A stretch of 44,572 nt of DNA, from the IMG/VR virus record IMGVR_UViG_3300022910_000008, positions 1-44,572 of that record, one strand, 5' to 3'. Origin of the DNA: a virus. Made by a program: the position numbers and the translations under genes. Each line of letters starts with the position of its first letter. Positions within the stretch are counted from its first letter, which is position 1. The notes beneath the pieces were generated by a model that saw only the letters and a list, made by a program, of their open reading frames with translations, was not told the origin of the DNA and did no database searches. Positions 1 through 44,572 of this stretch are shown in pieces.

Positions 1-1247
1 ACATTGGTAATCGTATCTAAAACTGCAATTCCGACTACTAAACGTGAGATAAAACTTGCATCCGACAAAAGATTGGCCGTGCGTCCAGCCGACATATTTT
101 TCAGACCCAATTTCGCAGCCTCAAGTATTCCTTTTCCAGCTATAAGTTCTGTAACACTATCTCCAACTAATGCAACAGCAGTTGCGCCAACTGCTAGTCC
201 AATTACGGAGCCAATGATGCCAACGCCAACGACAGCAGCTCCGATCGCCAGTTCTTCTTGATGTTCAGAAACTGCGCTTGCTGCTTTTTCGATTTGGGAG
301 TGCATAAAGTCAACGGCGTTCCCAAATGTATCTTTAGTACCTTTAATTGCATCGTCAATCCTTGTATTCTTGATGCCTTCTGCAATACCAGGATTTTGAG
401 CGGCACCAGAAATTAATTTTAATTTAAGTTTTTCACCAGTATCTCCAGACAACGATTTTTCAATTTCCTTGTCTACCTCCGGCTCCACCAGTGGTGGTTC
501 ATTTTTTCCTTGTTGGTGTCGGGCAAGCCTAATTGCTGCAAGAATCAGTTCAAATATCAAAGCTCTTTTAGCAATCCGCCCCGCAAGTTCTTTAGTGAAA
601 ATACTTTTAGCTATCTCTGGACCTATTAACTTCGCTGCCTTGTCAGGTCTTATCCCTTCTTTGAGACTCGCATATCCAATACCTCCCAATATCATTGTGC
701 CTCCAAACGCTGCCCACCCTAACAGCGAACTTGCTATGTGACGGGCAACTGCGATCGCCACTGCGGATAACTCTTGTGCGTTTTGAGAAGTAGCATTTAC
801 GGCTTTTTCAAAAGTCTTTTTTATAAAATCACTAATGTTACTTAAAGCATCCTTATCGCCCTTTGTAATTTCAGCTAGATCGACTCTTTCGATCGCCTGT
901 TGGATGTCGGGTCTGTGTTTGAAATCTGCTGCTAAGTCTTTCTTCAGATCGTCGCCAGTCTTGCCCGCCAGTACATCTCTAACCGCTTTGCCATTGGCTC
1001 GTGCAACTTCGGAATCTATTGGCGGAATAGTTTTTGGTTCTAGGATCACAGCAGGAGATCCGTTATTTTTGGATGCAAACTTTCCATCGGGCGATCTTTT
1101 GACGACTATCTCCTTACCGCTTCCGTTTTTATAGGTTGTCTCGAAATCGCTACTGCGTTTTAGCTTCTCGTCAGATTCTGCTAGCTGTAAGTTCAATTCG
1201 ATTACTTGAGTTTGCATTTTAAAAAACAGAAAATCTGAATTATCCAT
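1..1247 (-). CDS. Large membrane-segment protein, paralog of the next gene (3' end outside window)
   Basis: This minus-strand frame is open from an ATG at 1247 to the window edge, about 415 codons without a stop, so the C-terminus is missing. I do not recognise a named family. Residues about 34-63 (SDFETTYKNGSGKE, then VVKRSPDGKFASKN) match residues 30-58 of the neighbouring 411-aa protein almost word for word, so the two genes share an N-terminal module. The rest is Ala/Gly-rich, with several hydrophobic stretches (for example around 260-200 and 150-60 on the plus strand) separated by charged helices. ATG 1217 is an alternative start, but 1247 aligns with the paralog's N-terminus. It is the last gene seen in the capsid operon. 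A virion-internal or ejected membrane-active role is inference only. Confidence 0.75.
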   Translation of the reverse strand, partial: MDNSDFLFFKMQTQVIELNLQLAESDEKLKRSSDFETTYKNGSGKEIVVKRSPDGKFASKNNGSPAVILEPKTIPPIDSEVARANGKAVRDVLAGKTGDDLKKDLAADFKHRPDIQQAIERVDLAEITKGDKDALSNISDFIKKTFEKAVNATSQNAQELSAVAIAVARHIASSLLGWAAFGGTMILGGIGYASLKEGIRPDKAAKLIGPEIAKSIFTKELAGRIAKRALIFELILAAIRLARHQQGKNEPPLVEPEVDKEIEKSLSGDTGEKLKLKLISGAAQNPGIAEGIKNTRIDDAIKGTKDTFGNAVDFMHSQIEKAASAVSEHQEELAIGAAVVGVGIIGSVIGLAVGATAVALVGDSVTELIAGKGILEAAKLGLKNMSAGRTANLLSDASFISRLVVGIAVLDTITN

Positions 1248-1271
1248 ATGATTTACTACTTTGTCTAAAAA

Positions 1272-2507
1272 TTATTGAGCCTCGATCGCCTGGATGCGCT
1301 TAATTTCATCTTTAATTACAGCGGTTATTCTGTTATCGATCGCTTTGTCTGTCTGTTCCATTATTTTAGAAAACCGTTTTTCTATCGCTTTGTCGGTAAA
1401 AGAGGCGATAAGAGCTAGTCCTTGTGCTTCCTTGTAAGTAAATGCCAATTTCAGGAATTCTTTGTCATTGTAGGCTTTGGTAAGTAGTTGCTCGCGGTGT
1501 TTTGGATCTGCTGCAAATTCTTCTTCTTTGTCTGTCAGGTTAATATTTATTCTCGGCAGTCCGGCTAATGTTTCAGGCTTGTTTGGTTTTATATCCTCCG
1601 GTTTTCTCGGCATCCCTTTTGACAGTTCGTCAAGTATCTTCCTTCTGGTTTCGGCGTCTTTTGCTTGCTGCGCTTGTTGTTGCCGGGTCAGAGCGTCAGA
1701 TTGTTCTTTTTTTGCCAGGATCTCTTGTCTCAAACGATCGTTTTCTACTGCCGCATTGATTTTTGTGCGAGCTAGAATTATACGTCCTGCGCGACTTGCA
1801 AGCACTGCTGCAAGGATGTTTTTAGTAAAAGCAGTTCCGTCAACGCTCGCTCCAATGGCACCAGCTCTCCAGACAGTCGCCACAGCACTAAGATGCAAGC
1901 AACCCGCTAGCGCCATTAGCGCTCCCGCCGTTACGATTATCGACGTGTTCGGATCTTTGGCGATTCTGACAATTTCTTTTTTCAAATCGTCTGTTTTCTG
2001 AGGTAACTCTTTCCGGAACTCTGCAAATTTGTCAGTGATCGTCCGACCGAATTCAGAAAAAGGTTTTTTAGCTAACTCAGCATTAATACGCTGCCCTAAA
2101 TTGAATCCTGCCGCAAGATTCGGATCTCCAATTTTGTCAACAATTGATTTTACAGTTTCAGCAATACCTTTACTTAATTCACTATCAAACATCAAGGTGC
2201 GAAGCTGTGCCTGAAATTTTTCCGATGTTTTAGCTAATGCTTCGTCGGCTTGAGCCAAGGTTTTGTAATCGGGATCTTCTAAACGCGCACTTTTCGGCAA
2301 GACAGATCTATTCACGACCTCAGAACTACCGCCGTTTTTATTGGCAAACTTGCCGTCTGGCGATCGCTTAACTGCTATTTCCTGCCCACTTTTTGTTTTG
2401 TAAGTTGTTTCAAAATCCCCAGACCGTTTGGGATCATCACCTGCTAAAGCAAGATGCAGCTCCAGAAGATCTATTTGGGCTTGGACGTAGCAATTTTCTA
2501 ACGACAT
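1272..2507 (-). CDS. Large virion-associated protein with DFETTY/VKRSPDGKFA module
   Basis: A 411-aa protein of unknown function. Residues 1-60 carry the module shared with the downstream paralog (DFETTYKTKSGQE followed by VKRSPDGKFANKN). The SPDGKFA phrase resembles short DxxGKFA segments common in phage structural proteins, but no family can be named. Residues about 190-250 hold hydrophobic helices (SIIVTAGALMALAGCLHLSA and a second Ala-rich stretch). They are followed by a long charged coiled-coil-like region rich in K, E, Q and R from about 255 to the end. It starts 7 nt after the 75-aa gene and is followed 25 nt later by its paralog. Its place at the end of the capsid cluster suggests a virion or DNA-ejection component; this is inference. 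Confidence 0.8.
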   Translation of the reverse strand: MSLENCYVQAQIDLLELHLALAGDDPKRSGDFETTYKTKSGQEIAVKRSPDGKFANKNGGSSEVVNRSVLPKSARLEDPDYKTLAQADEALAKTSEKFQAQLRTLMFDSELSKGIAETVKSIVDKIGDPNLAAGFNLGQRINAELAKKPFSEFGRTITDKFAEFRKELPQKTDDLKKEIVRIAKDPNTSIIVTAGALMALAGCLHLSAVATVWRAGAIGASVDGTAFTKNILAAVLASRAGRIILARTKINAAVENDRLRQEILAKKEQSDALTRQQQAQQAKDAETRRKILDELSKGMPRKPEDIKPNKPETLAGLPRININLTDKEEEFAADPKHREQLLTKAYNDKEFLKLAFTYKEAQGLALIASFTDKAIEKRFSKIMEQTDKAIDNRITAVIKDEIKRIQAIEAQ

Positions 2508-2513
2508 ACATTC

Positions 2514-2741
2514 TTAATTCGACAGCTCGGAGATCCTAAACTTTAAAGCGGCAACCAAAACTTTTATGCGAACGAGATCGGTTTCGGCATCCGCATCTTT
2601 TCTAATTCCAAACGATACCGAGCCGAGAATATATCCGTACTGTATACCCAACTCTTCAATCGCGTCGGCGCATTCTGAAGCTGTTGCAGTGGAGCTTTTC
2701 AAGACTTCATAAGCGCTGTCGTAAGGCATCGAAGATCTCAC
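2514..2741 (-). CDS. Small head-completion-type protein, unknown
   Basis: A 75-aa protein whose GTG start at 2741 overlaps the TGA stop of the connector gene (GTGA), a typical translational-coupling overlap. An ATG four codons in (2729) is the alternative. The sequence is mostly helical with a short hydrophobic middle and no recognisable motif. In tailed phages the position just after a head-tail connector often holds a small stopper or tail-completion protein. That is position-based inference; nothing in the residues proves it. Confidence 0.6.
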   Translation of the reverse strand: MRSSMPYDSAYEVLKSSTATASECADAIEELGIQYGYILGSVSFGIRKDADAETDLVRIKVLVAALKFRISELSN

Positions 2742-3379
2742 GTCCGGGGAAAGATAAAACTTCGACGATCGCCAGACTCTTGCAAAGCAGCCAGTTCGCG
2801 GTCGAGGGCGGAACTCGCTGCGCCGCCGTTCTTGGTTCCTTTGCTGTCGCCGAGCCGAAACGACTTAGAGATTCCCGGTATTGAAATCGAACTCACGTCT
2901 CGAATTGGTTCTTCGAGGAAACTCAAATCTCCAGTCAGACCGCTCGTCTCCAAGCTTTTTCTTAGCAGCGAAAAAGCGGCCCGTTGGAACCGCTTCGGCA
3001 AAGGATCGTAACCGGCATCGTAGATGACCTTAACCGCGCATTCCGGATAACCAACTTTCAAGATTGCCCCTTGCAGCCAGTTTGACATGATATTCTCGGT
3101 TGCGTAGAGAGGAGGGAAAGAGGGATCTGTAAAATTGTAAACCTCGACGCGCCTCACCACTATTACCGGATATTGAGCGAGGACTACCGTTCCGTTTCGC
3201 GAACTGCGGTAATCCTCTACATAAGTCTTCCTGCCGGGATGGTAGCCGAGCCAAATATCGAGGCGTTCTTCTATTCCTTCGAGTACGTAAGCCAACTGCT
3301 CCAAAGAGGGAACAGTCTCGACCGTATAAGAACCGATCGAGATTAACTGCTGCCGTACTTCTAAAGGCGTCAAATACAT
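2738..3379 (-). CDS. Probable head-tail connector (gp6-like adaptor)
   Basis: A 213-aa protein. ATG 3379 was chosen because it falls 4 nt after the upstream stop and begins MYLTPLEVRQQL; a longer frame would overlap the previous gene. The N-terminal pattern fits HK97 gp6-type adaptors: a helix, then a repeated helical region with IEERLDIWLGYHPG, then a strand-turn such as VLAQYPVIVVRRVEVYNF and a helical part (RAAFSLLRKSLE). Such proteins form a 12- or 13-subunit ring that joins the portal to the tail. The gene sits after the capsid genes, as expected. The C-terminal 50 residues are Ser/Gly-rich. The assignment rests on pattern and order, not on a database match. Confidence 0.55.
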   Translation of the reverse strand: MYLTPLEVRQQLISIGSYTVETVPSLEQLAYVLEGIEERLDIWLGYHPGRKTYVEDYRSSRNGTVVLAQYPVIVVRRVEVYNFTDPSFPPLYATENIMSNWLQGAILKVGYPECAVKVIYDAGYDPLPKRFQRAAFSLLRKSLETSGLTGDLSFLEEPIRDVSSISIPGISKSFRLGDSKGTKNGGAASSALDRELAALQESGDRRSFIFPRT

Positions 3380-3383
3380 AAGT

Positions 3384-3950
3384 TTAAGGAATGACGACGC
3401 GCGGGACGATGCCGAGCTGAATGACGATTTTTTCGCTGGCGATCGGCACGTAGGCATTTTTAGCGACCAAAATACCGTACAAGCTAGTAGAACCGCTGGC
3501 GGCGCTTACCACTTTGTTCGGAGCAACCGCGTATCTTGTAAATCCAGCCAAAGACTCGGCTGCGGAATCCGGGAACGAAATTGTATTGACGTGATTCATC
3601 ATCTCGTTCGCGGTAATTGCGAATGGATCGTTGTCAAGTGGAGTAGCGGCTAGAGGCGAGGTAAATAAGTACAGATCTGCGCTAAGTTTTGTACTCTGAG
3701 TTGAAAACAGTTTGAGCTGCGCTTCTACGATAAAACCCGAACTGCCAAATGGAAGTGCATCTTGAAATTTCAGTGCCTTTACTTGAACGAGAGGGCCTGC
3801 GGGCACTGCTGGATAAACAACGTCGCCAATAGCGTAAGTCGTCGTATTTGCAGGTCTAATAAACGAAAACACCACCGATTTCGGTGCCTGATGCGTTATT
3901 GCATCAGCCATCTTGCTTAGGGCAAGACCTACGGGCAAAGGATTAACCAT
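3384..3950 (-). CDS. Phage virion protein, probable head decoration or minor structural protein
   Basis: A 188-aa, beta-rich protein with almost no charged helices. The spacing of FIRPANTTTYAIGDVV near residue 30, GSSGFIVEAQL near 70, then LYLFTSPLAATPLDNDPFAI near 92 is the pattern of a widespread uncharacterised phage protein family (RPaNTTaY.aGDvV ... gGSG.I..a.L ... lfLF...P....DN.pF) found next to capsid genes. It lies between a 102-aa gene and the connector gene in the same operon. A decoration or other head-surface role is plausible but unproven. Confidence 0.7.
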   Translation of the reverse strand: MVNPLPVGLALSKMADAITHQAPKSVVFSFIRPANTTTYAIGDVVYPAVPAGPLVQVKALKFQDALPFGSSGFIVEAQLKLFSTQSTKLSADLYLFTSPLAATPLDNDPFAITANEMMNHVNTISFPDSAAESLAGFTRYAVAPNKVVSAASGSTSLYGILVAKNAYVPIASEKIVIQLGIVPRVVIP

Positions 3951-3996
3951 TTCAAAAATTCTTTTGCGAAGGTGTGCGATGGAACGTGAGCTGTAC

Positions 3997-4016
3997 TTGG
4001 GGCATCAATGCCCCAA
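3997..4016 (-). terminator. Intergenic hairpin after the 102-aa gene
   Basis: A perfect 9-bp dyad (TTGGGGCAT / ATGCCCCAA) with a 2-nt centre begins 5 nt past the stop of the 102-aa gene. There is no U-tract, so it is more likely an RNA-processing or stability hairpin, or an attenuator, than a full terminator. Confidence 0.45.
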
Positions 4017-4020
4017 TCAA

Positions 4021-4329
4021 TCAGCTTTCTCCGGGATTTCCAAATAACTTGGAAGATTTTTTGGACTTAATCGGTTCTGCGGGTTTTTCCGGCGGTGTTA
4101 GGGGATCGTCCTCTCCTGTCGGGAGAAGTCCGTCACCGCTCGATCGAACAGGTTCGATCGCCCCTTCTGTTTCTTCTGTTGCTACCACCGCAGCAAAACC
4201 CGCTTCGACGAGCCAATTGCCGACATCATCCGAAACGTCTGCGAATTTGGAGTTGAAAGGTTTGCGAACAATTCCGCAGTTCGGGACGGCGATCGAATTG
4301 ATCCACTTATCTGTAGGTTGAACGAGCAT
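4021..4329 (-). CDS. Small protein downstream of major capsid protein
   Basis: A 102-aa protein starting at ATG 4329, immediately after the capsid stop (TAAA-ATG arrangement); a longer frame reaching into the capsid gene is rejected. Residues 1-50 form a compact domain (MLVQPTDKWINSIAVPNCG, then GNWLVEAGFAAVV). Residues 55-102 are a Pro/Glu/Lys-rich tail ending in a basic segment SKKSSKLFG. The family is not recognised. A small protein between capsid and connector with an extended charged tail could be a capsid accessory protein; that is inference from position. Confidence 0.6.
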   Translation of the reverse strand: MLVQPTDKWINSIAVPNCGIVRKPFNSKFADVSDDVGNWLVEAGFAAVVATEETEGAIEPVRSSGDGLLPTGEDDPLTPPEKPAEPIKSKKSSKLFGNPGES

Positions 4330-4330
4330 T

Positions 4331-5419
4331 TTATAAAGTTCCGATAGAACCGATAGTGCCGGCGGGAACTTTGAGCGAAAGCTTCCAGATCGATTCGCCG
4401 TTGTTACCGGCAAACAAAGTGCCGAACTGCAAGATAAATCGCTTGTCAACCATGTAATGCTCTAAACCTGCGTGGTACGCATATTTAGAAACGTCGAAAA
4501 TCTGCGGATTGAAATTATCGGGAGTGCCGCCTTTAGGGATGACGCCCCTCCACGACAACTGATTCAAATCCAGAAGCCAGTAATGAACGAGGTCGTAATC
4601 GCGACCTTCGGCCGGATCTGCTGGAGTGTCGCGGATAAACGGAGAACTCATCAAAGGAGTTTGCCCGCGCTGGGTGATGACAGACGGCACCCTCAGACCG
4701 GGAGTGACCCGTTCTAAATTCATGTACTGCATCTGCGAATCGGTCTGCTCTTCAATTAGCTCGATGCCCAGTGCAGACGTAAAAATGTGGGTGACTCCGC
4801 GCAAAATCTGCTCGTCGGTGATTGCCAGCCTGACGATCGCTCGCAGCAAAGACGCGATTTTCTTGCCGTCTGCAATATCTACAACAAATGAGTGATCCTG
4901 GGCGATCAGGGATTCCAATCCGTTGAACTCCAAAGGATTGAGCGTTGCGTTGCCCCGAAACAAACATCTTTCCAGCGCTTTTAACGTAGCGCTCATGCCT
5001 TTTTCGGTCTTCATCGCGAGCTGCGGACCGTAAGGCCTGCCCTGCTGTTCCCACAAAGACTGGGAGTAATAGCCGATATTGATTACGCCTCCCAAACTCT
5101 TAATTTGTTGACCGCCGTCGAGAGTTTTAAGCGCGTTGTAAGTTGTAGGGTTTTCAACCGCAACCAGGGTATTCTTTTGCATGAAACCGACTGCCGGATC
5201 GTCGTTCTCGACCATTTCCCGGATCACGTCGGCTTCTGCCGGCAGCTTGCGGAGCAGGGGCCAGAGCATTATATCGTCGGCACTTCGCAGGTACTTGCCG
5301 ATAACGGGATCGAAATCTTGGCGGACGTAAAAACCGTCGTAGGCGACGGCGGCCTCTGCTTGAATTTGCTCGGACTGAAATCCGAATACGGAAGTATTGC
5401 TTGGGGGGGCTGTTGACAT
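4331..5419 (-). CDS. Major capsid protein (HK97-fold, probable)
   Basis: A 362-aa protein directly downstream of the protease-scaffold gene, the standard place for the major capsid protein. It has the usual length. An N-terminal arm (1-50) is followed by a helix-rich part with DIMLWPLLRKLPAEADVIRE, a segment GGVINIGYYSQSLWEQQGRP, and a long helix KTEKGMSATLKALERCLFRG that looks like the spine helix of this fold. It then has a domain with ITDEQILRGVTHIFTSALG and a beta-rich C-terminus ending RFILQFGTLFAGNNGESIWK. The style resembles SU10/DUF5309-like capsid proteins, but I cannot confirm the subfamily. There is no obvious Shine-Dalgarno upstream, which is common in cyanobacteria. Confidence 0.75.
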   Translation of the reverse strand: MSTAPPSNTSVFGFQSEQIQAEAAVAYDGFYVRQDFDPVIGKYLRSADDIMLWPLLRKLPAEADVIREMVENDDPAVGFMQKNTLVAVENPTTYNALKTLDGGQQIKSLGGVINIGYYSQSLWEQQGRPYGPQLAMKTEKGMSATLKALERCLFRGNATLNPLEFNGLESLIAQDHSFVVDIADGKKIASLLRAIVRLAITDEQILRGVTHIFTSALGIELIEEQTDSQMQYMNLERVTPGLRVPSVITQRGQTPLMSSPFIRDTPADPAEGRDYDLVHYWLLDLNQLSWRGVIPKGGTPDNFNPQIFDVSKYAYHAGLEHYMVDKRFILQFGTLFAGNNGESIWKLSLKVPAGTIGSIGTL

Positions 5420-5456
5420 TGACTTTTTGTGTATTTACTGATGGGAGCGGAAGAAA

Positions 5457-7229
5457 TTATTCGCGGGATTGACCGATTTGACTTTCTAGCGTCTTGCGGC
5501 GGTCCATCAGCTCGAACACTTTGCCGAAGTCAGAGTTCGGGTTCTGCTCCATCGCCATAATTTGACCGTTGAGCGAAGCCAGTTCTAGCTGAACTGCAGT
5601 TGCGCCAGTTGTGGGGGCAGTGCCGGAAGCAGCCAGCGGAAGGTGTTGGCGGGGATATTTCGGACCTGCTTTGGGAGCGATCGTTGCCAGTTTTTCTTCC
5701 ATCACTTGCGTCATGGCTTGAAGAAGTTGAGCTTGTTTTTGCTGTTCGGCCTGCATCGCAGCAGCTTGTAGTTCCTGATTCTTGGCTTCTCTAGCGGCAG
5801 CTTGGATCTCGCCCATTTGCGAGGCCAGTTCTTTCACTGTCGGTTCCAGAGTGTTCAATCGATTTTTTACTTCGGAGTGCATCGAGGCAACGCTTTCGCT
5901 GAGTTCGCGGATTTGAGCGGCAATAGCAGAAGTGTCCATAGTTTCGGGAATATCAGAAGTGAGGTTTTCTAATTCAAAATCGTCGGCAGATGCCAGTACC
6001 GGAATCAGATCTCCGGAATCGGAACTGGCTAAAACATTGGTTCTGGTTTTCTTGAAAGTTGCCTTTTCAGAGAAAAGGATATTGGCTCCCAGAATCCGCA
6101 GGCGATCGATCTGCCACACCGATCGCCCGTCTACTTCTGCGGGATGACCCTCCGCTGTCGCGTTGACCGACATCCCTAATTGGTCTTGGGATGCAGAAAT
6201 TGCTTCAACTTTTTGAGGTTGGTTGTAATCCCACAGAACGCCCGTCACGCAGAAATCGTCGCCGTCGATCCGAGCGCTCGTCATCGCACCGACAATTTCT
6301 GTCGAAGCGTGTTTCGAGAGCGTATCGTGTGCGTCGATCGGTTTCGGTCTTGTAAAATCCAAACAAGCCAAAGCCTCTACCGCAACGCTGCGGGGAATGT
6401 ACAGAGGAAGTCCGGGACCGACACTCGGAATCGCTTCGCTCGGTCGATCGATCTTGAACAAGACACCTCCGACTACCCGTTCGTTCGTTGCAGAAAGCTC
6501 CATACGAGCTTTCGCCTCGATCTGAAGAATTAGGGGATTGTCTTCTTCTAAAACCGAAAACGACAGCAATTGACCTGCCGCTTGTACCGGAGTCGGTTCA
6601 GCCACAGGCAAGGGTTTAGGTTCCGCTTCTTGCTCTAGAGCTATCGACTGCTGAAACAGTTTTTCTAAATCGCTCACAGCAGGTTGGTTTTCCGGCTCGG
6701 AAGAAGCTTCAGAAGGAACGCCTTTCGGAACATCTTCTGGTTTTGCTGCCGGCTCTGGTGCTTCTGGTGCTTCTGGCGCGATCGCCTTTTCTGGAGGTTC
6801 CGCTTCTTCCGGGGAACCGCTTGCATAGACCATGTTTGACGGTCTGGCTATCTCTGGTGCGTTTGCTGCTAAATCTTTGACTATCACTAAAAAATCCGAA
6901 GTCAATTCGGAAATCATTGCGTCTTTTTCAGATTTTTCGCCGTAGCAAACCGCCTGATAAAACATAGACCCAAAATGATCCATCACTGTCCGCAACCGCG
7001 TCTGCCAGGTTTCTCGGTTTACGCAGTCAGTCAGCCTACCCGAAGCGCTGATGTCTTTTTTCTGAGCTTCGTAAACACTTTGAGCGCTGATCAGCTCTTT
7101 AGGAATATCGGCAAAAGTCAAATTCCCAGACGCGAGCAAGAGGTCTGTAAGAGCTTGCCACGCATTCTTAACGGTGCTCGAATTCTTTTGAGACAGGACT
7201 GCACCTGCTGCTTCAATTGAATTGTTCAT
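5457..7229 (-). CDS. Prohead maturation protease fused to scaffold
   Basis: A 590-aa protein. ATG 7229 was chosen; a TTG four codons earlier lies in the U-tract of a hairpin. Residues 1-135 are helical and unassigned, and 135-215 is a Pro/Glu/Ala linker. Residues 240-395 fit a phage prohead serine protease: a strand VVGGVLFKIDRPSE, then His in IDAHDTLSKHASTEIVGAM (H301 or H307), and the serine in DQLGMSVNATAEGH (S354). Residues 430-520 are a Gln/Ala/Glu-rich coiled coil typical of a scaffold, followed by a short C-terminal domain. Fusing protease and scaffold in one chain ahead of the capsid gene is known in other phages; the enzyme cuts the scaffold and itself during capsid maturation. The long N-terminal domain is unusual. 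Confidence 0.75.
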   Translation of the reverse strand: MNNSIEAAGAVLSQKNSSTVKNAWQALTDLLLASGNLTFADIPKELISAQSVYEAQKKDISASGRLTDCVNRETWQTRLRTVMDHFGSMFYQAVCYGEKSEKDAMISELTSDFLVIVKDLAANAPEIARPSNMVYASGSPEEAEPPEKAIAPEAPEAPEPAAKPEDVPKGVPSEASSEPENQPAVSDLEKLFQQSIALEQEAEPKPLPVAEPTPVQAAGQLLSFSVLEEDNPLILQIEAKARMELSATNERVVGGVLFKIDRPSEAIPSVGPGLPLYIPRSVAVEALACLDFTRPKPIDAHDTLSKHASTEIVGAMTSARIDGDDFCVTGVLWDYNQPQKVEAISASQDQLGMSVNATAEGHPAEVDGRSVWQIDRLRILGANILFSEKATFKKTRTNVLASSDSGDLIPVLASADDFELENLTSDIPETMDTSAIAAQIRELSESVASMHSEVKNRLNTLEPTVKELASQMGEIQAAAREAKNQELQAAAMQAEQQKQAQLLQAMTQVMEEKLATIAPKAGPKYPRQHLPLAASGTAPTTGATAVQLELASLNGQIMAMEQNPNSDFGKVFELMDRRKTLESQIGQSRE

Positions 7230-7239
7230 AAAAATCCAC

Positions 7240-7272
7240 AAAAAAAGAGGCCGAGCTTTTGGCTCGACCTCT
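7240..7272 (-). terminator. Hairpin with U-tract just upstream of the capsid operon
   Basis: On the minus strand a GAGGTCGAGC / GCTCGGCCTC hairpin with a 4-nt loop is followed by seven Ts. It ends about 11-16 nt before the start codon of the protease gene. It can stop transcription from the 74-aa gene, yet no good promoter is visible between it and the capsid operon, so partial read-through or regulated antitermination is possible. Confidence 0.7.
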
Positions 7273-7310
7273 TGGCTAGGGTTGGTCTTGGATCGGTAAA
7301 ATTTTATTGA

Positions 7311-7535
7311 TTAATCTGTAATTAGTTTAACTAAAGTTCCTGCTTCTAGATTAAACGCTGTAGTTTTATTTAACCACAGGAATGCTTGGATGTCCAAAGG
7401 GCATCCATTATCCTCCAAGAATTTAGTTAACGGCGGCTTGTAAATAACTCGCCTCACGGTTTCCCTCGGTAGAGAAGCTCCCCACTGGGCGATCGGAAAA
7501 AGAGAGGCTCGGTTGGATAAGTCGTCTAAACTCAT
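7311..7535 (-). CDS. Small protein of unknown function
   Basis: A 74-aa protein with its own promoter (TTTACA-17-TATTAT) and a downstream hairpin terminator. It has a mixed composition with a hydrophobic segment DIQAFLWLNKTTAFNL near residue 50 and a basic stretch RETVRRVIYKPPL near 25. No family is recognised. It lies divergent to the DUF5662 gene and upstream of the capsid operon. Confidence 0.65.
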   Translation of the reverse strand: MSLDDLSNRASLFPIAQWGASLPRETVRRVIYKPPLTKFLEDNGCPLDIQAFLWLNKTTAFNLEAGTLVKLITD

Positions 7536-7559
7536 AAAAAATATCGGATTCCTGAATCT

Positions 7560-7588
7560 ATAATAATCAGTGCACCAGCTCTTGTAAA
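7560..7588 (-). promoter_or_regulatory. Sigma70-type promoter for the 74-aa gene
   Basis: Reading the minus strand, TTTACA is followed after exactly 17 nt by TATTAT, 25 nt before the ATG at 7535. A weaker TATAAT (7559-7564) on the plus strand overlaps it and could serve the divergent gene at 7605. Confidence 0.55.
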
Positions 7589-7604
7589 TAACAGTCTCTC
7601 ACAA

Positions 7605-8270
7605 ATGACAGCCAACAAAACCGAGCAAGCATTTGAGGCTTACGTCGAAACAGTTAAACACATCGATCTGGTATCCCGATTTTTGATGAGTGCCGCGCTA
7701 GAACTGATGCGTCGAGCTGCTACGCACGATCGCTCCAAGTTAACTTCCCCAGAAGTTGAAATGTTCGCCGAGGTAACTCACCGATTGAAAGGACTCACTT
7801 ACGGCTCGCCAGAATATGAAAACTGCCGGAAGGAAATGCTTTCGACTGCACTCGGACACCATTATTCCCACAATCGGCACCATCCAGAATTTTTCAAAGA
7901 CGAATCCCGCCACGAAGATGAAGAGCTTAACGACTGTATTGCTACCGTACACCGCTTGGCAAGATCCGCAGATACAGACGAAAAGACAGCGGCAGACTGC
8001 CAGAAATTAATCGATCGCCTGAACCGCCAGCAGCTCAAGCACACCAGCTCGGTTAACAGTATGACCCTGTTCGACTTGCTGGAAATGCTGATCGACTGGA
8101 TCGCAGCAAGTCGGCGACACGCAGACGGAGATATTGAAAGAAGCTTGGAAATTAACCGAGATCGGTTTGCTATGAGCGATCAGCTCGCTCAAATATTCGA
8201 GAACACTGTCCCGTGGATAAAAGAAGAATTCTCTGATCTAAAAACTCAGCGAGACTTGAAGTCCCAATAA
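7605..8270 (+). CDS. DUF5662 family protein
   Basis: A 221-aa soluble helical protein. It carries the run of signatures I associate with the DUF5662 phage and bacterial family: THDRSKLTSPEVEMF near residue 45, LTYGSPEYENC near 65, HHYSHNRHHPEFF near 88, then MTLFDLLEMLIDWIAASRRH near 150 and DGDIERSLEINRDRF. The several conserved His, Asp and Glu residues suggest metal binding of HD-like type, but activity is unknown. It is a single gene with a bidirectional terminator after it, convergent with dnaN. Confidence 0.8.
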   Translation: MTANKTEQAFEAYVETVKHIDLVSRFLMSAALELMRRAATHDRSKLTSPEVEMFAEVTHRLKGLTYGSPEYENCRKEMLSTALGHHYSHNRHHPEFFKDESRHEDEELNDCIATVHRLARSADTDEKTAADCQKLIDRLNRQQLKHTSSVNSMTLFDLLEMLIDWIAASRRHADGDIERSLEINRDRFAMSDQLAQIFENTVPWIKEEFSDLKTQRDLKSQ

Positions 8271-8301
8271 AAAAACGCCAGGTGGAGTTCCTGGCGTTTT
8301 T
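8271..8301 (+). terminator. Bidirectional terminator between DUF5662 gene and dnaN
   Basis: A 12-bp perfect stem (AAAAACGCCAGG / CCTGGCGTTTTT) with a 7-nt loop has a T-run on either strand. It separates convergent genes. Confidence 0.9.
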
Positions 8302-8323
8302 ATTTGATCGGCGATCGGTAAAT

Positions 8324-9481
8324 TTATTGACGACCTCTAATCTGCGTCGGCATCATCAAAAACGTGACGTTCGGATCGCCCACAGGCTTGAATACTACAG
8401 GAGCTAGAGGTACGTTGCCCTGTAGTTCAATCTCATCCGACTGCGCCGTCCTTAATATATCGAGAAGATACTTGATATTAAACCCGTAGGTTATATCTCC
8501 TCCAGTGACTTGAGCCTCGATAAACTCTCGTCCTTGCCCGATGTCTTGGGTTTCGGTCGAAACGACAATTCCTTGATCACCTTCTGATACGGCAAAGTGG
8601 CAGTGCAGCAACTTCCCTACTGCGAATACGCTGATGCGCTCAAGACAGGGAAGTAAAGCTTTTCTGTTAATCGTGATTTTCCGAGCAAAAGATTTGGGCA
8701 GCAGATCTGGGTAGTTGGGATAAGTACCGTCGAGCGTTCTGGCAACTATCGTGGTAGCACTTCCATTGCTACGGGTTCTCAACATTACCTGGTCTTTGGA
8801 AAAGTTCAGAACAACTGGTTCCGAATATTTGTGAAGCAATCTTTCAAACTCGCGCATGACGCGCAGCGGAATTGTCACTTCAAAAAGCTCAGCGCCTGCT
8901 TCTCTATCGTCATCTGAATCCTGTGGAGAGACAGAAGTCATAGAAAGTCGATGGCCGTCTGTCGCTGCAAACTCTAGACCGTTTTCGTCTACCTTCAAAT
9001 GTATTCCCGCTAAAACCTGTTTAGCTTCATCCGTAGAGGCGGCGAAAGCAGTATTTTTAATTCCTGCGGCGAGTCCTTCTGGATTGAACTCAATTTGCTG
9101 GAGCGGATCTTTTGCGACATCGGGAAGACTGGGGTACTCGTCAGGCTGCATAGTCCGGACTTCGTAACTTCCTGAGAGGCTTGTCAGGGTCAGCAGCATT
9201 TCAGACTCTTCAAAGACGAGTTCACCTTCAGGCAAGCGAGAAACTATGTCCATCAGCAGCTTTGCAGGCACGGCACAAGTTCCACCTTTCTCAACCGTTG
9301 CCGAAATGTTCGTACTAATACCTACTGCCAAATCGAACCCTGTAACGTTTACCGTACCTTGCGTCGCCTCTGCTTCGATTAAAAAGCAGACTAAAACCGG
9401 ATGTGTCGGTCTGCCAGAAATCGCTCTGTTCGCCGACGACAAAACTTCATTGAAAATCGATTGATTGATTGTAAATTTCAT
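8324..9481 (-). CDS. dnaN: DNA polymerase III beta sliding clamp
   Basis: A 385-aa protein beginning MKFTINQSIFNEVLSSANRA; the ATG at 9481 matches the normal DnaN N-terminus, so the longer frame is rejected. Three clamp domains are present: residues 1-120 (with VPAKLLMDIVSRLPEGELVF), 130-255 (FAASTDEAKQVLAGIHLKV, then FAATDGHRLSMTSV) and 265-385 (ending VTFLMMPTQIRGRQ). The TDGHRLS motif and the TYPNYPDLLP linker are diagnostic. The clamp encircles DNA and tethers the polymerase. A phage- or plasmid-encoded clamp suggests autonomous replication control. No other replisome gene lies beside it. Two distant relatives of the same fold lie at 35.5-39.7 kb. Confidence 0.95.
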   Translation of the reverse strand: MKFTINQSIFNEVLSSANRAISGRPTHPVLVCFLIEAEATQGTVNVTGFDLAVGISTNISATVEKGGTCAVPAKLLMDIVSRLPEGELVFEESEMLLTLTSLSGSYEVRTMQPDEYPSLPDVAKDPLQQIEFNPEGLAAGIKNTAFAASTDEAKQVLAGIHLKVDENGLEFAATDGHRLSMTSVSPQDSDDDREAGAELFEVTIPLRVMREFERLLHKYSEPVVLNFSKDQVMLRTRSNGSATTIVARTLDGTYPNYPDLLPKSFARKITINRKALLPCLERISVFAVGKLLHCHFAVSEGDQGIVVSTETQDIGQGREFIEAQVTGGDITYGFNIKYLLDILRTAQSDEIELQGNVPLAPVVFKPVGDPNVTFLMMPTQIRGRQ

Positions 9482-9498
9482 GACTACTACATAACATA
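9482..9498 (-). promoter_or_regulatory. Probable dnaN promoter with GTAGTC box
   Basis: On the minus strand a TATGTT -10-like element is followed after 5 nt by GTAGTC, which directly abuts the start codon. A clear -35 is not seen. Transcription from here would give a nearly leaderless dnaN mRNA. Confidence 0.35.
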
Positions 9499-9539
9499 CG
9501 ATTATTTGACAATAGCATACACAAGGTTGACAAGCAAAG

Positions 9540-9572
9540 AAAACCCGCAACACACTATATGTTACGGGTTTT
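9540..9572 (-). terminator. Terminator after the 374-aa gene
   Basis: An AAACCCG / CGGGTTT stem extended by AAC/GTT pairs is followed on the minus strand by a T-rich tract. It lies between the stop at 9575 and the dnaN promoter region. Confidence 0.7.
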
Positions 9573-9574
9573 GC

Positions 9575-10699
9575 TTATTTTGGTAGTTGCGCCGAAAGAT
9601 CTTTCAAGTGTTTCATAAACGTTTCTTCTTTTTTAAATGGATTTGTCAACAACCACTCATAAGTGTACCCCGTGTATCCCCCGGCAACCAAAGTTGGACG
9701 TTTGCAGCCGGACAGTCGCTTGATCGACACTTCTTGTTTTTTGGCTTTCTGTTTATTATTGAAACCAATACGAGCCTCTATATATTCATCCGCCTTGAGG
9801 ATAACAAAATTGTCAGCTAGCTTTTCGATCACCAGCTCTGGATAAAGGTATAGCTGCAACAGCGGAATGCGCTTGTCGCAATCAGTTATAAACTCAAAAG
9901 TTTCTGTATCGAAATCAGAAATCGTTTCGATCGCCCCTTCTATATAAAGCCTCGTCCCGATCTTTTTTCCTCCGTGACCCCGATTTGTTGCCACGATTTT
10001 CGTGTGCTGCTCCCACTCTTTTTCCCAAGCCCAGACGAAATCTTCCTCAAAAATACTCCAATGAGATTGTTCTTTCCTGAAAACTTCGTACAGCTTTTGT
10101 TTTTGGCCGACGAGATCGGCGAGATTGTTTTTGTGCCACAAGTAATGTCTGCTAGCAAATTTTAACTCGTGACGCGGAGGAATCGGCAACAGAGGTCGCT
10201 CTTTAATGACGACATCGTTCAGAAACGGAAATCCTGGTAGTTCGCCGATCGGGTATCGATCGACGCGATCGCTCGATACTTGCCTGACTTCTATCCATTC
10301 ACTGTCTACCGAGACAACTCGGTATTCGCATTCGGGACGGGCGATCGAGCCGTCAGGTCGCGGAATAATTACGATCGTCTGTCCTGCTATAAACCAAGGG
10401 ACTGGCTTCATGCAGCCCCATAACTGAGCTATTTCTACCGCAGAATAATGAGTTTGCGTTTCTTCGTCATAAAATGCGGAGTAGCTTCTTACTGTCCCGT
10501 CATCCCAAGTAACGGTTACTTTTTTTGAACCGATCTTGACAGTCCCGTATTCGTCGCGCCTCCCGTAACGTACTATTCCACCATCAGTAAAGCCATTGAT
10601 ATATTTAACAGCTTTCTTTCTGAACCGAATCGACGATCTGCTTTGTTGCCGCGATCCGATCGCGGATCGATCGACATAAAGAGTTATTTGTGAATTCAT
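9575..10699 (-). CDS. Unknown 374-aa protein with basic N-terminus
   Basis: No family is recognised. Residues 10-35 are strongly basic (GSRQQSRSSIRFRKKAVKY). Residues 35-75 look like a small beta-barrel (Tudor/KOW/SH3-like) with GRRDEYGTVKIGSKKVTVTW followed by DDGTVRSY. A second beta-rich block spans 90-165, and the C-terminal half is mixed with WAWEKEWEQH near 228. The basic tail plus small barrel is compatible with nucleic-acid binding, which is inference. It is divergent from the 128-aa gene and has its own terminator. Confidence 0.7.
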   Translation of the reverse strand: MNSQITLYVDRSAIGSRQQSRSSIRFRKKAVKYINGFTDGGIVRYGRRDEYGTVKIGSKKVTVTWDDGTVRSYSAFYDEETQTHYSAVEIAQLWGCMKPVPWFIAGQTIVIIPRPDGSIARPECEYRVVSVDSEWIEVRQVSSDRVDRYPIGELPGFPFLNDVVIKERPLLPIPPRHELKFASRHYLWHKNNLADLVGQKQKLYEVFRKEQSHWSIFEEDFVWAWEKEWEQHTKIVATNRGHGGKKIGTRLYIEGAIETISDFDTETFEFITDCDKRIPLLQLYLYPELVIEKLADNFVILKADEYIEARIGFNNKQKAKKQEVSIKRLSGCKRPTLVAGGYTGYTYEWLLTNPFKKEETFMKHLKDLSAQLPK

Positions 10700-10774
10700 G
10701 TTATTTATAATGAAACAACAAACAGATTATATCATTCGCGATATACTAAAACAAACTAATACCAAGGCAGTCTT

Positions 10775-11161
10775 ATGAGATTTTTACCGTACAGAGACAA
10801 TAAAAATCGAGTTTTCAGGGTCCTCGAATATCATCGAGAGGAGAACTCTATCAGATTAGTGACGGTCGAGCAGAACGCCAGCTTACTGGCATTGCTGTCT
10901 AAATACAAAATGCTCAACCTCACTGCATACGAAATTCAGGCTGCGAAACAAAAAATCCAAAGAATGGACTCGGCAACCTTGGACTATTGCAAGCAGCAAG
11001 CAAGGTCGATCGCTAGATGCGGTGACGACGCTATATATCGGATCGCTACCAGAACTTTTTGCGAAGGAGACTTTGCGCCTCACAACAGGGAAGATTTGTC
11101 AGATGAAATGAGGCGCATTATTCTGGCGATCACGGTACAATTGGGTGTTATTTTGAAGTAA
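10775..11161 (+). CDS. Small protein of unknown function
   Basis: A 128-aa protein. It has a beta-like N-terminal part (RFLPYRDNKNRVFRVLEYH) and a helical remainder with an amphipathic segment YEIQAAKQKIQRMDSATLDY. No family is recognised. A short AAGG lies about 9 nt upstream of the ATG. It is followed by a separate promoter for the next gene, so the two need not be co-transcribed. Confidence 0.6.
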   Translation: MRFLPYRDNKNRVFRVLEYHREENSIRLVTVEQNASLLALLSKYKMLNLTAYEIQAAKQKIQRMDSATLDYCKQQARSIARCGDDAIYRIATRTFCEGDFAPHNREDLSDEMRRIILAITVQLGVILK

Positions 11162-11176
11162 TTGCAATCAATCCTT

Positions 11177-11217
11177 TTGACTTAACTGCAATCTTTTGAT
11201 ATATTAAGCGTGTAGTT
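11177..11217 (+). promoter_or_regulatory. Sigma70 promoter with GTAGTT start-site box
   Basis: TTGACT, 17 nt, TATATT, then 6 nt to GTAGTT at 11212, ending 15 nt before the ATG at 11233. It is the clearest member of a promoter set in this window that share GTAGTC or GTAGTT 6-7 nt after the -10. Confidence 0.75.
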
Positions 11218-11232
11218 ATCAATCGATCGCAA

Positions 11233-11685
11233 ATGCTTCAAAAATATATCAAGTGCAAAACAGTCGCCTACCAAAGAATGGGAATTGCCCGCAAAAATGC
11301 AGACGGTCTTTGTACGCTGTCTGAAATTTACAGCAGCTTAACTCGAATGCAACAGTATGCAGTGGCTTTAGATACCCTGGATTATATGTTTGATAGTGAA
11401 GGATTCTCCCGATGGTACTTTAGTGAATACGCTCAACTAACGATCGAAGTGCTGCAAGAGCTATTTCGTACTTTCATTAGAAACGTCGATCGAGTTGAAT
11501 CTATCCGCGTTGTTTACGCCGTTGAACGGGCGATCGAAAAATCTCGCTGGCTACTAAAGGATAAAGCAGAATCTGATTTAGATTTTGCCACAATGCAAGC
11601 TTTAAGTGAAGCGCAATCAGAATACCGAAAACTACGGCCGACGTTTATTCATATCATGAAGTGTTGGTTTGAAGCGCACAGGTAA
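11233..11685 (+). CDS. DMP19/DUF4375-like protein (tentative)
   Basis: A 150-aa helical protein. Residues about 35-100 (RMQQYAVALDTLDYMFDSEG, then FSRWYFSEYAQLTIEVLQEL) resemble the DMP19/DUF4375 pattern in which a helix with Y..L...V.NGGF is followed by aromatic residues and a helix. The central NGGF is replaced by SEGF, so the match is loose. DMP19 is a DNA-mimic and regulator family, but no function is claimed here. It is transcribed from its own strong promoter and closed by a terminator. Confidence 0.65.
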   Translation: MLQKYIKCKTVAYQRMGIARKNADGLCTLSEIYSSLTRMQQYAVALDTLDYMFDSEGFSRWYFSEYAQLTIEVLQELFRTFIRNVDRVESIRVVYAVERAIEKSRWLLKDKAESDLDFATMQALSEAQSEYRKLRPTFIHIMKCWFEAHR

Positions 11686-11692
11686 AATACTC

Positions 11693-11726
11693 ACGAGGGG
11701 TCTGCAAAAGATCCCTCGTTTTTTAT
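11693..11726 (+). terminator. Terminator after the 150-aa gene
   Basis: An ACGAGGG(G)TCT / AAGATCCCTCGT hairpin is followed by a run of Ts, 8 nt past the stop codon. Confidence 0.85.
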
Positions 11727-11763
11727 TGCTATACACGAAAACCTGGTGTGTATATATTTATGC

Positions 11764-11792
11764 TTGACTTTAAGTATAAATACTGATATATT
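11764..11792 (+). promoter_or_regulatory. Sigma70 promoter of the membrane-protein gene
   Basis: TTGACT and TATATT are separated by exactly 17 nt. An AAGGAG follows at 11799, close to the expected transcription start, but no start codon lies at normal spacing, so its role is unclear. The GTAGTY box of other promoters is absent. Confidence 0.7.
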
Positions 11793-11850
11793 ATATGTAA
11801 GGAGAAAAACACCCAAAATTCAATTAACAACCAGGGTGTCCAACAAAAAT

Positions 11851-12420
11851 ATGTCTATTCTAAGCAAAATCATTTCTGTTAAAAACACAGCGATTAACAA
11901 ATTCCATGAATTCTCTTTCAGCCGAACAACGGAAAAAGAGAAAAAACAGCTTATCGATTTCGCAACTTTAGATTTAGGGGCAACGATTGCTCTCTACCAC
12001 GGAAGCATACCAAACAAATTAATTTCGCTTGCACTCAGTGCGAGTGCAGCCTATGCGGTTGGTATTCCTCCTTGGTATATAGGAGTAACGGTGGTAGCCT
12101 CTTTTCTTACATTAGCATCACCTCGATGGATTTTCGAGCTATGTGTCGTAAGCAATTTGTTGCTACTTACGGCATACACGATGCCCGAAGCATCATTGAC
12201 GACTTTAGAATACTTGATTTTACTCAAGCTGTTGCTTGAGCTATTCTGTGTCGCCTTCGACAAATTAACGCAATTTTATGCGGCAATAACCGCAGACCAA
12301 AGACACTCTTATTATTTCTTGTGGAGTCTTTTCACATGGAGTGTCGCACTAGCTGTCACCAACTGTCCATTCATCGATGGATTTATAGCTGGTTTCAAGG
12401 CTAGCATCAGCGGTATGTAA
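11851..12420 (+). CDS. Integral membrane protein of unknown function
   Basis: A 189-aa protein from ATG 11851; an in-frame GTG at 11836 is the alternative. A longer frame starting at 11746 would begin upstream of the promoter and is rejected. A charged N-terminus (RTTEKEKKQLIDFA) is followed by four or five hydrophobic segments between residues 50 and 185, for example PPWYIGVTVVASFLTLA and LEYLILLKLLLELFCVAF. No family is recognised. Its 3' flank carries the first copy of the 77-nt structured element, starting 7 nt after the stop, then a terminator. Confidence 0.7.
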   Translation: MSILSKIISVKNTAINKFHEFSFSRTTEKEKKQLIDFATLDLGATIALYHGSIPNKLISLALSASAAYAVGIPPWYIGVTVVASFLTLASPRWIFELCVVSNLLLLTAYTMPEASLTTLEYLILLKLLLELFCVAFDKLTQFYAAITADQRHSYYFLWSLFTWSVALAVTNCPFIDGFIAGFKASISGM

Positions 12421-12426
12421 CCGCAA

Positions 12427-12503
12427 CAGTCCGCAACTCGTAAAACAAACGGAGTAACGAGGGTAGGGTAGCAAGCGTAAAACGCGGCTCGCTCGACTAG
12501 AGG
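12427..12503 (+). ncRNA. 77-nt structured RNA element, copy A
   Basis: This sequence matches a second copy at 16467-16543 (opposite strand) over exactly 77 nt without gaps, 57 positions identical. Both fold the same way. Hairpin 1 pairs nt 11-14 with 32-35. Hairpin 2 pairs 36-46 with 61-72 around a one-base bulge, capped by GCGT-AAA-ACGC. Most differences fall in the stems and keep pairing, for example G-C to A-U at 14/32 and G-C to A-U at 40/68 and 42/66. It sits in the 3' UTR of the membrane-protein gene, before a terminator. The family is not recognised. Confidence 0.65.
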
Positions 12504-12510
12504 GCTACAG

Positions 12511-12555
12511 AAAAAGACCGACCAATTAATCAAATTTAATTGGTCGGTCTTTTTT
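12511..12555 (+). terminator. Bidirectional terminator
   Basis: A perfect stem of about 19 bp (GACCGACCAATT / AATTGGTCGGTC plus flanking A/T pairs) has T-runs on both strands. It ends the transcript carrying RNA copy A and the convergent methyltransferase-like gene, whose stop codon lies inside its T-tract. Confidence 0.9.
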
Positions 12556-13243
12556 ATGTCAATTTTTTCCAAACATGAACGATATCGTCAGGCGGATTCA
12601 CGCTTGTCCTCGACACCAGCCCCGGAGCTTTAACTGTTTCGTGAGGAAACTCCAAAAGCTTACTCCTGCCGTGAATTTTTTCCGTACCGATGCGAATGTA
12701 TTCAACGTTTTGGATTATTTGATGGTCGTCGGGACCGTACATATTTTCTCCGACGTTGCTCTCAACAAACTTGTCGGTAATCCATGCCCCGATCGCCACC
12801 TCCGGTCTGTAATCGTGAACAGCTTGGATTGCGTCGATCCGAATCACGTCGAAAGGTGGATTTGTTGGAACTTGACCTGCTAACAGGTACGCGACTTTAA
12901 CATTTTCGTACTGCTGGCAAGCATTGTCAAATGCTGGGATTCCGAGATGGTAGCCGAGGTCGCCGTTGCCAGCACCAATCTCGATCGCCGATCGCCCGTC
13001 AATCCGCTCTTTCAACCAATCAACCAGCTCGATCGTAGGTAAGAGGTAGCGAGCGCGGTAGTGACACCAGATTCGGAGTTCTTGGCGATCGAGTTCCGAA
13101 TATACCGACGTAGGCAACAGCTTGATGCGTTTCGTAGTTGGATCTAACAGCAAAGAATCAAAACGGGTTAACAGCTCTGCAACTTCACTTTTGACAGCAG
13201 TAGTGAGATATTGCGAAAGAGGATACTGATTAGCGAAATACAT
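12554..13243 (-). CDS. SAM-dependent methyltransferase-like protein
   Basis: A 229-aa protein with a clear Rossmann-type motif I, SAIEIGAGNGDLGYHLGIPA, at residues about 84-103. A possible motif IV-like region (FDVIRIDAIQAVHDYRPEVA) follows near 133-152. The N-terminal 80 residues are helical, with RELRIWCHYRARYLLPT-like composition. Proteins of this kind, with IEIGAGNGDLG and DVIR.DA, occur in phages, but the substrate is unknown. There is no NPPY or PC catalytic motif, so a DNA methylase is not indicated. It is a single gene with a T-rich upstream region and no strong Shine-Dalgarno. Confidence 0.75.
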   Translation of the reverse strand: MYFANQYPLSQYLTTAVKSEVAELLTRFDSLLLDPTTKRIKLLPTSVYSELDRQELRIWCHYRARYLLPTIELVDWLKERIDGRSAIEIGAGNGDLGYHLGIPAFDNACQQYENVKVAYLLAGQVPTNPPFDVIRIDAIQAVHDYRPEVAIGAWITDKFVESNVGENMYGPDDHQIIQNVEYIRIGTEKIHGRSKLLEFPHETVKAPGLVSRTSVNPPDDIVHVWKKLT

Positions 13244-13300
13244 GGATAGACAAAAAGAAACGACTTTAATATTGTAAATCTAGCTTGGAATTAAACAAGA

Positions 13301-13340
13301 AAGAGGGCGATCGGTTTATCTCGATCGCCCTCTTTTTATT
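13301..13340 (-). terminator. HIP1-containing hairpin terminator 1
   Basis: A 13-bp perfect stem AAGAGGGCGATCG / CGATCGCCCTCTT with an 8-nt loop, abutting the stop of the antirepressor-like gene. It is the first of six related hairpins between 13.3 and 16.5 kb. Confidence 0.85.
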
Positions 13341-13906
13341 TACTCTTCTTCGTCGAAGCCGTAATAGTACGAATCCATAGGCAGGCGCAACGTTTCTAAT
13401 TCAGCTCTGTTTTCAGCAAGTGCCACTAAAAACTCGTCGTGTGTCATTCCAAAAAATTTACGTTTTTCCGCTGAAGACAATTGGTTAATGCCGAACGCAT
13501 CGCGGAAACGTGAATCAAACCCTTCAAACGTAAACGCCGATTGAATAGCGATAGCCCGCTTATTCAAAAATTGGGCCTCAATCGCAATTACGATCGTCAA
13601 CTCTTTTAGGCTAATTGTCTGGGCTTTTGTTGCACCGCCTCGACCTCGCCTTTGAATGTTTACTGGCACAGGGTCGTGCCTATAACCCTTTTCCTCCAAA
13701 GCTTTTAGCTTATTTGGAGCCTTGGAGGGTAGTACCAAAAACCAGTCCTTTTGATATCCCAGTAGCACAGAGGCTCCAGTGATGCCCGCCCGAAATTCGC
13801 CGTCAGGCATCATATACCCATCAATTTCCAAAGCCTCGCTCAGTTGGACTGTGGCAGATACTGCTTTTACTGGCTCGTTTGTTTTTGACATTTTGATTGC
13901 GCTCAT
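13340..13906 (-). CDS. Antirepressor-like protein (tentative)
   Basis: A 188-aa protein from ATG 13906; ATG 13891 is possible, and a TTG 16 codons upstream is less likely. It resembles cyanobacterial proteins that begin with a short beta region containing IDGYMMPDGEFRAGITGASV, continue with a helical basic part, and end in a helix. I associate this style with phage antirepressor-like or P63C-like proteins, without certainty. The C-terminal 45 residues (EKRKFFGMTHDEFLVALAEN then LETLRLPMDSYYYG) are nearly repeated in a gene fragment at 41.3 kb, so the family is duplicated here. An orphan KilA-N leader lies just upstream, possibly a relic of a replaced gene. Confidence 0.65.
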   Translation of the reverse strand: MSAIKMSKTNEPVKAVSATVQLSEALEIDGYMMPDGEFRAGITGASVLLGYQKDWFLVLPSKAPNKLKALEEKGYRHDPVPVNIQRRGRGGATKAQTISLKELTIVIAIEAQFLNKRAIAIQSAFTFEGFDSRFRDAFGINQLSSAEKRKFFGMTHDEFLVALAENRAELETLRLPMDSYYYGFDEEE

Positions 13907-13920
13907 TACTACATTGTTTA

Positions 13921-14025
13921 GGTTCGATCGTGAGGACAGGATGCACCAAAACAAGAATCTGAGCGTATTGGACTCAAAAAACAGACGCCTTGTCTACAAT
14001 TGAAGTAATACGTTACAATATTCAT
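13921..14025 (-). pseudogene. Remnant of a KilA-N gene start
   Basis: Directly after a KilA-N-type leader an ATG at 14025 opens a 34-codon frame starting MNIVTYYFNCRQ. This lines up with MSIIPHNFNGET at the start of the KilA-N gene at 40677: Met, Ile, Phe and Asn are shared, with similar residues between. The similarity then stops. It looks like the leader and first 10 codons of a third KilA-N gene whose body has been lost. The resemblance is short, so the call is tentative. Confidence 0.4.
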
Positions 14026-14088
14026 GCTTGCCTATCCCAGCTAGGTAAACTGCCGATGTTAAGAGGGTGCTTCCAACACCCTGTCGGC
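14026..14088 (-). promoter_or_regulatory. Structured leader of KilA-N type (orphan copy)
   Basis: The minus strand forms an outer GCCGA / TCGGC stem enclosing AGGGTG / CACCCT with a TTGGAAG loop. It is followed by GGCAGTTTACCTAGCT and a purine-rich stretch up to an ATG. The leader of the KilA-N gene at 40677 has the same order: GCCGAT/ATCGGC outer stem, inner hairpin, GGCAGT.ACAACCTAACT, then ATG. The inner hairpin sequence differs completely while its position is kept. Confidence 0.5.
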
Positions 14089-14121
14089 CGATCTTCTAAT
14101 TATACCAAAAAATAAACACAT

Positions 14122-14158
14122 AAAAGAGGGTGATCGGAATAAACCGATCGCCCTCTTT
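14122..14158 (-). terminator. HIP1-type hairpin terminator 2
   Basis: A stem AAAAGAGGGTGATCGG / CCGATCGCCCTCTTTT contains one G-T pair and a 5-nt loop, with T-runs on both strands. It lies in a gene-poor stretch (13955-14496) that holds only remnants and hairpins. Confidence 0.8.
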
Positions 14159-14196
14159 TTAGTAGACTTACAGACAAAAATCTATTATGAGATATC

Positions 14197-14406
14197 CTAG
14201 TCTCGAATAACTTTCTTTTGAGCGGCCCTATCAGGCAGCGAGATCTGTTCGAGTTTTGAAAAACTGAAAGGTAGCTCCCAGTAAGGTTTTGGAGTCTTTT
14301 TGTACGTTATCTTGACGAACTGAAAATCTGTCGTTACCTGTCGATCACCACCAATATAATTCGCTCCAATTTTAGTGAGACTACCAACCCTTGTGTAGCA
14401 ATGCTT
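14197..14406 (-). pseudogene. Start-less coding remnant (about 70 codons)
   Basis: A minus-strand frame, open from 14406 to a TAG at 14197, has coding-like composition (for example TTDFQFVKITYKKTPKPYWE, then LEQISLPDRAAQKKVIRD). It has no start codon, and an in-frame TGA lies just upstream. A HIP1-type hairpin lies on each side, as with neighbouring intact genes. It is most likely the 3' end of a deleted gene. No family is recognised. Confidence 0.35.
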
Positions 14407-14451
14407 TCAACAGATTTGACGATTGGAATGATGGGACGGACTTGAACCAAT

Positions 14452-14490
14452 AAAAAGAGGGCGATCGGTTGATTCCGATCGCCCGCTTTT
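14452..14490 (-). terminator. HIP1-type hairpin terminator 3
   Basis: A stem GAGGGCGATCGG / CCGATCGCCCGC with flanking A and T runs starts just past the stop of the NACHT-fragment gene. One mismatch (G-A) breaks an otherwise full 16-bp stem. Confidence 0.8.
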
Positions 14491-14496
14491 ATTTAT

Positions 14497-15441
14497 CTAG
14501 AACTTCACTTGAAGTCGATGCCTTTCAATTTCAGTAAGCAATTCTAGAGCTTCTAGTCGAAATTCTGGATTACTCGTCAAGTTTTGCAAGATCGATTGTA
14601 AGACACTAACAGATTCCGAAATTTCGTTCCACCATTTGCGCTCTATGACGCATCGAGCAGCCAAAAATACGTTACGGTACTTTCGTCCACCGCCATCCAA
14701 GTATAGGAGCGTGTCAATTATTTTTGGAACAAAGGAGATGTCAATCGCCCCAGCTAGTAGCGTTAGCATACCGTGCCAGCGATCGTTATCAACGTGGTTT
14801 ACAAACACTTGACAAATATCGTCCATTGTTAAATCCCACTTCCAGAACCGATACATAAAATACTGTGCCAGGCAGTATTCAAAAAAACGCTGGTGAGCGA
14901 ATCCGAAGTAGCCTTCGCCAGCTTCATAGAGCACGTTGTCTCGTAATTTCATTTGTCCGATAATTTGCTGAGCCACATAGGAGTCATCCACACCTTTTCG
15001 CTGCAATTGCTCCAACACTATTTTTGTTAAGTCTGATTCAGAGATCAAGTGACGGGCGATGCGATCTATGGATTTCAATTCATGGATGTGTGCAGCCGCT
15101 TCAGCCAGAATCTCTCGCTTGTCACTGTGTAACAAATAAAGATGTTCGCACAGCGTAGGGACAGCAAGATCCCACTCGTTGAGGAGAAATTCAAGCCATT
15201 CCTTATAAAGCTCGTTCCGCGTCGCAGGTGGCTCCTCATAATTATTGAGTTTCACAAACATTTCTAGCAAGGTAGAGTTTCCAATCAATTCCTGGATCAC
15301 CTTGCGTTGCCAATGTTCACAAAAACGTTTCTTTTTGCGATCGCAATCTAGTGAATTGCTTGTGTGTTTTTCGTACCATCCGATCGCGAATTCTAAAATC
15401 TGAAGATCGGATAAGTCTTGATACATTTCTCTGAATGGCAT
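14497..15441 (-). CDS. C-terminal half of a NACHT-type NTPase
   Basis: A 314-aa protein matching the region after the P-loop domain of cyanobacterial NACHT (STAND) proteins. It starts YQDLSDLQILEFAIGWYEKH, then LIGNSTLLEMFVKLNNYEEP (the NPLLL.ml...n pattern), RNELYKEWLEFLLNEWDL, and a helical part with GYFGFAHQRFFEYCLAQYFM (the F.H.tF.EYfaA signature) and DRWHGMLTLLAGAID. The Walker A and B motifs are missing. A good ribosome site (GAAGGTG, 8 nt before ATG) suggests the short product may still be made. Full-length relatives act in antiphage or stress signalling; without the NTPase part this one cannot hydrolyse ATP. It could be a relic or a dominant-negative fragment. Confidence 0.7.
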   Translation of the reverse strand: MPFREMYQDLSDLQILEFAIGWYEKHTSNSLDCDRKKKRFCEHWQRKVIQELIGNSTLLEMFVKLNNYEEPPATRNELYKEWLEFLLNEWDLAVPTLCEHLYLLHSDKREILAEAAAHIHELKSIDRIARHLISESDLTKIVLEQLQRKGVDDSYVAQQIIGQMKLRDNVLYEAGEGYFGFAHQRFFEYCLAQYFMYRFWKWDLTMDDICQVFVNHVDNDRWHGMLTLLAGAIDISFVPKIIDTLLYLDGGGRKYRNVFLAARCVIERKWWNEISESVSVLQSILQNLTSNPEFRLEALELLTEIERHRLQVKF

Positions 15442-15500
15442 TTGTTCACCTTCGTAATGAATGCTTATATTCTACAGTATTGTGTGAGACAGATAAACAA

Positions 15501-15546
15501 AATAAAGAGGGCGATCGAATTGATATATTCGATCGCCCTCTTTATT
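15501..15546 (-). terminator. HIP1-type hairpin terminator 4
   Basis: A perfect 20-bp stem (AATAAAGAGGGCGATCGAAT and its complement) with a 6-nt loop, placed between the 112-aa gene and the NACHT fragment. It is nearly identical to the next hairpin at 15.95 kb. Confidence 0.9.
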
Positions 15547-15553
15547 TATATCG

Positions 15554-15892
15554 TTAAGACCACGCCTCTTCCTCTACTATTGATTCAATTAACTCTTTAG
15601 CGAGAGTATTGCATAACTCTTCTGCTTCTGATTCTTCCCAATCATAATCGAGAAAACCGCTAGCGCAGTAATCGCCCTGGAAGGTATCAAATTGAGAGTC
15701 TCCCGTAAGGATCTCCCAAGAGCCATCTTCGACGGCAAGTCTGATATCTATGCCAGCATTATCGTCTTCTGCTTCTAATTCGTCTCTCTTGAAACTTGAC
15801 TTCATAGATAACCACTCGAAGTGAAGTTCCAAAGCGATATCTTCTTTGTCAGCAAGCAAGCTTACTTCTAATTCACTTTTAGGTTCTGACAT
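15554..15892 (-). CDS. Acidic protein, paralog of the adjacent 119-aa gene
   Basis: A 112-aa, strongly acidic protein of unknown function. Residues 48-108 (GIDIRLAVEDGSWEIL, GDYCASGFLDYDWEES, then AKELIESIVEE) align in order with GIWVRLRYDY..SWSLY, GHAFLYYEDCDF and LVEKVIQNAIEE of the next gene. The two are therefore old tandem duplicates. The acidic alpha/beta pattern is reminiscent of small immunity or anti-defence proteins, but nothing proves this. It has its own GTAGTC-type promoter and HIP1 terminator. Confidence 0.65.
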   Translation of the reverse strand: MSEPKSELEVSLLADKEDIALELHFEWLSMKSSFKRDELEAEDDNAGIDIRLAVEDGSWEILTGDSQFDTFQGDYCASGFLDYDWEESEAEELCNTLAKELIESIVEEEAWS

Positions 15893-15908
15893 AATAATCT
15901 ATCCAAAC

Positions 15909-15949
15909 GACTACACTATTAATTTACCATATTTGTACGAGCAAGTAAA
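15909..15949 (-). promoter_or_regulatory. Promoter with GTAGTC box for the 112-aa gene
   Basis: Minus strand: TTTACT, 17 nt, TAAATT, 6 nt, GTAGTC, then about 17 nt to the ATG. It has the same architecture as the promoters of the 119-aa, 150-aa and DGQHR genes. Confidence 0.6.
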
Positions 15950-15950
15950 C

Positions 15951-15994
15951 AAATAAAGAGGGCGATCGAATACATTAATTCGATCGCCCTTTTT
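15951..15994 (-). terminator. HIP1-type hairpin terminator 5
   Basis: A stem AAAGAGGGCGATCGAAT / ATTCGATCGCCCTTTTT with loop ACATTA lies after the 119-aa gene. The loop is nearly the same as that of hairpin 6 (ACATTG). Confidence 0.85.
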
Positions 15995-15998
15995 CATC

Positions 15999-16358
15999 TT
16001 AAGAGTATTCTAATTGATACTCTTCGATAGCATTTTGAATCACTTTCTCGACTAATTCGTAAGCCAAATCATCGAAATCGCAATCTTCGTAGTACAGAAA
16101 GGCGTGACCAACCCAATTGCGCCAAGGCTCTTTGGATTCGTCTCCACGATATAAAGACCAAGAGCGACAACGATAATCGTAGCGAAGTCTCACCCAAATA
16201 CCAGAATCTCCAAAAAAAGTCGAATGATTGTCTTTGACGATCAACTCTTCTTTCTTGTGGTTCTCACGTAGGTCAAGTTGAATTTCTTTGAGGTGTCGTG
16301 CAATTACATCTTTTTGTTGATGCAGAATGCCTTTACAAATAAACTCTTCTATCATCAT
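15999..16358 (-). CDS. Small protein, paralog of the 112-aa gene
   Basis: A 119-aa protein from ATG 16358; GTG 16367 or ATG 16355 are possible. It is helical at the N-terminus (VIARHLKEIQLDLRENHKKE), then has a beta part with SGIWVRLRYDYRCRSWSLYR, and an acidic helical C-terminus (DFDDLAYELVEKVIQNAIEE). It aligns over its last 65 residues with the downstream 112-aa protein, but is less acidic. Function unknown. The gene, its promoter type and its terminator are all repeated in the neighbour, suggesting duplication of a complete cassette. Confidence 0.65.
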   Translation of the reverse strand: MMIEEFICKGILHQQKDVIARHLKEIQLDLRENHKKEELIVKDNHSTFFGDSGIWVRLRYDYRCRSWSLYRGDESKEPWRNWVGHAFLYYEDCDFDDLAYELVEKVIQNAIEEYQLEYS

Positions 16359-16373
16359 GATGGTCACTAGAAC

Positions 16374-16414
16374 AACTACATATTAATTGTATCATTGATT
16401 ACGTATGAGGACAA
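16374..16414 (-). promoter_or_regulatory. Promoter with GTAGTT box, -35 inside a hairpin
   Basis: Minus strand: TTGTCC, 17 nt, TACAAT, 6 nt, GTAGTT. The -35 hexamer lies within the outer arm (GTTTGTCCTC / GAGGACAAAC) of the long hairpin at 16407-16470, so terminator and promoter overlap. Confidence 0.6.
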
Positions 16415-16470
16415 ACAATAAAAAAGGCGATCGAATACATTGATTCGATCGCCTTTTTTTGTTTGTCCTC
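16407..16470 (-). terminator. Long HIP1-type hairpin terminator 6
   Basis: An inner stem GGCGATCGAAT / ATTCGATCGCC with loop ACATTG is extended by A/T pairs and then by a second 10-bp arm GAGGACAAAC / GTTTGTCCTC. It follows RNA copy B and overlaps its last 4 nt. Confidence 0.85.
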
Positions 16471-16543
16471 TAGCTAAATATACCGCGTTTTACGCTTGTA
16501 ATTTAGCCCTCATTACTCCGTCTGTTTCTTGAGTTGCGGACTG
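16467..16543 (-). ncRNA. 77-nt structured RNA element, copy B
   Basis: This is the second copy of the element at 12427-12503, here on the minus strand, 8 nt after the stop of the SAP-like gene and before a terminator. Hairpin 2 is A/U-rich here (CTAAAT / ATTTAG), where copy A has G-rich pairs, while the GCGT-AAA-ACGC cap, the 13-nt start CAGTCCGCAACTC, the box ACGGAGTAA and the end CTAGAGG are unchanged. The 20 differences lie mostly in paired regions and usually keep pairing. Confidence 0.65.
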
Positions 16544-16551
16544 CTTGTTAG

Positions 16552-17397
16552 TTACTTGATAATTCTGGTACTGCCATTTTGAGCAGCTACTACAATTTCT
16601 TTCATTTTTCTAATTTTTGTTACCGAACCTGGAATCCGAATTCCACGCACTTTGGCGTAAGCTTTTAATTCTTTGATGGTTAGTTCGTTGACACTCTTTT
16701 TGTTAGCGATTACACTGGGTAACGCTGGTTCAGTATCAGTCAGTGGCTTTGTGTTTTCCACTGGTGCTTCAAGTAACACTTCGATAGCCACCTCTTCGGG
16801 TTCGACCGAATCAGTCGCTTTAGAGAACTGCAACTGAGTAGTTGTCGGGATATGAACTGTGATTTGCGAGATTAACTCGTTTACTATTTGTCGCTCGTAC
16901 CCGTTTAAATTCAGCGATTTGTTTGCCGTCATCTCTGAAACCTTATCTATATAAAGTTCCATTAATCGACGACTTTTTCTGGCAAAGCGCTGAGCTTTCG
17001 TTGTTTTGCCATCTAACAACAGCTTGGTTGCGGGTCTTAAATTCCCAAAGTATCGAACGAGCCTACGCTCGAACGAATTATCTGTTATTTGGATGTTTAC
17101 CACACTGTCACCACATACGGGACTCTTAATTGGAAGAACCATTTCCAAGACTTGGTAAAGCCCTAGATGGTTCTTCCTAAAAGATTCCGTGTAAATGTAA
17201 CGAGTGATGCGCTGCTGGTCGTACCAAGTACGCCATTCAATAAACTCGATCGCTTCAGTTACTTTCTTGTCGATCGCAGGATTTTCTTTTTTAGTGAATA
17301 ACGCAGCTACTTTTTGTGCTGCGCTACTAAGCCATGAAAAAATGCGATTCGTTTTAGCAGGAACTGAAACTTGGTCGTTATTCATTGTTAATTGCAT
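16552..17397 (-). CDS. Protein with C-terminal SAP/HeH-like domain
   Basis: A 281-aa protein from ATG 17397; ATG 17385 is possible. The longer frame begins inside the promoter and is rejected. Residues 20-200 are helical and basic, with a central RRLVRYFGNLRPATKLLLDG and KAQRFARKSRRLMELYIDKV. Residues 200-235 are a Pro/Glu/Val linker. The last 40 residues (VNELTIKELKAYAKVRGIRI, then GSVTKIRKMKEIVVAA) fit the two-helix SAP/HeH/Rho-N type DNA-binding fold. A DNA-binding or nucleoid-type role is likely; its target is unknown. Its 3' UTR carries RNA copy B. Confidence 0.7.
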   Translation of the reverse strand: MQLTMNNDQVSVPAKTNRIFSWLSSAAQKVAALFTKKENPAIDKKVTEAIEFIEWRTWYDQQRITRYIYTESFRKNHLGLYQVLEMVLPIKSPVCGDSVVNIQITDNSFERRLVRYFGNLRPATKLLLDGKTTKAQRFARKSRRLMELYIDKVSEMTANKSLNLNGYERQIVNELISQITVHIPTTTQLQFSKATDSVEPEEVAIEVLLEAPVENTKPLTDTEPALPSVIANKKSVNELTIKELKAYAKVRGIRIPGSVTKIRKMKEIVVAAQNGSTRIIK

Positions 17398-17440
17398 AAT
17401 TTTTAATGCCCGTTTATGTATAGAATTTGGGCATAAATAT

Positions 17441-17469
17441 ATAATACTACATTTGTAGTATAAAATCAA
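17441..17469 (-). promoter_or_regulatory. Promoter with palindromic operator for the SAP-like gene
   Basis: Minus strand: TTGATT, 17 nt, TATTAT. A perfect dyad ATACTAC-AAAT-GTAGTAT (17444-17461) covers the spacer and part of the -10, as expected for a repressor binding site. The gene product itself may bind here (autoregulation), which is inference. Confidence 0.65.
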
Positions 17470-17484
17470 CTATTTGTATTACAA

Positions 17485-20400
17485 TTAACGGCTAAAATCA
17501 ACCCAATTTCGGAAATACCCCCATACGGCTTGCTGCAAATACGGTTCTATTTTTGTGAGAAATTCTTGCGCGTCTGATGCTGAATTAGTTCCCGCTAATA
17601 CGATATCGCCTTGCAAGTTGATATTGATTTCAACAGGAGGCATCTGCTTTGGCGCGCTGTCGGCTTGTACTGCTTCGCCGCTTCCGGCCAAAGTCAGCGG
17701 TATTCTCGTCGGTGCCGGCATCGGCATTACTTCGACGCTGCGACCTTCATTCATTGCGGTCAGCAGGCCCATATTTTCTTGAGCCGGTTTTGCGGATACT
17801 ACGAATTCTCCGTTTGAAAGCAGAGCAGGTATCCTGTCGGCGGTGCCGGAACCGGGTCCGACAACCGCACCGCCAGAGGCGAACTGCTGCACGGGAGTTT
17901 GCGCTCCGCTTTGGAAAATAGTATTGCCCAGATTTTGAAGCAGCGGCCCAATCAAAGGAACGCTCGCTAATGCCTGAGTCAAAAATGCCGGCAGTTGCGT
18001 CAGTTTGCCCCAAATCCAGTTCACGACATTTTGCAAGAACTGGAACGGCGCAAGCAGTACGGTAGCAAGGATGGAACCGAGAGTTTGGAATCCCCTGACG
18101 ATCGCTGCAACCGCGTTCGATACGAGCGTTATCGGAGTCAAAACGACTCGCACTACAAGTCCGCCCAACCACAGCAGCGATTTTGTGACGGCGAACACGC
18201 TCCAAACGATCCCGCGAATGACTAACCCGATCGCCCGGATCGGCAGCAGCAAAGCGGTAACGGCCTGGTGGACGAACGCAGTCTGCAACTGAGCGCCGGC
18301 GTTCCCGACATCTACGCCAAAGAGTTGCAGCAAAGGGGCGATCGGTTCGATCAGGTATCCGCCGATCCTGCCTATTAAAGAGCCGACATCCCGGATTCCG
18401 TCGGTTACAGTGTCCCAAATGCCGGAGAATACGTCTTTAACTCCGTCGAAGACGCCGGAAACGATGTCGGCAAAACCTAGGAAATTCGCCTTAAACAACA
18501 AGAACCCCGCAGCTAAAGCGCCGACCAGAATAAAGATCGGGAACATCGGACCGCTGATTGCTACCCACGCAGTCGAAGCAGCAGAGCTGATAGCTGTCAT
18601 CACCCCTGCAAACAGCGTACCGAATCCGGCGATCGCGCCGGAAACAGTCAAGGTGCCTGTCGTTACCGCCGTTGTAAACGTACCGATCGCCCCTGCAACT
18701 CCTGGGAACATCGCGCCGAGCTGCGGCAGCGCCATCGAAAGTCCGGTAAACCCGCTCAGCAGATCGCCCACCATGAAGATAGGAGCGGCTAAGGCCGGAG
18801 CAAAAGAGCTGAGGGCGATACCCAGCGAAGAAAGCGCGTCGTTAGCAGCGTCGGCAGCGGAAACGCTGCGGTTTTTCATGCTTCCCAGTCCTGCTTCCGC
18901 CCGCCTCAGCTCGTTGTCTATTTCGCTGAGCACTCCTTGGTTGTTAGTCGGGCGAACGAGATCCGCACCCAAGCCCCGCGAAGTATTGAAAGCTTGATTG
19001 ACAACTCCTTCCATCTGGCTTTGAGCCAACCGCGCCCGATCTGCCGCCGTCAGTTGAGCATCGGGGTCTTTGCCGCGCATCTTCATGTCAAAGTCGTGGG
19101 CAACTCTGGCTGCATCCATATTTGGAGCTTTACCGGTAGCAACGTCGGCGATCGCTCCAACTGTTCGACCGATCGGAGAGTCGGCAACTTGCTCTTTTCC
19201 TTTGCGGAACCGATTTGCAATATTTTCCAAAACCTGCCCCGGTTTTTTGAGCGAACTGGCGATCGTTTCCCCAGCGGAACGGAACAGTTGCTCGATCGAA
19301 GCAACTGCTTCCCGTGCAGAGTTAAGAAGTGCGGGTCCGAATACGATAGAAATCGTTTGCTTTAATCCCTGGAACAAGCCTTCTAGAACTTCTAGCCCGC
19401 CGCCAAAGATCGAACCGAGTCCTCGGAGCAAGCCTCGCGCTCCTTCCTTGATTCCGTTCCAGACGATTTCCGCACCCTCGCCTATCTTGGTAAAGTCTCC
19501 CCGCACAGCGTCAGAGACTCCGCCTGCTATTGTTACCAACCCGCGAATGACGTTGATAACCATCATCACGCTAGACGTTGCAACCTGAGCAAAGCCTGTA
19601 AAGACTTTCCACATTCCCATGAGAACCGTTCTCAATCCCAGGAAATTGGTGGCGATCGCCAGCGCTGCCAGAGCAACTCCCGCCATGATGAAGGCGATCG
19701 GAGACAGGTGAATCAAGAATAGTGCAGCGCTCAATCCAGCTCCTACAAAACCAGAACTCATTTGACCCAAGCCAAAAGTTACGTTCCCCCAGAAATCGCC
19801 TGCTGCGGACTTAAACCCTTCCCAGTCCATCTTCATCAGGGAAGTTGCAGCTTTTTGGGCGAAGTCGGCAACATCGCCTTTGAGGATGCGGAACGCGCCT
19901 CCTGCTTTTTGAAGATCGGTCGCCATCATGTAACCGAGATTCCCGCCGTTACTGCGTTCGAGATAGCGCCAGCGATCGGAAACCGCCAAACCGACTTCTT
20001 TAATTCCCGCGGCGATCGCTGCTTTGGATTCTGCAACGGCAACCTTGAGTCCGGCCGGATCGATTCCCATGTTCTTAAGCATTTGGTCGGTGCCGACATC
20101 AAAAGTCGTACTGGCGGCAGCAGCTTGTTTTTGCAAATCGGTGCGCTGCTCTTCTAGCGAAATCATCGTTCGGGAAACAGTTGCTGCTTCGGCTGCAAAT
20201 TTAGCAGCGCCGCGACCGGTCAAATCTTGGAAAAATTTAATCGGCGCCGGAGCTGCTGCCGCTTCCTGTACCTTGGCGATCGCCTCGGTGTATTTCGACT
20301 GCAAATCGACTTCTTGTCGGTTCAAATTCTGGATGTCTTCTTGCAGTCCTTCCCGCTTCTGTTTCGCTGCTGCACCTTGTTCGAGGAACAGTCGGTTGTT

Positions 20401-23400
20401 CTCTTTGGCGATCGCCTTTTGCAGAAACTTTCCGCCCGGTCCTTGGTAAGCAGCGCCCAACTGACTCGCATCCATCTGACCGCCGGTTGTTTTTAATTGG
20501 TACTGCAAGCTTGCCGACGCTTCCTGCGATCGAGCAGAGCCGGACCGAGCGTCAAAATCTGCTTGGCGCACCGCCGCTTCCAAAGCTTCTTTGTAGTTGA
20601 GCTTGACTCCAGCTTCTACGGGAATTTCGGTTTTTATTTCACTCTTTTTCCCGAACCCTCCCAAAAAACCGCGCAGGCCGTCGAGCAATTTACCGCCGCC
20701 GAATCGAGCCAGCCCACTATTTTCAAACTGGTCGAGCATCGACTGAAATCCTTGGAACAAATTGCCGAGAATTTTGCCCGGATCGAGAGAGTCTTTCAAC
20801 AAGCTGGCGATCAAGTCGCCCACAAAAGGCAAGTTGAACAGCATTCCTTTAATCTGTTCGACCGCTCCTTCCCACGCCAGCGGAATCTGAACTGTCGGGT
20901 TATGATTGAGCGCATTGATCAATCCCGTGCCGATATCGATCGCCGTCTGCACTAAAGGCATCGCGACGAACCAATTCACAAAACCCTGCCAAGCTCCTTG
21001 AATTGTATTGACAGCAGCAGTCATCGGTTCGAGGATCGGACTCAGTTGCGTACCGAATTTATCCGTCATCCACAGGAATACTTCGTCGATCTTTCCTTGG
21101 ATAAAGGCGATCGTTCCCTGAATCGGTTCCTGCACGTTTGCAAACAAAGGACCGAGCAAATCGATTCCCGCAAACCGCTTCAACCCTTCGTTTGCGAGTA
21201 AGATGCCTCCGGTAATCGCAGCCATCGTCAAAGTGACCGGGTTAAAAATCAAAGCAAATGCCGAACCGATCGCCGTAACGCTAGAGACGATCGCGCCCAT
21301 CACTGGAGCCATCAACCCGCCGACCGCACCGACGAGGGTAAAGATTTCGAGAAACTTGTTGAGTCCCGCAGCGCTGGATTCGTCTAAAAGACCCATGTTG
21401 ACGAGCGAATAGCTTGCCGTTTGCGCTGCAAATCCGATCGCCGTAATTGCACCGCCGACGGCCATACCTGCTTTGCCCGCACCTGCCACTGCACCGCCTA
21501 GCGCTCCGAGGAAACCAGCAGAACGGCGAGCTGTGCGCTGCATATCTCCTTGAATCTGCTGACCTGCAACGTGGGCGCTCTGTGCAATCTCGCCCATATT
21601 TTGCCCGACGGATTGTTGGGTATGTTCCCAGTTGGCGCGAGTGTCGGCAGAAGGTCCGGGCGATCCTTCTGATATGTTGCGCTTCATCAAGTAACCGAAG
21701 CGTTTAAAGCGGGCGATCAGTCCGCGCCAGCCTCCCTCTGAGATTTCTTGCGCTGTTTGCGCCCACGCATTTTTAGCTCCCCTTGCAGCGGTTGTAGCGA
21801 AGACGAGTAATTTTTGGAACGGGTTAAGTGTTGCAGAAATCTGCTGGCTCCTAGCTTGTGACAAAGTAGCGATTCGTGCGTTGAGTTGTCCTATTACTCC
21901 AGTTGTTGATTCTTCTCTCGCGCCAGCCACGCGCGCTATTTGATCGGGTTCGATTTCGCCTGCACGAGCAGAAGTCAGTGCCGAACCACGCGCTGCTATT
22001 TGTCGCTGGTTCTGTAGGTTTCGCAGCCTTTGAGTCGTAGCAGGTGCTGCCATTCCTTGAATCTTCGATGCAATTTTGCCAAAGAAGCCAGTAACTGCGC
22101 CCCATATATTGCGGAACAGCGGAACTTTACCGAGCTGCGTCGCTGCGGAGGAAAATACTCTGCGGATCGTCGTGTAAGAAGAAACCAAAAAGTCTGCAAC
22201 AGCATCCGCAATTTGACCCGTCTTAGTTTTGAGCGCTGCCAGCGAGACGCCTGGGTTGCGGACAATTTTCCATATCATTTTTAGGGGAGCCATGCCCACA
22301 TCGACGATCGCCGGAATTACAGCTTTAATCAAATAATTCCTGAGTGGTGCTAAGGCGCTTGTTGTAAAACCGCCCGGATTCAAAAGTTTTACAATATCTG
22401 TCCCTCGATCGATTCCAAGCGTAGCTGCCAGAGCTTGACCGATTTGGTCGCTGTTGCTTGAGACTTCTTGGAATCGACTGGTTCTCAAGCTTTCGCCGAC
22501 GCCTGCCGATCGCCTGCTATTGAGTACCGCTTGCAAAGCTCTATTCTGAACGTGCCCCTCTGTAATCCCTCGCGTTGCAAGTTGTTGTCTGAAGCTTTCG
22601 GCAAAAGCTTCTTGATTGGAATAACCCATCTTGGCGCTCAAGCTTTGCAGGCTGTTTTGACTGTCGGCTTCGCGTCGTTTGCGGGCTTCTGCAAACTGCC
22701 GAACACCTGGCATTTTTGCCAGCGCGCGCATACTCCTGTTTTTCATCAGAGTGGCGTTTGCCCCTAGATTGTTCATCGCATTGCCCAACCACTTCCACGT
22801 CCCCTTGACCAAGGACACCATCGGTTCAAAGAGAACATTTCGCAGTACGTCGCTAATTGTTGCAAGCGGGCGAACTCCTAAAACGCTGAACGAACTCATG
22901 TCCGTCAATCGGTTGTGGATGTATTCTTCTAAAGTTCCAGCATCAGTTTCTATATTTTTCAGGAAACGCTTGATACTGTTGGTAATCATGCCGAAACCAG
23001 TGCTTCTTTGATTGGCGATCGATCGCAATTGAGCTGCAACTTGTTCGTTGCTACCTTGTAGCTGCATTTGGCGTCCGATTGCAGCAATCTGTTCATTTGT
23101 TAATTCGGTAGCGTTGCGACCTGTGTTGATAAAATCGTTGATATCATCCCATAGCGCTGTATCAGACGCATTCGCTTTATCTCTATCTACTTGTCCAGCA
23201 AGAGCGTCTATCATATCCGACGCTCTCCGTTCTGCTCGTTGATCGCCGGGTTGGTGTCCTTTTGCTTGAGCAACAATCTGCGCCAAACGATCGACCTTGA
23301 GCACGGCCTCTCCGCCATGCTCGACGGTTTCAAGTGCAGAACCGGTAGTGAACTCGCCTGTATGACGCATCGCATTTTTGAAATACTGAGCCATTTCTTG

Positions 23401-26400
23401 ATTTTCCGATCTAGCCAAGATTTCTTGAAATCTCTTGAATTCGCCAGCATTAGCAAAACCCATTTTGGTTGCCATATCAGCGAATTTAGTTTCGGGAATT
23501 TCGGTTTGAAACTTTCCAGTCTGCAAAAACGAATTAAACACTTTTGTTTGATCCGCATCTAGTCGCGCCATAAATGCTTGACGGCTTAAATTGACTTCAT
23601 TGAGCTGCGCCATAACTCCCGCTTCTCTCTTGGCTGTAGCTACTGCGCGGCGAGCTTCCCTCTGTGCGAAACCTTCAGCTTGTCTGGCAACTCTGCGGTC
23701 TATTTCGGTGCGGAGGTCGTCAATTTGTCTGTTATAAAGTTTGGCTTCGTTGTTAATCCCAATTATTTTTAGTAGTTGAGTTTTCCAACTTTCTTTGGCA
23801 CCGCTCAATATTGATTCGGTAGACAAAGATTGCTCTACTTGATCGATATTCGCGAAGCCTAGCGATCGGGCTAAGCTAGCTTCGTGATTGACGTAGGTGT
23901 CTCGGAATTTTTGTTGACCAGTAGCGTCATCAATGTACGCTTCTTGTTGCGTACTGCGCTGCCTCAAAGCACCTCCTCTAAAGTTACCTTGCTTTAATTG
24001 AAGTAAGATAGCCGCTTGTTCTTCTCTATTAAACTTGCTCAACCAAGCCTTGAATTCTTTGTTTTCAACGTTCCTAATATCGAAAAGCTTAGCTCTTGTG
24101 GTTCGCGCCTGTTCGAGTTGACTGTTTAACCGAGCAACTGGCATCAACGGATGCGAGATTTCGTAAACATCTCGCTTCAATATGTCGGCAATTTTGCGAA
24201 TAACTTTCTGTTGCGCTTCTGAAGTTAGTTCCCCAGATCGCAAGCTAGCCTGATAATTCGCAAGTCGCGCCCGCTGCTTATCTTGCTCTGCTTGAGTACC
24301 TGTTAAGTTTGCACCCGCGATTTTTCGCTCGATACCTCGAATAGCAGCAACAGAAAGACCTTCTTGATTGCCTGGTAGTTTTTTGGTTGCGTTGACGATC
24401 GCCTGCCGAATTCCGCTAATCGTATCGCCCAGAATTCCTTTTAACCCTTGAGAAATCCTGTCAGGCGCATCGGTTTGAGACTCTAGTTGAGCTTCGAGAT
24501 CGGTAAAATATTTAGGATCAATTTCAGTGGCATTCCTAACTTGCCTTAGCTGGTAATCCATCATCTGCTCGACAATGGCTTTTAATTTTCGATTATAATC
24601 TTGTGGATTAGCTGATTCTTTCAACTGATCTATAACTTTTCTATGATCAAAATTCTCTAATGCAGAAAAGCCGCTGTTCTTGAGATTTCCTATTTTTGTA
24701 TTGAGACTAGCTTCTAGTGCTGCTGTATTAGCACCGCTCATGGCGGTTCTGTCATCTGGTGTATGCCTCAGTAGGCTATGTAATTCAGTCGTACCGGCAA
24801 CCCCTTTAGCTTTAGAGTTGTCTATTTTGCCCGTACCTGCTGCAAGCTGAAACTGCATCAGTTTGCGAACCATTTTTTGTGCGCTGTCGCTAAGAGTATT
24901 AAATTCTTCATAACTCCTAGTTAAATTTTTGTCGTCAATACCAGAACCTGCGGCAGCTTCATGAAGCTGCTTGAAGCTGAGATTGTCAGCAGTAAAACTA
25001 TTGCGATTTCGATCCAAGCCTTGAACATTTAGTCTTTCAAGAAACTCTCGACTGTACTGAATTTGTCCTGCATTTTTCTTGTCTTCAACGCCGCCATTCA
25101 TCTTGGCTACGTTCATCACGGCGACATTCTGGGTTTTGATAGTTTCCAAAGCCCGTCCTAACTCAGCAAGGTCGGGTCTGTCTTTTTCAACGATCGCCCG
25201 GAGTTGATCGCCCGCCATCAATCCCAAGCGTGCTGGTGAAACACCTTTGGCAATTCCTTTCATTGACTGATCTCCAAAGACTCCAACTTTTGCATTGAGA
25301 TCTTCAGCCATGCGCTTCTTCTGGTACTCTTCACCAGCACCAGTCAACTGCCATTCTTTTGTGGTTCGCGCACCGATGCCGAAGAAGCCTCCTTTTTTAA
25401 CTTCAACCTCTTGCGCCATGTGACCGTAATCTGTCTTTTGCTGCTGAGCCAAAGTTACGATCTGAGCCTGCGATCGTTCCATGACTTTTTGACGGAACAT
25501 TGCAGATTCTTTGGCAAGCTTGAACTCGTCTTCCCGCGCAGCTTTTGCTTGCGGATCTTTGTAAAGTCCCAGTGTTGATCGCGTCTTGTGAACGCCTTCT
25601 AAAACCCGCCCTTCCGTACCGATGCCCATCACAGCGTTCGGGATTGCTTTAGCCGATCGCACAACAGCAATCAAACTGTTAGCAATTCCTTTAACGACAT
25701 CCCACACCAGCATGAAACCACCAAAGATGTGCTTCTTGACTGCAAAACCGAGCAAAAAGATACCGCCGAGGACAATCGGAATGACGCGGATTAGTTTTTC
25801 AACAAAGAAGGCGATCCAGTCGGTATTTATTCCGCCAGAAAAAGTCTTAGAAATGTTAGACAAAGTATTTTGCAGCCACTGCATCGGATGGTTGAGCGCA
25901 TCAATCATTGCGTTGAGTTCTTTGAATCCATCCGCCACTTGTATTGCCAAAAATAACGCAGCCCCCAAACCTGCGACGAGCGGTAAACTCACTGTCCCTG
26001 ACATCAGTGACAGCAGCCATCTAAAACCGATACCAACAAAATGTACTCGTTGGTTAATGGTTGCTAAAACCCAAATAAGACTAGCAAATACAGCAAAAAC
26101 GCCAGCTCCAAACGCCCGCATCTGATTTAAACTCGTTAAAGCAATGCCCATTCCCCTCGAAACGTTACGACCGACTGTTATTAAAGACTGATCTAATATG
26201 TAAAAAATCCCCAAAGTAGCTGCAACCAGCAATTTAAATCCAGCTTGTATGCCCTGAACAATCCCCTGAACGATCGCCAGCCCGATCGCGTAAGCCTTCC
26301 TAGCGACATAGGGAATTACCTGAGATATCAAGAAAGGAATTGCATCCTGGACAATCCGTCGAGCTACGCCTGCAAGTCCGATTATTCCCGCAGTCATGAC

Positions 26401-29400
26401 GCGACCTATTTTGAAAAACCCAAACCCAATAGCGGCTTGAATGATCGTAGGAATTAAACGACCGATTGCCCGAAAAGCGCCAAGAGCGTCACCTTTTAAT
26501 ATTGCAGAGCCGAGATCTATAAGGACGTTGATGATTGACATGAACTCTGCTGCTATTTGCTGAGTGACATATTTGACAGCAATCAGAATTCCTTGCATCA
26601 CTTTACTGACTGCAACGACGGGCAACAACATCACAGCGGTCAGAGCCTGTACACCTAAAGTTGCACCCTTAACGATCAGTCCAATTCCGTAGGCAATAAT
26701 TCCAGCAGTTTTTCCGGCGATCGGAGCGAGAATTTGAAATGCTTGAAAAAATCCAACAGAGAAAGCAGCAACGGCATTGACGCTATCTACTAATAAAAAA
26801 CGCAAAACTCGAATTACATTGGTGAATGCAAAAATAACGTTAGCGAATACACCTAGCTCTTTGTGCGTCCTGGCAAAAGCATCGATATTGCCCAAAAGCG
26901 CTGGTTTGATCGCGTCCAATACCGTGTAATACGTCATCCAAGCAAAAGCTGCGCGAGCCAACAACTGTATTACCGACGGAGCTACAGCTCTAAACAGAAT
27001 AAAGCCTTCGTTAATTGGACCGAGGGTAAACGAGCGATCGTATCCTTTGGCTACGCGCATAGCTGCAACACCGCCCAAATATGCCTCTCTAACCTCTTTT
27101 AATTTTTTACCTAAGATACTGATTGGGAAAGTTTCTTTAACTACATTTCCTACTGCACCGCCGACGCTGCCCGATACCGCAGCTATCTGGGGACCAACTT
27201 CTTTCGCTGAAGCTTGATAGGTTTTATACAGTTCAAACATTCCATTTCTAATCCAGCGCGACGCGCCCATCGCATCTTTCCGCGCATCTCCTTCTAGACC
27301 TTTGAAAAAGCCTAATTTATCTTGAATGCCTACAATTGCGTCGTCCAACCAAGCAACCCCTACGTCTATTGGGTTAACGCCTTTGGTGACACCTTGCATC
27401 CCCTTTGTTTGTACGTAAAGTTTATTGAATCCACCGCTAGCAAAAAATCCGATCGCCTGTATTAAAGGTGCAAAAGCTTCATTTACTATGTAACGAGCAC
27501 CCGCCGCCAAGCTTGCGCCCAGAGCCGCGAATACGGGCAGCAATCCCCGAAGCGCAGTACCGAGAATATTGAGTTCGGTTCGTACCATTGCGAAGTATCC
27601 GGGCAATGCCTCCCTCGCTAATCCGAGTAAATTGTTAATTCCGCCGATCGCCGACTCAAATACATTGGCAACAAAATTCCCAATCATTGGAATCCGGCGC
27701 AACAGGTTGAGCAGTTGAGTTACACCGACAGAAATCAAGCCGGGAATGAGTTTTGCCTGTTCGATAATGAACGTTTTTATCGGAGTTATCAAGCTTCCTT
27801 TAATTGCAGTTCCGCCCGCAGTTGCAGCATTTTTAACGGCGACCGCAATCATTGCAAACGGCAGTCCGACAAAAGCTGTGGCGATCGTGCGACCGAGGTT
27901 CAAAAACACGCCCCCGACTGCAACGACAGCATTGAACAAAGGACCTGTCAAGAAACCGACAAATCCTGCAAGCGTAGGACTTCTAAGGACATCAATGAAA
28001 GCGCTAGCTGCCGCTTCAATTACTACGAATTCCCCAATCGGCATCCCCAGCAAAGGCAAACTGTGAATGAAATCGGTAATAGGTTGCAACGCCTCGCCGA
28101 ATCCCATGTAGTCGGCAAAAAGTTGGGGAACTGTTAAAACCTTCATTGACGCGATCGCCTCGAAGATCGGCTTGATAAAATTACCGACGCGATCTGCCGA
28201 ACTGGCTAAGTCTTGCCAGAAAGTTGCCAGCATCCCACCGACTTCACCGAGCATGGCATTTACGTCGTCGCGCATCGGACCGGCGGGAAAAATGTTGTTA
28301 ACTACTCCCGACAGCAGTTCAGGCAAACGGTTCGACCAATCGATCAGTGTCGCAGTCCAGTTTTCTGTCAACTTGCCAAAGATATCGAGTCCCATCAACA
28401 CTGCTGTGATTCCCGGCAAACCTTTAGCAAGAGCTGTTCCTATTCCTGGGCGATCGAATACTTTGAGGAAATTGACGTACTTGCTAGCTCCTTCTTCCAG
28501 AAGTTTTTCGTTGCCGAGTCCAAAGAACGACGTAATCCAACTAACGCCTAAGCCGACCAACGGCAATTTTTTAAGTGCTTCAAACGGTACTGTGACCAGA
28601 TTCATCAGCATTGAGGAGGTCATCAACGCAGCAAAACCGAGTAAGTTGAAGTTTTCAATCGCTCTATGGAAAAAACTTTCCTCTATTCCCATAAAAGTTT
28701 TACTCAGCGAACCCAATCCCTTGACGAGTTCAAACAAGGCCGCGCCCACACCAACCGCAACTTGAATTCCTGTGGCTCCTTCTGTCGCGAATCGGTTGAA
28801 CGCATTGGTGACGTTTTGCACGGTATTTCCGGCGATCGTCCCAACTTTGTCTAAAAATGCAAGTGTCCCCGCACCGAGGTTTGTTTCGATCGCCCCTCGA
28901 ACTCTTGCCAAGCCCTGTTCCGCAACATCTCCCATTCGATCCCATATTTGCTGCCAGATCGTCTGGCTTTCTTCGGCTTGAACTGTTGCTTGCCCTGCAA
29001 TCTGGGCAATCGGATCTGACTGCTGCGGTTGCGTTGCAGGTGGAAATATCTTGGGGACAATTTCGGGCGATCGGGGTTGCGTTATTTTATCGAAGCCGTC
29101 AGAAACGATATCGGGCAAACCCCAAGCAAGCAGCGGTTTCATCGCTGCCATACCAGCAAAAGCCAAACCGCCAAAATCAGGCGTTGTGGACGCAAACACG
29201 TCAACAAAATTGATCCAGCCGCTCGCCATCATCCCAAAGGTGTTGCTCCAAACGCTCCCAATTTCTGTAGCGAAATTGGTGAGGGTGTCGGGCAAGGTTA
29301 ATCCAGCAAAGAAAGCCGTAACTTTCTCGACAGTTGTTTGCCAAGTCGCTGCAACCCAGGTCGCGGCAGCACTCATAGCTTCTTGGATTTTTAAGCCGGC

Positions 29401-31989
29401 GATTGCTGACGAAATTTGCATCAACACAAAGCTACCGGCAACTTGAGCGGCGGTGAAAGCCCAGTTAACTCGCGTCATCAAAGAAGGTCCGGGAGACGCC
29501 TCTGATAGAGAACCCTGGATGAAGTGACCGATGTACGCCGCAAGGTCTGCCAGCGGTTTTAGTAATCCTGCAATAAATGAGATTGTCCTGTCCCAAGCCC
29601 CAGCAGTTGCACTGGCAGCAAAGATGAAGGGACTTGCCAAAATATTGAAGATGCTTTCACCAATATGCTTACCCGATCGCTCCCAATTTTTAAAGCTTTC
29701 CATCGCAAATTCCAAAGCTTGGGCGATCGCGGTAAACGGTGAAGAAAGCAGTCCGCCGGCGGCTCCGACAGGGACTTTCAACAGCTTGAGAAATGCACTG
29801 ACAAACCCTTCAAGAATCCCGAACGCAAAACCGACCGCGGAACTGAACACGCTAAACAGAGTTCCGAGCAGTCGCACTTGGGGATTCGCCCGCTGGAGCA
29901 ACTGGTCTAACAACAAGAACGATCCGATCGCCAATCCCAGCGGTGACAGCAAAAATGCTCGTCCCATACTCAGAGCTGCTTGGCTCGTCATCATGACTTG
30001 AGTACGCAATGCGATAAAAGCAGTCCGAAGTTCACCAGCTACCATGCCTTTTGCAAGACCGGCAGCATCCGTGAACTCATCAGCCATGACAGTTGACTGT
30101 TTGAATATACCCGCCCAAGGGTTCGTCCCCTTAAATCCTGTCATCGCCGTCTCGAAGAAGCCGGTCAGCGGAATCAGACTGTGCTGCATCCCGATCGCTG
30201 CCGTCGTGGCGATCGCCTGCGCTTGCTGAAATCCGAACAATGCAGTGCCGGCGGCTCCGGCAGCTACAGCAAAAGTTCCCAGCCCAAACACCAATGCAGT
30301 CAACACCTTAGTCAACCCAGGAGCAGCTTGAGTAAGCTGCAAAAGTACACCGATCAGATCGGCAGCTAAGGACTTAAATGGCGTAATTACTTGTACGAGA
30401 GCAACACCTAAAGTATCTCTAAGAGCTTTTAAGGAAGTATCGAATCTTTGCGACTGGAAAGCAGCGGTTCTCAGTACATTTTCAATTTCTTCATCTACTG
30501 ACAAAGTTTTTAAATCTTTCCCTAAACTTAATATCTGTTTTCCGGTTTTAGGATCTGTAAGTTCTAGGATTTCTTTGCCCATGAACCCACCCTTGGCGAC
30601 AACACTTGCGCTCTTCAATACTTCAAGTTGGTTTGCCAACCCTTGCAACAACTTCTGATCTTGCACAGAACCAACCCCAAGAGAAGCAAAAAAAGCGCCT
30701 TGTTTCAGTTCACCACCTTGGACATTTTTGTAAGCTTCTGCAACCCTCGTAACGACTCCTAATTTGTCGGTATTGAGTTCTTTTTCAAAATCTTCAACGC
30801 TCATATTCAGAGCGCCAGCAAAGGCTGTCGTGTTTTCAGACATCTTCGCACTCATGCGGTTGAAAAACGACCCTGCCGCTTCCGGCTCAATTGTTCCGAG
30901 CGAGGCGATCGCCGCAGAATATGCAGCAATCTGATCTACAGGGAAGTTCGCAGCGTCACCCACTGTATTCATAACGACGTTCATCACCGGGATAACGTCT
31001 TCTGCTGAAATCCGCACGTCAGTCAATTTGTCAGCAAGCTGGTTGACACTGGAAGCAACCCTAGCATTTAGCTCGACGATCGCGTTCGGATCTTTGGATA
31101 CTAAATTTTTATAAATCGATCCTAATGTTACGTCTAATTGAGTTGCAACACCGCTAGAAATATCTAATGCTTGTTGATTTTTTAATATTTGTTCGACTTC
31201 TGCAATACGGGAGCCGACACCGCCCATCTCGTCACTGAATTTCTTTCCCGAACCAGCTAAATCTTCAAATATTTCGCTAACTTTAGTATCTTCTACACCT
31301 AATTTTGAGGATAGATTGAAGACCTGATTTTGCAGCAACTCACCGCCACTAGCGGTCAGATCGTTCGCCAATTTCTTGATTCCCGCCATACTCTTCTGCA
31401 ATTCCATCGCAGATTCCAGAGGCTCGGAAAAGACATCGACCACTCCCTGTCCGGCACTACCGATCGCCTGCGAAAATCCCAATCGCTCCGCCGCCATCGA
31501 AGCATCGCGGTTCGCTTTTGCCATCTTCACTTTGTCGCCAGCCATCCGCTGCTGCGACTGCAAGCTCGCCTTGAATTCTCGGTCTGCTGGACTTTCGCCC
31601 GATATTTGATTTTCCAGTTCCTTGAGTTTCCTGATGTAGGCGCTGATTTCACCCGATGCTTTCTTGAACTGCGTCGTGTCCGTCATCTCACCGAAATCGA
31701 TATTCCGAGACTCCGCCCGCAGAGCTCTGAATTCAGATTTCAAAGGACTCAGCGCATTCCCGATTTGCTTGACGGCACCTTGAATTTCCTTTCCTTCTCG
31801 CTGCACCGCACCGGCGTTGAGCGACTTCGCCAAGTCTTTCCCGATACTCGTGCTGGCGATCGCCTGTGCCGTTTCCTTGGTCGCTTTTTCTATTCCTTCC
31901 AACAGCTCAATCACCCGATCCATTTGCGCGAACGAGTTGCTGGAGGCAGCAAATTTAAAATTTGACTCTAAACCGTACTGGTCGGACAT
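17485..31989 (-). CDS. Giant tail tape-measure protein
   Basis: A 4,834-aa uninterrupted protein. Residues 1-160 are charged helices, and 190-480 match the TP901-type tape-measure core (LANDLTASGG, GVEDTKVSEIFEDLAGSG, FPVDQIAAYSAAIASLG). Residues about 540-2,120 are rich in hydrophobic, membrane-like helices; about 2,125-3,000 are hydrophilic and charged; the rest is mixed. Near 4,703 the usual C-terminal phrase FASGGAVVGPGSGTADRIPA followed by LLSNGEFVV appears. A motif SE.SPGPS..TR.NW occurs twice (near residues 830 and 3,440). Tape-measure proteins set tail length at about 0.15 nm per residue, which here gives roughly 0.7 micrometres. The gene stands alone, far from the capsid operon, with no tail-tube or chaperone gene beside it. 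The start is ATG 31989, right after a hairpin and U-tract. Confidence 0.93.
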   Translation of the reverse strand: MSDQYGLESNFKFAASSNSFAQMDRVIELLEGIEKATKETAQAIASTSIGKDLAKSLNAGAVQREGKEIQGAVKQIGNALSPLKSEFRALRAESRNIDFGEMTDTTQFKKASGEISAYIRKLKELENQISGESPADREFKASLQSQQRMAGDKVKMAKANRDASMAAERLGFSQAIGSAGQGVVDVFSEPLESAMELQKSMAGIKKLANDLTASGGELLQNQVFNLSSKLGVEDTKVSEIFEDLAGSGKKFSDEMGGVGSRIAEVEQILKNQQALDISSGVATQLDVTLGSIYKNLVSKDPNAIVELNARVASSVNQLADKLTDVRISAEDVIPVMNVVMNTVGDAANFPVDQIAAYSAAIASLGTIEPEAAGSFFNRMSAKMSENTTAFAGALNMSVEDFEKELNTDKLGVVTRVAEAYKNVQGGELKQGAFFASLGVGSVQDQKLLQGLANQLEVLKSASVVAKGGFMGKEILELTDPKTGKQILSLGKDLKTLSVDEEIENVLRTAAFQSQRFDTSLKALRDTLGVALVQVITPFKSLAADLIGVLLQLTQAAPGLTKVLTALVFGLGTFAVAAGAAGTALFGFQQAQAIATTAAIGMQHSLIPLTGFFETAMTGFKGTNPWAGIFKQSTVMADEFTDAAGLAKGMVAGELRTAFIALRTQVMMTSQAALSMGRAFLLSPLGLAIGSFLLLDQLLQRANPQVRLLGTLFSVFSSAVGFAFGILEGFVSAFLKLLKVPVGAAGGLLSSPFTAIAQALEFAMESFKNWERSGKHIGESIFNILASPFIFAASATAGAWDRTISFIAGLLKPLADLAAYIGHFIQGSLSEASPGPSLMTRVNWAFTAAQVAGSFVLMQISSAIAGLKIQEAMSAAATWVAATWQTTVEKVTAFFAGLTLPDTLTNFATEIGSVWSNTFGMMASGWINFVDVFASTTPDFGGLAFAGMAAMKPLLAWGLPDIVSDGFDKITQPRSPEIVPKIFPPATQPQQSDPIAQIAGQATVQAEESQTIWQQIWDRMGDVAEQGLARVRGAIETNLGAGTLAFLDKVGTIAGNTVQNVTNAFNRFATEGATGIQVAVGVGAALFELVKGLGSLSKTFMGIEESFFHRAIENFNLLGFAALMTSSMLMNLVTVPFEALKKLPLVGLGVSWITSFFGLGNEKLLEEGASKYVNFLKVFDRPGIGTALAKGLPGITAVLMGLDIFGKLTENWTATLIDWSNRLPELLSGVVNNIFPAGPMRDDVNAMLGEVGGMLATFWQDLASSADRVGNFIKPIFEAIASMKVLTVPQLFADYMGFGEALQPITDFIHSLPLLGMPIGEFVVIEAAASAFIDVLRSPTLAGFVGFLTGPLFNAVVAVGGVFLNLGRTIATAFVGLPFAMIAVAVKNAATAGGTAIKGSLITPIKTFIIEQAKLIPGLISVGVTQLLNLLRRIPMIGNFVANVFESAIGGINNLLGLAREALPGYFAMVRTELNILGTALRGLLPVFAALGASLAAGARYIVNEAFAPLIQAIGFFASGGFNKLYVQTKGMQGVTKGVNPIDVGVAWLDDAIVGIQDKLGFFKGLEGDARKDAMGASRWIRNGMFELYKTYQASAKEVGPQIAAVSGSVGGAVGNVVKETFPISILGKKLKEVREAYLGGVAAMRVAKGYDRSFTLGPINEGFILFRAVAPSVIQLLARAAFAWMTYYTVLDAIKPALLGNIDAFARTHKELGVFANVIFAFTNVIRVLRFLLVDSVNAVAAFSVGFFQAFQILAPIAGKTAGIIAYGIGLIVKGATLGVQALTAVMLLPVVAVSKVMQGILIAVKYVTQQIAAEFMSIINVLIDLGSAILKGDALGAFRAIGRLIPTIIQAAIGFGFFKIGRVMTAGIIGLAGVARRIVQDAIPFLISQVIPYVARKAYAIGLAIVQGIVQGIQAGFKLLVAATLGIFYILDQSLITVGRNVSRGMGIALTSLNQMRAFGAGVFAVFASLIWVLATINQRVHFVGIGFRWLLSLMSGTVSLPLVAGLGAALFLAIQVADGFKELNAMIDALNHPMQWLQNTLSNISKTFSGGINTDWIAFFVEKLIRVIPIVLGGIFLLGFAVKKHIFGGFMLVWDVVKGIANSLIAVVRSAKAIPNAVMGIGTEGRVLEGVHKTRSTLGLYKDPQAKAAREDEFKLAKESAMFRQKVMERSQAQIVTLAQQQKTDYGHMAQEVEVKKGGFFGIGARTTKEWQLTGAGEEYQKKRMAEDLNAKVGVFGDQSMKGIAKGVSPARLGLMAGDQLRAIVEKDRPDLAELGRALETIKTQNVAVMNVAKMNGGVEDKKNAGQIQYSREFLERLNVQGLDRNRNSFTADNLSFKQLHEAAAGSGIDDKNLTRSYEEFNTLSDSAQKMVRKLMQFQLAAGTGKIDNSKAKGVAGTTELHSLLRHTPDDRTAMSGANTAALEASLNTKIGNLKNSGFSALENFDHRKVIDQLKESANPQDYNRKLKAIVEQMMDYQLRQVRNATEIDPKYFTDLEAQLESQTDAPDRISQGLKGILGDTISGIRQAIVNATKKLPGNQEGLSVAAIRGIERKIAGANLTGTQAEQDKQRARLANYQASLRSGELTSEAQQKVIRKIADILKRDVYEISHPLMPVARLNSQLEQARTTRAKLFDIRNVENKEFKAWLSKFNREEQAAILLQLKQGNFRGGALRQRSTQQEAYIDDATGQQKFRDTYVNHEASLARSLGFANIDQVEQSLSTESILSGAKESWKTQLLKIIGINNEAKLYNRQIDDLRTEIDRRVARQAEGFAQREARRAVATAKREAGVMAQLNEVNLSRQAFMARLDADQTKVFNSFLQTGKFQTEIPETKFADMATKMGFANAGEFKRFQEILARSENQEMAQYFKNAMRHTGEFTTGSALETVEHGGEAVLKVDRLAQIVAQAKGHQPGDQRAERRASDMIDALAGQVDRDKANASDTALWDDINDFINTGRNATELTNEQIAAIGRQMQLQGSNEQVAAQLRSIANQRSTGFGMITNSIKRFLKNIETDAGTLEEYIHNRLTDMSSFSVLGVRPLATISDVLRNVLFEPMVSLVKGTWKWLGNAMNNLGANATLMKNRSMRALAKMPGVRQFAEARKRREADSQNSLQSLSAKMGYSNQEAFAESFRQQLATRGITEGHVQNRALQAVLNSRRSAGVGESLRTSRFQEVSSNSDQIGQALAATLGIDRGTDIVKLLNPGGFTTSALAPLRNYLIKAVIPAIVDVGMAPLKMIWKIVRNPGVSLAALKTKTGQIADAVADFLVSSYTTIRRVFSSAATQLGKVPLFRNIWGAVTGFFGKIASKIQGMAAPATTQRLRNLQNQRQIAARGSALTSARAGEIEPDQIARVAGAREESTTGVIGQLNARIATLSQARSQQISATLNPFQKLLVFATTAARGAKNAWAQTAQEISEGGWRGLIARFKRFGYLMKRNISEGSPGPSADTRANWEHTQQSVGQNMGEIAQSAHVAGQQIQGDMQRTARRSAGFLGALGGAVAGAGKAGMAVGGAITAIGFAAQTASYSLVNMGLLDESSAAGLNKFLEIFTLVGAVGGLMAPVMGAIVSSVTAIGSAFALIFNPVTLTMAAITGGILLANEGLKRFAGIDLLGPLFANVQEPIQGTIAFIQGKIDEVFLWMTDKFGTQLSPILEPMTAAVNTIQGAWQGFVNWFVAMPLVQTAIDIGTGLINALNHNPTVQIPLAWEGAVEQIKGMLFNLPFVGDLIASLLKDSLDPGKILGNLFQGFQSMLDQFENSGLARFGGGKLLDGLRGFLGGFGKKSEIKTEIPVEAGVKLNYKEALEAAVRQADFDARSGSARSQEASASLQYQLKTTGGQMDASQLGAAYQGPGGKFLQKAIAKENNRLFLEQGAAAKQKREGLQEDIQNLNRQEVDLQSKYTEAIAKVQEAAAAPAPIKFFQDLTGRGAAKFAAEAATVSRTMISLEEQRTDLQKQAAAASTTFDVGTDQMLKNMGIDPAGLKVAVAESKAAIAAGIKEVGLAVSDRWRYLERSNGGNLGYMMATDLQKAGGAFRILKGDVADFAQKAATSLMKMDWEGFKSAAGDFWGNVTFGLGQMSSGFVGAGLSAALFLIHLSPIAFIMAGVALAALAIATNFLGLRTVLMGMWKVFTGFAQVATSSVMMVINVIRGLVTIAGGVSDAVRGDFTKIGEGAEIVWNGIKEGARGLLRGLGSIFGGGLEVLEGLFQGLKQTISIVFGPALLNSAREAVASIEQLFRSAGETIASSLKKPGQVLENIANRFRKGKEQVADSPIGRTVGAIADVATGKAPNMDAARVAHDFDMKMRGKDPDAQLTAADRARLAQSQMEGVVNQAFNTSRGLGADLVRPTNNQGVLSEIDNELRRAEAGLGSMKNRSVSAADAANDALSSLGIALSSFAPALAAPIFMVGDLLSGFTGLSMALPQLGAMFPGVAGAIGTFTTAVTTGTLTVSGAIAGFGTLFAGVMTAISSAASTAWVAISGPMFPIFILVGALAAGFLLFKANFLGFADIVSGVFDGVKDVFSGIWDTVTDGIRDVGSLIGRIGGYLIEPIAPLLQLFGVDVGNAGAQLQTAFVHQAVTALLLPIRAIGLVIRGIVWSVFAVTKSLLWLGGLVVRVVLTPITLVSNAVAAIVRGFQTLGSILATVLLAPFQFLQNVVNWIWGKLTQLPAFLTQALASVPLIGPLLQNLGNTIFQSGAQTPVQQFASGGAVVGPGSGTADRIPALLSNGEFVVSAKPAQENMGLLTAMNEGRSVEVMPMPAPTRIPLTLAGSGEAVQADSAPKQMPPVEININLQGDIVLAGTNSASDAQEFLTKIEPYLQQAVWGYFRNWVDFSR

Positions 31990-32013
31990 AAAAAAAGCGC
32001 CTGCAATGGCGCT
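31990..32013 (-). terminator. Hairpin and U-tract abutting the tape-measure start codon
   Basis: An AGCGCC / GGCGCT stem with a 6-nt loop is followed by six or seven Ts and then immediately by ATG. There is no room for a ribosome site. It could be a terminator whose read-through is regulated, or a 5' hairpin of a processed mRNA. Confidence 0.65.
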
Positions 32014-32084
32014 GCCTGGTGGGGTGGGGCGAAAATTTATTTTTCACCTTCCATTCTCACTCAAGCTGAGCAAATCTGTACCTT

Positions 32085-32291
32085 TTGGGCGATCGCACAA
32101 CTCTTCCTGATAAGTGGAAGGGGCGATCAAATCACACTGCAAAAGTAGCAACTAAAAACTCTAGAAGCGTTAGCCAGGCAGCTTTTCACCACACTGCAAA
32201 ATCAAAAATAAACCACGTTACAAAAATGACGACTAAAAACGCTAGAATGCTTACCGACAAAAAGTTCTACCACGTTACAAAGATATTTTAA
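32085..32291 (+). CDS. Possible small basic repeat protein
   Basis: A 68-codon frame with a TTG start. Codons 16-67 form two tandem repeats of 27 and 26 residues (NHTAKVATKNSRS... and NHVTKMTTKNARM...), each holding two H-[TV]-[AT]-K motifs. It is highly basic and has no hydrophobic core. Non-identical bases between the repeats often change residues conservatively, which favours a protein, but the lack of an ATG and the iteron-like DNA repeats leave open that this is only a regulatory region. Family unknown. Confidence 0.35.
   Translation: MGDRTTLPDKWKGRSNHTAKVATKNSRSVSQAAFHHTAKSKINHVTKMTTKNARMLTDKKFYHVTKIF
32130..32288 (+). repeat. 81-bp tandem repeat with four iteron-like boxes
   Basis: Two direct repeats (32130-32210 and 32211-32288). 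Boxes CACACTGCAAAA at 32133 and 32190 and CACGTTACAAA at 32214 and 32271 are spaced 57, 24 and 57 nt. They lie between the divergent tape-measure and KilA-N genes. Confidence 0.7.
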
Positions 32292-32331
32292 AAAGAACAC
32301 ATCCATACATCAAAGTGGAGTAGACTTAAAA

Positions 32332-32388
32332 TGCACCACGAAGAGGAAACTTCTGGTGCGCGAGCTAACCTTCATCACAGGCTAACTA
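32332..32388 (+). promoter_or_regulatory. Hairpin leader of KilA-N gene 1
   Basis: GCACCA / TGGTGC encloses GAAG / CTTC with loop AGGAAA. It is followed by GCTAACC, TCACAGG and the ATG at 32389. The AACC...TCACAGG part is shared with the leader at 40678-40746. Likely a translational or attenuation control element. Confidence 0.55.
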
Positions 32389-33243
32389 ATGAGTATCATA
32401 TCTCACAATTTCAAAGGCAAAGCGATCGAGCAAGCTAGTTCGGCAACACATATCAACAGCACGACGATTCCAAAGGGTTACGTGAACCTCAGTCAAATGT
32501 GCAAGGCTGGTGGTAAGCGACTGGTAGATTATCTACAAAAAGATAAGAAAAGATTATCTTTTTTCGAGAGTGTCGCGAAAATAATAGCAGCCGAAACCCA
32601 TAACCCGTCAGAGGTGAGTATAATCACCTCTGACAACCACAACGTTTCAGGTGCTTGTTTAGTTTTTGGACTCGAATCAGGTTTACTTATAGAAACCAGC
32701 AATGCCATTGGTGGGAAAGGTGATATTTACGGGCATCCGCAAATCGCTATTTCCGCAGCAACATGGATCAGTTCCGAATTTGAAGCGTGGGCAGGTTATA
32801 CCTTGCTACTGGTTGTACGCGGTGATTTTCAAGCACTAACGGAAGAAGCGAAGCAAGCACAAACGAAACTTGACGAGACTTGGGACAAGCTGAGGGCTAC
32901 AGGGATAGTTACAAGACGAACACTGACAGATGCAATAAAGCTTTGGTACAGTCTTTACGAAGCAACAACTACCTGTCCTGAACACGTCATTTACGCGCAA
33001 TGCACCAACCATATCTACCAAGCTCTCTGGGGAGTTAATGCTACAGATATTCGCGAATATTTTGGTCTTAAACCAGGGAACATCCCTCCAACACGCGACT
33101 ACTTGTCAGAGCAAGCTCTTTTAGCTATTGAGAGAGCGGAAGATCGGGTAATCGAAGCAATGGAATTTGATGATGCAATACCCCACAAAAACGCAGTAGT
33201 CGTAGCTCGGATACGCCCAGCAAGAATTAGTTTTAAAGACTAA
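32389..33243 (+). CDS. KilA-N domain protein 1
   Basis: A 284-aa protein. The N-terminal HNFKGKAIEQ and PKGYVNLSQMCKAGGKRLVD fit the KilA-N domain (residues about 1-130), with FGLESGLLIETSNAIGGKGD and a segment WISSEFEAWAGYTLLLVVRG close to KilA-N ends (W.sp.f..WV...i). The C-terminal half is helical (RATGIVTRRTLTDAIKLWY). KilA-N proteins bind DNA and are common in large phages, where many act as antirepressors. It aligns along its whole length with the second copy at 39829-40677. Followed by its own terminator. Confidence 0.85.
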   Translation: MSIISHNFKGKAIEQASSATHINSTTIPKGYVNLSQMCKAGGKRLVDYLQKDKKRLSFFESVAKIIAAETHNPSEVSIITSDNHNVSGACLVFGLESGLLIETSNAIGGKGDIYGHPQIAISAATWISSEFEAWAGYTLLLVVRGDFQALTEEAKQAQTKLDETWDKLRATGIVTRRTLTDAIKLWYSLYEATTTCPEHVIYAQCTNHIYQALWGVNATDIREYFGLKPGNIPPTRDYLSEQALLAIERAEDRVIEAMEFDDAIPHKNAVVVARIRPARISFKD

Positions 33244-33275
33244 GGGCGATCGCCCACACAACCTCAACTAGAGCG

Positions 33276-33309
33276 AACAGCTTCCCAAACACAGGAGGCT
33301 GTTTTTTTA
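33276..33309 (+). terminator. Terminator after KilA-N gene 1
   Basis: An AACAGCTTCC / GGAGGCTGTT stem (one G-T pair) with an 8-nt loop and a run of seven Ts. A separate GGGCGATCGCCC palindrome follows the stop codon at 33244-33255. Confidence 0.8.
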
Positions 33310-33406
33310 TGTCGTTCTATAAGTAAAAACTATTTTTATTTCAAGTATTTCTGAGAATATTGTTTGTAATTAGATTGGTTGTTCTTATGTGTTCCTGAAT
33401 CACCTA

Positions 33407-33435
33407 TTGCTTTTATTATTTACATAGAGTATAAT
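33407..33435 (+). promoter_or_regulatory. Promoter of the 106-aa gene
   Basis: TTGCTT, 17 nt, TATAAT, about 55 nt before the ATG. The 5' UTR has a small GAGG/CCTC hairpin and an AGGAG ribosome site. No GTAGTY box. Confidence 0.65.
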
Positions 33436-33490
33436 AAGTACATACAAGAGGAAAAAACCTCCTCAACACACAAAACCAGGAGTTAAGTAA

Positions 33491-33811
33491 ATGATTTATT
33501 TCATCAATCAACTGACTGCTATCGCTTCGCTAGCTGCTAGCTTTCGCAACGCAATTACGACAGCAGTAGCAATTGTCGAATATTTGATGTCTCAGGAATC
33601 GAAAAGCCCTTGGTTCATAGAAACCGATGGAGATTACAACGATTACTGGACTGCTGATTTGGCAGTGCATCGCGTAGAACTATCTAACGGTCAAGCACTA
33701 CCAGTTCTGTGTGAATCCCCAAGTCATGCTTGGGATAAGATTGAAGCTTGGTTGTTGGAACGCAACGACTACACCACATCAATCTTAAAAATAACAAGAG
33801 ACGAGTGGTAA
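33491..33811 (+). CDS. Small protein with hydrophobic N-terminus
   Basis: A 106-aa protein with a good ribosome site (CAGGAG, 9 nt upstream). Residues 1-33 are hydrophobic (FINQLTAIASLAASF, AITTAVAIVEYLM), resembling a membrane anchor or amphipathic helix. Residues 40-106 form a small acidic domain (WFIETDGDYNDYW, then ESPSHAWDKIEAWLLERND). Family not recognised. Confidence 0.65.
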   Translation: MIYFINQLTAIASLAASFRNAITTAVAIVEYLMSQESKSPWFIETDGDYNDYWTADLAVHRVELSNGQALPVLCESPSHAWDKIEAWLLERNDYTTSILKITRDEW

Positions 33812-33859
33812 AAAGAAACCCACCAACTGATTATATTGAACAGTTGGTGGGTTTCTTTT
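33809..33859 (+). terminator. Terminator after the 106-aa gene
   Basis: A perfect 20-bp stem (AAAAAGAAACCCACCAACTG and complement) with an 11-nt loop. The next promoter starts 3 nt later. Confidence 0.9.
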
Positions 33860-33861
33860 TA

Positions 33862-33903
33862 TTTGATTTTATGCGATTAATAAAGTAAAATCATAAATGT
33901 AGT
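33862..33903 (+). promoter_or_regulatory. Promoter with GTAGTC box for the DGQHR gene
   Basis: TTGATT, 17 nt, TAAAAT, 7 nt, GTAGTC, then 16 nt to the ATG. It belongs to the GTAGTY promoter set. Confidence 0.65.
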
Positions 33904-33919
33904 CGTTCTAAGGTTCTGT

Positions 33920-35098
33920 ATGTCATTTCAAGTAAGAAAACCATTAAACAGCAAAAAGAAAGTCGAAACAAAAAAAGTATTATCTGTTCCCACAGAGGAT
34001 ACCGAAATTGTTTTGACAGAAACTGTAGAATCACCTGAGATCGAACCGATCGCCCACTGGATCAAATTTGACGCATTAAAAGGCGTCCAAGCTGAACGCG
34101 AATTCTACACGGTTCAGTTAAAAATCAGTGAACTCTCAGGACTGTTGACTTTTTCAGAAAAGGACGTTCCACAGCCTGAGCGAATTCAGCGCGAAGTTAA
34201 AGGACCAAAAGTCAAAAAACTATCGGCTTACGTTTTGGCTAACAGAGCTTCTTACATCTTGCCCGCAGTCACTATCGTGATTGAAGGTGAATTTGATTTC
34301 TTTGAAGTTGGAGGTCGCTACGGCGAGCTATGTCTGAGAGAAGGAACAAAACTGTTTCCTTTAGATGGACAGCACCGACTGCTAGGACTTAACCTTGCCT
34401 TGCGAGAAAATCCTACGCTAGGAGACGAGTACATAACGGCTACGATTTATCGAATAGAAGGTACGATCGCCCGCCGCCAAGCTTTTCGAGATATCAATGA
34501 AGAGCAGACGAAGGTTTCAAGCGGTTTATCAAAATCGATGGATCACCGCAATCCGGGGACGCACCTCGTGTCCCACATCATCGCTCAAGATCATGACGAG
34601 CGCATTCCCGTGTTTTCGCAAGACTGCATAGAATACGGAAAACCGTCAATCACCGGGAAGAGTGAAAAAATCTTCCCGTACAAAACATTGCAAGAGGCGA
34701 TCGAGCTTTCTCGCAAGCACATCAAAAACAGCCCGATAGACGATCAAAAGCGGTTGGTACGCCAGTATTGGCTTGCCATTTCCAAAGTCATGAAAGACTG
34801 GGAACAAGACCCAGTTGTCGTCAGAAGGGAAACGATCGCCACGCACTCAATTACAGTCAAGGCGATCGGCAAACTAGGGAGTGCGTTCATGCCCACAACG
34901 GAACCGTTAGGCGAAGGCAAAATTGCAATTCTGCAAGGTCTGTCCCTAATCGACTGGTCGAAAGCTAATGCTGATTGGCTGGCGATCGGCGTACTCACCC
35001 CTCAAGGGAAAGTAATAACTTCCAACGCTGACGAGCGCATCTTTGATTACCTCGTCGAGAAGCTGGAGTTGCTAGTCACTAAGCCTAAGACTAAATAA
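33920..35098 (+). CDS. DGQHR-domain (DndB-like) protein, orphan
   Basis: A 392-aa protein with LFPLDGQHRLLGLNLALREN near residue 150, the signature of the DGQHR/DndB superfamily. It is followed by IARRQAFRDINEEQTKVSSG and SKSMDHRNPGTHLVSHII, which are also typical. Dnd relatives regulate phosphorothioate modification genes; other members occur as orphans in phages and plasmids. No dnd or BREX genes are in the window. The first 45 residues are a low-complexity Lys/Glu/Thr stretch. It is a single gene with its own promoter and terminator. The exact role is unknown. Confidence 0.85.
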   Translation: MSFQVRKPLNSKKKVETKKVLSVPTEDTEIVLTETVESPEIEPIAHWIKFDALKGVQAEREFYTVQLKISELSGLLTFSEKDVPQPERIQREVKGPKVKKLSAYVLANRASYILPAVTIVIEGEFDFFEVGGRYGELCLREGTKLFPLDGQHRLLGLNLALRENPTLGDEYITATIYRIEGTIARRQAFRDINEEQTKVSSGLSKSMDHRNPGTHLVSHIIAQDHDERIPVFSQDCIEYGKPSITGKSEKIFPYKTLQEAIELSRKHIKNSPIDDQKRLVRQYWLAISKVMKDWEQDPVVVRRETIATHSITVKAIGKLGSAFMPTTEPLGEGKIAILQGLSLIDWSKANADWLAIGVLTPQGKVITSNADERIFDYLVEKLELLVTKPKTK

Positions 35099-35137
35099 AA
35101 AAAAGCCCCGCAGGGTATTGATCCTGCGGGGCTTTTT
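35099..35137 (+). terminator. Bidirectional terminator after DGQHR gene
   Basis: A 15-bp perfect stem (AAAAAGCCCCGCAGG / CCTGCGGGGCTTTTT) with an 8-nt loop, between convergent genes. Confidence 0.92.
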
Positions 35138-35148
35138 GTTTGTACGTG

Positions 35149-35418
35149 TTATTTGTCAAGTTTGGCGATCGTTTCGATGGCAATCCATTTAATACCTTTG
35201 AAGATGTTCTTAATCCATCTCGGAACAAGAACCCCCAATAGGCTCCAGAAAAAACACCAAAATATAATTATAAAAAAATTTTGCGTCTCGACATCTGGCT
35301 CGTTTAATATCATTCCAAACTTGACTATCCAAGTCAGAAATCCTATCGCGAACTCGGTACGTGAACACCAATTTAACCCTTCTAGCAATTCAAACGTAGA
35401 CTTCTTAGTTGCTGTCAT
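35149..35418 (-). CDS. Small membrane protein
   Basis: An 89-aa protein with two hydrophobic segments: EFAIGFLTWIVKFGMIL (residues about 22-38) and FFIIIFWCFFWSLLGVLV (48-65). The C-terminus is basic (PRWIKNIFKGIKWIAIETIA). A holin or small membrane modulator is conceivable, but no motif supports it. Start ATG 35418. Confidence 0.6.
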   Translation of the reverse strand: MTATKKSTFELLEGLNWCSRTEFAIGFLTWIVKFGMILNEPDVETQNFFIIIFWCFFWSLLGVLVPRWIKNIFKGIKWIAIETIAKLDK

Positions 35419-35479
35419 GATTTGATTTAGATAACTCTACTCTTTTATTATACCAGAAAATTAAATATGTTTAGACATT

Positions 35480-35516
35480 AAAAAACCCAGAGATAGTCTT
35501 ACCTCTGGGTTTTTTA
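35480..35516 (-). terminator. Terminator after the clamp-zinc gene
   Basis: AAAAAACCCAGAG / CTCTGGGTTTTTT with a mid-size loop, T-runs on both strands, just past the stop of the 656-aa gene. Confidence 0.88.
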
Positions 35517-35519
35517 ATT

Positions 35520-37490
35520 TTAGAATCTAGTTACGCCTCCAACAACGAAAGGATCGTTTATTTTTTGTGGAGGGACATCACTTAAGTCCTCATTACATTC
35601 CGAACAAGGAAGCGAAGGTGCTTCGATCGCGGGAATATAAAAAGATTCATCCGTTATAGACCCGCACTCGAAACACGAGTACATCGGAGAGCTTGTCAGT
35701 TCTACGTCAAAACGTTCGCAGCACGGGCATCCAACAAAGACAATTTCGTCTTCGGTTTCTTGCAGATATTTGAAGTCTTCTTCGTCGCAGATATCGTCTA
35801 CGAAAAAAGTGGACTCGCAGGCACCGCAGCGCCACATTGACTCATCCTCTTCTAGGATTGCGTCACAGGGACAAGCTTTGCAGTTTTTGACCTCTACAGG
35901 TCTTTCGCATTCACAGCACTCTAAATAGTGTGCGGTCGTGAATTCTTTTTTCTCGCAGTTCATACAGACTGGCTCCGAAATCGGAAGACCAACTGTAGAC
36001 TTGTTCAACGTGTGGCACGTCGGATTTGTACAGCGATAGTCAACGCCGTGTAAAGCGAGTTCGCGGTAATCTTCACAGAAACCGCAGTAGCCCCGCAATC
36101 TTTTGATTTGCGGCTGCAAAATTGAGTCGTCGTGAACAACTCCGCAGTCGCATTCGACAAGCTCAGGTCGTTCCCAACCTTTACCCGTCCAGCGATCGCT
36201 GAGAATCTTGACTACTGGTTTCGCAGTAGTCGAGGCTGGCTTGCTTTCTGGAAGTATTGACCACCCTTGAGCGATCAACCAGTCGCAGACGCCCGGAGGT
36301 GTTTGCAAACCTGCTTTTTTTCGTCCGGCAATGAGATAAGAATTTTTATCAAACTCTAGATACGCTACATTTCGGACATCTTTGCCGCTGTTAAAGAAAT
36401 CTTCAGCTTCGTCTTCTGCGACCAATTTAGGTAGCATGAATCGAACCTGACTGGTTCCTTTCTTAACAGTCTTGAGTACGTCCAACAGCAACTTGCTGTT
36501 GGTAATAATTAATGCAGGCGGTACTTTTAAGGTGTTTTTCACCCATGAAGTGCCAACACTGCTTCCTTCAAAACATTCGATCGCCAACCGATCTTCAACT
36601 GTGTACAACCACAGCCAAACATCTTTGCCGAGCTTATTCAAGCGAGTTTTTAGCTCGCTAGCATTGACCACCAAAGTTGTGTGGCCACTCTTATTTCCCC
36701 ATTTTTGAAAATCAGGGAACCATGACATCAGGGGGCGAGATGCGAATATTTCGACAGTATCGTCAAGAGTTATCTTGACGAAATTTTGATAGACCTCCCA
36801 ATTGGCAACCTGAAAAGCAAACTTTCCGATCGCCGCACCCAGCTCAGAACTGACAACGAGGTCAATATCTTTATCGAGTGTTTTTTGGGTGTACACATAT
36901 TTTTGAAATATGCGATTTCCGTCTGTAGCAGAGACTAGAATCTCGTCTTCTTTACAAGACAAGAATAAGTTATCTAGCTGCGGATTAGACACCCTTTGTA
37001 ATATTTTTGTGGCATCAGTCAAAATCGAAGCGATTTCTCTGCCTGTAGCAAAGGAAACTACTTTTTCTTCGGTAACGTCGTAATCACGCTTGTGTAAATA
37101 TACACAATCGTTTAACTCGTATCGCATAGAATAAAGCGATTCTTCGGCCTTAGCTCGTGGCTTCAATTTTTCACCGTATCCACCAGTAATAATCAACCCT
37201 GGTGGAACAAATTCCAACTTAACCTCTTCCAATAAAATAGGAAGATTTCTCACTATCCTGCTGAATAAATCTATTGGTAAAACAACGGATTTGTCGGCAA
37301 TCTGAGATCTATTTTTAATAGTCCGAGATTCAATATCAACACTTATTTGACCATCCATCCCAAACAAAACCTGGCATGATAACTGCCCGCCTTTTGAAAG
37401 AGTTAACTTTACAAACGGGTTGTTACGATCGCCTATTTTGACAATTTGAGCAATTTTTTCTTTGAAGTGTTTCAAATTAATAAAAGTCAT
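35520..37490 (-). CDS. Beta-clamp-like protein with C-terminal zinc-ribbon array
   Basis: A 656-aa protein. Residues 1-390 follow the three-domain order of DnaN: VVLPIDLFSRIVRNLP (67-82) matches CAVPAKLLMDIVSRLP of the true DnaN at 8.3-9.5 kb. LDNLFLSCKEDEILVSATDG (172-191) matches the VLAGIHLKV...FAATDG segment, and VVSSELGAAIGKFAF and FPDFQKWGNKSGHTTLVV match its linker and third domain. Residues about 445-635 hold many Cys pairs (ECDCG, YCGFC, RCTNPTC, VCMNC, ECCEC, RCGAC, GCPCC, SCFEC, PCSEC), a row of probable zinc ribbons. I know of no described clamp with such a tail. It is divergent from the next gene. A role in replication or transcription is inference. Confidence 0.75.
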   Translation of the reverse strand: MTFINLKHFKEKIAQIVKIGDRNNPFVKLTLSKGGQLSCQVLFGMDGQISVDIESRTIKNRSQIADKSVVLPIDLFSRIVRNLPILLEEVKLEFVPPGLIITGGYGEKLKPRAKAEESLYSMRYELNDCVYLHKRDYDVTEEKVVSFATGREIASILTDATKILQRVSNPQLDNLFLSCKEDEILVSATDGNRIFQKYVYTQKTLDKDIDLVVSSELGAAIGKFAFQVANWEVYQNFVKITLDDTVEIFASRPLMSWFPDFQKWGNKSGHTTLVVNASELKTRLNKLGKDVWLWLYTVEDRLAIECFEGSSVGTSWVKNTLKVPPALIITNSKLLLDVLKTVKKGTSQVRFMLPKLVAEDEAEDFFNSGKDVRNVAYLEFDKNSYLIAGRKKAGLQTPPGVCDWLIAQGWSILPESKPASTTAKPVVKILSDRWTGKGWERPELVECDCGVVHDDSILQPQIKRLRGYCGFCEDYRELALHGVDYRCTNPTCHTLNKSTVGLPISEPVCMNCEKKEFTTAHYLECCECERPVEVKNCKACPCDAILEEDESMWRCGACESTFFVDDICDEEDFKYLQETEDEIVFVGCPCCERFDVELTSSPMYSCFECGSITDESFYIPAIEAPSLPCSECNEDLSDVPPQKINDPFVVGGVTRF

Positions 37491-37501
37491 GATTGAACCT
37501 T

Positions 37502-37566
37502 GAAAGACTACTTCATTATTATACTATATATAATGTATTTATAGTATAATAATGAAGTAGTCTTTC
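37502..37566. promoter_or_regulatory. Perfect 27-bp inverted repeat with back-to-back promoters
   Basis: Arms 37502-37528 and 37540-37566 are exact reverse complements, separated by 11 nt. Each arm contains TATAAT, 6 nt, then GTAGTC, pointing outward to the divergent genes starting at 37490 and 37578. No consensus -35 is seen; each -35 would fall in the opposite arm. Confidence 0.85.
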
Positions 37567-37577
37567 TCAATGTAAAT

Positions 37578-39716
37578 ATGAAAACTCAAAAGTTAGCCAA
37601 CGCAATAGCAAGCTTAGGAACCAATCTAGTCACCATTGACTGGGGTTGGAATTCAGTAGTTATTAGCGGTAAGAAACTAGCAGAGAAAGGTGAGTATACA
37701 ATCGCCTTACCTGCGATCGGGGCAACCCAAACACAGGTGTTTCAGATTACCGTGAATTTCCACGAGATACTGGCAGCACTAGAAAAACTAAATCCTTCCA
37801 ACTGTCCTTACTCGGAGGTAAAACTCCAAGTGATAGAAAAGAAAGAAAATGTTCAAAACGCACCAGTTCAGTTTTTGCAAATAGAGGAAAACCTCAGCGA
37901 AGATGACAGTGATGTAGAAGACGACGAATACAGCGGAAACTATGCCCGCGAATTTTACGAGATCAGAGCGATCGTGACTCAATTAGAACAATTCAAAGTG
38001 TTCTATCTCGATCGCCAGCAGTTACAAAGACTGGTTCAAAAAGACTGCCTTGAACAAGACGGATACGTGTTAAAAGCGACAAAAAAAATCGCAGAGGTAA
38101 CAACCAAAGTTACGAAAAAACACGGCACTGTTAAAGTGCTCAATATCCCTCAAGGAGATATTGAGTTAGCTTTATCCAAGGACTGGGAACTCTCGGTCTG
38201 CTTAATGGAGGGCGATCTCCTGCGTATCGTTCATCGAAACGGAGAATTGATAGCTTTTGACAAGAAAGTTCAAACTTCAATTCCTACGATCGCAACGATT
38301 AATTTCACTTCAGAAGAATGGAAAAAAATGAGATTTGCGACCAAAGTGGTTGCGAGTCTGCCTTGCAGATCGCAATCAGACCATGTCTTAACAGGCATCG
38401 AAGTCCATACCGGGTCTTATACCCGAATCAAAGGGTTTTCTGGGATTAGCGTTTATAGCGCTGAACTTGGAAGATCCGACAAGCCAGGAAGGTTCCTGGT
38501 TCCGCAAAGCGGAATCGATGAATTTTGTCGAATCCAATCAGATGACGACAAAGTAGTTTCTTTGTATTTCAAGGAAAACGGGGAATTTGTATTGACATCA
38601 GAAAGCGCCGCACTGCGCGGTGAATTGATGGATGTCAACGAGTATCCTAGCGATTGGCACGAACTGCCAATCAGTCGGGAAGTCCCCGCAGAATTCAATC
38701 GAGACGAATTCATAAAAGCCTTGTCAGAAACGACACGGTGGCTGAATTGGAGAAATCCAACTGACAACTACTGTCGAATCTGGTGGGAAGACAATGCCTT
38801 GACTTTTCAAGGTATCGACGGATTGGTTAAGCTGACCCCAAAAAACAAGGGTTACGACACCACACCGCATAAATGCTACGTGAGCGCCGTCGCACTCGCA
38901 GAGATTATCGAGCATCTCGATTCGAGATTTCGGATCGCCCTGCCGACAAGTGACACAGAAATGTGTCGCATCAGCGACGACAAAACCGAAGCTGGAATAT
39001 GCGTTCTCTATGAACCGCACTTTATCAGCTTCAGAAAAGAACAACAGGCACTACCGGACGCCCTCGTTCAGGAAGTGCTTGACACAAACGGTGCTTTCGA
39101 GTGCCGAGCGATCGAAGTTAATCCGATCGCCCAAGCCGAACCGATCCCCGAACCAGGGGCGATCGAGGAGGAAGCTGAGGAACTACTCGAACAAGTCGCA
39201 GAGTTTGTGCGATCGCACAGATCACACGAAACTTACAGCCTGTTTCCAGTGGATATGTGCCCAATTGCGGCGACAGTCCGCACAGCATATCGATTGGCAA
39301 CACCAGAAGGTTTTGCTGAAATCAAGAAACAATATAAATCAAGCCAGAGATTTGCAGATTTCGCCTATGGCGTAATCGATATAATCAAACAGCTCGATAA
39401 GTCTTCCGATAGTGTTCAAGAATTGCTATCTCAGGAAGAGATTGCAAAAGCAGGCATGGAGAACCTGCGTATCCAATGGCAGATAAGCCTCAATCGAGAA
39501 TATGCCAGAGGGTACAACGCAGCATTAAGAGATGTAAGCCACGAAGCAAAGCTTCAAGGCATTGAAGGCATCGAAGAAATTTGCGAAAAACTCCGATCCG
39601 AATTGCCGGATGATTTGCCTAAGCTGGGCGATCGTTTAACAGTTTGGGTCGGCAGAATGTTAACAGAAGAACAGAAGCTTGCTCCGATCACGCAAGTCGA
39701 ATTTAGACCCCAATAA
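37578..39716 (+). CDS. Second beta-clamp-like protein with helical C-terminus
   Basis: A 712-aa protein. Residues about 245-485 resemble DnaN domains 2 and 3: VVASLPCRSQSDHVLTGIEV (257-276) and IKGFSGISVYSAEL match the VLAGIHLKV..TDGHRLSMT region. FLVPQSGIDEFCRI, YPSDWHELP and FNRDEFIKALSETTRWL match the domain-3 entry (YPNYPDLLP, NRKALLPCLER). VSAVALAEIIEHLDS matches the last helix. Residues 1-240 are divergent and may hold domain 1 with a long acidic insert (SEDDSDVEDDEYS near 107). Residues 530-712 are helical and unassigned. The true TDG motif is altered (KGFSG), so polymerase-loading function is uncertain. Transcribed from one arm of the inverted repeat. Confidence 0.65.
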   Translation: MKTQKLANAIASLGTNLVTIDWGWNSVVISGKKLAEKGEYTIALPAIGATQTQVFQITVNFHEILAALEKLNPSNCPYSEVKLQVIEKKENVQNAPVQFLQIEENLSEDDSDVEDDEYSGNYAREFYEIRAIVTQLEQFKVFYLDRQQLQRLVQKDCLEQDGYVLKATKKIAEVTTKVTKKHGTVKVLNIPQGDIELALSKDWELSVCLMEGDLLRIVHRNGELIAFDKKVQTSIPTIATINFTSEEWKKMRFATKVVASLPCRSQSDHVLTGIEVHTGSYTRIKGFSGISVYSAELGRSDKPGRFLVPQSGIDEFCRIQSDDDKVVSLYFKENGEFVLTSESAALRGELMDVNEYPSDWHELPISREVPAEFNRDEFIKALSETTRWLNWRNPTDNYCRIWWEDNALTFQGIDGLVKLTPKNKGYDTTPHKCYVSAVALAEIIEHLDSRFRIALPTSDTEMCRISDDKTEAGICVLYEPHFISFRKEQQALPDALVQEVLDTNGAFECRAIEVNPIAQAEPIPEPGAIEEEAEELLEQVAEFVRSHRSHETYSLFPVDMCPIAATVRTAYRLATPEGFAEIKKQYKSSQRFADFAYGVIDIIKQLDKSSDSVQELLSQEEIAKAGMENLRIQWQISLNREYARGYNAALRDVSHEAKLQGIEGIEEICEKLRSELPDDLPKLGDRLTVWVGRMLTEEQKLAPITQVEFRPQ

Positions 39717-39717
39717 G

Positions 39718-39756
39718 AAAAAGCCCCGTTACTGAATCCAGTGACGGGGCTTTTTT
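39718..39756 (+). terminator. Terminator after the 712-aa gene
   Basis: A 17-bp stem AAAAAGCCCCGTTACTG / CAGTGACGGGGCTTTTT (one mismatch or wobble) with a 4-nt loop and a T-run. Confidence 0.9.
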
Positions 39757-39828
39757 ATTTAGAATTTGGCGGGCGATCGGGTTAAAAATGTCCCGCGAGA
39801 TTATGCGCGGGGTATTCGTAGATTTCAA

Positions 39829-40677
39829 TTAATCTCTAAAATCAAATTTTGCAGGACGTATTCGAGCAATAGCAACTGCGTTCTCATGAGGGATGGCATT
39901 GTCATAGTCAATCGCTTCAATTACTCGATCTTCCGCTTTCTCGATCGCCATTAATGCGCGTTCCGACAAACAATCACGAGTTCTCTGGCTGTCACGAACC
40001 AATCCAAAATAGTTCCGAATATCCAGGGCGTCAACATTCCACAATGCTTGATAAATTTGATTCGTACAAATTGCATAAATAGAATGCTCAGATTGATTAG
40101 CTGTAGAGCCGTGTTGGTAATACCAACTCTGAATTGCATCAGTCAAGCTACGACGTGTTACAACTCCGGCAGCTCTAACTTTTTTCCAAATCTTTTCTAG
40201 TTCGAGCTGCGCTTGTTTAGCTTCCGCTGTCAAACCACTGAACTCACCACTAATAATAAGTCGCAAAACATGATTAGCCCATACAGCGAAATCGGCACTA
40301 ACCCACTGGGCAGCGTGTATCGCTATCTCCATATGACAGTAAATGTCACCATCACCACCACTCGCATCCTTAACTTGTATAAGCAAACCTGATTCAAGCC
40401 CTATTCGCAGCGACTCACTCAAAACCCTGTCACAGTACGACGCTCGGAAGTGAGCGCCGTACTGTATATACGTTTCAGAGATTGGGCTTCTGGACAAGGC
40501 TATAAGATAATTTAATGTTCCATCAAGCCTCCAGTAGTTTTTGAGCGTTTTCTTTCCAGCTCGCGATATCTGACTAAGGTTTACATATCCTTTTGGGACG
40601 ACAAGTTCACCAACGTTTGTGTCTGAACTTGTTTGCTCTATTGTTTCACCGTTGAAATTGTGAGGTATTATGGACAT
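39829..40677 (-). CDS. KilA-N domain protein 2
   Basis: A 282-aa paralog of the gene at 32389, starting MSIIPHNFNGETIEQTSS. It shares PKGYVNLSQ (residues about 28-36), IGLESGLLIQV, SADFAVWANHVLRLIISGEF, AAGVVTRRSLTDAIQSWYYQ and ICTNQIYQALWNVDALDIR. The two differ most in residues 45-85, the part expected to contact DNA, so they may have different targets. KilA-N proteins act as phage regulators or antirepressors. It faces the other copy, and both have structured leaders. Confidence 0.85.
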   Translation of the reverse strand: MSIIPHNFNGETIEQTSSDTNVGELVVPKGYVNLSQISRAGKKTLKNYWRLDGTLNYLIALSRSPISETYIQYGAHFRASYCDRVLSESLRIGLESGLLIQVKDASGGDGDIYCHMEIAIHAAQWVSADFAVWANHVLRLIISGEFSGLTAEAKQAQLELEKIWKKVRAAGVVTRRSLTDAIQSWYYQHGSTANQSEHSIYAICTNQIYQALWNVDALDIRNYFGLVRDSQRTRDCLSERALMAIEKAEDRVIEAIDYDNAIPHENAVAIARIRPAKFDFRD

Positions 40678-40746
40678 TGTGCTTTCCTGTGAGTTAGGTT
40701 GTACTGCCGATGGGTACGCTAGCGTGAACTAGCCCCGCGATCGGCA
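40678..40746 (-). promoter_or_regulatory. Structured leader of KilA-N gene 2
   Basis: Minus strand: outer stem TGCCGAT / ATCGGCA, inner GCTAG / CTAGC hairpin, then GTACAACCTAACTCACAGG and ATG. The outer stem and 3' part recur in the orphan leader at 14026-14088; the TCACAGG segment recurs in the leader of KilA-N gene 1. Confidence 0.6.
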
Positions 40747-40853
40747 CAATATTAGTTTAACTCTTTATTCCTGCAATACATAAAACCGTTACCAAAATTA
40801 ATTAGTAATGGTTTTATTGTAAGAAGTTGCAGACGATCGCCAGTTAATTTTAT

Positions 40854-40894
40854 TTGAACTCTATTGCAAATATTGATAATATATATGCGTAGTC
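40854..40894 (+). promoter_or_regulatory. Promoter with GTAGTC box
   Basis: TTGAAC, 17 nt, TAATAT, 6 nt, GTAGTC, 14 nt before the ATG at 40909. Confidence 0.65.
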
Positions 40895-40908
40895 TATAGA
40901 TCGATCCA

Positions 40909-41259
40909 ATGAACGACAATACAGAATTCTTGAACTCACTAAAAGTAGGGTCTAAAGTGGCTGTCCACGAGGGATATATAGAGGACGACGCCTTGACGGA
41001 AGTTGTGGCGATCGGGACAAAACATATCAAAGTGTTACGCTACCCTGGGGTCAAATTCGATCGCCAGACAGGGCGGCAAATTCCGCGAGATAGAGGAGGT
41101 AGAACTTATCGTTATCTGTTCTCGCCCGCAGAATGGCAAGCGCAAGCAAATAATGAAAGCTATCAACAGAGGCTTTCTGATTTGCTGAGAAATTTCACCA
41201 TAGACTCTGAGAAATTTAGAAAATGCCATATTGCCCTTGAGAGAATATTGAGTGAGTGA
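40909..41259 (+). CDS. Small protein of unknown function
   Basis: A 116-aa protein. Residues 8-75 look like a small beta-barrel (LKVGSKVAVHEGYIEDDA, then EVVAIGTKHIKVLRYPGVKF, a basic loop RQTGRQIPRDRGGRTYRYLF). The C-terminus is helical (YQQRLSDLLRNFTIDSEKF). The barrel followed by a basic loop is compatible with nucleic-acid binding, but the family is unknown. It has its own promoter and terminator. Confidence 0.65.
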   Translation: MNDNTEFLNSLKVGSKVAVHEGYIEDDALTEVVAIGTKHIKVLRYPGVKFDRQTGRQIPRDRGGRTYRYLFSPAEWQAQANNESYQQRLSDLLRNFTIDSEKFRKCHIALERILSE

Positions 41260-41279
41260 TAGGTAGCGGGCGATCACAC

Positions 41280-41313
41280 GAAAAAGCCCAGGCAATAACG
41301 CCTGGGCTTTTTC
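41280..41313 (+). terminator. Terminator after the 116-aa gene
   Basis: AAAAAGCCCAGGC / GCCTGGGCTTTTT (13 bp) with a short loop and T-runs on both strands. Confidence 0.9.
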
Positions 41314-41331
41314 ATTGGAGTAACCCTTGCT

Positions 41332-41590
41332 TCAGTTCTGAGGTGCTATTTCAACTAGCTGGGGATTGCTCTTAGTTTTGCCTGCAACCGTCGCGTAGTA
41401 ATACGAGTCCGCAGGCAAACGTAAAGACTCTAATTCTTCTCTGTTGTCTGCAAGCGCTTCGAGATACTCCTCGAAGGTCATCCCAAACAGCTTGCGCTTT
41501 GTTTCTGGTGTTAGCTGCTTATTCATGTCAAACGCATCTCGAAAACGAGAGCCGAAATCTTCTCAAGGAAATGGCGATCGCCTCTAAATG
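41332..41590 (-). pseudogene. 3' fragment of an antirepressor-like gene
   Basis: The 64-aa end (KRKLFGMTFEEYLEALADN, then REELESLRLPADSYYYATV) matches the C-terminus of the gene at 13340-13906 (KRKFFGMTHDEFLVALAEN, LETLRLPMDSYYYG). Upstream, in the same frame, FGSRFRDAFDMN matches FDSRFRDAFGIN, but a TGA follows. The AIAI residues before it lie in another frame after a loss of about 11 nt. Further upstream no match remains. A decayed second copy. Confidence 0.7.
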
Positions 41591-41758
41591 TCGCGATCTG
41601 TGTAATTCCCATACTACAACATGAAGTTTAAAAGTTCCGCAGTGTTCCCAGATGAAATTCATTTGTATCGTGCGATCGGTTAAAGCACTAAGTTTGACGA
41701 GACTGCATATCGATCTCGTCTCAGTCGATTTCCACTATCTCGTTCAGCGCCAATGTGG

Positions 41759-41776
41759 TAAAGTAGGCGTGTAGTT
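41759..41776 (+). promoter_or_regulatory. Possible promoter with GTAGTT box
   Basis: TAAAGT, 6 nt, GTAGTT, 16 nt before the GTG start at 41793. No convincing -35. Confidence 0.4.
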
Positions 41777-41792
41777 TCTCCGAGCCAAACCA

Positions 41793-42389
41793 GTGACTAA
41801 TGAGTATGTCTATATTGACGAAAACGGGGTCGAATACAAATGCAAAAACCAAGCAGAGCACGATCGCCTGTGGAGAGACAGGTATCTAAGCGCTGCCGGA
41901 TTAACTTACCAGTCTTTGGTAGAAACTAAAGGTAAAATCGTTACCGTACAAATCCACCCAGGAGAATACGGCGACGATAACAACGACGCCAACAACAAAA
42001 TAGAAGTAGAGGCTGTCTTCCTGTCGTTGTTAGTGAAAGACGTGATTGTCGCGCTAGAGGACAAGGGATTCCAGCTAGAAATAGAGTTTAAATTTGAGGA
42101 TTTTAAAATTCCAATAAACGCCTATCGGAGCAATCCCGTAGAGAAAGTAGACTCGCTAAACGTGCGGTGGGTCGGCTGTAGTATCTATAACGACGACGTT
42201 TGGGAATCTCGAAACCTTGATGACGACAAACCAGGTAAGGGTATAAATTGCCAACCAATGTTCCAAGCGTTCTGTACGTCAGAAGGGGAGTTCAATCCCT
42301 GGACCTCAGACAATTATCGCATAAATCTTTCAATCGTCTTACCGAACGGACAGGTGATCGGTGATTTAGATCCTGAAGAGGTAGAATAA
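41793..42389 (+). CDS. Unknown 198-aa acidic protein
   Basis: Starts at GTG 41793 (MTNEYVYIDENGVEYKCKNQ); no better ATG exists. The N-terminal 30 residues look like a short beta-hairpin plus helix (EYKCKNQAEHDRLWRDRYLS). Residues 45-110 are alpha/beta with an acidic loop (GDDNNDANNK). The C-terminal half is beta-rich with several Trp and Cys residues. Family unknown. Single gene closed by a terminator. Confidence 0.6.
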   Translation: MTNEYVYIDENGVEYKCKNQAEHDRLWRDRYLSAAGLTYQSLVETKGKIVTVQIHPGEYGDDNNDANNKIEVEAVFLSLLVKDVIVALEDKGFQLEIEFKFEDFKIPINAYRSNPVEKVDSLNVRWVGCSIYNDDVWESRNLDDDKPGKGINCQPMFQAFCTSEGEFNPWTSDNYRINLSIVLPNGQVIGDLDPEEVE

Positions 42390-42390
42390 G

Positions 42391-42430
42391 AAAAACCCGG
42401 ACAACCTTTAACAGATTGTCCGGGTTTTTT
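42391..42430 (+). terminator. Bidirectional terminator
   Basis: AAAAACCCGGACAA / TTGTCCGGGTTTTT (14 bp) with an 11-nt loop, between convergent genes. Confidence 0.92.
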
Positions 42431-42439
42431 CTTGTCTAT

Positions 42440-43003
42440 CTATTTCGTGATCGCCTCAACAGCCTTTCGGAAAGCAGTTGCTTCGACCAACAGCGGATGT
42501 AATCGATACCACTTGCGATCGCCGTCTTCGTATTTTAGGATGCTCCACTTCGGTAAAGCTTGATATTCGGGCAGAACATCGTAATCTCCGTGCGGGTCGA
42601 TGTGCACTCTAGCAAGTAAGCACCACTTGTTGGAGTCTATCGAATTACTCATGGTGCAACGTAAATTTCCGCGAGCTTTACCGATCGCCCGCCGACTCAC
42701 GGGCAGTGTTTCGCTAAACTGAAACGAATCGTGAAGCATCGTGAAAAGAGTCTCGTTGTTGCCACCTGAACTAACGATCAAAGACATTAGCAGGCTGTTG
42801 TCCTCAAAAATTCTTAACAAACAGTCAGACACGCAAGAGGAGATCGCTTCGTCGATCAAGTCTTCCATCTTCCGAACCAAAGCCTCGTCAAGTCGATCGC
42901 TAGCATCCACAATCGGAAGATTTGGTCCGTCTTCAAGACTGTGGCGATCGAATAAAGACATTAAATCTGACAAGATTTTCTCATCACGATCATCAATAGG
43001 CAT
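42440..43003 (-). CDS. Unknown 187-aa protein
   Basis: ATG 43003 was chosen because AAGGAAG lies at normal distance upstream; the longer frame would start inside the promoter. The N-terminal half is acidic and helical (DDRDEKILSDLMSLFDRHSL). The C-terminal half is alpha/beta, with CLLARVHIDPHGDYDVLPEY and LPKWSILKYEDGDRKWYRL. Function unknown. Confidence 0.65.
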   Translation of the reverse strand: MPIDDRDEKILSDLMSLFDRHSLEDGPNLPIVDASDRLDEALVRKMEDLIDEAISSCVSDCLLRIFEDNSLLMSLIVSSGGNNETLFTMLHDSFQFSETLPVSRRAIGKARGNLRCTMSNSIDSNKWCLLARVHIDPHGDYDVLPEYQALPKWSILKYEDGDRKWYRLHPLLVEATAFRKAVEAITK

Positions 43004-43029
43004 ATATTCTTCCTTGAAACAACAAGACA

Positions 43030-43058
43030 ATTGTAGTATATAAATTTGACTGTATCAA
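43030..43058 (-). promoter_or_regulatory. Promoter of the 187-aa gene, overlapping a divergent promoter
   Basis: Minus strand: TTGATA, 17 nt, TACAAT. It shares 13 bp with the plus-strand promoter at 43046-43074, so the two probably interfere. Confidence 0.55.
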
Positions 43059-43074
43059 TACAATTCTGTATTAT
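43046..43074 (+). promoter_or_regulatory. Promoter of the 116-aa VGNYF-repeat gene
   Basis: TTGACT, 17 nt, TATTAT, 30 nt before the ATG at 43105. A purine-rich TTGAGG lies near the start. Confidence 0.65.
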
Positions 43075-43104
43075 AAGACAATAAATTGAATTGAGGCATA
43101 CGCA

Positions 43105-43455
43105 ATGAAATTCAAAGATTTGCCAGTCGGGAATTACTTCACTTTTGTCCGCAAAGACAACGACGGCGCTGTAGTGCTTCAGAAGCTTGGGCAGTTTAAA
43201 TTTAGATACGCTAACGGCACGGGTATTACTCCGTACTGCAGAAACGAAACGGTCGAAGACTTAGGAGGGGAATACAAAAAGCCCGAATTCGTTAAATTCA
43301 ATAAATTGGAAGTTGGGAATTACTTTGTTTTTCGCGAACGCAGGACTATCTACCAAAAAGAGTCAAAATATTATATCCGACAGTTCGGAATAGACGACTC
43401 GACCTACTACAACAAAAACGAAGACGTACAAAACCTCAGCAAAGATTCCGATTGA
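43105..43455 (+). CDS. Two-repeat VGNYF protein
   Basis: A 116-aa protein made of two similar halves: MKFKDLPVGNYFTFVRKDND (residues 1-20) and VKFNKLEVGNYFVFRERRTI (64-83). Each is followed by a short segment ending in a basic and aromatic pair of strands (LQKLGQFKFRYANG and QKESKYYIRQFG). Single-copy F..L..G..F.F proteins are frequent unknown phage and plasmid proteins of small beta-barrel type. Here the unit is duplicated in tandem. Function unknown. Confidence 0.65.
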   Translation: MKFKDLPVGNYFTFVRKDNDGAVVLQKLGQFKFRYANGTGITPYCRNETVEDLGGEYKKPEFVKFNKLEVGNYFVFRERRTIYQKESKYYIRQFGIDDSTYYNKNEDVQNLSKDSD

Positions 43456-43495
43456 CTCGTTATACTCATGCAACTCCAAAGTCAATTAAATAAAT

Positions 43496-43540
43496 AAGAA
43501 AAGGCACATCTAACTAAATTAATTAGATGTGCCTTTTCTT
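43496..43540 (+). terminator. Bidirectional terminator
   Basis: An 18-bp stem AAGAAAAGGCACATCTAA and its complement around a loop of about 9 nt. It separates convergent genes. Confidence 0.9.
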
Positions 43541-44012
43541 ATCCAAACAAAGATAACTGAGTAGGATAACACGGAGAATCGATCGCCCGCGTAATAAAAG
43601 CTTGTCCGTCGTACACTGCGAAAAGCTCGCTGCGATGTACGGGTTCGCTCGTAGCTGCAACCACGAAAGAGGTATGCTCTTTGTAGTTGTAGCGAATCTC
43701 GATCGCCCCTGGAATCGATTCCAAGTCGAAGTCCTGAGCGATCAAATAGCCGATCGCCCAGGCGTGAACGGTTCGCTGACCGTTTTCCCCTGTAGCGAGC
43801 GATCGCGCCCTCGTACTTTGGGATACGTAGAATTTTACATCCCGAAGGATGGCTCGATCCACGTAACCGACGACCTTCTTTTTGACTTCTCCGTCGATTT
43901 CAACATCACATTGAATCGAGAACCTTCCCTCATGTTGATGATGGAGATTTCGATAAAGATGTACTCGCTGACCGACGTACTTCTCAAATTCAAAATCTAA
44001 AATATTAGACAT
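43539..44012 (-). CDS. Conserved-type phage/plasmid protein (VHLYRNLH family-like)
   Basis: A 157-aa protein from ATG 44012, starting MSNILDFEFEKYVGQRVHLY; a longer frame would include the upstream hairpin. Residues 14-80 (QRVHLYRNLHHQHEGRFSIQ, then GYVDRAILRDVKFYVSQS) and TVHAWAIGYLIAQD near 82 fit a common uncharacterised phage/plasmid protein pattern (vHvyRNLh ... v.l.dv.F.V ... vHA...G). Function unknown. The start codon lies 6 nt after a GC-rich hairpin. Confidence 0.7.
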   Translation of the reverse strand: MSNILDFEFEKYVGQRVHLYRNLHHQHEGRFSIQCDVEIDGEVKKKVVGYVDRAILRDVKFYVSQSTRARSLATGENGQRTVHAWAIGYLIAQDFDLESIPGAIEIRYNYKEHTSFVVAATSEPVHRSELFAVYDGQAFITRAIDSPCYPTQLSLFG

Positions 44013-44018
44013 AGTAAA

Positions 44019-44039
44019 ACCGCCCCGTGTAGGGGCGGT
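44019..44039 (-). promoter_or_regulatory. Hairpin just upstream of a start codon
   Basis: Minus strand ACCGCCCC / GGGGCGGT with a 5-nt loop, then TTTACT and ATG. It has the same layout as the tape-measure gene start. Confidence 0.6.
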
Positions 44040-44108
44040 AAGAAAGTATATTGTAAGAACACAGCAGGCTTTCACTGCTTTCTCTTATTATACCTTATCT
44101 ATAGAATA

Positions 44109-44572
44109 ATGAGCAACTACGATATCAGTCCCGACGATTTCTTGTACCTTTCAGAAGAACTCGGTCACAAAATCGAACTGTGTACGCCGACACAGACTCA
44201 ACTCGCTGTGCCCGAACTCGGATTTCCTAAAGGCGTCAGCTACGCAAAAAGAAGACTGCGCGGACACGTTATCGAACAAAAAATAGCAATCCCGACCGAC
44301 ACCGGGTTTGTACGGGCGATCGCCTCCAATCAGATCGCCTGCGTCTCAAGTAAAGATTTCAAACTGAGCGATCTAACGCCAAACGTGCGGATTGCTTTTA
44401 ACGGAGAGCTATTTCAAGTCGAGCATAAAAAAGAATACACGCATCGCGGCCACAGCTTGTACCACGAATTAAAGCTGATAAGCGCTTCTACGGCGATCGG
44501 GGACACAGTGGAACAGCCAGACGAAAATCTAGAATACATCGCGCCAGCGTCACCGCAAATTAGTGTTATTTC
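44109..44572 (+). CDS. Unknown protein, cut by the right edge
   Basis: A plus-strand frame from ATG 44109 stays open to the window end (154 codons). It begins MSNYDISPDDFLYLSEELGH. Residues 40-115 include a basic stretch (YAKRRLRGHVIEQKIAIP) and a beta-rich part (GFVRAIASNQIACVSSKDF). No family is recognised. Codon use and HIP1 motifs match the neighbours. Confidence 0.65.
   Translation, partial: MSNYDISPDDFLYLSEELGHKIELCTPTQTQLAVPELGFPKGVSYAKRRLRGHVIEQKIAIPTDTGFVRAIASNQIACVSSKDFKLSDLTPNVRIAFNGELFQVEHKKEYTHRGHSLYHELKLISASTAIGDTVEQPDENLEYIAPASPQISVI

Follow-up and report, generated by a model that had tools for sequence, protein, structure and literature searches.

The window analysed here, a stretch of 44,572 nucleotides, is a tailed-phage record. 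Since it contains HIP1 octamers, a cyanobacterium is the likely host of the phage. Two open reading frames point away from each other on either side of a palindrome (Table 1) and encode proteins of 656 and 712 residues, here called P1 and P2. The initial annotation had read both as derivatives of the DnaN sliding clamp and had placed a normal dnaN gene elsewhere in the window. Both frames, the palindrome and the dnaN gene are present as it described them.

Table 1 Features of the P1–P2 locus and the ordinary dnaN gene (window coordinates).
Feature	Position	Strand	Basis
Ordinary dnaN, canonical clamp	8324..9481	-	385 aa from MKFTINQ; three Pfam clamp domains
DndB/DGQHR-like gene, convergent neighbour of P1	33920..35098	+	PF14072, 189.6 bits
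P1 gene, 656 aa	35520..37490	-	ORF
Acidic zinc-ribbon-like array with ten Cys pairs (P1 residues 447-632)	35595..36152	-	Ortholog alignment
P1 residues 1-400, three-domain DnaN-type clamp body	36291..37490	-	Pfam, hhalign, AF2, Foldseek
Palindrome between the divergent genes	37502..37566	.	Two conserved blocks of 9-10 bp per arm, 5-bp spacer
P2 gene, 712 aa	37578..39716	+	ORF
N-terminal region of P2 (residues 1-240), presumed clamp domain I, containing the insert	37578..38297	+	Predicted helix/strand order only, low-confidence model
P2 residues 88-137, acidic insert	37839..37988	+	Translation
Clamp domains II and III of P2 (residues 241-490)	38298..39047	+	PF00712; both domains also matched by DnaN profiles
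Acidic, probably helical tail of P2 (residues 491-712)	39048..39713	+	Low-confidence secondary structure; no family match

A conserved pair beside an ordinary clamp gene

The dnaN frame extends from 8324 to 9553 on the minus strand, with MKFTINQ at 9481 as the likely true start. Its product reaches 268 bits against TIGR00663, which has a cut-off of 137.65 bits.

The initial annotation had made its idea of a hetero-clamp depend in part on whether the two genes occur together elsewhere. The intact pair was found in two further phage records of about 190–200 kb, each of which also carries a normal dnaN. The orthologs are 66–73% identical to the window proteins: P1 is matched at L002:5938-7911 (68%) and L227:5199-7157 (66%), P2 at L002:8001-10118 (73%) and L227:7245-9407 (71%). 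PF00712 finds exactly three clamp genes in both sister records, namely dnaN, P1 or its frame, and P2; in the 188-kb record G001, dnaN and P2 were detected by Pfam and P1 by tblastn. P1 and P2 are adjacent in 3/3 records, apparently of one lineage only, and the DndB/DGQHR-like gene adjoins the pair in all three. G001 is collinear with the window, and the phages bearing the pair look like one lineage. The co-occurrence of P1 and P2 is thus no independent evidence of functional coupling.

Relatives of either protein are absent from annotated phages (tblastn with both proteins as query, E up to 0.1) and from 391 Cyanobacteriales genomes (profile searches). Four weak profile matches in the latter were attributed to chance, three of them being histidine-kinase-like proteins and one unrelated small ORFs. 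For P2, relatives are likewise absent from plasmids (tblastn, E up to 0.1) and from bacterial genomes (peptide scan).

Both genes are under purifying selection, are divergently paired and flank one strictly symmetric control element. In the comparison of the window with L002, dN/dS is 0.105 for P1 and 0.101 for P2, about 0.10 for both, versus 0.05 for dnaN. The element is the window's longest inverted repeat with near-complete complementarity. Its arms pair perfectly (24/24 bp) in the three phages, among which five base-pair changes are compensated, and the spacer is variable in sequence yet always symmetric. Each strand carries an outward-reading TATAAT, and TATACT reads inward. The palindrome sequence AAAGACTAC has no other exact copy in the window.

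Pol III alpha, PolA, PolB, clamp-loader delta' and sigma-70 region 2 were not found in G001, and the 200-kb record likewise gave no Pol III alpha, with the proviso that the phage records may be incomplete and that genes scored absent could sit in unassembled parts. As these genes were not found, the phage probably uses the host machinery.

Clamp domains of P1 and P2

P1 contains three clamp domains and P2 at least the last two, and in both proteins the body is followed by conserved modules. The N-terminal part of P1 (residues 1-420) aligns with a profile of 69 phage DnaNs at an hhalign E-value of 3.5e-14, pairing P1 51-351 with DnaN 75-379; the best E-value among 40 column-shuffled control profiles was 0.012. 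The Pfam DNA_pol3_beta score is 24.7 bits, against a cut-off of 24.4. An AF2 model of residues 1-420 (pLDDT 72.9, pTM 0.69) shows three successive clamp-type repeats, the predicted fold being steered by 56 DnaN rows in its alignment. The best Foldseek match of the model is DnaN (E=4.5e-22), and the DnaN crystal structures that it matches give target TM values mostly of 0.71–0.81, with 0.81 as the maximum. Profile and model agree in describing P1 as three consecutive DnaN-type clamp domains, and the clamp fold that the initial annotation expected of P1 is borne out in the prediction. The DnaN anchors that it had quoted, VVLPIDLFSRIVRNLP and LFLSCKEDEILVSATDG, are present.

P1 is nevertheless far from a canonical DnaN, to which it bears a three-domain fold, the domain order and matches to several DnaN domains (TIGR00663, PF00712/02767/02768) as likenesses. 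Its identity to DnaNs is only 11–19%. Against the TIGR00663 equivalog cut-off, P1 scores 19.8 bits and its orthologs 22.5 and 23.1, and the P2 proteins give no match, so that both are far below it. Of the two motifs of the partner-binding cleft, P1 has TDGHRL in variant form, as TDGNRI, TNGHQI or TDGHQL, and has lost the C-terminal MPMR[L]. P2 is entirely devoid of the TDGHR motif. Further differences from DnaN are the C-terminal additions of 220–260 residues in both proteins, the acidic insert in P2 and the presence of a true dnaN alongside.

In P2, the DNA_pol3_beta family (PF00712) is matched at 33.6 bits (cut-off 24.4). Residues 1-500 align with the 69 phage DnaNs at E=3.6e-8 over positions 269-477, the best of 40 column-shuffled profiles reaching 0.034. 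Domains II and III, 81–87% identical in L002, are the most conserved part of the protein, and the quoted anchor EYPSDWHELP is present. For the N-terminal 240 residues, comparison with clamp domains gave no significant sequence match (best E of about 0.04–0.08). The DnaN domain order proposed for P2 is therefore established for its last two clamp domains only. The order of predicted helices and strands suggests that the N-terminal region may be the remaining clamp domain, domain I, in an AlphaFold model of low confidence (pLDDT 31, from a two-sequence alignment).

P1 and P2 have no detectable sequence similarity to each other, and the pair is thus not a recent duplication. Charge complementarity was considered as a hint of a heterodimer and dropped, as it is inconsistent across orthologs (P1 body +4, -1 and -8).

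Modules added to the clamp bodies

The C-terminal part of P1 carries the zinc-ribbon-like array of Cys pairs proposed in the initial annotation, with ten pairs instead of nine. All 22 cysteines past residue 440 are invariant in the three orthologs. The array matches no Pfam zinc family and resembles eL43 weakly in a CxxC-14-CxxC pattern (E about 0.5). The net charge of linker plus array is -18 to -26 in the three orthologs; because the array is acidic in all of them, a role in DNA binding is not favoured. P1 has no PADLOC match that would link it to a defence system.

The P2 insert includes a 26-residue stretch with a charge of -10 and is variable (64% identical to L002). In the tail, the middle part is only 41% identical to L002 and the last 52 residues 73%. 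A weak PADLOC match to BrxC (E=0.0095) occurs in the tail of one P2 ortholog only.

A possible specialised second clamp

We tentatively interpret P1 and P2, at somewhat less than even confidence, as DnaN-derived proteins that together make up a second, specialised sliding clamp in this lineage, set apart from the ordinary DnaN and equipped with modules that would act as recruiters. The two proteins may form a ring on DNA, perhaps as a P1–P2 heterodimer. The C-terminus of a beta clamp sits on its partner-binding face, and for this reason both the zinc array of P1 and the tail of P2 would be placed at the docking face of loaders and polymerases, where they could serve as built-in recruiters. The fused modules would then replace the largely lost partner-binding cleft, with the acidic Cys-pair array binding protein, not DNA. 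The most attractive partner, at the level of a guess, is host RNA polymerase, in which case late transcription might be coupled to replication as with T4 gp45.

A less probable reading that still carries weight is that P1 and P2 are two independent accessory clamps, acting as homodimers or paired with the phage or host DnaN, each with a task of its own, for instance in repair, recombination-dependent replication or lesion bypass, their divergent arrangement reflecting only shared timing. Canonical bacterial clamps are homodimers, and two proteins so dissimilar may have left DnaN separately. However, P1 and P2 are always adjacent and controlled by one symmetric element in the three records, and neither was found alone in any collection searched.

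It is quite improbable that the proteins have left clamp duty altogether and form no ring, serving as a scaffold or DNA-binding platform in genome maturation, packaging or regulation. The low identity of P1 to DnaNs, the unrecognisable N-terminal region of P2 and its missing TDGHR motif would fit such a role, but the three domains of P1 are complete and in the usual order, with the terminal ones through which a ring would close, and domains II and III are what P2 conserves best. Similarly improbable, and placed last, is a take-over in which clamp mimics tie up the clamp loader, polymerase or DnaN of the host and halt its replication, the array or the tail serving to block: a phage with its own dnaN and no detected polymerase must redirect host Pol III, and the clamp bodies are kept with an altered partner cleft, but a decoy should retain the partner-binding motifs it competes for, exactly those that are lost, and conservation over the whole 650–720 aa exceeds a simple decoy's needs.

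Known clamps offer partial parallels to a specialised second clamp. Several diverged clamp subunits per genome are also found in the 9-1-1 and Sulfolobus PCNA systems, with an ordinary clamp alongside in the case of 9-1-1. Rad9 of the 9-1-1 complex also has a C-terminal tail. The 9-1-1 clamp and Sulfolobus PCNA are known heterotrimers (PMC9690074), but they are PCNA-type trimers of eukaryotes and archaea. T4 gp45, with gp33 and gp55, is likewise a phage clamp whose partners bind on its C-terminal face, through which it activates RNA polymerase (PMC7892883), and P1 and P2 would work in the same way if they recruit RNA polymerase. In contrast, T4 uses gp45 itself as its replication clamp, and the proteins that gp45 recruits are separate ones that dock by short clamp-binding motifs, whereas in P1 and P2 the extra modules are covalently fused, a separate dnaN exists and no sigma-like factor was found in G001.

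No DnaN-type hetero-clamp was found in the literature searched. The most specific form of the proposal is unlikely as a whole: a DnaN-type P1–P2 hetero-ring, the first in bacteria or their viruses, with the fused array bringing in RNA polymerase, or some other fixed partner, in a replication-coupled way, and with control by one strictly symmetric promoter element.

The bacterial-type sliding clamp is viewed as one homodimeric protein that serves many partners. The pair described here seems to represent a new, specialised version of this clamp. A normal clamp together with two diverged clamps that carry their own fused modules in one virus lineage would demonstrate that the fold of the bacterial clamp is open to specialisation, and possibly also to heteromeric assembly, as in 9-1-1 and Sulfolobus PCNA. 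Should the fused array recruit RNA polymerase, this would represent a second, independent route to T4-type clamp-coupled late transcription.

Clamp homology of the divergent pair

The window contains an ordinary dnaN, as the initial annotation had stated, and a divergent pair of proteins of 656 (P1) and 712 residues (P2), whose open reading frames were confirmed as first described. Both P1 and P2 exceed the Pfam curated cut-off for DNA_pol3_beta (PF00712). In a profile-versus-profile alignment with 69 phage DnaN proteins, P1 residues 1-420 match DnaN 75-379 (E=3.5e-14) and P2 residues 1-500 match DnaN 179-401 (E=3.6e-8); the best E values among 40 column-shuffled controls each were 0.012 and 0.034, respectively. 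Taken singly, the first 140 residues of P1 (E=2.7e-5) and residues 138-268 (6e-7) and 268-400 (7e-4) are recognized by the profile, as are P2 residues 241-367 (2e-4) and 360-500 (5e-5). P2 1-240 has no significant match, with its acidic insert kept or removed. Because every part except the latter matches separately, the sequence comparison shows a three-domain clamp body in P1 and clamp domains II and III in P2, while we only infer that the N-terminal part of P2 is domain I. The DnaN domain order originally proposed for both proteins is therefore shown for all three domains of P1 and, in P2, for domains II-III only.

Monomer prediction with AlphaFold2, suggested as a check in the initial annotation, yielded a clamp fold for P1 1-420. 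The model, based on an alignment with one ortholog and 56 DnaNs, contains three clamp domains in succession (pLDDT 72.9, pTM 0.69). DnaN clamps fill the top 50 places among its PDB matches (best E=4.5e-22; target TM up to 0.81), and the viral matches that bear a name are mostly phage DnaNs. Since DnaN rows steer such a model, we regard it as support for the clamp fold rather than independent proof. The P2 model, built from only two sequences, gave no reliable fold (pLDDT 31).

Fused modules and intergenic palindrome

Beyond the clamp body, P1 carries an array of ten Cys pairs plus C568 and C590, and 22 of 22 array Cys residues are invariant in the three P1 orthologs. A CxxC-14-CxxC spacing is present at 537/540 + 555/558 and at 588/591 + 606/609; these sections weakly match ribosomal protein eL43 (E about 0.5). 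The linker and array are acidic in all three orthologs (charge -18 to -26), which speaks for binding of protein rather than DNA. This zinc-array clamp fails the DnaN equivalog test, making the name DnaN unsuitable. In P2, the N-terminal part holds an acidic insert, and the protein ends in a probably helical tail, conserved in its last 52 residues and variable in the middle.

Within the 87-bp gap between the genes lies a palindrome whose 24-bp arms are perfect in each of the three phages. Each arm holds two invariant blocks, AAAGACTAC and TATTATACTA. The 5 bp separating them vary among the phages and are symmetric within each (five of five pairs compensated), which may reflect selection for structure or template-switch correction of palindromes. 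Read outward, each arm contains TATAAT; read inward, each arm of the window palindrome has a TTGA[AG]A-TATACT-like pair. With the inward reading, both mRNAs would begin near the palindrome centre and share a nearly identical leader.

Coordinates of the features in the window and in the sister records (L002 and L012 in G001; L227 in G396)
Feature	Location	Strand	Remark
Ordinary dnaN	window 8324-9481	-	from likely start; clamp family matches
Tape-measure-like protein, 4834 aa	window 17485-31989	-	identical length in G001 35650-50154
KilA-N protein	window 32389-33243	+	related to the second KilA-N protein
DndB/DGQHR-like protein	window 33920-35098	+	PADLOC score 177 bits; falls short of NCBIfam's DndB equivalog cut-off
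P1	window 35520-37490	-	656 aa
P1 Cys pairs	P1 447/449, 469/472, 487/492, 509/512, 525/528, 537/540, 555/558, 588/591, 606/609, 629/632
Palindrome	window 37502-37566; L002 7924-7989; L227 intergenic 7158-7244
P2	window 37578-39716	+	712 aa
KilA-N protein	window 39829-40677	-	related to the first KilA-N protein
Superfamily 2 helicase with C-terminal STICHEL/DnaA_N-like domain	L012:16988-18763 of G001	+	PF23007, 35 bits

Distribution and likely host

Co-occurrence of the two genes elsewhere, on which the initial annotation had staked its proposal, is borne out in two further phage records: IMGVR_UViG_3300032431_000001 (G001, 188 kb; P1 68%, P2 73% identity) and IMGVR_UViG_3300018890_000001 (G396, 200 kb; 66% and 71%). 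As in the window, P1 and P2 are divergent in each record, a DndB-like gene lies beside them, and an ordinary dnaN is present as well. Exactly three genes of G396 match PF00712, namely dnaN, P1 and P2; in G001, dnaN and P2 match it and P1 scores with TIGR00663 and PF02767. Nearly the whole window is collinear with G001, so the records appear to represent one lineage and co-occurrence is probably due to vertical descent. P1 and P2 are clearly under purifying selection by their dN/dS, which for the window/G001 pair is 0.105 and 0.101 versus 0.054 for dnaN (rough values, with dS near or beyond saturation). Searches of INPHARED phages, of PLSDB plasmids (with P2 alone) and of Cyanobacteriales genomes found no relatives. 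The contig scans, which depend on perfect matches to short peptides, have a low recall (earlier scans missed G396), so the pair occurs in at least three records.

In each of the three records the DndB/DGQHR-like gene lies next to P1 and P2, and the window proteins scanned gave no match to a further dnd gene. In the window, two mutually related KilA-N proteins bracket the DndB/P1/P2 group, one on each side.

The 44.6-kb window derives from a tailed phage, with a major head protein, a head-tail adaptor and a tape-measure-like protein. At the customary 1.5 Å or so per residue, the latter would imply an extremely long tail of roughly 700 nm. The window contains 24 copies of the HIP1 octamer GCGATCGC, a signature of cyanobacteria, and a TnpB gene of a sister phage has its best matches in filamentous cyanobacteria; the host is therefore likely a cyanobacterium. 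G001 has about eight IS605-type TnpB genes among 46 large proteins scanned, a mobile-element load unusual for a phage, and also encodes a PAS/histidine-kinase protein and DNA methylases.

A possible second clamp

T4 gp45 is a known clamp with partners for late transcription. Heteromeric clamps include 9-1-1 and Sulfolobus PCNA (PMC9690074). Searches of libraries and literature found no DnaN-type clamp that is fused to a zinc-ribbon-like array and forms a pair with another diverged DnaN-type protein in a genome that also has an ordinary dnaN. The zinc-array clamp is a new form within the clamp kind, distinct from DnaN.

The C-terminus of the beta-clamp adjoins the partner-binding cleft. In P1, the cleft motif TDGHRL is kept only as a variant and the MPMR tail is absent; P2 lacks the TDGHR motif. 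Given this position and the altered or lost motifs, the clamp bodies may carry fixed, fused modules in place of an exchangeable partner cleft. A dedicated second clamp with fused recruiters is a tentative reading, somewhat short of an even chance, and a full P1-P2 hetero-clamp with recruiter function, as initially envisaged, is unlikely. Searches of the 188-kb G001 record for Pol III alpha, PolA, PolB, clamp-loader delta' and sigma-70 region 2 found none of them, and Pol III alpha was likewise not found in the 200-kb G396 record, so the phage probably depends on host machinery. Candidate partners of the fused modules would be RNA polymerase, a polymerase or a repair protein, and such a second clamp could steer the machinery of the host.
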